Origin: Maribacter sp.
Lineage (GTDB): Bacteria; Bacteroidota; Bacteroidia; Flavobacteriales; Flavobacteriaceae
DNA length: 34,525 nucleotides
NCBI RefSeq assembly: GCF_016744255.1
Contig: NZ_JADGES010000030.1
Location: 1-34,525, forward strand
Direction of reading: 5' to 3'
Below, in pieces: positions 1-34,525 of the stretch. Position 1 is the stretch's first letter. Each line of letters starts with the position of its first letter. The notes beneath the pieces were generated by a model. The model was not told the DNA's origin. It did not search any database and saw only the letters and a list, made by a program, of their open reading frames with translations. The translations under genes and the position numbers were made by a program.

Positions 1-645
1 CAAATCATCATCACTTGTCATACGCTCTTCTGCCACACCACAAGAACCAGCTGGAGAGACAATAACATCATCTCCTGGATTCCAATCTGCTGGAGTTGCT
101 ACATTAAATTTGTCTGATGTTTGCATAGCTATTAAAGCTCTATATAACTCATCAAAATTACGTCCTAAACTTAAAGGGTAATAAATAATAGCACGAACAG
201 TTTCTTTTGGATCCACAAAAAAGACAGCTCTAACTGCTTGTGTTTTACTTTCTCTGGGTTGAATCATTCCGTATTTTTTAGCAACATTCATCGAAATATC
301 TTCTATTAATGGAAATTTTACTTCGATATTTTCCATTCCGTTAAATTTAATCTTATCCTTAATTGTTCTTAACCATGCAATGTGGCTATATAAACCATCT
401 ATTGACAACCCTATAAGACTACAATTTGCTTTCTTAAATTTTTCTTCTAAATGAGCAAAAGTCATAAACTCTGATGTACATACAGGAGTAAAATCTGCTG
501 GATGGCTAAATAAAATAGACCATTCTCCTTTATAATCTGAAGGATAATTAATTTCGCCTTGTGTTGTTATTGCAGTAAATTCTGGTGCTTTATCACCAAT
601 TCTTGGCATTGCAAAAACTTCTTGTTCTTTTTGTATTTCTTCCAT
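1..645 (-). CDS. Peroxiredoxin (AhpC/TSA, Prx6-like), 3' end beyond window
   Basis: The frame is open from an ATG at 645 to the left edge, giving 215 codons without the C-terminus. It is a thiol peroxidase that reduces H2O2 and organic peroxides. The peroxidatic cysteine is Cys56 in the motif HPADFTPVCTSE, and a second cysteine, Cys202 in AGSCGVAEERM, could resolve the sulfenic acid. The length already seen and the second cysteine fit the Prx6 branch found in archaea and many bacteria, about 210-220 aa. There is no signal peptide, so it is cytosolic. A Crp/Fnr-type site at 711-726 and a -7-like element at 682-689 lie upstream, placing it in the same regulon as the sulfide genes. The family call is firm; the substrate is not known. 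Confidence 0.93.
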   Translation of the reverse strand, partial: MEEIQKEQEVFAMPRIGDKAPEFTAITTQGEINYPSDYKGEWSILFSHPADFTPVCTSEFMTFAHLEEKFKKANCSLIGLSIDGLYSHIAWLRTIKDKIKFNGMENIEVKFPLIEDISMNVAKKYGMIQPRESKTQAVRAVFFVDPKETVRAIIYYPLSLGRNFDELYRALIAMQTSDKFNVATPADWNPGDDVIVSPAGSCGVAEERMTSDDDL

Positions 646-681
646 AATAAGCGCTTCTAGTTATTGTTTTTTTCTATTTTA

Positions 682-726
682 CTAAATTAATACAATAGAT
701 TAAATCTATTTGAAACTTATGTTACA
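682..726 (-). promoter_or_regulatory. Crp/Fnr-type operator and promoter of the peroxiredoxin gene
   Basis: The near-palindrome TGAAACTTATGTTACA lies at 711-726. A -7-like element TAATTTAG (minus strand, 689 to 682) differs from TAnnTTTG at one base. Centre-to-T spacing is 29.5 bp, the same as in four other promoters of this window. The predicted start of transcription is near 677, about 32 nt before the ATG at 645. Confidence 0.6.
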
Positions 727-823
727 TAAGCTAAAAATTTAAAAAAAAAGTGCTCTTAACGTTTATAGTATTCTATTACTTCTTGGCATAACTTTTCTTT
801 ATCAATCTAAAAAAACAAATAAA

Positions 824-832
824 TTATCCACA
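824..832 (+). other. Isolated DnaA-box-like nonamer in the 646-1011 gap
   Basis: TTATCCACA matches the DnaA box exactly, but it is alone. The remaining gap between the peroxiredoxin and the dihydrouridine synthase is AT-rich and holds only the two promoters listed separately. I see no further gene, repeat or hairpin in it. It is probably a chance match in AT-rich DNA rather than an origin. Confidence 0.15.
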
Positions 833-986
833 AAAAAACTCTGCACTAGACCGTATCCCATTTAAACAACGCAATTAGAGAAACTCTTACTATAAATATA
901 TTTTATACAAAAAATTACATTTTGCTATAATTTTGAATACAAAAACCATATCATAACCCTAAATCAAAACCATCAACCAATTATCC

Positions 987-994
987 TATATTTG
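987..994 (+). promoter_or_regulatory. -7 element of the dihydrouridine synthase gene
   Basis: TATATTTG matches the Bacteroidota -7 consensus TAnnTTTG and lies 17 bp before the ATG at 1012, so the leader would be only about 12 nt. No convincing -33 TTG is visible. A second possible TAnnTTTG lies further upstream near 930-937. Confidence 0.5.
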
Positions 995-1011
995 CCCGAC
1001 TAAACAACAAA

Positions 1012-1977
1012 ATGGCTTCTACTCTACTTTCATCACCTTTACAAGGCTTTACAGATTTCAGATTTCGTAACGCCTTCCATCATTACTTTGGAGGTATCGA
1101 TACATTCTATGCGCCATACATTAGGCTAAATGGAAAGCTAAAAATTAAGCAATCCTATCAAAACGATTTATTGCCAGAAAACAACACTACTTTAGAGGTG
1201 ATTCCGCAAGTAATCACTAACGATCCGGAAGAATTTATATATGTTGCTAAATACGTACAAAGTTTAGGCTATAAAGAATTAAATTGGAATTTAGGCTGCC
1301 CATATCCTATGGTTACTAAATCTGGAATGGGCTCTGGCTTAATTTGCAATCCCAAAAAAATTAATGAGGTCTTACACAAGGCACACAACGAAACAGATAT
1401 TTTGGTTTCTATGAAAATGAGAATGGGGTACGAAAATGCAGAAGAAATTCTAGATGCCTTTCCTATTTTAGATCAATACCCGCTTAAAAACATTGCTATT
1501 CATGCAAGAATAGGAAAGCAACTCTACAAAGGCCCCGTAAATTTAGATGCTTTTGAAAAATGCATTCGTAGCACCAAACACAAGTTGTACTATAACGGAG
1601 ATATTACTAGCGTTTCTGCTTTTAAAGCCATTGAAAAACGTTTTCCAAATATCGATCATTTTATGATTGGCCGTGGTTTAATTGCTGATCCTTTTTTACC
1701 AAGTATGATAAAAAATAACACTACGGAATATCCCAAAAACCGATGGTCTATTTTTTCTGAATTTCATGACACTATTTACCAACAATATGACGAGTACTTG
1801 TCCGGGCCAACACCTATAAAAATGAAAATGTTAGGTTTTTGGGAATTTTTTTCTCAATCTACATCAAACCCACAGAAAACATACAAAGCCATAAAAAAAG
1901 CTACAAATCCTATAAAATATAGACAAGCAGTTGATCATATTTTAAAAACAGAAATGAAAATTAAAAGCACTTTGTAA
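1012..1977 (+). CDS. tRNA-dihydrouridine synthase family protein
   Basis: This 321-residue protein is an FMN-dependent TIM-barrel enzyme of the Dus family, which reduces uridine in the tRNA D-loop with NADPH. It starts with the family's SPLQGFTD segment (residues 8-15). The catalytic cysteine is Cys96 in the motif NLGCPYP. FMN-contacting segments follow: KMRMGY around 134, IHAR around 162, NGDI near 194, and GRGLIADP for the phosphate. Length is normal. Which D-loop uridine it modifies cannot be read from sequence; the short form resembles DusC-like members. It is a single gene with a promoter directly upstream, transcribed away from the peroxiredoxin. The ATG at 1012 is the first in frame and follows the -7 element closely. 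Confidence 0.9.
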   Translation: MASTLLSSPLQGFTDFRFRNAFHHYFGGIDTFYAPYIRLNGKLKIKQSYQNDLLPENNTTLEVIPQVITNDPEEFIYVAKYVQSLGYKELNWNLGCPYPMVTKSGMGSGLICNPKKINEVLHKAHNETDILVSMKMRMGYENAEEILDAFPILDQYPLKNIAIHARIGKQLYKGPVNLDAFEKCIRSTKHKLYYNGDITSVSAFKAIEKRFPNIDHFMIGRGLIADPFLPSMIKNNTTEYPKNRWSIFSEFHDTIYQQYDEYLSGPTPIKMKMLGFWEFFSQSTSNPQKTYKAIKKATNPIKYRQAVDHILKTEMKIKSTL

Positions 1978-2163
1978 GTAGATCTATAATTCGCTTTGTC
2001 AATTCTAGGTGTTTTTTATTACTTCTCTTTATTCCGTTTAAAAGCAAAAGAGCTATACTTTCAACTAAAAAAGAGATGTACAAAGGCTTCTCTTGCTTAT
2101 TATAGAGCATAACATACACCAGCCAACATTAGCAATGTAAAAAACTACATACAATACCATTAT

Positions 2164-2600
2164 ACGTCTTAACCTTGGCCTCTCGACTTAATATGATTGA
2201 CAAAAATGTATTGCAAGGGTTGGGCTGAAAAATCCTCTATTTTCATGGCATACATCCTTTTTACCTTACCGTCTTTGGTTAGCTGAACCGCTGTTACCGC
2301 TTTCTTTTCTTGCCATGGTAACTTCTACACGTTTTACCTTCCTCCCTGCCGCCCAGCACAAACTCGCCGACATGAACATCTCCATCCATGGGATTGTTTT
2401 CACTAGAAGCCTACCTCTCTGACTTTTAATATAAAGAGTCATGCAGTCTTTTCTGTTACCCGATAGCGGATACCCATATAACTCACGGATAGGCTTTTAG
2501 TGAATGTGGCCATTTTAAAACAAATAAAAAATGTGTTGGTGGTAGCAGATTCAATATGTTCGCAGATATTAATAGCATAGCTAGCTCTAAAAAGAAGCTT
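2164..2600 (-). pseudogene. Decayed IS1595-like transposase
   Basis: Reading the minus strand in shifting frames recovers an ordered set of transposase fragments: SATTNTFF, FTKSLSVSYMG and RVTEKTA, then an in-frame TGA at 2439-2441, LFILKVREV, then after a shift near 2400 SSENNPMDGDVHVGEFVLGG, after a shift near 2305 KKAVTAVQLTKDGKVKRMYA, and after a shift near 2185 SREAKVKT. The order and wording match IS1595-family DDE transposases as I know them. The VHVxEF motif, which should carry the first catalytic Asp, has Gly here. At least one stop and three frameshifts make it dead. The C-terminal third is absent and I could not find terminal inverted repeats. The rest of the 1978-2829 gap shows only the terminator at 2786-2822. 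The 75-codon open frame at 2439-2666 is part of this wreck, not a separate gene. Confidence 0.65.
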
Positions 2601-2785
2601 AAAAAGTAGTTCTATACGCACAAAAAAGTAATTAAATAACCCTTGAGACACACAAATGAAAAACATACAAGACTTACTAAGTATAACTTTATTGTTAATA
2701 GCATTTAACCCGCTCTACGATGTTTGTTTTTACTGTGCAATGCCTACCTCTTATTTTTATAAATAATAGAACAACAAGAATAGAA

Positions 2786-2822
2786 ATTAAAAAGAGGAAA
2801 CAAAATGTTTCCTCTTTTTAAT
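2786..2822 (-). terminator. Rho-independent terminator after the sulfide:quinone oxidoreductase gene
   Basis: A perfect 16-bp inverted repeat (2786-2801 and 2807-2822) encloses a 5-nt loop. The stem carries GAGGAAAC/GTTTCCTC with A and T runs on either side, so it can stop transcription in both directions. It lies 8 nt past the stop codon of the minus-strand gene ending at 2830. Confidence 0.85.
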
Positions 2823-2829
2823 TCTAATT

Positions 2830-4140
2830 TTATACGTTTTTTCCTTTCATCATCTTATTCCAATATAGATAAGGAAGGCCATACTTTTTAAGCATCCATA
2901 ATCTCCAATGTTCTTTATTGCTATTAAAAACTAACATGCGTTTTAATTTAGGATCTGGGATAAAATTATTCTTATAATCGAACTCTGCGAGTACCATTTT
3001 ACCATAGTCCGTAACTAATGGACAAGAAGAATAACCATTATAAGATTTATTATTGGCTTCTTTATTATTTATAAGTTTAAACAAATTATCTACAACAATA
3101 GGCACTTGTTTACGTATTGCTGCTCCTGTTTTTGCCGTTGGTAAAGCTGCAACATCTCCTAAACCAAAAATATTCGGATATAAATTATGTTGCATGGTCT
3201 GATGATCAACATTTAACCAACCTGCATCATTTACTAAAGAAGATTCTCTAACAAACTTAGGAGCCACAGATGGGGGAGCTGTATGCAACATATCATAATG
3301 TATGCCGTAGCGATTGCCATCCCTTGTAATCTCTACATCTTTATAATTATATTGAAATGATTCATCTAGTTCTAGCTCGTCTGCTTGACCACTTGAAATG
3401 ACTACACAACCACCTGCAGTAATATCCTTACCCATTTCATACCAAGCAATTTGCTTTTCGGCATCTACAGCTACCAATTTATGATGAAATCTTAGATTAA
3501 TGTCTTTTCTATCTACTACCTCCATCAAGGTCTTAGCAATTTCCTTTACACCAAAAATAACGGTACCTCCAGTAGCAAAAATAATGTCAGTTTTTTTGTC
3601 CACCTCTGTTTTTCTGAAATGATTTTCCGCTAAGTACATAATTTTTTGTGGAGCGCCACCGCATTTAATAGGTGTTGTGGGTTGCGTAAAAAGAGCTGTT
3701 CCTCCTTTGAAGTTTTTAATAACATTCCAAGTATGTTTGGGATTTGTATAGTTACTACAAACTACACCTTTATCCATTGCCTCTCCCAAACCAGGAACCA
3801 AACTAAAATCATAAGCCAAGCCAGGAGCTACAACTAAATAATCATAAGCAATGTCTCCTTTTGTAGCCGTACTCACCTTATTATTTACCGTATCGAAACC
3901 AGTTGCTTTATCCTTTATCCAAGTGACTCCTTTTGGCATTATGTCGGCCATTGGCCTTGCCGTCTTTTCAAAGTCATACGCACCCGCACCAACAAGCGTC
4001 CAAGCAGGTTGGTAATAATGCGTATCACCAGGCTCTATAATACCAATATTTAATGTCCTATCTTTTTTTAATAATTGCCCTGCAGTCATTATTCCTGCAG
4101 TTCCTCCTCCTATAATAAGAACTTTATAATGTTTACCCAT
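2830..4140 (-). CDS. sqr: Sulfide:quinone oxidoreductase, type II (SQRDL-like)
   Basis: This 436-residue flavoprotein oxidises sulfide to a persulfide or sulfane sulfur and passes electrons to the membrane quinone pool. A Rossmann FAD-binding loop IGGGTAGI lies at residues 10-17 and a second FAD contact GLGD at 326-329. Two cysteines sit where the human SQRDL redox pair lies: Cys160 in PIKCGGAPQKIMYL and Cys373 in YSSCPLVTDY. A further Cys128 lies in VVCSNYT. Similarity to mitochondrial SQRDL runs to the C-terminus (LAEFDYK, PYLYWNKMM). No signal peptide is seen; the family is a monotopic membrane protein. Its own Crp/Fnr site (4194-4209) and promoter lie just upstream, a terminator follows, and it sits near a rhodanese, a natural acceptor for sulfane sulfur. 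Confidence 0.92.
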   Translation of the reverse strand: MGKHYKVLIIGGGTAGIMTAGQLLKKDRTLNIGIIEPGDTHYYQPAWTLVGAGAYDFEKTARPMADIMPKGVTWIKDKATGFDTVNNKVSTATKGDIAYDYLVVAPGLAYDFSLVPGLGEAMDKGVVCSNYTNPKHTWNVIKNFKGGTALFTQPTTPIKCGGAPQKIMYLAENHFRKTEVDKKTDIIFATGGTVIFGVKEIAKTLMEVVDRKDINLRFHHKLVAVDAEKQIAWYEMGKDITAGGCVVISSGQADELELDESFQYNYKDVEITRDGNRYGIHYDMLHTAPPSVAPKFVRESSLVNDAGWLNVDHQTMQHNLYPNIFGLGDVAALPTAKTGAAIRKQVPIVVDNLFKLINNKEANNKSYNGYSSCPLVTDYGKMVLAEFDYKNNFIPDPKLKRMLVFNSNKEHWRLWMLKKYGLPYLYWNKMMKGKNV

Positions 4141-4164
4141 ACCTTGTTTTTAAATGTAACCTGT

Positions 4165-4209
4165 TAAATATACACTAAGATATATTTTAACAATGTAACA
4201 ATTGTTACA
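4165..4209 (-). promoter_or_regulatory. Crp/Fnr-type operator and promoter of sqr
   Basis: TGTAACAATTGTTACA at 4194-4209 is a perfect 16-bp palindrome and the best operator of the set. TATATTTA (minus strand, 4172 to 4165) is one base from TAnnTTTG. Centre-to-T spacing is 29.5 bp. The predicted start near 4160 gives a leader of about 20 nt. Confidence 0.75.
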
Positions 4210-4290
4210 AAAGATATTCAAGGCACGAGATGTATTCAATATTCTAATTGGTTTTTAATGAATTTACTAAAAAATAACTGCAAATAATCA

Positions 4291-4503
4291 CTATTTATTA
4301 TCCTTTATTTTACAGCTGTTTATCCCGAACAAAGTGTATAATGGACAAAAACTAATAAAACTTGTAAAAACAAAAATTACTGCCAATCCTATAAGAACAT
4401 ATGCGAACATACCATGTAACACATTAGTTAAGTATAATGCTAAGACTATTCCTGCAATAATAAAACGAATTATACGATCTGCACCGCCCATATTTTTTGT
4501 CAT
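4291..4503 (-). CDS. DUF2892 small membrane protein
   Basis: This 70-residue protein opens with the family hallmark NMGGADRIIRF, followed by two hydrophobic helices (about 12-28 and 31-50). It ends in a short tail with two cysteines, Cys53 in SFCPLYTLFG and Cys64 in NSCK. DUF2892 matches the membrane part of E. coli YgaP, where the same domain is fused to a rhodanese. Here a separate single-domain rhodanese lies 1.4 kb away and shares the regulator site. A role in inner-membrane handling of sulfane sulfur is therefore plausible but is inference. The gene has its own Crp/Fnr promoter (4561-4605) and is followed after about 150 nt by sqr, which has a separate promoter. Confidence 0.85.
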   Translation of the reverse strand: MTKNMGGADRIIRFIIAGIVLALYLTNVLHGMFAYVLIGLAVIFVFTSFISFCPLYTLFGINSCKIKDNK

Positions 4504-4560
4504 ACCATAAAATTTTAAATTATTAACTTTTTGAAGGATTACTAATGCCTTTTGATACTA

Positions 4561-4605
4561 CAAAAGTAATTATCGTATTTTGCTAAAGCTGTGACATATG
4601 TTACA
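4561..4605 (-). promoter_or_regulatory. Crp/Fnr-type operator and promoter of the DUF2892 gene
   Basis: TGTGACATATGTTACA at 4590-4605 is a near-perfect palindrome. TACTTTTG (minus strand, 4568 to 4561) is a perfect TAnnTTTG. Spacing is 29.5 bp, so the site is centred near -41.5 from a start at about 4556. The plus-strand methyltransferase begins only 25 bp on the other side, with no -7 element at the matching distance, so the site probably serves the DUF2892 gene. Confidence 0.75.
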
Positions 4606-4629
4606 ACTCCGAATATTTAATCCTAAGTA

Positions 4630-5223
4630 ATGCAATTACAAAGAGTACTTGGTAAAATTGATATATATCTGTTAGACCAAATCTTAAAAAATAGATACCT
4701 TCTCTCCCAAAATATTTTAGATGCTGGTTGCGGTTCGGGGAGAAATTTACATTGGTTTATAGCCAATGGCTATGCCATTGAGGCAATAGACATAAATAAT
4801 TCCGAAATTGCCCTTTTAAAAGAGCTGTACCCTAGTTTAGAAAATAAATTTAATGTTGCAGAATTAGATAACTTACCTTTTACTAATACCTCTTTTGATC
4901 ATATTATTTGTAGTGCTGTATTACATTTTGCAAAAAATGAAACCCATTTTAAAAATATGCTTGGGGAGTTAGTGCGCGTTTTAAAAATAGGTGGCACCAT
5001 TTTTATAAGAATGGCCACAGATATTGGAGTAGAAAACAAAATTAAGCCTCTAGGGAAAGGGCTATTTTATTTACCCGATAATTCTGTTCGGTTCTTATTA
5101 ACCGTTCCATTGTTAGAAGAACTTATGCTAACACATAACCTTAGTTTCATAGACCCTTTTAAGAGTGTTTATGTGCATAACCAAAGAAGCATGTCTACTT
5201 TAATACTACGTAAAGAAGCTTAG
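4630..5223 (+). CDS. Class I SAM-dependent methyltransferase
   Basis: This 197-residue Rossmann methyltransferase has motif I LDAGCGSGRNL (about residues 31-41), an acidic residue after strand 2 in EAIDINN, the post-strand-4 stretch DHIICSAVLHF, and LKIGGTIFIRM as motif III. This is the Methyltransf_11/TehB-like type. The substrate is unknown; small thiol, chalcogen and lipid substrates are all possible, and its place among sulfide genes hints at a sulfur or selenium compound. It is divergent from the DUF2892 gene and shares a 126-bp upstream region containing the Crp/Fnr site at 4590-4605. It ends in a 4-bp convergent overlap with the first regulator gene. No strong promoter of its own is visible. 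Confidence 0.85.
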   Translation: MQLQRVLGKIDIYLLDQILKNRYLLSQNILDAGCGSGRNLHWFIANGYAIEAIDINNSEIALLKELYPSLENKFNVAELDNLPFTNTSFDHIICSAVLHFAKNETHFKNMLGELVRVLKIGGTIFIRMATDIGVENKIKPLGKGLFYLPDNSVRFLLTVPLLEELMLTHNLSFIDPFKSVYVHNQRSMSTLILRKEA

Positions 5224-5855
5224 TCTCTTAATTGAATTGTTCCATGCTTTAAAAACAAATGACCTTCTAGTTCTAATTTTTTTAATAATCTTGAAATTAC
5301 TTCGCGAGAAGAACCTAATTCTTTTGCTATTTGCTGATGGGTATTCTTTATTTCTTTGGAATTATGAAGAGAAGATTCTTTTTGTAAGTATTCTAGCAAA
5401 AGCCGGTCTTTATTAGAAAAAGTGAGTACCTCAACCATATGCAGTAACTCATCAAACTTTAGATTAAATAGATCATAAAAAAACTCGTTCCATTTGGGGT
5501 AATTCCGTGCAATATCAAGAGCTTTGCCAGCGGGTATTAATACCATTTCGGCATCTTTCTCTACAACCGCTTTTACTTTGCTAATTTCATCCTTTACCAA
5601 AGTTGTCATAGACATAACACAACTTTCTCCTGGTTCTATATAGTATAGAAGTACTTCTGCTCCGGTTTCATCTTCCTTAAAGACTTTTACTAAACCAGAA
5701 ACTAAAAAAGGAATTACCTTAATATACGTACCAGACTTAAGAATTACATTCCCTTTTTCTATTTGCACTAAGCTACTAACTTGTACTATTTCTTCTTTAA
5801 GCTCTATATTTTCTGCCAGATAAGGAAAATGCTGTTCTACTATAGTGTTAATCAC
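5220..5855 (-). CDS. Crp/Fnr family regulator (first of two)
   Basis: This 211-residue protein has an N-terminal cyclic-nucleotide-binding-like beta-barrel (about 20-120), a dimerisation helix (about 120-150) and a C-terminal winged helix with NTHQQIAKELGSSREVISRL. The recognition helix REVISRLLKKLE resembles that of the second regulator at 6453, so both may read similar DNA. There is no N-terminal cysteine cluster as in E. coli FNR, hence no iron-sulfur cluster of that type. The only cysteine is Cys79 in GESCVMSM. It lies 65 nt downstream of the rhodanese and has no recognisable operator of its own, so it is probably co-transcribed with it. A small TGATTT/AAATCA hairpin sits in the gap. The effector is unknown. 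Confidence 0.88.
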   Translation of the reverse strand: MINTIVEQHFPYLAENIELKEEIVQVSSLVQIEKGNVILKSGTYIKVIPFLVSGLVKVFKEDETGAEVLLYYIEPGESCVMSMTTLVKDEISKVKAVVEKDAEMVLIPAGKALDIARNYPKWNEFFYDLFNLKFDELLHMVEVLTFSNKDRLLLEYLQKESSLHNSKEIKNTHQQIAKELGSSREVISRLLKKLELEGHLFLKHGTIQLRD

Positions 5856-5920
5856 AAGTCTTTTTTTGTAAAAATAAAGAAATGATTTACAGAGAAATCA
5901 CTTTTAATCTAGGTTTTATG

Positions 5921-6262
5921 CTACCATCTGGAGTATCCTCCTTGTAAATCATAGATTTTTTCAAAACCCATATCTGCTAACTTATGTGCCGCTTTTTGAC
6001 TACGAGCACCAGAACGGCAATAAATATATAATGGTTTAGATTTGTCTAATTTTTCAAAATATGCTTTGAAATTACCTGGTCTAAAAAAATCTACATTTAC
6101 TGCTTTTTTTATATGACCGCCACCAAATTCATTTGGTGTACGCACATCTATTAACTGTACTTTTTTTCCAGAAATAGCAGATGAAAAAGAATTCTTATTT
6201 AAAACTTCAATAATCCCTGAGTAATCTTTCTTTGGCCCAAATAAGCTACTTAAAAATGACAT
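5921..6262 (-). CDS. Single-domain rhodanese sulfurtransferase
   Basis: This 113-residue rhodanese has the catalytic cysteine Cys82 in the six-residue loop CRSGAR, which carries the persulfide. The upstream CDC25-like DVRTPNEF (39-46) and the terminal GGYSRW complete the fold. A short hydrophobic N-terminus (MSFLSSLFG) is too short for a clear signal peptide. It probably moves sulfane sulfur, for example persulfide made by the nearby sulfide:quinone oxidoreductase, to a cytosolic acceptor. Upstream are the Crp/Fnr promoter at 6396-6440 and, between promoter and gene, a strong terminator hairpin (6305-6340). Expression may therefore need read-through. The first regulator follows after 65 nt. 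Confidence 0.92.
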   Translation of the reverse strand: MSFLSSLFGPKKDYSGIIEVLNKNSFSSAISGKKVQLIDVRTPNEFGGGHIKKAVNVDFFRPGNFKAYFEKLDKSKPLYIYCRSGARSQKAAHKLADMGFEKIYDLQGGYSRW

Positions 6263-6297
6263 ATTCTATATTTTTAGTGATGTAAAATAAAGGCAAG

Positions 6298-6391
6298 TAA
6301 AATAAAAGAAACGACCACAAGGTCTCATGATCGTTTCCTTAAATAACCAACCAATAAAAATTTGTATTCAAAAAATTCATAGTTTAAATAC
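6298..6391 (-). ncRNA. Candidate Crp/Fnr-activated small RNA or attenuated leader
   Basis: Transcription from the promoter at 6396-6440 should start near 6391 and meet a strong hairpin with a U-rich tail about 50 nt later. The product would be an RNA of roughly 90 nt with no sizeable reading frame. The rhodanese ATG lies a further 36 nt on. Two readings fit: a separate regulatory RNA, like FNR-activated FnrS of enterobacteria in logic only, or a leader whose terminator limits rhodanese expression. This is inference from promoter and terminator positions; ends are approximate. Confidence 0.35.
6305..6340 (-). terminator. Rho-independent terminator between the second regulator and the rhodanese
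   Basis: On the minus strand GAAACGATCAT pairs with GTGGTCGTTTC (11 pairs including two G-U), followed by TTTTATTTTA. It lies about 110 nt past the stop codon of the second Crp/Fnr gene and downstream of the promoter at 6396-6440, so it would stop transcripts from both. Confidence 0.75.
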
Positions 6392-6395
6392 AGGA

Positions 6396-6440
6396 TAAAA
6401 GTAGTCTAGGTAATTCTAAGAGACAGTAACTAATGTTACA
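6396..6440 (-). promoter_or_regulatory. Crp/Fnr-type operator and promoter upstream of the rhodanese
   Basis: The operator AGTAACTAATGTTACA lies at 6425-6440 and TACTTTTA (minus strand, 6403 to 6396) is one base from TAnnTTTG. Spacing is again 29.5 bp. The first element downstream is the hairpin at 6305-6340 and the first gene is the rhodanese at 6262. Confidence 0.7.
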
Positions 6441-6452
6441 TTTAAAAAATTA

Positions 6453-7085
6453 TTATAAATCTACTAAACGAATATGGTTTCTGTTTAGTTCTATTTTACC
6501 CATGTTTTCTAGCTTTTTAAGAAGTCTAGAAACTACTACTCTAGAAGTATGTAGTTCATGTGCTATTTCTTGATGGGTATTGTTAATCGTATTATTATGG
6601 GTTACTCTAGCTTTATCTTTAAGGTACTTAAGTAAACGTTCATCCATTTTAAGAAAAGCAATACTGTCTACTGTTTCCATAACCTCATTTAAACGATTAT
6701 GGTAACTATCCAAGACAAAACCTCGCCAACTTGCGTATTTAGACATCCATTCTTCCATTTTCTGAATAGGTATCATAATTAACTTGGCATTGGTTTCTGC
6801 GACTGCGCGTATTTCACTTTTAGATTGCCCTACGCAACAACTTAAGGTCATAGCGCAAGTATCTCCATTTTCTAAAAAATAGAGTAGTAACTCATCGCCA
6901 TCCTTATCTTCTCTTAATATTTTAATGGCTCCAGATATTAATAAGGGCATAGATTTAATATAATCCCCTATCTCCATTATTTTAAAACCTTCCGGAATTT
7001 CTTTAAAGGTAGCTACTTGATTTATTTCGTTGATTAAATCCTCTTCAAATATATGTCCGTAGTTATCCTTTAATTCTTGAATCAT
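6453..7085 (-). CDS. Crp/Fnr family regulator (second of two), cysteine-rich sensor loop
   Basis: This 210-residue protein has the same layout as the regulator at 5220: beta-barrel sensor domain, dimer helix, and winged helix with NTHQEIAHELHTSRVVVSRL. Its barrel carries three clustered cysteines, Cys77, Cys83 and Cys84 in GDTCAMTLSCCVG, where the first regulator has one. The N-terminal FNR cluster is absent. A cysteine switch that senses persulfide, oxidant or NO is possible but is inference. The ATG at 7085 directly abuts the stop of the DUF983 gene, so the two form an operon driven by the Crp/Fnr site at 7529-7544, which implies autoregulation or cross-regulation. The terminator at 6305-6340 closes the unit. 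Confidence 0.88.
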   Translation of the reverse strand: MIQELKDNYGHIFEEDLINEINQVATFKEIPEGFKIMEIGDYIKSMPLLISGAIKILREDKDGDELLLYFLENGDTCAMTLSCCVGQSKSEIRAVAETNAKLIMIPIQKMEEWMSKYASWRGFVLDSYHNRLNEVMETVDSIAFLKMDERLLKYLKDKARVTHNNTINNTHQEIAHELHTSRVVVSRLLKKLENMGKIELNRNHIRLVDL

Positions 7086-7484
7086 TTAGGGTTTTGTTTT
7101 TGCTTTAGCTGCAATACTCTTATCAAATTTAAAAAAAATATTGGCCCAAATAGATTTAGAAATAGCGCCAATATATGGCATGGTTAAAACCAGCCCAACA
7201 ATTATGCTAATAAAGGTATAAAAAAGACTAAAGTCTAGCCCTAAAATTTGAATTAAAACGTAAACAGCTACGGCTACTGCAATACCAACACCATAAGATA
7301 CATACATAGAACCGTAATAAAAACTAGGTTCTATACTATACTTTAAGTTACAACTGGGGCAATTCTTTTTTACTTTATTGAATTTACTAAGTTTATATGG
7401 GCTAGCTTCTAAAAAATTCCCTTCATGACACCTAGGGCATTTTAAAAATAAAATACTATATAGTTTTGATTCCTTAAAAGACAT
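7086..7484 (-). CDS. DUF983 membrane protein
   Basis: This protein has an N-terminal zinc-ribbon-like pair CPRCH and CPSC, then two hydrophobic helices (roughly the last 75 residues), as in DUF983. I place the start at the ATG at 7484 (132 aa). The longer frame from 7511 would begin upstream of the predicted transcription start near 7495, and its extra residues are not family-like. No enzymatic function is known for the family. It is the first gene of an operon with the second Crp/Fnr regulator, which abuts it with no spacer, and it belongs to the 29.5-bp promoter set. Membrane location and metal binding are predicted from the sequence only. Confidence 0.8.
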   Translation of the reverse strand: MSFKESKLYSILFLKCPRCHEGNFLEASPYKLSKFNKVKKNCPSCNLKYSIEPSFYYGSMYVSYGVGIAVAVAVYVLIQILGLDFSLFYTFISIIVGLVLTMPYIGAISKSIWANIFFKFDKSIAAKAKTKP

Positions 7485-7499
7485 ACTACTTTTTGCGTA

Positions 7500-7544
7500 T
7501 AAAAGTAGCACATTAGCAAAACTCTATAAGTAACAAAGGTTACA
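7500..7544 (-). promoter_or_regulatory. Crp/Fnr-type operator and promoter of the DUF983-regulator operon
   Basis: AGTAACAAAGGTTACA at 7529-7544 is the operator and TACTTTTA (minus strand, 7507 to 7500) the -7 element, 29.5 bp apart as in the other four. The operator's GGTTACA half is also part of the terminator stem at 7534-7571. The predicted start near 7495 leaves about 11 nt before the ATG at 7484. Confidence 0.7.
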
Positions 7545-7571
7545 ATCTACTTTTACAGATTATAACCTTTG
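7534..7571 (-). terminator. Long hairpin after the DUF1338 gene, overlapping an operator
   Basis: Two 15-nt arms (7534-7548 and 7557-7571) pair completely with one G-U, around an 8-nt loop. It lies 11 nt past the DUF1338 stop codon. The following U tract is poor (TTACTT), so termination may be incomplete. Its distal arm overlaps the operator at 7529-7544. Confidence 0.6.
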
Positions 7572-7582
7572 AATAAAACCTG

Positions 7583-8491
7583 CTATTTCTTTTGGGTTTG
7601 CGTGCTAAAAGTACTTTCGAAAATTTTGTCCGCATTTGCAGATTCAAACCCCTCTCTTCGGTGCTCTCTTTTTAGTTCCGATGAGGCTATATTTATAAAC
7701 TCTGGCAAAGGTAAGCGCTCTGCAAACTCTACGTAACTACCTGCTATTTTTGTTTTCTTGGTGTTAGAAAATTCCGCATCTATCATCTCTGCTACCGTAC
7801 TACTTTGTTTTAAAAGACCATCTGCACTGGTCTTAATTTTTCCGCCTGCTGTATTGAGATTTATCCCTATAGATTCAAGAAATTCATTGAATTTAGCTAC
7901 TGTATTATATGCTTCTGGCAATTCGTGAACGCTAATGGTGTAGTGGTTTAAATAATATCTATTATAAATTACCCAAGAAGCATACTCACTCTCTTCTAAT
8001 AAAGTTTGATAGTCTTCTAAAGTTGGTAGTTGCCAAAGGGATTTATAAAAGAACTGTCCCACTTCTGTAGCATTATTTAAATCTAATACATCCACTGGGT
8101 CTTTGGTAATACTCTCCGTATATTTAGTAATTGTTTTTTGAGCCTTTACCGACAAGTCTTTAACTCTAAGTTCACTAATAAAAATACGAGGAAACTCAGG
8201 AGATGGAGGTGCGTACCAGTAAGCATCTAACTTTTTCCCTTCAAAAAAGAAATAGTCTTCTTTGGTATAGCCATAATGTAAAAATATTTTCTCGAAAGAA
8301 GCTATACCCAAATTAGGCACGCCTAAAGTCCTAAAAGCAATATGATCATTAACAATATCTGCCTGTGTAGCAATAAGGTCATTACTAATCATGGCTTTAG
8401 TAATTTTCTCCACATCTGGTACCCGTTCTATATACGGATTAAACAAAGCTTTTAAAATAGTTTTTAATCCTTCTTTCTTTTGAGTATTCAT
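7583..8491 (-). CDS. DUF1338 protein, 2-oxoadipate dioxygenase/decarboxylase family
   Basis: This 302-residue protein belongs to DUF1338, whose studied member HglS of Pseudomonas putida is an Fe(II) enzyme turning 2-oxoadipate into D-2-hydroxyglutarate in lysine catabolism. Candidate metal ligands are His50 in NDHIAFRTLG, the first His in NHYTISVHEL, and a Glu in VEFAERLPLPEF. The length is shorter than the P. putida enzyme (about 460 aa) and like the compact Bacteroidota form. It is divergent from a LysR regulator with overlapping promoters (8523-8542), so it is probably that regulator's target. The next gene downstream belongs to another regulon and is separated by a hairpin. The exact substrate here is unproven. 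Confidence 0.82.
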   Translation of the reverse strand: MNTQKKEGLKTILKALFNPYIERVPDVEKITKAMISNDLIATQADIVNDHIAFRTLGVPNLGIASFEKIFLHYGYTKEDYFFFEGKKLDAYWYAPPSPEFPRIFISELRVKDLSVKAQKTITKYTESITKDPVDVLDLNNATEVGQFFYKSLWQLPTLEDYQTLLEESEYASWVIYNRYYLNHYTISVHELPEAYNTVAKFNEFLESIGINLNTAGGKIKTSADGLLKQSSTVAEMIDAEFSNTKKTKIAGSYVEFAERLPLPEFINIASSELKREHRREGFESANADKIFESTFSTQTQKK

Positions 8492-8522
8492 AGCTGTTAC
8501 ATTTTACATTAAAATAACTCGG

Positions 8523-8542
8523 CAAAATTAATTGTACTTTTG
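8523..8542. promoter_or_regulatory. Face-to-face divergent promoters of the DUF1338 and LysR genes
   Basis: TAATTTTG on the minus strand (8530 to 8523) and TACTTTTG on the plus strand (8535-8542) are both perfect TAnnTTTG elements, only 4 bp apart. The two polymerases would compete for the same DNA, which suits control by the LysR protein. Confidence 0.6.
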
Positions 8543-8570
8543 ATTAATAACAACTCTTATTAAGTATCAA

Positions 8571-9458
8571 ATGATAAGTATTACTAATCAATTAGAATTA
8601 AGACAACTTCGTTATTTTATTGCTGTTGCCCAAACCTTGCATTTTAGAAAGGCTGCAGAAACTTTAGCTATTTCCCAATCTGCCTTAAGCCAACAAATTA
8701 TGCTTTTAGAGTCTATACTCGGGGTTAAACTATTAGATAGAACCAATAGAAAAGTATCTCTTAACCGCTCTGGGAAACTATTTTTAGAAGAAGCTCTGCG
8801 AATTACCAAACAAGTAGATAACTCTATTACTAATTGGAAATTAAAACAAGATGGATCCGACGGAGTTTTAAAAATTGCATTTGTAGCTTCGGCCATGCAA
8901 CAATTTTTACCTCCAATTCTAAAGTCTTACGATCAAAAATATCCGAATATAAAATTACAACTAGAAGAGTTATCCAATAAAGACCAAATAGAAGCATTAC
9001 AAGAAAACAGTATCGACATAGGTTTTATGCGAACGAATAAAGTAACCTCTAACCTATTATTAAAACCTGCTTTTCAGGAGTCTTTAACCTTAGTTTTACC
9101 AGAAGAACACCCTATTACGGAAGATAATTTTACAAACATGCGTTCTTTTTCTGAAGCTTCTTTTATTCTATTCCCTAATGAGAATAGTCCTATGTATTTT
9201 CAGCAAATCTTAAACCTATGCGCTGATAATGGCTTTAGTCCTAAAATATCGCATAAATCTATTCATGCACCAACCATTTTTAAATTGGTAGAAAATGGAA
9301 TGGGAATTTCTATTATACCCAATTCTTTACGTGACAACTTTAATTACAAAGTTAGGTATATAGAGCTAAAAAATATTGCACAAAAAACGACTTTATATGC
9401 TGCATGGAACAAAGAAAATGATAATCCTGTTTTACAATATCTACTACAATTAGTTTAG
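8571..9458 (+). CDS. LysR family transcriptional regulator
   Basis: This 295-residue protein has the LysR winged helix at residues 9-68 ([20 protein letters not shown], then QSALSQQI and [11 protein letters not shown]), followed by a periplasmic-binding-protein-like effector domain (about 95-290). The effector domain has the usual two-lobe pattern, with DIGFMR near 145 and [10 protein letters not shown] near 245. It is divergent from the DUF1338 gene and the arrangement is typical for a LysR controlling its neighbour; the inducer could be a lysine or 2-oxoacid metabolite, which is inference. Its 3' end overlaps the convergent deoD by 4 bp. The ATG at 8571 follows a good -7 element by about 29 nt. 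Confidence 0.92.
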
Positions 9459-10153
9459 GAAATATTTAAAGCAATTTCTATCATTTCTGAAAAAGAAGTT
9501 TCTCTTTCTTTTGAAGAAGAGCTTTCTCCTGTAACTAAAGAGTCTGATATGGTTAAGATGGCAAGTGCACGTATGTTAAATTTTGCTGCCAAAGTATACA
9601 AACCGGCTGCTTCCATTTCTACACAAAGCACTCCATAATCTGCCCATTTTTTATAATCATTAGGATCATCTCCATAAAACTCATCAGAAGAAAGCACATT
9701 ACCCGCTTTTACATCTATCCCCTTCATTTTAGCATAATTTACCGCATTAAACAAAAGTTCAAAATTGGCAGTTGGTGAAAAATCTGCATTTACAAAACGT
9801 GTATTGTTTATGCCTGATGTGGTCGATGCCGACATAGCCAAAACAATATCTCTTAGCTCTACTTCTTTTTGGTAAGATCCTGCAGAGCCAACTCTAATAA
9901 TGTTTTTAACACCATACTCTTTAATAAGTTCATGATAATATATCATTGCCGAAGGAATACCCATTCCACTACCTTGTACAGATACTCGTTTTCCTCTATA
10001 CGTACCCGTAAAACCTAACATGCCACGAACTTCATTATAGCATATAACATCATCTAAAAAAGTTTCCGCAATCCACTTTGCCCTTAAAGGGTCTCCTGGC
10101 ATTAATACCGTTTCTGCAATTTGCCCTTTTTCTGCTGAAATATGTACGCTCAT
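9455..10153 (-). CDS. deoD: Purine nucleoside phosphorylase, DeoD type
   Basis: This 232-residue enzyme cleaves purine (deoxy)ribonucleosides with phosphate to base and (deoxy)ribose 1-phosphate. The phosphate-binding MPGDPLRA (18-25), the middle segment RVGSAGS, the substrate loop VEMEAAGLY and the late catalytic Asp in [10 protein letters not shown] are all present. Length matches the hexameric bacterial form (about 235 aa). It follows deoC on the same strand with a 6-nt gap, so the two form a deoxynucleoside salvage operon: DeoD makes deoxyribose 1-phosphate, and DeoC acts on the 5-phosphate. No phosphopentomutase is in the window. Confidence 0.95.
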
Positions 10154-10159
10154 AATTTA

Positions 10160-10894
10160 TTATTTAGTTGAAACTATTGCTATTCCAGAAGATGTACCAA
10201 TTCTTGAAACACCTAATTTAATATATTCCAAAGCCGTCTCTTTATCTCTTACTCCTCCTGAAGCTTTTATTTTTACGGTATCGCCTACAATACTTTTCAT
10301 AAGCTGCACGTCTTCTAATGTTGCTCCTCCTGTACCAAACCCTGTAGAGGTTTTTACAAAGTCTGCTCCTGCCTCCATGGTTAATTTAGTAGCCTCTTTT
10401 TTTTCGCCTGTAGTTAAAAAACAAGTTTCAATTATTACTTTAAGAACGGTGTCGCCGATAGCTTTTTTTATTTGTTTAATCTCTGATCGAACAAAATTAC
10501 TATCTCCAGATTTTAATTGGCCAATATTAATAACCATATCTATTTCATCGGCACCTGATGCAACACATTCTATAGCTTCAGAAACCTTTGCTTTGGTAGA
10601 CATTGCTCCTAGCGGAAAGCCAATAACCGCTGCTAATTTTACTTTACTATTCTGTAATTCTTTTTTTGCAATTTCTACAAAACACCCATTAACGCAGACC
10701 GCATAAAAATTATAATCTACTGCTTCTTTGCAAAGATTTTTAATATCTAAAACAGTTGCTGTTGGTTTTAATATAGTATGATCTATGTAGTCCTGAAATT
10801 GTAATTTACCTGCCAAATTGTATGGTTTTAATAGTTCTTTTCTATGAAAAATACTATCAAAGATAACAGGAGTAAATCTAAAATTATATGACAA
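10160..10894 (-). CDS. deoC: Deoxyribose-phosphate aldolase
   Basis: This TIM-barrel class I aldolase splits 2-deoxyribose 5-phosphate into acetaldehyde and glyceraldehyde 3-phosphate. YIDHTILKPTAT opens the conserved part near residue 36. The catalytic lysines lie in VLKVIIETC, in the Schiff-base motif FVKTSTGF, and in IKASGGVRD. The protein is 244 aa, with about 33 residues before the usual start of the family; a TTG within PYNLAGK would be a more typical start but there is no ATG there, so the annotated start is uncertain. It is the first gene of deoC-deoD. I found no convincing promoter in the gap 10895-11089 and no other feature there. Confidence 0.93.
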   Translation of the reverse strand: MSYNFRFTPVIFDSIFHRKELLKPYNLAGKLQFQDYIDHTILKPTATVLDIKNLCKEAVDYNFYAVCVNGCFVEIAKKELQNSKVKLAAVIGFPLGAMSTKAKVSEAIECVASGADEIDMVINIGQLKSGDSNFVRSEIKQIKKAIGDTVLKVIIETCFLTTGEKKEATKLTMEAGADFVKTSTGFGTGGATLEDVQLMKSIVGDTVKIKASGGVRDKETALEYIKLGVSRIGTSSGIAIVSTK

Positions 10895-11089
10895 CGATCA
10901 TTAAATTATTTTAGGCACTATTACCGAACTCTTATAAACCATTAAAAGAAAAAGGTTTAATAGAAAATGAGTGTACTATGCAGACTTTTAAACCCCACAT
11001 GGCACACCCATTGTTTTTGTATTTTATAATTGGAAGATAAGAGTTATACAAAAAACTCGTGCATTCCTCCCAAACATCTTATTCTACAT

Positions 11090-11758
11090 CTATTTTCTTA
11101 TAGATTTAATTAAAGCTAATGTTGCTTTTACATCTTTCTCTAGCTTTGCATAATCTTTACTTGCAATAATTTCTTTACTAATAAGTTTAGATCCCATACC
11201 AACACAAGTAACACCTGCATTAAACCAACCTTTTAAGTTCGCTTCTTCTGTACTTACACCACCTGTTGGCATAACACTTGTCCAAGGTTGAGGACCTTTT
11301 ATTGCAGAAACAAATCCTGGCCCGTATGTTGATCCTGGGAATAATTTAATAATCTCGCAACCCAGCTCTTCTGCTCTATTGATTTCTGTTAATGAACCAC
11401 AACCAGGAGACCATAATACCTTTCTACGGTTACATGCAATAGCAATATCTTCTCTTAAAGATGGAGTTACAATAAAGTTCGCCCCCATTTGCATGAACAT
11501 TGAAGCTGCTCCTGCATCTGTAATAGAACCAACTCCCATTATCATTCCTGGAAGTTCTTTTATTGCATACTTATTAAGTTCCGAAAAAACTTCAAAAGCA
11601 AAATCACCGCGAGCGGTAAATTCCATTAAACGAGCACCTCCGTCATAACAAGCTTTTAATACTTTTTTTCCTAACTCTATATCTGGGTTGTAAAACAAAG
11701 GAACCATTCCGGTTTCTTTCATTACACTAGCTACTTCTATTCTTGAATATTGTGCCAT
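11090..11758 (-). CDS. kdgA: KDPG aldolase (2-dehydro-3-deoxyphosphogluconate aldolase)
   Basis: This 222-residue TIM-barrel aldolase cleaves 2-keto-3-deoxy-6-phosphogluconate into pyruvate and glyceraldehyde 3-phosphate. Family residues are present: Glu46 and Arg50 in MEFTARGDFAF and the Schiff-base Lys138 in IIKLFPGS. The C-terminal PTGGV phosphate loop follows. It is second in a two-gene operon behind the KDG kinase (62-nt gap). Together they finish any route that ends in KDG, such as alginate, pectin, glucuronate or mannonate; the mannonate dehydratase 1.3 kb away on the same strand supplies one. The enzyme may also act on 4-hydroxy-2-oxoglutarate, as many members do. Confidence 0.93.
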   Translation of the reverse strand: MAQYSRIEVASVMKETGMVPLFYNPDIELGKKVLKACYDGGARLMEFTARGDFAFEVFSELNKYAIKELPGMIMGVGSITDAGAASMFMQMGANFIVTPSLREDIAIACNRRKVLWSPGCGSLTEINRAEELGCEIIKLFPGSTYGPGFVSAIKGPQPWTSVMPTGGVSTEEANLKGWFNAGVTCVGMGSKLISKEIIASKDYAKLEKDVKATLALIKSIRK

Positions 11759-11820
11759 AATTTTACAGGTAAGTCCTTCCCTTATAAAAGAGAAGAATTG
11801 TTATTTAAATGAATATTAAT

Positions 11821-12861
11821 TTATCTTGCTACACGTCCAGATGCGTCTCCTCCCATGAGTTTTTCAACTTCTGAAATAGTTACCAAGTTTGCATCCCCTT
11901 TAATGGTATGCTTTAAACAGGATGCTGCAACTGCAAAATCAAGCGCATTTTGGTCCTCTCCTGGGTACTTTAATAATCCGTAGATTAATCCTCCCATGAA
12001 AGAGTCTCCTCCACCAACTCTATCTACGATATCTGTAATTTGATATTGACGTGTTTCGTACATTCTCTCCCCATCATATAAAACCCCTGCCCATGTATTA
12101 TGAGAAGCTGAAATAGAACCACGTAAAGTTGTAATTACTTTTTTAGCTTTTGGGAATCGTTTCATCATTTGTTTACATACAGATAAAAAAGCTTCTGCCT
12201 TAACATCATGACCATGTTTATGTACGTCTAATCCTTCTGGGTGTATTCCAAAGTGCTTTTCTGCATCTTCTTCATTTCCTAAGATAACATCGCAATACGA
12301 GGTAAGTTCTGTCATAATAGCCTCTCTATCTCCTCCGTAATTCCAAAGCTTAGCTCTATAATTTAAATCGGTAGAAATGGTAATTCCTTTTTCGCTAGCA
12401 ACCTTAACCGCTTCTAAACACACATCTGCTGCTCCTTGAGAAATAGCAGGAGTAATACCTGTCCAATGGAACCATTCTACATCTTTAAAAACAGTATCCC
12501 AATCGATCATTCCTGATTTAATCTCCGCAATAGCAGAATGTGCTCTATCATAAACCACTTTACTACCTCTACTTACTGCTCCAGTTTCTAAAAAATATAT
12601 TCCTAAGCGATCTCCACCGTAAACAATTTTATCTACACCAACACCACGCTTGCGCATTTCCATCAAAGCACATTCTCCAATGTCATTTTTTGGTAAACGT
12701 GTTACAAAATCAACAGGCACACCATAATTAGCAAGGGATACCGCTACATTAGATTCTCCTCCTCCATAAACAACATCGAAGTTATTCGCCTGTGAAAATC
12801 TTAAAAATCCTTGAGGTGCTAAACGAAGCATTATCTCTCCAAACGTTACTACTTTTTTCAT
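11821..12861 (-). CDS. kdgK: 2-Keto-3-deoxygluconate (KDG) kinase, PfkB family
   Basis: This 346-residue ribokinase-fold sugar kinase phosphorylates KDG at O6 with ATP. It opens with the PfkB first signature region VVYGGGESNVAVSLANYG (30-47) and has the second signature DRVGGGDSFMGG with the catalytic base Asp286. Length and paired aldolase support KDG kinase over fructokinase or ribokinase. The promoter TAACTTTG at 13055-13048 implies a 5' leader of roughly 180 nt, long for this genome; I see no known riboswitch fold in it. The operon is kdgK-kdgA. Why it stands outside the 14112-23400 operon is unclear, but it may also serve other KDG-producing pathways. Confidence 0.9.
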   Translation of the reverse strand: MKKVVTFGEIMLRLAPQGFLRFSQANNFDVVYGGGESNVAVSLANYGVPVDFVTRLPKNDIGECALMEMRKRGVGVDKIVYGGDRLGIYFLETGAVSRGSKVVYDRAHSAIAEIKSGMIDWDTVFKDVEWFHWTGITPAISQGAADVCLEAVKVASEKGITISTDLNYRAKLWNYGGDREAIMTELTSYCDVILGNEEDAEKHFGIHPEGLDVHKHGHDVKAEAFLSVCKQMMKRFPKAKKVITTLRGSISASHNTWAGVLYDGERMYETRQYQITDIVDRVGGGDSFMGGLIYGLLKYPGEDQNALDFAVAASCLKHTIKGDANLVTISEVEKLMGGDASGRVAR

Positions 12862-13047
12862 TTGATTTATATTGATTATAAGTTTTAAAGTCGATTTACA
12901 TATTTACCATTCTGTAAAGACCGTATTTTTCTACTACCCTATATGGCAATTTCTTTAATACACTATCGCGGAATAACAGTACGCTAATAATAAAACTATT
13001 TATTTCGCATTTATAGAATACTTTTTGTTCCCATTTAATACTAATCA

Positions 13048-13055
13048 CAAAGTTA
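13048..13055 (-). promoter_or_regulatory. -7 element of the kdgK-kdgA operon
   Basis: TAACTTTG on the minus strand matches TAnnTTTG. A TTG lies about 17 bp upstream in TTATTGG and could be the -33 element. The start codon is about 185 bp further on, so the transcript would have a long leader. Confidence 0.5.
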
Positions 13056-13103
13056 TATTGTCAAAAAACCAATAACTACTACAAATACGACCCATACCAA
13101 TAC

Positions 13104-13111
13104 TATTTTTG
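13104..13111 (+). promoter_or_regulatory. -7 element of the AraC-type regulator gene
   Basis: TATTTTTG matches TAnnTTTG and lies about 75 bp before the ATG at 13186. It is divergent from the kdgK promoter, with 48 bp between the two elements, so a regulator bound here could affect both. Confidence 0.45.
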
Positions 13112-13185
13112 CCTTAACTAAGTTTTAAAATTTAAATTTGTTTTATATTGTTAAGCATTACGCAACTCTCTATAGTAAAAAAGAA

Positions 13186-14055
13186 ATGAAACCACACCTA
13201 ATTAGCAGAGACAATCTAAAGAACAACTCTTTTATGATTACCAAACATTCTGACCCTTCTTTTCCTAAGGTTTGGCATTATCATCCAGAATTAGAATTGG
13301 TTTTAACTTTAAAAAGTACCGGAACAAGATTTGTTGGTGATAGTATTAAAAAATTTAATGAAAGTGATTTGGTTTTAATCGGGGAGAATGTACCACATAT
13401 GTGGATTAATGACGATTGCTACTTTGAACCAAACTCAGACTTAATTGCAGAGGATATAGTTATACATTTTAGAGAGGAATTTTTAGGGAAAGATTTTTTT
13501 AAAACCAAAGAAATGAAACCTATCTCTTTACTATTAACAAAGTCTAAGTATGGGATAAAATTCAATAATACACCCGTAAAAGTTTTAAAAAAAATAGAAG
13601 GTATTTCTGCTCTGAATGGATTTAAGAGAACCATTGAACTTCTAACAATCCTTAATATTCTTGCAAAACACAAGAATTACGAAATACTATCTAGCCAAGG
13701 CTATATTAAAACGTTTAATAAAACCAAAAATATTACCTTAGATAATACTTATGAATACATATTTGAAAACTTTAACAAACATATTTCTTTGACAGACGTA
13801 GCCAACGTTGCTAATATGAACCCCTCTGCTTTTAGCAGGTACTTTAAGCGGGTAAATAGAAAACCTTTCTCTAGGTATTTAAACGAAGTCCGTATTGGTT
13901 ATGCCTGTAATCAATTAATTGAACAAAAGGGAAATATAACAAGTATTTGTTACGATTCTGGATTTAATAATATCTCTAATTTTAATCGGCAATTTAAAAA
14001 TATTACTCAAAAATCTCCTTCAGAATATCTACGTGAGTATATACAAGTAAATTAA
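13186..14055 (+). CDS. AraC family transcriptional regulator
   Basis: I use the ATG at 13186 (289 aa); the frame runs 48 bp further to a TTG at 13138 but those residues are not family-like. The N-terminal half is a cupin sugar-sensing domain (VWHYHPELELVLTLKSTGTR near 30-50 of this start, GENVPHMW near 70). The C-terminal 100 residues hold the two helix-turn-helix motifs, the second with the AraC signature IGYACNQLIEQ and ICYDSGFNNISNFNRQFK. It sits between the kdgK operon, from which it diverges, and the convergent end of the mannoside operon. It probably controls kdgK-kdgA or the sugar locus; the inducer is unknown. Confidence 0.9.
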   Translation: MKPHLISRDNLKNNSFMITKHSDPSFPKVWHYHPELELVLTLKSTGTRFVGDSIKKFNESDLVLIGENVPHMWINDDCYFEPNSDLIAEDIVIHFREEFLGKDFFKTKEMKPISLLLTKSKYGIKFNNTPVKVLKKIEGISALNGFKRTIELLTILNILAKHKNYEILSSQGYIKTFNKTKNITLDNTYEYIFENFNKHISLTDVANVANMNPSAFSRYFKRVNRKPFSRYLNEVRIGYACNQLIEQKGNITSICYDSGFNNISNFNRQFKNITQKSPSEYLREYIQVN

Positions 14056-14111
14056 TTTTTCTTTCTGTTTATAAGGCTAATGAATTGATTCCCTAATTAT
14101 TGTTAGAACGT

Positions 14112-15182
14112 TTATGGTTCTAAAAGCGACATAGCAGCTTTCATATAACCCATAACATAGGCCATACCAGCGTACCAAGGAGCATCGCATGTCATTTGTG
14201 GTGTATGATCAGGAATTAAAACCCCTTCAAAATTGTTCTTCTTTAAAATTTTCAAAACCTTGAACATATCTATATCGCCTTCATCAACAAAAACCTCTTG
14301 ATATTGAGGCACTTTACCTACGATATTTCTAAAATGGATATACCCTATTCTACCCTGCTTACTATAACTATCCGTGGCATCATACACATTGCCTTCCGTC
14401 ATTTCAGCTATGGAACCCAAACAAAATTCGAGGTTATTGGCGGGGCTTGAATTCATATCAATTAATTTCTGATACAAATTAGGCTGATATACTAATCTAG
14501 GTGTATTCCTAACATAGGGCATTGGAGGATCATCTGGATGAGCTGCCATTTTAACTCCTGCCTCTTCTGCAATGGGTAAAATCTCATCTAGAAAATATTG
14601 TAAACGATTCCATAATGTTTCATGATCTATTTTTAACATTGTTCCCTGAGGAGCGTTTTCATCATAGACCATATTCCAAACCATTCCGTTCGGGATAGGC
14701 GTATCATCACCCCCATCCATTCCTACGGAAACAGCGGCTCCTCTTGCATATTCACCCTGTGTTCGGGCAGCCACGCCTGCCAAGGAAAAATTATAACCAA
14801 AAATGGGTATTCCAGCGGCACCTACGTTTTGAATCAACTGTTTTAAGTTGCTCATTTGTTCCTCTTTCTTTGGTCCATCCAATAAAATATCATGCCAATG
14901 TGCGGGGTCAAAATTCTCTATCGCCTCCCATTCTAGTCCGTGCGAATTAATCTCTTTTTTTATGGTCAATAATTCCTCTAAACTCCATAATTTATTGGGG
15001 TCTCCAGCCTTACCCCAGCCTTCCTCCTCGCCTATAGGTTGATTGGCATTACTCTTGTCATTTTTTTCATGTCCAAAATAATCGACCATATGTACCACCA
15101 AATGAGTAGCCCCACATTGTTTGGCGAATTTATAATGGTCATCATTCAACATATGTTTATATAGTCCAAATCCTAGTTTCAT
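14112..15182 (-). CDS. uxuA: Mannonate dehydratase
   Basis: This 356-residue xylose-isomerase-like TIM-barrel enzyme dehydrates D-mannonate to KDG with a divalent metal. Typical stretches are AIENFDPAHWHDILLDGPKK, GYNFSLAGV, PIPNGMVWNMVYD, AAHPDDPPMP and YIHFRN, which carry the metal ligands. It is the last gene of the minus-strand operon, 25 nt after the lactonase. No uronate isomerase (uxaC) or fructuronate reductase (uxuB) accompanies it, unlike hexuronate operons. Mannonate is therefore more likely supplied by the upstream dehydrogenase and lactonase, which is inference. Its product feeds kdgK-kdgA. Confidence 0.93.
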   Translation of the reverse strand: MKLGFGLYKHMLNDDHYKFAKQCGATHLVVHMVDYFGHEKNDKSNANQPIGEEEGWGKAGDPNKLWSLEELLTIKKEINSHGLEWEAIENFDPAHWHDILLDGPKKEEQMSNLKQLIQNVGAAGIPIFGYNFSLAGVAARTQGEYARGAAVSVGMDGGDDTPIPNGMVWNMVYDENAPQGTMLKIDHETLWNRLQYFLDEILPIAEEAGVKMAAHPDDPPMPYVRNTPRLVYQPNLYQKLIDMNSSPANNLEFCLGSIAEMTEGNVYDATDSYSKQGRIGYIHFRNIVGKVPQYQEVFVDEGDIDMFKVLKILKKNNFEGVLIPDHTPQMTCDAPWYAGMAYVMGYMKAAMSLLEP

Positions 15183-15207
15183 TTCAATACTTTTTTTACT
15201 TTACAAT

Positions 15208-16260
15208 TCACTTTAAAAACGCCACACAGACAGGTGTTTTTATCTCTTTTGTGCGATATACTTCTATTAATTTTCCGTTTCCTCTAATCCTATATACAAT
15301 GGTGTCATTTGAATTTTGATGACAAGCAATAAGCCACTTACCACTTGGAGAAATATTAAACTCTCTAAGCTCATTTGCGTTCGTATGTTTGTAGCCGACC
15401 AAATTCAATACATCTTCTTCCATTTTAAAAATGGTGATGGCATCAAGTTTTCTATTACCTACATACAAAAATTTACCGTTAGGATGAATTCTTATAGCTG
15501 AAGCACTTGGAGCACCTTGATAAAAATCTGGTAATGAATTATAAGAACCTATTTGGTTGAATTTATTCCCTTTGTTTTTTAATACAGAAACCGCACTGGT
15601 CAATTCATTGATTACATAACCCAGGCTCCCATCTTTATTGAATACCAAATGCCTAGGACCTCCTCCTTTACGTATACTGATATCCTTTTGAGGATTGGGA
15701 GTCAATTTATTTTCTTGAACTTCATAGGCCTTCACTGTATCTATTCCTAGATCACAGACATAAACATCTTTTTTATTCGGGTGCGCCACCACTTGATGTG
15801 CATGGGCAGCTTCTTGCCGTTCCAAATTTACACTTGACCCAGAATGCTGATGATTTTTAGCGCACATCAATAATCTACCTGATTCGTCAATAGGATATTC
15901 GAGCATATTTCCTGAAATATAACAGGCTATTAAAATTCTATCGTTTAGTGCTTCTATATGGCATGGACACCCTCCCAAAATCGGTTGCTCATTCAACAAT
16001 CCCAAAGAAGAATCATCTTTGATTTCATAAGCCTGAACTACTGGGCTATCCTCTTCAATTACCTCTGTATTACTATACAAGTATTTATTATCTGTACTTA
16101 AAGTAAGGTAACTCGGGCTAACTGTTTTTTTAGTATGCAAGACAGAAATTTCACCAGTCTCCTCGTTCAATTGAACTGTAGAAATTCCATCACCAGAACC
16201 GAAAATTTCGGGAGTCAGTTTTTGTGTGTAACTGCCAATAAAAAAAGTAGAAAATAGCAT
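15208..16260 (-). CDS. Beta-propeller lactonase (6-phosphogluconolactonase-like)
   Basis: This 350-residue protein is of the seven-bladed lactonase family (YbhE/Pgl type). The family begins with a strand like FFIGSYTQ (6-13). Characteristic pieces are HAHQVVAHPN (about 154-163), GGGPRHLVFNKDGSLGYVINE (about 200-220, the core of one blade) and IRIHPNGKFLYVGNR. There is no signal peptide, so it acts in the cytosol. The family hydrolyses sugar lactones; with an SDR dehydrogenase upstream and mannonate dehydratase downstream, an aldonolactone such as mannono-1,4- or 1,5-lactone is the likely substrate. It lies 34 nt after the SDR gene. Confidence 0.87.
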   Translation of the reverse strand: MLFSTFFIGSYTQKLTPEIFGSGDGISTVQLNEETGEISVLHTKKTVSPSYLTLSTDNKYLYSNTEVIEEDSPVVQAYEIKDDSSLGLLNEQPILGGCPCHIEALNDRILIACYISGNMLEYPIDESGRLLMCAKNHQHSGSSVNLERQEAAHAHQVVAHPNKKDVYVCDLGIDTVKAYEVQENKLTPNPQKDISIRKGGGPRHLVFNKDGSLGYVINELTSAVSVLKNKGNKFNQIGSYNSLPDFYQGAPSASAIRIHPNGKFLYVGNRKLDAITIFKMEEDVLNLVGYKHTNANELREFNISPSGKWLIACHQNSNDTIVYRIRGNGKLIEVYRTKEIKTPVCVAFLK

Positions 16261-16294
16261 TGTGTATATTAATTATATTCTCAATTTATTAGGT

Positions 16295-17089
16295 TTATTT
16301 TCTCGGCAGGCGAGGATCGTATTGTATGGTACTGTTCATATACGCCCCGTCAATATAGATATCCGAACCATTGATGTAATCGCCCAATTCACTTGCCATA
16401 AAAGCCACTGTATGGGCAACATCACCGACATTACCTACTCTCCCCTGAGGAATCCAATTTTCAAATTTCTCTATACCAAATTTTGTAATTTCCTCTTTGT
16501 TCATTTCTGTTGTAATGGCTCCAGGAGCAATAGAAACTACCCTTATATTATTTTCAGCCAATTCTAGCGATAAGCATTTAGAAAGCATTTTTAATCCTGC
16601 TTTTGCCGAACAATAATGTGTTAACCCCTTTCTTGGTACCACATCATGAATGGACGAAATGTTTATAATAACCCCTTCTCCAATGTCGGCCATTCTTTTA
16701 CCAGCCTCTTGTGAACATAGAAACGGCCCTTTCAAATTCACATTCATTACACGATCCCATTCACTTTCATCCATATCCAAAATATGATGGATAGATTCGG
16801 TACCAGCGTTGTTTACCAAAATATCAATCCCGCCTATTTCCTCATCCATTTTCAAGAACATCTTCTTGACCTGTACTGCGTTTGATACATCTGCACCTAC
16901 AATCCCCGTTTTCACCTCAAAAGAAGTACTTATCTCTTTTGCTAAATCTTCGGCACTTTGTTTATTGCTATTATAATTGATAAAAACATCAGCGCCGCAA
17001 GCTGCCATTTTTCTACAAATTTCAGCACCAATTCCTTTACTACCTCCAGTGACCAAAACCCTTTTACCTGTTAAATCTATCTTTATCAT
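16295..17089 (-). CDS. SDR dehydrogenase, probably aldose 1-dehydrogenase
   Basis: This 264-residue classical short-chain dehydrogenase has the NAD(P) loop TGGSKGIG (14-21), the structural NNAG (93-96) and the catalytic Ser145/Ser146, Tyr159 and Lys163 in SSIHDV and YCSAK. It resembles glucose 1-dehydrogenase and gluconate 5-dehydrogenase-type enzymes; SDR substrate calls by sequence are weak. The next two genes downstream are a lactonase and mannonate dehydratase, so the simplest role is oxidation of D-mannose to mannonolactone. The cofactor is not settled: an asparagine (NYN, 38-40) rather than an acidic residue ends strand 2, which permits NADP. It lies 41 nt after the cupin gene. Confidence 0.85.
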   Translation of the reverse strand: MIKIDLTGKRVLVTGGSKGIGAEICRKMAACGADVFINYNSNKQSAEDLAKEISTSFEVKTGIVGADVSNAVQVKKMFLKMDEEIGGIDILVNNAGTESIHHILDMDESEWDRVMNVNLKGPFLCSQEAGKRMADIGEGVIINISSIHDVVPRKGLTHYCSAKAGLKMLSKCLSLELAENNIRVVSIAPGAITTEMNKEEITKFGIEKFENWIPQGRVGNVGDVAHTVAFMASELGDYINGSDIYIDGAYMNSTIQYDPRLPRK

Positions 17090-17130
17090 AACCTTGGTTC
17101 TTTCATTTTTTTAATTACCGAATACTTGCT

Positions 17131-17550
17131 TTAGTGTTGCTCAAAAGCGTTCCTAACCAAGGCTTCCATTTCCCTCTTTTTTTCTTCATTTAGCGGGAAA
17201 AATTCAAAATCTCCCTCGTGAGTATATGACTTTTCGATTATAATAATCTCGCAATCCTCGCTCATTGCAATATTATGCCAAGTATCTATAGGAATGTTAT
17301 AGGTAATATTAGGTTTCAATAATTCTACCTCAAAAGCAACATTATTCTCCTTTATTTCGGCTCCAATCAATACGGCTTTTCCTTTCAACAGTATAAAAAC
17401 CTCATCGGTTAAATGATGGATATCTAGCTTATCTATATTGCCTATTTGCTGTTCTGGCATATAATTCAATTGTGCAACTTGCCATCCATCCCTGATTAAG
17501 AATGGATGATATCCATTACCACTAATCTGGTATTGTTCTATTAGTTTCAT
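17131..17550 (-). CDS. Small cupin protein
   Basis: This protein of about 139 residues is one double-stranded beta-helix domain. The metal-motif-like pieces are HHLTDEVFILLKGKAVL and, later, PIDTWHNIAM with a histidine; an EKSYTHEGDF tail follows. I prefer the ATG at 17550, one base after the stop codon of the transporter gene and preceded by AAGG at a suitable distance. An upstream ATG at 17577 would give 148 aa and a 26-bp overlap. Cupins in sugar operons can be isomerases, epimerases or lyases; a mutarotase-like or lactone-handling role is possible but is inference. Confidence 0.8.
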   Translation of the reverse strand: MKLIEQYQISGNGYHPFLIRDGWQVAQLNYMPEQQIGNIDKLDIHHLTDEVFILLKGKAVLIGAEIKENNVAFEVELLKPNITYNIPIDTWHNIAMSEDCEIIIIEKSYTHEGDFEFFPLNEEKKREMEALVRNAFEQH

Positions 17551-17551
17551 T

Positions 17552-19015
17552 TTAGCCTTTATCTTCTCGTTTGTCATTCAATTTTTTCCAAGACAATTGA
17601 ATCTCTTCTAGGGTTTTTCCCTTTGTTTCAGGAACATATTTCCATATAAACCAAATTGCAGGAATCGTTAATGCGCCATATAAGAAAAAAGTTCCTGCTG
17701 GTTTAATAATTTCAATGAACATAGGGTTCGTTAACGTAATGAAAAAACCCGTAACCATTAAGGAAAGGCTTCCTATGCTTACGGCTAAGCCTCTAATTTT
17801 GGTTGGGAAAATCTCGCTGATGATTACCCATACTATAGGTCCGTATGAAAATGCAAAACAAGCCACGTAAATCAATAGTGGAATTATCACTAGGTTGGAT
17901 CCTACTGCGAATAGCACTCCAACTCCCATAAGCGATAGTGCAGCACCTACAACACCTATCAATAATAGTTTTCTTCTTCCATATCGCTCTATATTCATTA
18001 TAGCGATAAAAGTGAAAATTGAATTCACCAAACCAACTAAAACAGCACCTAAGAATGAGCTTTCTACGCTCTTTATTGATTCATTCAAAATATTGGGAGC
18101 AAAATACATTATGGCGGCTATTCCACTTAAATGGGAAAACATTGGGAGTAAAATTCCAATTAAAAAGGGTCTTCGCAAATAGGGTTTGAATAACTCCCTT
18201 ATACCTTGTGTTTCCTCCCTCGCAGCTTCCTTCATTTCCGCCAATTGTGCTTCTGCCTGTGCCATACCTCCTAATTTAACCATAGTGGTGAATGCTTCTT
18301 CTTCCTTTCCATTAACTACTTGCCATCTAGGGCTTTCCGGTACAAATAACAGCAAAATCAAAAATAAAATAGCTATTGGAATTTCAGTACCAAACATTCC
18401 CCTCCAGAGTTCCTCAACAAACAACCAATCCCAAAAACTTACTTCTGTACCACTGATTATTCCCGCTTTACTTCCGGCTTGATTAAGAACTATCCAATCC
18501 ACAAGAAAAGCAAGCAGGATACCCAAGGTTATAGATAATTGATATAGGGAAACCATTTTTCCTCTTTTTTCAGGGGATGTCAATTCCGAAATATAAATAG
18601 GTGCCACTACGGAAGTTATACCAACACCAATTCCTCCAATAATTCGAACAATAATCAAAGTTATATACGACGAATCTAAACTAGAAGTAATCCAATACGA
18701 TGAATCCAAATCACCTAAAAACTGTGGCGGTAACATGGAACCGAATGCCGATATTGTAAGACAGGAAGCTGCTAATATCAGTGTTTTCTTTCGACCATAT
18801 TTATCGGTGACCCTACTTGAAATAATACATCCTAATATTGTTCCTAGCAACGCGGATGAAACCACCCAGCCCAACATAGTTGCGGTTAATTCGAATTGGG
18901 ACTCAAGGAAAGAATTACAACCGGCTATAATTGCGGTATCATACCCAAATAGAAACCCTCCAATGGTTGATACAAAACTTATGGAAAGAAGATAAAAAGA
19001 AGATTTTTTGTTCAT
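17552..19015 (-). CDS. MFS sugar porter (XylE/GalP-like)
   Basis: This 487-residue inner-membrane protein has twelve hydrophobic segments and the sugar porter signatures: GFLFGYDTAIIAG (21-33), DKYGRKKTL (about 70), PIYISELTSPEKRGKM (about 142-157), VPESPRW (about 229), ERYGRRKLLL (about 344) and the terminal VPETKGKTLEEI. It is a proton-linked hexose or pentose symporter by family. As it imports unphosphorylated sugar, it suits a pathway that oxidises free sugar in the cytosol, here mannose released by the exported mannosidase. No hexokinase is seen in the operon. It is flanked by the RraA-like gene (27-nt gap) and the cupin. Confidence 0.93.
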   Translation of the reverse strand: MNKKSSFYLLSISFVSTIGGFLFGYDTAIIAGCNSFLESQFELTATMLGWVVSSALLGTILGCIISSRVTDKYGRKKTLILAASCLTISAFGSMLPPQFLGDLDSSYWITSSLDSSYITLIIVRIIGGIGVGITSVVAPIYISELTSPEKRGKMVSLYQLSITLGILLAFLVDWIVLNQAGSKAGIISGTEVSFWDWLFVEELWRGMFGTEIPIAILFLILLLFVPESPRWQVVNGKEEEAFTTMVKLGGMAQAEAQLAEMKEAAREETQGIRELFKPYLRRPFLIGILLPMFSHLSGIAAIMYFAPNILNESIKSVESSFLGAVLVGLVNSIFTFIAIMNIERYGRRKLLLIGVVGAALSLMGVGVLFAVGSNLVIIPLLIYVACFAFSYGPIVWVIISEIFPTKIRGLAVSIGSLSLMVTGFFITLTNPMFIEIIKPAGTFFLYGALTIPAIWFIWKYVPETKGKTLEEIQLSWKKLNDKREDKG

Positions 19016-19042
19016 AATACGTGGTTTAAAAAGATGCTCATA

Positions 19043-19738
19043 TTACATGATTCCGAATTTATTAAAAGCATCAACCGTACTCATGCCAGCTTCTAATACT
19101 TTCTTAACCAATTGTTCGCCTCTAGCCTTTTCAATAGCGCCTGTAAACGCCTCTTTTACGGCCTCTTTTGGCACAATTAATACACCATCAACATCACCAT
19201 AAACTATATCCCCAGGGTTTATACGTATACCCGCAATCTCTATAGGTACTCTATAATCGATTACTTTCCCTCTAGGACCTTGATCTTGGGCATAACCACC
19301 AAACGAAAAAGTAGGAAAATCAAGATTGAGTATTTCTTTTGTATCTCTAGACCATCCGTCTACAACAGCACCAGCACCTCCCAAATTAATAGCTCTTGTA
19401 CTCATCAACCCACCCCAAAGGGCATATTTTGGGGATGAGCCTGAACAGATATAAACCTCATCCTCTTTTAAACTATCTAATGCTTCAAACATAATCCCAA
19501 ATGGTTTTTCCATCAATGGATTATTGGTATTATCTACAATTTCTTCAAAAACATCCGCTTCCAAAACAGGCATCGCCCTACCAATCACCACAAAATCATC
19601 ATTCAACGGTTTTAGATTCGGTGGAAGAAATTGATGTAAGTATCCCATTTTATCTAAAACATCCCCTACAAGTGCCACAAAAAGCTCTTTTTTAGCGATT
19701 TTAAATAGTTCTTTATCATTTTTCCAATGTGTTGTCAT
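19043..19738 (-). CDS. RraA-like family protein
   Basis: This 231-residue protein is of the RraA/HMG aldolase family. Its hallmark is GGAGAVVDGWSRDTKEI (about 110-126), with a preceding WGGLMSTRA and the later GDIVYGDVDGVLIVP. Members include divalent-metal aldolases for 4-hydroxy-4-methyl-2-oxoglutarate and 4-carboxy-4-hydroxy-2-oxoadipate, and the RNase E inhibitor RraA. In a sugar operon a retro-aldol or oxaloacetate decarboxylase side activity is more likely than RNase control. It has no obvious step in the mannose-to-KDG scheme, so it may point to a second, branched or side-product reaction. It is the second gene of the operon, after the mannosidase. Confidence 0.85.
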   Translation of the reverse strand: MTTHWKNDKELFKIAKKELFVALVGDVLDKMGYLHQFLPPNLKPLNDDFVVIGRAMPVLEADVFEEIVDNTNNPLMEKPFGIMFEALDSLKEDEVYICSGSSPKYALWGGLMSTRAINLGGAGAVVDGWSRDTKEILNLDFPTFSFGGYAQDQGPRGKVIDYRVPIEIAGIRINPGDIVYGDVDGVLIVPKEAVKEAFTGAIEKARGEQLVKKVLEAGMSTVDAFNKFGIM

Positions 19739-19788
19739 TAAACAGATTTTTATGGTTAGTTATTTACAGCCAATCAATTTTATTTCTA

Positions 19789-22700
19789 CTATTTATTCAC
19801 ATCCAAACTAAATGTTTCAATAGCGTATTTACCCACTTTTAATTCAGGGGCAACAGGTGTAGGATTCTCCTCTATAATATTGGTGTGTTTGTACGAATCG
19901 ATGTTGAAATAAGAGGAAATATTCACCTTCTCATTCCCATCCTTAATATTGTACATACGTGCAATAATATCTTCAGAATCTTCCGCTTTCTTAATGGTCG
20001 TTATCATAACATTCTCGGTATCGATTGCGAAGAAACTCAAGGATTCTGGTAAGAATGATTTTGTTGAAGTTTCTGGATAAACCACTACACTTATTGGTTC
20101 ATTTTCTTGTTTGGCAATTTGTCGCCCCTTGATACTTCCCGCTTTGTTGGAAGTGAACACATTATGAAAGTCGTGGTTACCTGCCTGTGAGTATTCATTT
20201 CCTTCCCAATGGCAAGATGTTCTACTCGCCAATAATATATGTTGTAATACGGCTTTGTTAGCATCATGCGAGGTAGGATCTATCCAATCTGCCGCAGACA
20301 CTGATGAACTCAACGTAACTGAAACATCATTATCCGTCGCGGAAATCCAATCGATAATTGCCCTTGGGTGTACATCTTTACAAAGTGGAGTATAGCGCTC
20401 CCCTGCTGTCTTGATTTCATCTTTACCAACTCTTACACTTCCAAAAGGTACTTCGTGGGCAATTTCAGGGTTCTCCATATTAATTGGAAATGCCGTTCTA
20501 AATTCGCGATACAATTCACCCGACCAGTTTCGCAACTCCGAATTAAAATAGATGCGTTTAAGATTATGATATAAAGTTACATCCTGTCTTACAATGGCAT
20601 GTTTTATTTCTTGTTCCAATCTATATTTGGTATAAACTGGCCCGTTTTCTAGAACTACCCATTCAGGATTATGAAGACTCATTTTATCAAAATCTACCAT
20701 ACTTACTTGCTGTACATCTCCAAATTCACCAGCGCCATTTCCGACCGACTGTAAAGTGAAAATTTCTCCTCCTTTTAAGTTATCAGTATCAAGTAATTCT
20801 TTTTTTAATTCTTTATCATAGACTTGTGCTATGCCGCCTTTCTCAAAAGTTACTTTGTAAAACCGGTTTTCATAGGTCGAAGTTGATGCCTTACTAGTGT
20901 TATTGGTTACTTCATTCTTCTTGCTTGAAATGTAATACGTAGCATATCCTATAGATGGAATATTCTCAGCGATAAAGGTGATGTCGGCATTTTTAAGACT
21001 ACCATCTTCATAATATGTCTCATTGGCACTTTGAGAGGATACCTTTTTCTTGTCTGCAGATACAATCGCAATATTGTGTGTATTTCCTTTAGGAAAATCT
21101 AATGTCATTGTTACTGGGTCTGTGCGTTCCCAGGATAGACTATTGAATAGAACAATTGGGGTTCCCAATTTCTCGTTTTTCTTTATCCTTGAGGATAAAA
21201 AATCTATTCCTTTGTTCAATAGATTTTGCCCCATGGTTCTTGATTTTACCAAATTCTCTTTGAATAAATTATCGGTAATATCACCATCATGACCACCCCA
21301 ACCATGATCGGGATAAATTTTAGCTTGCCATGCTTCATCAAAATCCTTAAATGGATATTGTATTTTATTTGGATCGATGATATTTGCAATCGAAAGAAAC
21401 TTTTCTGCTGCCGGCAATAATTTTGAGGCTTCACGACTAGCAGTAAGGGCATCATGATGCCCAGGGCCATGAATATACACCCAAACATTAGGACGTTCCC
21501 CCATAATGGTATCCACTTTGGTGGCATTTTTTTCTGCCAAAGGCATAAATTCATCTACCGTCATAAGTTCCATTTTTGGTAAGTGAACATTTTTAGCATT
21601 TCCCTTTTCATCTTTTAGAGCATCAAAAGAATTCCATGATTCAATGAAATCGGAATAATCAATTGCCGGTAACATATCCTGACTTGAAAGCAATGGGGTC
21701 TGGATTTCACTTCCCTCAAAATTCTTCTCCCAATACAAAATCTGTTCAGCACCATATTTCATTTTATTGTTCAAGTCTCTTGAAAGATATAGCAAATCGT
21801 TACCGTAATGACCGGGTGAGTATGTAAAGACCGAACTACCGTCTGGACTCGCCCAATGGAACATTCCTTTGGCATGCCTGCTTATAATCATATAATCAAC
21901 TCCTGCTTTTTTAAGTATTTGTGGTGTTTGCAAAGATCTACCTGGTACATCAACATTCCAGTATACTTTAGAATCATATCCTCCAAAAGTTTTCTTTACC
22001 CACTTTTTACCTAAATACAATTGACGCACCTGGTCTTCTGCATCGTACATATCTTCATAAGGGCAGTTATAAGTAGCGCCTACGGATATTAGTTTCTTAT
22101 TCAATAAGGTGGTCAATTTCTCTACGGATTCGGGATGTCTTTGTATATATTCTCGTAACATTAATCCGTCTTCAATATCAAATCCGTAGTCATCTCTTAT
22201 AAATGCATCTTTGAGAACAGGCTTCAATAAAAGCGTATCTCTAAGAATAATACATACTTCTGGACGATCAACCCATGCAATATCTTGATGACTTGAATTC
22301 ATGATAGAAACCAATCCTCCGTCATACTTTTTTTCAAAAAAATTATCAAAGGTTTGGTAAAATTCAGGCTTGTACAATTTAGTCAATGATGCAACCCAAC
22401 CGTTGCCATATTTGGCTCTATGATGATATAGGTATTTACCTTCAACATCTGTTTTCAACAAAATTCCATCTCCCTTTTCAAATTTAAGGGCCAATTCCTT
22501 ACCATCATATACGATTGAAAAACTGTGTTTTGGTGGTTTTATACCAAAAGACGCCTTAGACATTTCGCCTTGGGCCTTGAACTTTTTTACTTTACTTTTC
22601 TTTCCATCACTTACTAAATAGACTTGCTTGCCATTAAAATGGGTAGGAGCATCAACATATAGTATTTCATTTTTCTGCTTGATCATAAATGCCACTTCAT

Positions 22701-23400
22701 CTGAAACCGACCTTTTTATGCGTTCAACCACATCTGTTCCTTTAAAAATCATAACCCAACAGTTCGAATTCTTTTTATGACCATTGAATTTTATTTTTGC
22801 ACTCTTACCTTTTTGCACTAAAGATGTTGGAACAGTCAAACGAAAAACTCCTACGCCATCACCATTGCCATCTCTTCTTACCAAAACGTATTGGGCATTA
22901 CCTTTGCCAGGATTGTCCGTAACCGATAAGCTGCCATCTTCATTGGAGTTGAAGGTTAATAAATGCTTATCATTCACATGAATATCAAAAGACTCTTTTA
23001 AAGTAAGATCAATATCACTTAGCATTAAAAAAGTCACCTCATCTGAGGAATAATTAGCTGGCACTTCCCCAGTAAGAAATTCGAATCCCATTTCACCAGT
23101 AGTGGCTCTTGCAATCATTGAAACGTTAACATCTTCTCTTATAGATGGATATAGAAAGTACTCAGAGCCAGAAAGCATTTCTTTATAACCCTCTATATCA
23201 TTTTCACATATTGAATAAAGATTATAGTTCGTGTTTAACTCCTGAATATGACCATTACCATTACCTTCGTGAAAAGGAACACTCTCCTTAATTTCCTTAT
23301 TAGGATTCTTTGTTTCTGCGTTTGCATTTCCATACCCTAACATAGCTAGACAAAAAATAAATAAGGCTTTAAACGTTTTAAATTTACTTTGATTTTGCAT
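19789..23400 (-). CDS. Exported GH38-like alpha-mannosidase
   Basis: This 1203-residue protein starts with a signal peptide (hydrophobic 10-22, probable cut after NANA at 28), so it acts in the periplasm or outside. Residues about 60-350 form non-catalytic beta-rich regions. The GH38 catalytic part starts near 364, with His371 and Asp373 in HQDIAW. The likely nucleophile is Asp484 in WNVDVPGRS, and the HHDA motif lies at 648-651. A long beta-rich C-terminal half follows, as in other GH38 enzymes. GH38 enzymes cleave alpha-mannosides, though divergent members exist, so the substrate is unproven. It is the first gene of the operon, and a LacI operator lies 14 bp before the ATG. Length is at the upper end for the family. 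Confidence 0.83.
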   Translation of the reverse strand: MQNQSKFKTFKALFIFCLAMLGYGNANAETKNPNKEIKESVPFHEGNGNGHIQELNTNYNLYSICENDIEGYKEMLSGSEYFLYPSIREDVNVSMIARATTGEMGFEFLTGEVPANYSSDEVTFLMLSDIDLTLKESFDIHVNDKHLLTFNSNEDGSLSVTDNPGKGNAQYVLVRRDGNGDGVGVFRLTVPTSLVQKGKSAKIKFNGHKKNSNCWVMIFKGTDVVERIKRSVSDEVAFMIKQKNEILYVDAPTHFNGKQVYLVSDGKKSKVKKFKAQGEMSKASFGIKPPKHSFSIVYDGKELALKFEKGDGILLKTDVEGKYLYHHRAKYGNGWVASLTKLYKPEFYQTFDNFFEKKYDGGLVSIMNSSHQDIAWVDRPEVCIILRDTLLLKPVLKDAFIRDDYGFDIEDGLMLREYIQRHPESVEKLTTLLNKKLISVGATYNCPYEDMYDAEDQVRQLYLGKKWVKKTFGGYDSKVYWNVDVPGRSLQTPQILKKAGVDYMIISRHAKGMFHWASPDGSSVFTYSPGHYGNDLLYLSRDLNNKMKYGAEQILYWEKNFEGSEIQTPLLSSQDMLPAIDYSDFIESWNSFDALKDEKGNAKNVHLPKMELMTVDEFMPLAEKNATKVDTIMGERPNVWVYIHGPGHHDALTASREASKLLPAAEKFLSIANIIDPNKIQYPFKDFDEAWQAKIYPDHGWGGHDGDITDNLFKENLVKSRTMGQNLLNKGIDFLSSRIKKNEKLGTPIVLFNSLSWERTDPVTMTLDFPKGNTHNIAIVSADKKKVSSQSANETYYEDGSLKNADITFIAENIPSIGYATYYISSKKNEVTNNTSKASTSTYENRFYKVTFEKGGIAQVYDKELKKELLDTDNLKGGEIFTLQSVGNGAGEFGDVQQVSMVDFDKMSLHNPEWVVLENGPVYTKYRLEQEIKHAIVRQDVTLYHNLKRIYFNSELRNWSGELYREFRTAFPINMENPEIAHEVPFGSVRVGKDEIKTAGERYTPLCKDVHPRAIIDWISATDNDVSVTLSSSVSAADWIDPTSHDANKAVLQHILLASRTSCHWEGNEYSQAGNHDFHNVFTSNKAGSIKGRQIAKQENEPISVVVYPETSTKSFLPESLSFFAIDTENVMITTIKKAEDSEDIIARMYNIKDGNEKVNISSYFNIDSYKHTNIIEENPTPVAPELKVGKYAIETFSLDVNK

Positions 23401-23414
23401 GATATTATTTTTTT

Positions 23415-23430
23415 ACTAAATCGGTTTAGT
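23415..23430. promoter_or_regulatory. LacI-type operator before the mannosidase operon
   Basis: ACTAAATCGGTTTAGT has a central CG and 14 of 16 symmetric positions, the shape of LacI-family operators. The same 16-mer recurs at 24469-24484 before lacI. It lies between the lacI stop codon and the mannosidase ATG. I could not identify a clear -7 element here. Confidence 0.8.
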
Positions 23431-23443
23431 TAATTAATAAATT

Positions 23444-24463
23444 TTATACTCCACAAGATTTTCTAATCAGGAGTTTCGTTTTCAAAACCCTTTCATTTTC
23501 AATCTCTATATTTTTCTTTTCAATTTCGTTCACCAAAATTTCCACAGCTTCGTTCCCCATGGCATCAACGGGTTGTTTGCTAGCAGTTATCGGAGGGTCA
23601 ACTAAATCAAATGCACCCAACTCATCAAAACTTATGATTGCCACATCACTCGGAACTTCTATATTCAATAACTTAAGTTCACGAAGTCCAGAAGCAGCCA
23701 GGTAATGGGTTGTAAACACTATAGCATCTACTTTATTGGGTCCTTGCACCATATCCTTGATTGCTCCTTTCATTTCAACCTGAAAATTAAAAGGTTCTAT
23801 TTCTTTTATATAGTTATTCTCTATTTTTAATTCATTTTCAGTTAGTGCTAGTTCATAACCCAATCGCCTTTGCAGCAAGGCATCTAGCTGACTTTTAACA
23901 CTGACTAGTCCTATTTTTCTTCGTCCATTTTCAAAGAGGTGATTGGTCATATTTTTAACCCCACCAAGGTTATCTACTATTACGAAATTAGTTTTAATGT
24001 CTGGATAATGCCTATCAATCAAGACAAATGGAAAATTAATCTCTCGTAACTTTAAAATATCCTCTTTATTTTTCTGAGTTGAAGCGATGATTAACCCATC
24101 TACTTGCCTATTCAACATTGAATAGATTAGCTCCTTTTCGGTCTTCGTATTTTCGTTTGAGCTACTAAAAACAACATTGTACCCATATTCTTTAGCCTTA
24201 ATCTCTACAAAATGAGCTATCCGGGCATAAAAAATATCAGAAATATTTGGCACTATTAATCCAATAGTCTCACTTTTCCCTAAACTCAACCCTCTTGCCA
24301 TCTGATTAGGACGATAGTTGTTTTTTTTTGCAAAATCTAAAATCCTTTTTTGGGTGTCTTTGCTAATCTTATTTTCATCACCTCTATTATTGAGAACTAG
24401 AGACACCGCTGTCTTCGACAGATTCAACTCTTTGGCGATATCCTTTAAAAAAATCTTCTTCAA
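23444..24463 (-). CDS. LacI family transcriptional regulator
   Basis: This 339-residue repressor has an N-terminal helix-turn-helix FLKDIAKELNLSKTAVSLVL (5-24), the hinge helix NQMARGLSLGKSETIG (about 53-68) and a two-lobed sugar-binding domain with VDGLIIAS, NFPFVLIDR and VPSDVAIISFDELG. The start codon is TTG at 24463: the HTH begins five residues later and an in-frame stop lies three codons upstream, so no ATG is possible. Identical operators stand 5 bp before this start codon and before the mannosidase, so it should repress both itself and the operon. The inducer is probably a sugar or aldonate from the pathway. Confidence 0.93.
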   Translation of the reverse strand: MKKIFLKDIAKELNLSKTAVSLVLNNRGDENKISKDTQKRILDFAKKNNYRPNQMARGLSLGKSETIGLIVPNISDIFYARIAHFVEIKAKEYGYNVVFSSSNENTKTEKELIYSMLNRQVDGLIIASTQKNKEDILKLREINFPFVLIDRHYPDIKTNFVIVDNLGGVKNMTNHLFENGRRKIGLVSVKSQLDALLQRRLGYELALTENELKIENNYIKEIEPFNFQVEMKGAIKDMVQGPNKVDAIVFTTHYLAASGLRELKLLNIEVPSDVAIISFDELGAFDLVDPPITASKQPVDAMGNEAVEILVNEIEKKNIEIENERVLKTKLLIRKSCGV

Positions 24464-24468
24464 ATTTA

Positions 24469-24484
24469 ACTAAATCGGTTTAGT
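24469..24484. promoter_or_regulatory. LacI-type operator at the lacI start
   Basis: The 16-mer ACTAAATCGGTTTAGT is identical to that at 23415-23430. It ends 5 bp before the TTG start of lacI, so bound repressor would block initiation or early elongation. A weaker related sequence, ACTAAACTGGTAAAAT at 24503-24518 (11 of 16 positions), may be a secondary site. Confidence 0.8.
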
Positions 24485-24574
24485 ATTGAAATCGAATATA
24501 CAACTAAACTGGTAAAATAAAAAATATATCTGGATTTGTATCAGATTCCTCTTAAAATCTATTTAATAGAAACT

Positions 24575-24605
24575 AAAAAAACCTCATATTTCTATGAGGC
24601 TTTTT
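24575..24605 (-). terminator. Terminator of the interrupted tRNA-Asp gene
   Basis: CCTCATA and TATGAGG (24582-24588, 24593-24599) form a 7-bp stem with a 4-nt loop, flanked by T runs on both strands. On the minus strand it follows the tRNA fragment end at 24607 directly, so it is the host gene's original terminator. Confidence 0.8.
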
Positions 24606-24606
24606 G

Positions 24607-24650
24607 CGGTCTGGACGGGACTCGAACCCGCGACCCCCTGCGTGACAGGC
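24607..24650 (-). other. tRNA-Asp 3' half: attachment site (left junction of an integrative element)
   Basis: The minus strand reads the 3' part of tRNA-Asp: the anticodon loop CTGTCAC (anticodon GTC), the stem half GCAGG, the T arm with GGTTCGAGTCC and the acceptor strand CCAGACC with discriminator G. CCA is not encoded. The 5' anticodon stem, D arm and 5' acceptor are missing: the sequence becomes unrelated beyond 24650. The fragment is still followed by its terminator, so chromosome lies to the left and the element to the right. The intact tRNA should be at the element's other end, outside the window. Confidence 0.85.
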
Positions 24651-24719
24651 GATTAAAATTACATTGCATTTAGCGTCATTAGCTATCATTTAGACTGATT
24701 ATCAGTTAGTTATGTTTTG

Positions 24720-24727
24720 TAACTTTG
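24720..24727 (+). promoter_or_regulatory. -7 element of the integrase gene
   Basis: TAACTTTG matches TAnnTTTG and lies 73 bp before the integrase ATG. The stretch between the tRNA fragment and the gene also has short repeats (TTGTACC twice near 24770) that might be arm-type sites. Confidence 0.4.
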
Positions 24728-24800
24728 CATCAACTGTCATCAAATATGTTTCTAAAATCCAATTTGTTGTACCTATGTTGTACCCACAAAACTAAATGTT

Positions 24801-26009
24801 ATGTCAAGTATTAAGATTGTTTTACGAAAAAAAGGCCTTTCAGATGGCACTTATCCTATCTGTTTACGAATTACTAAAAATAGAAAAACGAAATATTTCA
24901 ACACTATTTATAAAAGTTCTGAAAAAGAATGGGATGCTTCTTCAGGTTGTTTCAATAAAAAGAAAACTAACTACATCCAAAATAATAGGTTGCTATTGAA
25001 AATAAAAGCGAGAGCATTAAAAGTGTACTCAGAACTTGATTTTGAAAAAGAGTATTTCAATTTAGATGATTTCAGTCAACGTTTTAGAGTAGATAGCAAT
25101 CCTGCAAATGATTATGTTTTTCCTTTTTGGGAAGAAATAATCTCAGAAATGAAATTAGCTGGAAGAATGGGTAATGCAATTATGTATGAAGAGACCATGA
25201 AATCTTTAAAACAATTCTGCGGATTTAAAAAAATACGGTTCCAAGACATAACCAATTCCTTTTTAAACAAATATGAAGCATGGCTTCGTTCTAGAGGTGG
25301 TACTGGCGGCGGTATCAGTATTAAGCAACGTACATTAAGAGCATTATATAACAAAGCAATAGAAAGGAGTATTATTAAAGACATTAACCATCCTTTCAAA
25401 ACCTATAAAATATCAAAACTTAAAGGTCAGGGAATTAAAAAAGCTTTAGATTATGAGCAGGTTACCAAAATTATAAATTTTAATATTTCTAAATATCCAC
25501 AACTTGCGGAGGCTAGAAACTATTTTGTTTTTAGTTTTTATACCAGAGGAATGAACTATACAGATATGATGGAATTAAAATGGAATAATATTGATTCCAA
25601 AGCTATATCCTACATTCGAAATAAAACTAAAGGACGATTTGTAATTAGTATTCTTCCTCCTGTTCGTGAAATTCTCGACTATTATAAAGAGTATTCCCTA
25701 CCCACAAAATATGTTTTTCCCATTTTATTAAAAGACGGACTCACCCCTAACCAGATTAATAATCGAAAAAAGAAAACTTTGGCAAAATACAATTATGAAT
25801 TAAAAGAAATTGCTAAAATAACTGGTATTGATAAGTCATTATCTAGCTATGTTGCTAGACATAGTTTTGCTAATTGCCTAAAACAAAAAGGAGTTGCCAC
25901 TGATGTTATTGGCGAATCATTAGGTCATAAAGACATTACAACCACTCAAGTATATTTAAAAGAACTGGGAAGTTCCGTTTTAGACGATGCTGCAGCTTTA
26001 CTGGTTTGA
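24801..26009 (+). CDS. int: Tyrosine recombinase (integrase) of the element
   Basis: This 402-residue integrase is of the type common in Bacteroidota. It has an N-terminal arm-binding domain (RKKGLSDGTYPICLRITKNR, 9-28), a SAM-like core-binding domain (about 105-205) and a C-terminal catalytic domain. Catalytic residues visible are Arg in FYTRGMNYTDM (about 251), His/Arg in YVARHSFANCL (about 353), His in LGHKDITTTQ and the nucleophile Tyr in VYL shortly after. It lies about 150 bp from the tRNA-Asp fragment and points into the element, the normal position for a tRNA-specific integrase. Its 3' end overlaps the next, convergent gene by 12 bp. Confidence 0.95.
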   Translation: MSSIKIVLRKKGLSDGTYPICLRITKNRKTKYFNTIYKSSEKEWDASSGCFNKKKTNYIQNNRLLLKIKARALKVYSELDFEKEYFNLDDFSQRFRVDSNPANDYVFPFWEEIISEMKLAGRMGNAIMYEETMKSLKQFCGFKKIRFQDITNSFLNKYEAWLRSRGGTGGGISIKQRTLRALYNKAIERSIIKDINHPFKTYKISKLKGQGIKKALDYEQVTKIINFNISKYPQLAEARNYFVFSFYTRGMNYTDMMELKWNNIDSKAISYIRNKTKGRFVISILPPVREILDYYKEYSLPTKYVFPILLKDGLTPNQINNRKKKTLAKYNYELKEIAKITGIDKSLSSYVARHSFANCLKQKGVATDVIGESLGHKDITTTQVYLKELGSSVLDDAAALLV

Positions 26010-27065
26010 CCAGTCTCTGTCAATGAGTGGATTTAATTTAGACACAACTTTTCTTGCCCAGACTATATAATCTTTAATATTTGGATTCAACTGATTCTCC
26101 AGAATAGCTTGTTTCTCCATTTCATCGAGATAACGCTTTCCTAATTCTGCCTTATTCCAATTTTCTATATCAGAAAATAATTGACTCACTTTCGCCTGTT
26201 CTTGTTCTTGCTGTGCCTTTATAGCTTCATGCTTTTGTTGCACCAACAATCTTTTATTTTCTTCAATAGCCTGTTTAGCTCTTAAGTCATGCCAATAACT
26301 GCAGTCTTTCTCTATCCATGCTATTATTTCAGGTAAACACTCTTCAATTTTTCGTTTAGTGTTGTCTATCCATTTTTTTTGATTGAATGATGGGCCAGCC
26401 TGAAATTCAAGCTTATCAGACTCTTTCCAAGACTGCCTACTCCATCCAGTTTTGTCCTTCTCTCGAATTCTATATACCTTTTGCCGTAGGTTTATTTCGG
26501 TTTTTTGCCCAAACATTTTTACATGAACCGTATTACAATCAAAAACTATAGTATACCCCATTGCTTCTACAACACATATTAAGGTATTCATAAATCGTAA
26601 AGCCCTTGCCCTTAACTTTACATTTGTATGAATTGGTAATATATCTTGCTCCTGAGCTACTTTCCAAAATCTAAAATTATCCTCACTATTGTCAATATCC
26701 TCTAGTAGTTTTTTTGAAGCATTCACCAAAGGATGATATGTTGAGATTCTCCCTGGCACTCTAAACTTTAATTCCTTTCGTTGTTCTAACTCAAAAGCTC
26801 GCTTTTGGTAATCAGTTTTAAATTTTCTAGTCTTGAGGCTTATACCAGTAACTCCATTATCTATTTTAGAAAGTGGGGTTTGTTCTACTTTCTTATGGAA
26901 CCTAACTTTTGACCAATGTCCTCTGCTTGGCAATGGTATATCATTCTCCTCACAAATTTCTTTTAGCCGTTGTGGTTCTATCTGAAACTCCTTAGCGATT
27001 GCACTTATAGATTTGCTCCAAACTAAGTCATATAATTCTTCTCTTGTTAATATAAACTTTTCCAT
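25998..27065 (-). CDS. Unrecognised protein with N-terminal HTH-like segment
   Basis: I do not recognise this 355-residue protein. Residues 8-50 (ELYDLVWSKSISAIAKEF, then LKEICEENDIPLPSRGHW) look like a helix-turn-helix that ends in a conserved-looking PSRGHWSK turn. The middle part (about 110-230) is mixed alpha/beta. Residues about 245-300 are charged and Gln/Glu-rich and probably form a coiled coil. There is no signal peptide or membrane segment. It shares a 67-bp divergent region with the AbiEi gene, including the palindrome at 27096-27114. In a mobile element a DNA-binding or accessory role is plausible; nothing more can be said. Confidence 0.7.
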   Translation of the reverse strand: MEKFILTREELYDLVWSKSISAIAKEFQIEPQRLKEICEENDIPLPSRGHWSKVRFHKKVEQTPLSKIDNGVTGISLKTRKFKTDYQKRAFELEQRKELKFRVPGRISTYHPLVNASKKLLEDIDNSEDNFRFWKVAQEQDILPIHTNVKLRARALRFMNTLICVVEAMGYTIVFDCNTVHVKMFGQKTEINLRQKVYRIREKDKTGWSRQSWKESDKLEFQAGPSFNQKKWIDNTKRKIEECLPEIIAWIEKDCSYWHDLRAKQAIEENKRLLVQQKHEAIKAQQEQEQAKVSQLFSDIENWNKAELGKRYLDEMEKQAILENQLNPNIKDYIVWARKVVSKLNPLIDRDWSNQ

Positions 27066-27085
27066 CTTAAATCGTATATTTTCAT

Positions 27086-27114
27086 TATATTTGATTGTTC
27101 ATGTAACATGAACA
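27086..27114 (+). promoter_or_regulatory. Promoter and operator of the AbiEi gene
   Basis: The -7 element TATATTTG (27086-27093) is followed at once by the palindrome TGTTCATGTAACATGAACA (27096-27114), which would cover the start of transcription. ATGAACA recurs at 27125-27131, 17 bp further on. Characterised AbiEi antitoxins repress their own operon by binding inverted repeats, and this layout fits. Confidence 0.6.
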
Positions 27115-27132
27115 TTGTAAAAAAATGAACAA

Positions 27133-28125
27133 ATGTTAAGTACCATATATTTAAATGAGTGGTTTGAAGCACTTGATTTTGAAACAGAGATACACTATTT
27201 ATCTCATGATAAAGAAAGTGAAGAAAAAATATACGAAATAAATGGAGAGAATACTTTTGTTGAATTTAAAAATGAAGTAAGACCACAAAATGTATATCAA
27301 TTCATTAAAGAACGAAGTAAAGATTTACCTGTTTTAGTAGCATCTAAATACATAACCCCAAAAGCAAAAGAAGCTTTAAAAAGAAAAGGCTTTAACTATA
27401 TTGATAGCTTTGGAAATATATACCTTAATACTAGTACGCATAAATTATATGTAGAAAAAAATAACGCAAAGCCTGTACACAATACATATTCAGAAATTTT
27501 TACCCAAACAGCTGGTCAAATTATTTTTCATTTACTTCAAAATCCAGAATTAATAAATGCTACATATCGCCATTTAGCAGATATCAGTTGTGTTTCATTG
27601 GGTAGCGTAGGTAAAACAATTAATGGATTATTAAAAGAAGGATTCGCTGTAAAATGGGATAGCACAAAAAAGTACCAATTAGTTCGGAGAGAAGAACTAC
27701 TAGAAAAATGGATTGTTTTGGTTTGTGAAAAAATATTACCTGCACATAAAATAGGTAACTATAGACCATTTGGTTCTGGTCATTTTAAAGTAGGAGATAC
27801 AAGCTCTAATTTAGAAACTTGCTGGGGAGGGGAATATGGCGCAAAACTTCTCACGAATTATATAAACCCAGAACAGTATTCTATTTACACAACAAGGGAT
27901 AAACATGATTTAATGCAACTATTTAAACTGATTCCAGATGAAAACGGGAACATAAGTGCATACAAGTCTTTTTGGAAAGCAAAAAGTATAAAACTATATT
28001 TTAATGCAGACGAAAATGCAGTAAACCCCTTATTAATTTACGCCGAACTAGTTTACAGTGGCAATGATAGAAATTTAGAAACCGCCAAAATAATCTTTGA
28101 TAAGTATGTCAAACCTAACTTATAA
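27133..28125 (+). CDS. abiEi: AbiEi family antitoxin (type IV toxin-antitoxin)
   Basis: This 330-residue protein resembles the long AbiEi antitoxins of Bacteroidota. An N-terminal part (about 25-110) leads to PKAKEALKRKGFNYIDSFGNIYLN. A winged helix follows (about 145-190, TYRHLADISCVSLGSVGKTI and LLKEGFAVKW), then a large C-terminal domain. Such antitoxins bind promoter DNA and, by an unclear mechanism, neutralise the AbiEii nucleotidyltransferase. The toxin gene overlaps the 3' end by 20 bp as usual, but only its first ~45 codons survive. This antitoxin therefore appears to be an orphan. Confidence 0.72.
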   Translation: MLSTIYLNEWFEALDFETEIHYLSHDKESEEKIYEINGENTFVEFKNEVRPQNVYQFIKERSKDLPVLVASKYITPKAKEALKRKGFNYIDSFGNIYLNTSTHKLYVEKNNAKPVHNTYSEIFTQTAGQIIFHLLQNPELINATYRHLADISCVSLGSVGKTINGLLKEGFAVKWDSTKKYQLVRREELLEKWIVLVCEKILPAHKIGNYRPFGSGHFKVGDTSSNLETCWGGEYGAKLLTNYINPEQYSIYTTRDKHDLMQLFKLIPDENGNISAYKSFWKAKSIKLYFNADENAVNPLLIYAELVYSGNDRNLETAKIIFDKYVKPNL

Positions 28126-28240
28126 AGATTATTCATTTGCCAACCATGGAGAGGTATATCAGATATTGGAAAAAATATTTACTTCTCATAACATTACCTA
28201 CTATCTAATAGGGGCTAATGCAAGAGATATAAAGCTTTAT
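28106..28240 (+). pseudogene. AbiEii-type nucleotidyltransferase toxin, 5' remnant
   Basis: From the ATG at 28106, inside the end of abiEi, the frame reads an N-terminal helix and then YYLIGANARDIKLY, the G-x-x-ARD start of the nucleotidyltransferase fold. At about 28237 the sequence turns into the antisense of the SecB-like gene. The catalytic acidic pair that should follow is absent, so the 118-codon frame to 28453 is not a working toxin. The join lies almost exactly at the SecB-like stop codon, suggesting recombination that replaced the toxin body with the neighbouring module. Confidence 0.65.
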
Positions 28241-28695
28241 TCTAACTCAATCCAATTTTCTAAAATCTTATTTGGATTGATTACAGGAATAGTTGTTGAA
28301 CCCCAAGAGGAATTTAGTAATTTCTCAAAAATAATACCTCTAAGAGTTGAATATGAGATACCCGCTAATGTTGCCCCGAAAATTTTTTTAAAGGTGGGTT
28401 CTCCATCTTCTTTGATACTATACATTTGTTCCAAGTTATCTACGACAAAATGAAAGTCATATCGAAAACGAGCTATACTCTCTGATTCCCTGTCTGTTAG
28501 CGCTAGTATAAGGTCTAAACCTAACAAGAATGCTTTGTCTTCAAGTTTATGCGCACTTATGTGTGCAATCCTCATATCAATTGGCTCGTCATTTTTAAAA
28601 GGCTCATTCAAATCTGTGATAGAGACTTCCAACGGTTCAATTTGTAATAAATGAATCTTTTCAGGATCAATATGATTTTGTTCTTTCTTTGCCAT
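28237..28695 (-). CDS. SecB-like chaperone of a toxin-antitoxin-chaperone set
   Basis: This 152-residue protein looks like a SecB-fold protein. It has the beta-strand-rich core and an ending (ISYSTLRGIIFEKLLNSS, then IPVINPNKIL) that parallels the final helix and loop of SecB (the FPYARE...LAPVNF region). It follows an HTH antitoxin by 2 nt, which in turn follows a toxin-like gene. This is the order of M. tuberculosis TAC (HigB1-HigA1-Rv1957), in which a SecB-like protein protects the antitoxin. The role is inferred from fold similarity and order; no database search was possible. The C-terminus abuts the AbiEii remnant. Confidence 0.62.
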   Translation of the reverse strand: MAKKEQNHIDPEKIHLLQIEPLEVSITDLNEPFKNDEPIDMRIAHISAHKLEDKAFLLGLDLILALTDRESESIARFRYDFHFVVDNLEQMYSIKEDGEPTFKKIFGATLAGISYSTLRGIIFEKLLNSSWGSTTIPVINPNKILENWIELE

Positions 28696-28697
28696 AA

Positions 28698-29060
28698 TTA
28701 GCTAGCGTAGCCAGACATAAAGCTATAATTTGATGGTTTAGCTTGCTTCTTAGCGTCTGAAATATAAAAGTGTACGTATTTATACTCTTTTTCAATATGT
28801 ATTAAATCCTCCCCTAAAGCGTTCTCTAGTTTAGCAATAGTTTTAATGGTAAAGTTATGGGTGCCACTTAACCATTTGCTAACCTCAGAAGCAGATTTTC
28901 CCATTTTATCAGCAAACTCGCTTTTACCCATACCCTTTTCTTTAAGTATACGAGCAACCTTGTTTGCAATGGCCAAATTATGTTTGACCATAATGTCAAT
29001 TTCTGGATTGCCGTACTCGGCTAACCAATCTCCTATAATGTTGTTTTTGTTTTTTTTCAT
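28698..29060 (-). CDS. XRE-type HTH antitoxin
   Basis: This 120-residue HigA-like protein has a helix-turn-helix at about 43-90 (MGKSEFADKMGKSASEVSKW, then FTIKTIAKLENALG). Before it is a helical region (about 10-40); after it is a tail of about 28 residues rich in aromatics (YKYVHFYIS, YSFMSGYAS). In chaperone-addicted antitoxins such a tail binds the SecB-like partner, so this is a candidate addiction sequence; that is inference. It lies 7 nt after the toxin-like gene and 2 nt before the SecB-like gene, so the three are one operon. It probably represses the operon through the palindrome at 29630-29655. Confidence 0.85.
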   Translation of the reverse strand: MKKNKNNIIGDWLAEYGNPEIDIMVKHNLAIANKVARILKEKGMGKSEFADKMGKSASEVSKWLSGTHNFTIKTIAKLENALGEDLIHIEKEYKYVHFYISDAKKQAKPSNYSFMSGYAS

Positions 29061-29067
29061 CTCTCAG

Positions 29068-29610
29068 TTAATAATATAAAATCACATCATCTTCATAATT
29101 AATATCAGTATCCGAATCTATCCAGATGATATCTCTTTCTTGAAAAGCTTGATCTATAATATTTGTAAGTTGGTTTGCTAGTAAAAAATGTGTTTTTACG
29201 TTTGGGCATTCTTGGGCTTTGTCTTGCGTTTTAATTGCGCCGTTAAAAAGAATGACTACGTTTGAGTTCAATCGATGACAATATAGCCTTAAATTGTTTG
29301 GTGCTGTTTCATCGTCTTCTGTGTAAACGGGTGGGCGGCCCATTGCATAGGGCGGAAGCCCCATTGCTTCCCCTTGATACTGTTCGTCTCTAAAATACTT
29401 GTCTTGTGCTCCATATTTGTTGCCTATTTCTGCCAGCCATGAAAGAATATGATTCAGTTTTTCAAGATTTGCTGTGGTTTGCTCTTCAACAAAGTGTTCA
29501 AACAAAGATTGTGCCGCTTCAACGGATACATCATCCTTGTCTAATACAACAGAATAGTAACAGACCTTTTGGTAATCAAAAATGTGCTTAAGTCGTACTA
29601 TCCCATTCAT
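29068..29610 (-). CDS. Probable toxin of the tripartite module (RelE/HigB-like C-terminal part)
   Basis: This 180-residue protein is first in the three-gene operon. The stretch NLRLYCHRLNSNVVILFNGA resembles the central strands of RelE/HigB-type mRNA interferases found in Bacteroidota. The part before it (about 1-100) is unlike small toxins: it has a helix-rich segment (30-70) and a Pro/Tyr-rich loop (LPPYAMGRPPVY). At 180 aa it is nearly twice the usual RelE length. The toxin call rests on position and this weak similarity; catalytic residues cannot be named. The predicted -7 element TACATTTA (29625-29618) allows a leader of only a few bases. Confidence 0.6.
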   Translation of the reverse strand: MNGIVRLKHIFDYQKVCYYSVVLDKDDVSVEAAQSLFEHFVEEQTTANLEKLNHILSWLAEIGNKYGAQDKYFRDEQYQGEAMGLPPYAMGRPPVYTEDDETAPNNLRLYCHRLNSNVVILFNGAIKTQDKAQECPNVKTHFLLANQLTNIIDQAFQERDIIWIDSDTDINYEDDVILYY

Positions 29611-29629
29611 TAGTCGGTAAATGTATTAA

Positions 29630-29655
29630 AAAATTTCACTTATAAGTGAAATTTT
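29630..29655. promoter_or_regulatory. 26-bp perfect palindrome, likely operator of the toxin-antitoxin-chaperone operon
   Basis: A perfect 26-bp palindrome with core TTCACTTATAAGTGAA lies 20 bp before the toxin start and just upstream of the -7 element TACATTTA. The position suits autorepression by the HTH antitoxin. The rest of the 29611-29800 gap is AT-rich and shows no gene. Confidence 0.65.
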
Positions 29656-29800
29656 ATATTAAATGTTGTGAAATAAGGTTTAAGTGTGGTCTACTACCCC
29701 CTCATTCATGTTATTGTTAACGTTAAAAGGCTTTCAGGTCAGTCCAAATCCATTCTGAAATAATATATAAAAGTTATATTAAGCATGTCAAAAATTACAA

Positions 29801-30838
29801 TTAGATAAATCGCCTATAAAATTCGTGATTTTCCTCAGCCTCATCTCCACCCAAAAATAATACCATTGACTCATCTGCTTTATCTTCCTTAATCTTAACA
29901 AGTTTTAGCTTGTATTTATCGTTCATAACATCGATTAAATTATTTATAAGGTCGTTACTAAGTATTTCTTTAGAATGAAGAAACTCCATTTGATTTACTA
30001 AAACTTCTTTGAGTTCTCCCGTAATTCCATTATGAGAATTGACAGAATTTTTCGCCAACATGGCAAGATTATCCACATAATTAATTATTCCAGAGTGGTC
30101 TACAGTTCTAGCAAATGGATAAGTAGTTCCGTCTAATAATACTTTCGAATCTTTGTATACACTATACAAACAATTCATACGATGAATATCATCTGTCATT
30201 ACTTGCATTGTCACGTAACCTCCTACTGTATTAGGGATATCCATACTGGTTACTCCTTTTGTCGATAAATCCAATGCTTTACCCTTTGCGATTACCTCCA
30301 AAATAATATTATTTAATAAAAATATCGAATCTTGAATATCATCTGTTAGCTTATGCTCTGCACAAAATTCTTGAATTCTATTTTCTATGAAATCTGGACT
30401 TGTACTATAAAAAGGCTCATTAAACATGAGTTTTCTGCCATTAATATCTATTGTCTTAATCGTAGTTGAGTCGCCATCACTTGTAACACAATCTAAAACA
30501 AAACTCTTTTCTCTTTTGATGCAAATAGCAGTTGCCTTAATAATAGGTTTTCCTGGTAAAAAGATTTTTAGGTAAGCATGCTTATCGTTAACAACCGGTT
30601 TTTGAATTTCTCTATTAAGTGTTTTAAAGTAGTCTTTATGAGTTCCTGTTCCATCTTTCATTGGTGATATATAACCCCAATTTCCCAGAATGCCCATCAT
30701 CAAATCTGAACCATATTGATGAACTTTAACCTTCACTAATCTGTCAAAGTTACCTCTTGGCAAATCACCAAAAGATAGTTGCGTATCTCCTGCAACTATA
30801 CCATATTCTTTAGTAACGCAACCTATTATTAAAGTCAT
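29801..30838 (-). CDS. HslV/proteasome-like Ntn hydrolase with long C-terminal extension
   Basis: From the ATG at 30838 the protein is 345 aa and begins M-TLIIGCVTKEYGIVAGDTQ. If the Met is removed, Thr becomes residue 1 and Asp falls at 17 (GIVAGDTQ), exactly the Thr1/Asp17 spacing of HslV and proteasome beta subunits; the following RGN also matches. The third catalytic position, Lys33 in HslV, aligns with Arg32 here, with a Lys at 35. HslV is about 175 aa; here about 165 extra residues follow, of unrecognised type. A longer frame from a TTG at 30928 exists but would bury the Thr, so I reject that start. It follows res of a type III restriction system by 82 nt on the same strand. No HslU-like ATPase is in the window. 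Confidence 0.7.
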   Translation of the reverse strand: MTLIIGCVTKEYGIVAGDTQLSFGDLPRGNFDRLVKVKVHQYGSDLMMGILGNWGYISPMKDGTGTHKDYFKTLNREIQKPVVNDKHAYLKIFLPGKPIIKATAICIKREKSFVLDCVTSDGDSTTIKTIDINGRKLMFNEPFYSTSPDFIENRIQEFCAEHKLTDDIQDSIFLLNNIILEVIAKGKALDLSTKGVTSMDIPNTVGGYVTMQVMTDDIHRMNCLYSVYKDSKVLLDGTTYPFARTVDHSGIINYVDNLAMLAKNSVNSHNGITGELKEVLVNQMEFLHSKEILSNDLINNLIDVMNDKYKLKLVKIKEDKADESMVLFLGGDEAEENHEFYRRFI

Positions 30839-30920
30839 TGATATGTAACTAGTTTTTAATTTTAAAAAATCGAATTTTGATTGCCTGAGTTTAATTGAAA
30901 AGAATGAAATATTAATTTCT

Positions 30921-33575
30921 TTATTCAATTAACTGGCCTACTTTATTCACTACTTTATATTCTAATTCCTCAAACTCGTTAAAGTGTGCCTTTCCGCATT
31001 TGATTTTCAACTGTTCGTCTCCTGTAAGTTTTGCTAAATCAACTTCTGGTGTTCCCGTATCTTTTGTTTCTGCTACAAAATAAATTTTCTTATCATCTTC
31101 AAAAACTAAAGCCCAATCTGGATTGTAATTCCCAATTGGTGTTGGTATCTTAAACCAATTCGGTAGTTTGAAATAGAATTTTATTTGGTCACTTGTTTCA
31201 CAGTCCAGTGCAAATCTGCTCTCAACTCCTGAATCTAAAGGCACAAACTCTTCATAAATCGTTTTGGAAGTATCTGCTACTTTAAAGGAAAAATCGTTTA
31301 AATAAACTTCTAATTCTTGCGCTTCAAACAAAGCCATTTCATAATCTGAGCCACCGATTTTTTGATACTTAATTCCATCTATCATCAAATCATATAAAGT
31401 CCTTTTAATAGCTTGGGTTGCTAGATCTAAAAACAGTTGTGGATTTATTAAAATATCTCCAATTCGTTCGGACTTACTTAAAATTTCTTGAATTGTAGAA
31501 CGAGTTAATTCTGTTTTGCTTTGTATGTAGCCCAAAACATCTGGGATTTCCCAAGAGTAACCACCATAAGATTCAACTTTATCTCCTGCATACATTGTTT
31601 CTACACCTTCATCAGTCATATTGATATTGACTTTTGTTGAGCGAATAGAAGGTGCTTTGATTTCAGGTAAATCCTTAACGGCTTTTGAAGCTAACGTAAT
31701 TAATTCATCTGTTTTATAATCAACTCTGTAAGTTGTTTTCTTTTTGAGGTTTTCCCAAATTTCTAAGAATTTCGGGTCTGCTTCAAAACCTTTTCTATAT
31801 TTAATTGCAGTCCTTTCACGTTTATTTTTTATTCTACCTGTAAATTCTACACCACAATCATCTTCTATTTCCTTTTGTAATGTTTTAGCAAAATCATCAT
31901 ATGATTCATTTGCTATTACTGTAAGACGATTAATATTTTGGTCATAAGTTCTTTTACCCGATTGGTCAACAGCTAAACGTAACCCTCTACCAATCTCTTG
32001 ACGCTTTTTAACTTCTGATTTGGTTTCGTTTAAAGTACAAATCTGAAATACATTAGGATTATCCCAACCTTCTCTTAATGCTGAATGGGAAAATATGAAA
32101 CGAAGTGAATTATCTATATTCAGTAATTTCTCTTTATCCTTCATTATTAGACTATAAGTATCATCATCTGATTTGGTTACGCCTGAAGTATCTTTAAATT
32201 TACCTTTCTTGTCTTGCGAAAAATAACCGTTATGTGTTTCCTCAACTGAAAACCTATCTAATTCTTTGAATGCAGGTTTAGAAATATATTCTTTATAAAT
32301 CTCTTCAAACCACTCAGCGAATTTACCTTTGTTCTGAATTCCTGCTGAATCGTAATGTCGGTAATTAGCAACTTTATCAATAAAGAATAAGGAAAGCACT
32401 TTAATTCCTAATTTATTTAGGCGTTTTTCCTTTTTCAAATGTTCCTCAATTGTTTTACGGATTTGAAATTTCATTACTTCATCATTCAATCCCCCTTGGC
32501 TATCACCTTTGTACAATAAATTTCCATTAGAAATAGAAATGCAATTATTTGTAGCGTCTATTTCTTCAATGATATAGCCATCTGCATAAATCTCTCTTTC
32601 GTTAGAAAGTTTATATAAATCGTCTCCAACTTTTACAGAAACAGATTTCTTTTTAACTCCGCCTTTGTCGTTAATATTAATTGAAACTTTAGCGGTAATT
32701 TTCGTTTTAGTGGCTTTAATTGAATCTACTTGTACAAAAGCATCATTAAATGCATTTTCTTCTACTATTGAATCTACTTCAATTTGTTTTACCAAACCTA
32801 AATCGTAAGCTTTTACTGGATTTAAACTATAAGTTAAATTATATTGACTTCTATGAGTTGCTGAATAACGAAGCGTACAAAGTGCTTTTAAATTTTCAAT
32901 TGCAGAAATACGTTTTTCTGTTTCCATATTTTGTGGTTCATCCACAATAACTATTGGATTTACAGTCTGTATAAATTCTATTGGTTTTCTCCCGTTTGCT
33001 CTATAATGCGGTTGATTAATTATGTTTTGGTCTTTGGCAAAAGAATCAATATTAATAACTAAAACTTCAATATTATTAGTAGTAGCAAAACCTCTTAAAG
33101 TTGAAACTTTAGAACTATCGTATACTTGAAAATTAACTGGGATATTGTCATATAAATTTTGAAAGTGCTCGTGTGTTATTTCCAAATTTTTCAAAACTCC
33201 TTCACGAATTGCTACAGAAGGCACTACAATTACGAATTTTTTAAAACCATATAATTTGTTTAGTTCATAAATGCTTCGCAAATACACGTAAGTTTTTCCT
33301 GTTCCTGTTTCCATTTCAACAGAAAAATGCATTCCATCTAAGTTAGTTGATTGCTCTATTTCATTTGCAATTTGAATGGATTGAAGATTGGATAAGATTT
33401 GGTCTTCAGACAAAATCAAATTATTACTTACACTATTTATTAAGTCTAATGTACCTTCTTCTTTTAGGTTAAATTCCATAATAGAATCTTCCATTGGCTG
33501 ACCTTCAAACAAATCTGTTATAGACTTTATAGCATCTTGCTGATATTGTAGATTAGAATCAAACGCTAATTTCAT
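30921..33575 (-). CDS. res: Type III restriction enzyme, Res subunit
   Basis: This 884-residue SF2 helicase-nuclease is the restriction subunit of a type III system, which translocates or slides on DNA and cuts when two unmethylated sites meet. Motif I METGTGKT is at 88-95 and motif II DEPQ at 212-215. Motifs V and VI are in EGWDNPNVFQIC and QEIGRGLRL. The C-terminal PD-(D/E)XK nuclease has Pro819-Asp820 and, 15 residues later, Glu836-Thr-Lys838. It appears intact. The mod gene lies upstream with a 1-nt gap, and the Ntn hydrolase gene follows. Length is within the family range (about 850-1000 aa). Confidence 0.95.
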   Translation of the reverse strand: MKLAFDSNLQYQQDAIKSITDLFEGQPMEDSIMEFNLKEEGTLDLINSVSNNLILSEDQILSNLQSIQIANEIEQSTNLDGMHFSVEMETGTGKTYVYLRSIYELNKLYGFKKFVIVVPSVAIREGVLKNLEITHEHFQNLYDNIPVNFQVYDSSKVSTLRGFATTNNIEVLVINIDSFAKDQNIINQPHYRANGRKPIEFIQTVNPIVIVDEPQNMETEKRISAIENLKALCTLRYSATHRSQYNLTYSLNPVKAYDLGLVKQIEVDSIVEENAFNDAFVQVDSIKATKTKITAKVSININDKGGVKKKSVSVKVGDDLYKLSNEREIYADGYIIEEIDATNNCISISNGNLLYKGDSQGGLNDEVMKFQIRKTIEEHLKKEKRLNKLGIKVLSLFFIDKVANYRHYDSAGIQNKGKFAEWFEEIYKEYISKPAFKELDRFSVEETHNGYFSQDKKGKFKDTSGVTKSDDDTYSLIMKDKEKLLNIDNSLRFIFSHSALREGWDNPNVFQICTLNETKSEVKKRQEIGRGLRLAVDQSGKRTYDQNINRLTVIANESYDDFAKTLQKEIEDDCGVEFTGRIKNKRERTAIKYRKGFEADPKFLEIWENLKKKTTYRVDYKTDELITLASKAVKDLPEIKAPSIRSTKVNINMTDEGVETMYAGDKVESYGGYSWEIPDVLGYIQSKTELTRSTIQEILSKSERIGDILINPQLFLDLATQAIKRTLYDLMIDGIKYQKIGGSDYEMALFEAQELEVYLNDFSFKVADTSKTIYEEFVPLDSGVESRFALDCETSDQIKFYFKLPNWFKIPTPIGNYNPDWALVFEDDKKIYFVAETKDTGTPEVDLAKLTGDEQLKIKCGKAHFNEFEELEYKVVNKVGQLIE

Positions 33576-33576
33576 A

Positions 33577-34525
33577 TTATATCGTTTTAAACTCTATACC
33601 TGAATCTTTCATTTGCAATACAGCGTTGGTTTTTAATTGGTCATTACCTTTGAAGAGTTTGTCTAAAGCAATTATTTTTTTAGGTTTGCTCGCAATAATT
33701 GTATCAATGATTTTTTGATTGACTTGTTCCAATAAAAACACTAATTCGTTTTTGTTTATGGAATAAAATCCATCTTTTTCTTCTATTTGGCTATTGAGGT
33801 CCTTACCACTTTTTAGCAATAATTCATAAACCATATTTTCTGTAGTGGCATTTTTTGCTACTGGGTCAATAAATAACTTCATCTGTTCTTCTAATGCTTT
33901 TGAGTCTTTGCCTGTTATTTGTTGCCATTGCTTGAAGTTACTATCTGAAAGTTTTAAAACTTTGAAGCCCAAATCTTGATTTTTAAGTTGTTCAATTTTA
34001 GATTTAAGTTGTTCAATTTTAGATTTGGTTTCATCTGTTGGTAATTCACCTTGCAATCTTTTAACTTCAGATTTAAATTTTTTAATTTTTTCTTGTATTT
34101 TTTCTTGTACTTTTTCTCCTGTTCTACGAATACGTTCTTTAGAAATATCAGCTATGGTATTAAACCTTGGACTATCATCAATCATTTGGTCCAATTGAAC
34201 ATTTAAAAACTTATTACTAGTCTTATTTTCAAAATTTAAGTCCATTAATGCTGTGGCAGTAGTCGATGTTCCACTAAAAAAATCCAATACAATATCATTT
34301 TTTTTCAAAACAATTTGCATTAAATGTTTAATAAGTGAACTTGGTTTAGGTGTTTCAAAAGCAGCATCCTTTCCCATAATTTCAAAAAACTCTTTCATGG
34401 CTGAATCTGTATGACCTACATCCTGTGAGGGTAACCATGTCCAGGGAACAAATCCATCAATCTCATCAATATATCTTATTAGATTTGGTTGCGCATTGGA
34501 ATCTTTACCAAAATAAATTCTACCA
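33577..34525 (-). CDS. mod: Type III DNA methyltransferase, Mod subunit, 5' end beyond window
   Basis: The frame is open to the right edge (316 codons), so the Met at 34398 is internal. The visible C-terminal half has YIDEIDGFVPWTWLP and FETPKPSSLIKHLMQIVLKK, then the SAM-binding motif DFFSGTSTTATALMDL, all typical of beta-class type III adenine methyltransferases. The catalytic DPPY and the target recognition domain lie beyond the window. After motif I comes a lysine/glutamate-rich coiled coil with a perfect 7-residue repeat (SKIEQLK twice). The enzyme methylates an adenine in an asymmetric site that cannot be read here. Confidence 0.93.
   Translation of the reverse strand, partial: GRIYFGKDSNAQPNLIRYIDEIDGFVPWTWLPSQDVGHTDSAMKEFFEIMGKDAAFETPKPSSLIKHLMQIVLKKNDIVLDFFSGTSTTATALMDLNFENKTSNKFLNVQLDQMIDDSPRFNTIADISKERIRRTGEKVQEKIQEKIKKFKSEVKRLQGELPTDETKSKIEQLKSKIEQLKNQDLGFKVLKLSDSNFKQWQQITGKDSKALEEQMKLFIDPVAKNATTENMVYELLLKSGKDLNSQIEEKDGFYSINKNELVFLLEQVNQKIIDTIIASKPKKIIALDKLFKGNDQLKTNAVLQMKDSGIEFKTI
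33983..34024 (-). repeat. 21-bp tandem repeat inside mod
   Basis: Two identical, adjacent 21-bp copies (33983-34003 and 34004-34024) encode two identical heptads in the coiled coil of Mod. Gain or loss of a copy keeps the reading frame and changes the coiled coil by exactly one heptad. Confidence 0.85.

Follow-up and report, generated by a model that had tools for sequence, protein, structure and literature searches.

The five promoters of Table 1 and at least four others elsewhere in the same genome probably (at about 0.7, by our estimate) form a single sulfide/persulfide detoxification regulon, activated by the Crp/Fnr protein called here regulator 2, with sulfane sulfur as its likely signal. 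The five lie within the window, the whole stretch of DNA analysed: positions 1-34,525 (34,525 nt) of contig NZ_JADGES010000030.1, assembly GCF_016744255.1, from Maribacter sp. (Flavobacteriaceae). The case is built on what could be computed: the element, its spacing and conservation, the gene content behind it, its co-occurrence with regulator 2, and the conservation of cysteines in that protein.

Composite elements, defined by the pattern TGTAACN4GTTACA-N21-TAnnTTTG, were counted at up to 2 mismatches. The window holds five, against 0.03 expected from shuffles, and none of 100 shuffles reaches five. All five operators lie on the minus strand and differ from TGTAACN4GTTACA at no more than one position; at exactly N21 from each (29.5 bp between its centre and the T of the -7 box) stands a TAnnTTTG-like box, likewise with 0-1 mismatch; the next-best operators of the window have 3 mismatches. 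A preliminary description of this DNA had placed five sites here with that fixed geometry, and every one of them was found where it had been placed. Judged from the -7 box, the operators would be centred near -41.5. For the DUF983 gene, the ATG at 7484, which follows the -7 box, is preferred as start over the GTG further upstream given in the list of open reading frames. Across the genome there are nine composites at up to 2 mismatches and none with a reversed control; the exact composite (0 mismatches) is not matched anywhere in it. Allowing a third mismatch brings signal and control nearly level (13 versus 11), so 2 mismatches is the usable cut-off, one picked post hoc with the sites already known.

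Table 1. Operators, -7 boxes and associated genes of the five promoters in the window
Feature	Coordinates	Strand	Sequence	Basis or remark
Operator 1	711..726	-	TGTAACATAAGTTTCA	Pattern match, shuffles
-7 box of operator 1, at N21	682..689	-	TAATTTAG	
1-Cys peroxiredoxin (AhpC/TSA), truncated by contig start	1..645	-		Pfam PF00578/PF10417
Operator 2, perfect palindrome	4194..4209	-	TGTAACAATTGTTACA	Pattern match, shuffles
-7 box of operator 2	4165..4172	-	TATATTTA	
Sulfide:quinone oxidoreductase (SQR)	2830..4140	-		PDB 6mp5, E 3.5e-100; site kept in relatives
Operator 3	4590..4605	-	TGTAACATATGTCACA	Pattern match, shuffles
-7 box of operator 3	4561..4568	-	TACTTTTG	
YgaP-like transmembrane protein (formerly DUF2892)	4291..4503	-		Pfam PF11127
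Operator 4	6425..6440	-	TGTAACATTAGTTACT	Pattern match, shuffles
-7 box of operator 4	6396..6403	-	TACTTTTA	
Rhodanese	5921..6262	-		Pfam PF00581
Regulator 1, Crp/Fnr, recognition helix REVISR, single Cys	5220..5855	-		PF00027 + PF13545
Operator 5	7529..7544	-	TGTAACCTTTGTTACT	Pattern match, shuffles
-7 box of operator 5	7500..7507	-	TACTTTTA	Same letters as operator 4 box
DUF983 membrane protein	7086..7484	-		Pfam PF06170; similar genes behind sites in relatives
Regulator 2, Crp/Fnr, recognition helix RVVVSR, Cys77/83/84	6453..7085	-		PF00027 + PF13545; proposed activator

The targets named in the preliminary description (peroxiredoxin, SQR, DUF2892, rhodanese, DUF983 and two Crp/Fnr proteins) hold by Pfam and PDB matches, the top PDB matches of SQR being mitochondrial SQOR entries. 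Behind the four additional sites of the genome lie two genes for persulfide-dioxygenase-type MBL-rhodanese proteins, cytochrome bd and a gene of TolC type. Eight of the nine sites have sulfur, thiol, respiratory or export genes behind them, and the ninth precedes DUF983 and regulator 2. The peroxiredoxin and bd oxidase targets would also suit responses to oxidant or low oxygen.

The scan of genome and relatives that had been suggested earlier finds the same operator and box recurring with N21 spacing. In 80 named regulator 2 loci, the -7 box stands at exactly N21 in 191 of 217 operators; counted as strand-hits, N21 has 194 and the other spacings a mean of 5.5, while control palindromes number 2-7 against the 217. 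When the contigs of our own genome are added to these loci, 13 recurrent families stand behind 222 of 239 sites, and the recurrent genes encode MBL-rhodanese and rhodanese proteins, TauE, YeeE-type proteins, SQR, SulP, peroxiredoxin, DUF983, YgaP-like proteins and the regulator itself (a protein labelled DUF983 in relative L140 has no Pfam match at 1e-4). Genome-wide in five relatives, 23 of 33 sites lie ahead of these families. Loss of the site where its gene persists would have spoken against the regulon; among relatives that keep SQR, the N21 site is retained in 18 of 21 at up to 3 mismatches and in 15 of 21 at up to 2.

Genome-wide recurrence, conservation and fixed spacing together give strong support to the earlier proposal of a Crp/Fnr regulon of sulfide and redox genes with class II geometry, and the whole looks like a conserved sulfide/persulfide-detoxification regulon. 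The single N21 peak gives the operator a constant position that overlaps the upstream element of the promoter, as expected of a class II activator, and for the same reason repression from variable positions was rejected. The operator logo shows a weak T/G preference at its 3' edge, a possible location for a -33 TTG, and this may be a remnant of a -33 element.

From these features we infer activation, binding by regulator 2, the enzyme steps, and the signal with its chemistry. According to the model, a dimer of regulator 2 would apply its NtcA-like helix to GTAAC-N4-GTTAC near -41.5 and recruit RNA polymerase, by class II activation, to promoters whose -33 element is partial at best, controlling its own operon and regulator 1 as well. 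Going by family membership, SQR would convert sulfide to persulfide and the MBL-rhodanese dioxygenases would convert persulfide to sulfite. The TauE/YeeE/SulP-type carriers of relatives may transport sulfur species, rhodaneses and YgaP-like proteins may handle sulfane sulfur, and cytochrome bd may maintain respiration under sulfide. The signal would be reactive sulfane sulfur acting on the invariant Cys77, in most orthologues with Cys83/84.

The gene content points to sulfide/persulfide more than to low oxygen or peroxide, and persulfide is the likeliest candidate signal for regulator 2. The only cysteines of this protein are C77, C83 and C84, at a position we take to be the ligand pocket of CRP, where the Glu of the cAMP pocket is presumably replaced by Met79; regulator 1 has just the equivalent of C77. 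Neither regulator resembles CRP closely enough to be called one (NF008732 scores of 61 for regulator 2 and 41 for regulator 1, against 266). Among V/T-type proteins, C77 is present in 153 of 153, C83 in 139, C84 in 143 and Met79 in 140. Four genomes (G003, G016, G116 and G119) have as their sole regulator-2-type match a protein without C83 and C84, yet 16 sites remain in them (two before MBL-rhodanese genes, two before TolC, one before a rhodanese-like gene), so the regulon can do without the pair, and the idea that it is required is contradicted. Also counting against the model, no composite was found within 4 kb of 11 proteins without C83. The AlphaFold model around the cysteines (pLDDT 58-62) is too uncertain for distances between them. 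A bolder form of the hypothesis, to which we give somewhat less than even odds, is that regulator 2, strongly matched in 95 of the 120 genera sampled, founds a Crp/Fnr subfamily whose cyclic-nucleotide pocket has turned into a persulfide switch, with Cys77 at its centre and, in most cases, Cys83-Cys84 in support, sulfane sulfur directly turning on a class II activator.

The main rival keeps the regulon and regulator 2 but makes the protein a heme or general redox sensor (of oxidant, redox state or gas) like PgRsp of Porphyromonas gingivalis, which, according to the available part of PMC6955866, binds heme, was tested at Cys76, Met78 and His85, and was modelled on 3DV8. Regulator 2 has Cys77-x-Met79 and 3DV8 as its best PDB match by sequence; peroxiredoxin and bd oxidase are among the targets, and the orthologues without C83/C84 retain sites at part of the same gene set. 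Even so, sulfide/persulfide enzymes and sulfur carriers dominate the gene content, and no His is conserved at 84-88 (His87 in 21 of 153). Moreover, the same available part has the point mutants of PgRsp retaining heme, so the motif is no proven heme site. We regard such a sensor as unlikely.

The choice of regulator 2 as predicted binder comes from profiling. In 120 genomes of sampled genera, split by the presence of a strong regulator 2 match, the 95 with a match have 504 sites versus 47 for the control, and the other 25 have 17 versus 10. At least one site occurs in 94 of the 95; 0-1 sites occur in seven of the 95, which counts against the assignment. A sample across the phylum gives 143 sites in 63 genomes with regulator 2 and 22 in 135 without. 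These counts are not independent, because genomes lacking regulator 2 are often small and all the genomes are related. Both regulators score above the cut-offs for PF00027 (cNMP_binding) and PF13545 (HTH_Crp), placing them in the Crp/Fnr superfamily, and they are 38% identical. A fold search with regulator 2 gives CRP-type proteins as best matches, confirming a CRP fold and nothing more. Its recognition helix RVVVSR aligns with RVTVTR of NtcA (2xgx), an R-V-x-V-x-R helix, and the operator logo has the form GTAN8TAC, which we take to be the NtcA site; by TIGR03697 (46, cut-off 245) regulator 2 is no NtcA. Val183 was considered as sole determinant of specificity, an idea contradicted by the L178 orthologue, which has Glu183 and keeps the same operator. 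Labels of 'PDO' or SQR on genes beside C-N-C-type paralogues go back to 25-32% identity, and the genes so labelled are not counted as orthologues.

Could regulator 1, alone or jointly with regulator 2, bind the five operators instead? It is a related protein within the regulon, and the orthologues examined that have 60% identity or more lie no further than a few kb from regulator 2, in loci that were selected via regulator 2. But matches of at least 45% occur, among the 120 genomes, only in our own and in G057, whereas sites are widespread where regulator 2 is found, so regulator 1 as sole binder was rejected. Also, eight genomes with distant Crp/Fnr matches only have 8 sites versus 8 for the control. 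At one position of the recognition helix, regulator 1 carries Glu and regulator 2 Val, a residue that, as L178 illustrates, is not decisive alone. We consider binding by regulator 1 in either form quite improbable; it is more likely a target and, from gene order and spacing, the probable operon partner of rhodanese.

A low-oxygen regulon of FNR type would fit the cytochrome bd target, the protein family and two sites (L299, L304), out of the 16 in genomes whose regulator lacks C83/C84, that on visual inspection precede cytochrome-oxidase-related genes. It has little chance of being right: genes for nitrate, fumarate and hcp were not seen among recurrent targets, and the FNR pattern C-x2,3-C-x5,9-C occurs in none of 172 proteins, on which ground FNR-type sensing was rejected. 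NF008365 scores are 19-21 (cut-off 228), and both regulators indeed lack the FNR-type cysteine cluster, as had been said of them. As for chance, AT-rich intergenic DNA, short boxes and the parity with control at 3 mismatches might suggest a compositional artefact, but the shuffles, the reversed pattern at 2 mismatches, the control palindromes and the single spacing peak make it very unlikely, to the point of being negligible.

Among the matches listed in open-licence PMC literature, none concerned a Crp/Fnr protein regulating SQR or persulfide-dioxygenase genes in Bacteroidetes, nor did the same literature, as searched, yield a regulator of sulfide oxidation for Flavobacteriaceae. The available portions of work on RedB, Crp/Fnr evolution, P. 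gingivalis Crp and the anammox Crp/Fnr meta-regulon do not cover such a regulon. Read from sequence, the regulon yields candidates for the regulator and for its sensing residues, together with an operator and a promoter geometry. It leads one to expect a sensor of sulfur in a protein family known mainly for responding to cAMP and oxygen, and it associates genes for DUF983, YgaP-like, fatty-acid-hydroxylase and YeeE proteins with sulfur stress. If the persulfide switch is real, it would give the repressors CstR and SqrR a counterpart that activates, at ordinary -7-box promoters, in a subfamily present in most sampled genera of Flavobacteriaceae.

Known systems resemble parts of this one. Cyanobacterial NtcA shares the helix and operator form but responds to nitrogen/2-oxoglutarate and has no cysteines at the positions aligned to those of regulator 2. 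PgRsp, by its description in the available part of PMC6955866, is another Crp/Fnr protein of Bacteroidetes, a redox regulator that has Cys76, Met78 and a 3DV8 model, but is set apart by heme binding and oxidative-stress targets. In Acinetobacter baumannii, a Crp-like regulator is heavily persulfidated in sulfide-exposed cells, which suggested regulation by this means; the persulfide sensors given there are FisR and BigR, and the part of PMC7315123 available describes no Crp sulfide regulon. SqrR/BigR (ArsR family) and FisR respond to sulfide or reactive sulfur species and have conserved cysteines, and FisR is an activator (PMC9774590, in part). Their folds are unrelated to that of regulator 2, and FisR depends on sigma-54 (according to a title cited by the same source), unlike the Bacteroidetes -7 box found here. 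The CstR regulon of Staphylococcus aureus, with tauE, cstA, cstB and sqr (PMC5480029, in part), shares SQR, an MBL-rhodanese persulfide dioxygenase (cstB), TauE and, on the model proposed here, a cysteine-based regulator (PMC5480029, PMC9774590, the parts available). CstR, however, is a CsoR-family repressor, where the present regulon has a Crp/Fnr protein in activator geometry and, going by those parts, adds YgaP-like, DUF983 and SulP genes and a bd oxidase, an enzyme described as sulfide-resistant (PMC4815019, in part).

The regulon is real and conserved. The five composite sites of the window have exactly the positions and geometry first claimed for them: each, on the strand of its gene, is TGTAACN4GTTACA (0-1 mismatch) followed by 21 bases (N21) and a TAnnTTTG-like -7 box (0-1 mismatch). 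At up to 2 mismatches the window holds 5 composites, against 0.03 in shuffles. The window is a complete contig (C9, 34,525 bases) of a 3.59 Mb draft genome, and a scan of that genome for the operator and -7 element at fixed spacing, as the preliminary description proposed, gave 9 composites against 0 for the same pattern read backwards (≤2 mismatches). Two mismatches is the usable cut-off; at ≤3, the genome has 13 composites and the control 11. The 4 composites beyond the window lie upstream of cytochrome bd subunit I, a TolC-type outer-membrane protein, and two MBL-rhodanese proteins. A tenth candidate (the stretch L038), with 3 mismatches and so below the cut-off, precedes a fatty-acid hydroxylase gene, a type of gene that carries the site in relatives.

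The closest named orthologue of regulator 2, the proposed activator, comes from an uncultured Maribacter (91% identity). In 80 named regulator-2 loci (1.38 Mb), operators with at most 1 mismatch number 217, versus 2-7 for six control palindromes. A -7 box (≤1 mismatch) at N21 gave 194 strand-hits, representing 191 operators (3 of which are flanked by a box on either side); for all remaining spacings between 0 and 100 the average was 5.5 strand-hits and the maximum 15. The logo of 230 distinct sites reads GTAAC-N4-GTTAC, its columns used for selection being inflated but those of the spacer and flanks not. Directly 3' of the operator, T (63%) and G (57%) are weakly preferred, whereas no other spacer column exceeds 0.22 bits. 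Since a -33 TTG element could have its edge at this place, the promoters may contain part of one.

Loss of the site in relatives that keep the sulfide:quinone oxidoreductase (SQR) gene would have counted against the regulon. Leaving aside one partial SQR (G030), the SQR promoter could be read in 21 relatives, of which 18 retain the site at ≤3 mismatches (15 at ≤2), with the box ending 21-40 bases ahead of the start codon, and three lack it (G108, G118, and G111). Background windows of the same loci, real sites included, reach the same criterion in 32 of 746 cases.

Genes downstream were tallied over 84 sources (the window, three other stretches of its genome, and the 80 loci), allowing 2 mismatches in the operator, 1 in the box, and 3 in total. 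The 239 composites include 5 without a downstream ORF and 6 singletons, and 222 fall to 13 families: MBL-rhodanese/rhodanese (91), TauE (44), YeeE (21), regulator 2 itself (16), DUF983 (13), SQR (9), peroxiredoxin (6), SulP (6), cytochrome bd (4), HMA (4), YgaP-like (3), fatty-acid hydroxylase (3), and TolC (2). Since the loci were picked around regulator 2, its neighbours are over-represented. A less biased check took all genome-wide sites of five relatives (G002, G086, G101, G105, and G107), hand-chosen among genomes with at least 5 sites, four of the G105 labels coming from a separate labelling. Here 23 of 33 sites precede the same 13 families. Among the rest, two are upstream of thioredoxin-fold proteins and a third of a molybdopterin oxidoreductase closest to the SorA/SorT/SoxC sulfite dehydrogenases though below their cut-offs. 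L-glutamate gamma-semialdehyde dehydrogenase follows two sites (identified by HMM in one case and by eye in the second), and a lipoprotein-like protein that matches RskA_C follows another. The last four lack a downstream gene or have just a 54-residue ORF.

As to identities, the SQR of the window matches mitochondrial SQOR entries at 3.5e-100. An MBL-rhodanese protein of the same genome (397 residues given) matches the MBL-rhodanese structures 3tp9 and 3r2u, BpPRF, and ETHE1, and Pfam gives it an MBL domain and two rhodanese stretches, the architecture of CstB. Pfam also confirms TauE, Sulf_transp (YeeE type), SulP, fatty-acid hydroxylase, OEP/TolC, and cytochrome bd on single examples and 1-Cys peroxiredoxin on two; the HMA label was assigned by eye. 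L-glutamate gamma-semialdehyde dehydrogenase genes with the composite occur in two genera (see the table); putA is one of the genes changed by sulfide in PMC5480029.

Further features of the window and of loci from relatives
Stretch	Positions	Feature	Remark
Window	4630-5223	SAM-dependent methyltransferase	divergent from operator 3
Window	11090-19015	sugar-acid catabolism cluster: KdgK/KdgA-like, dehydrogenase, MFS transporter	by eye
Window	24801-34525	tyrosine integrase, then helicase and DNA methylase genes	by eye; like an integrated restriction-modification island
L257	936-2573	L-glutamate gamma-semialdehyde dehydrogenase with composite	by eye; genus differs from L265
L265	1022-2647	L-glutamate gamma-semialdehyde dehydrogenase with composite	
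L266	2299-3925	single operator between two divergent N21 promoters	YgaP-like gene and sulfite-dehydrogenase-like gene

Two Crp/Fnr proteins are candidates to act at these sites; regulators 1 and 2 are the only proteins of the genome to match regulator 2 at E ≤0.001. Of 120 genomes of the family (one per genus, own genome included), 95 match regulator 2 strongly, with a best E of 5e-60 or better, and together hold 504 sites versus 47 for the control; seven of them have at most one site. The 8 with distant matches alone hold 8 versus 8, and the 17 without a match at 1e-25 hold 9 versus 2 (Mann-Whitney p 7e-13, ignoring kinship and genome size). In a phylum sample of 198 genomes (four common to the family sample; match threshold 1e-40), 143 sites occur in the 63 genomes with regulator 2 and 22 in the 135 without. 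A match of at least 45% to regulator 1 occurs in only two of the 120 family genomes, the own genome and G057; orthologues at ≥60% occur in five loci fetched by regulator 2 (L148, L163, L177, L187, and L203). In the four loci viewed a rhodanese gene lies upstream of it, directly or with a methyltransferase between. Regulator 1 thus behaves as a member of the regulon. The methyltransferase of the window may likewise belong to the sulfur response, because methyltransferases precede regulator 1 in L203 and L163 (by eye).

The RVVVSR helix of regulator 2 aligns to RVTVTR of NtcA. Position 183 is Val or Thr in 153 of 172 collected ORFs (V/T-type) and Glu in 19; at one locus (L178) regulator 2 has Glu and the operator is unchanged.

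Of the three cysteines of regulator 2, C77 occurs in 172/172 proteins, a column biased for the 80 named loci by one of six search peptides, which contains it; C83 (139/153 V/T-type proteins) and C84 (143/153) are unaffected. Flanking sequence of 3 kb or more in both directions was available for 79 C-C-C/V proteins. A composite lies within 4 kb of 73 of them, and SQR, MBL-rhodanese, or TauE is near 69; none of the 11 V/T-type proteins without C83 has a composite within that distance. Yet four genomes (G003, G016, G116, and G119) whose sole regulator-2-type match (1e-25) lacks C83 and C84 carry 16 sites, which argues against a strict need for the cysteine pair. Of these, 2 are upstream of MBL-rhodanese, 2 of TolC, and 1 of a rhodanese-like gene (BLAST labels). 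Thioredoxin-like genes follow another 3 (by eye), and the remaining 8 are unlabelled or without a gene. In two genera with such a regulator, similar thioredoxin genes follow the site (L303 and L310, by eye). Elsewhere, regulator-2 relatives with C-S-G in place of C-C-C stand beside YeeE-type and (by eye) moaA/moeA-like genes (L228, L229, and L232). No composite was found in the viewed stretch of these three loci, and two of the genomes have sites elsewhere, upstream of MBL-rhodanese or TolC genes.

The likeliest signal of regulator 2, though not a proven one, is sulfane sulfur: persulfide sensors already described work with two or three cysteines (PMC9774590), and in A. baumannii exposed to sulfide a Crp-like protein is heavily persulfidated (PMC7315123). 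Doubt comes chiefly from PgRsp, a redox regulator that binds heme and has Cys76 and Met78 (PMC6955866).

No Crp/Fnr regulon of this kind was found in the open-licence PMC literature, among the matches listed, and as far as searched the regulon is unreported. Oxidases of the bd type, one of which is among the targets, keep respiration going under sulfide, according to the abstract of PMC4815019. The targets overlap with those of CstR in S. aureus (PMC5480029), but regulator family and mode differ here. The regulon is thus probably a variant of the known persulfide-response type.
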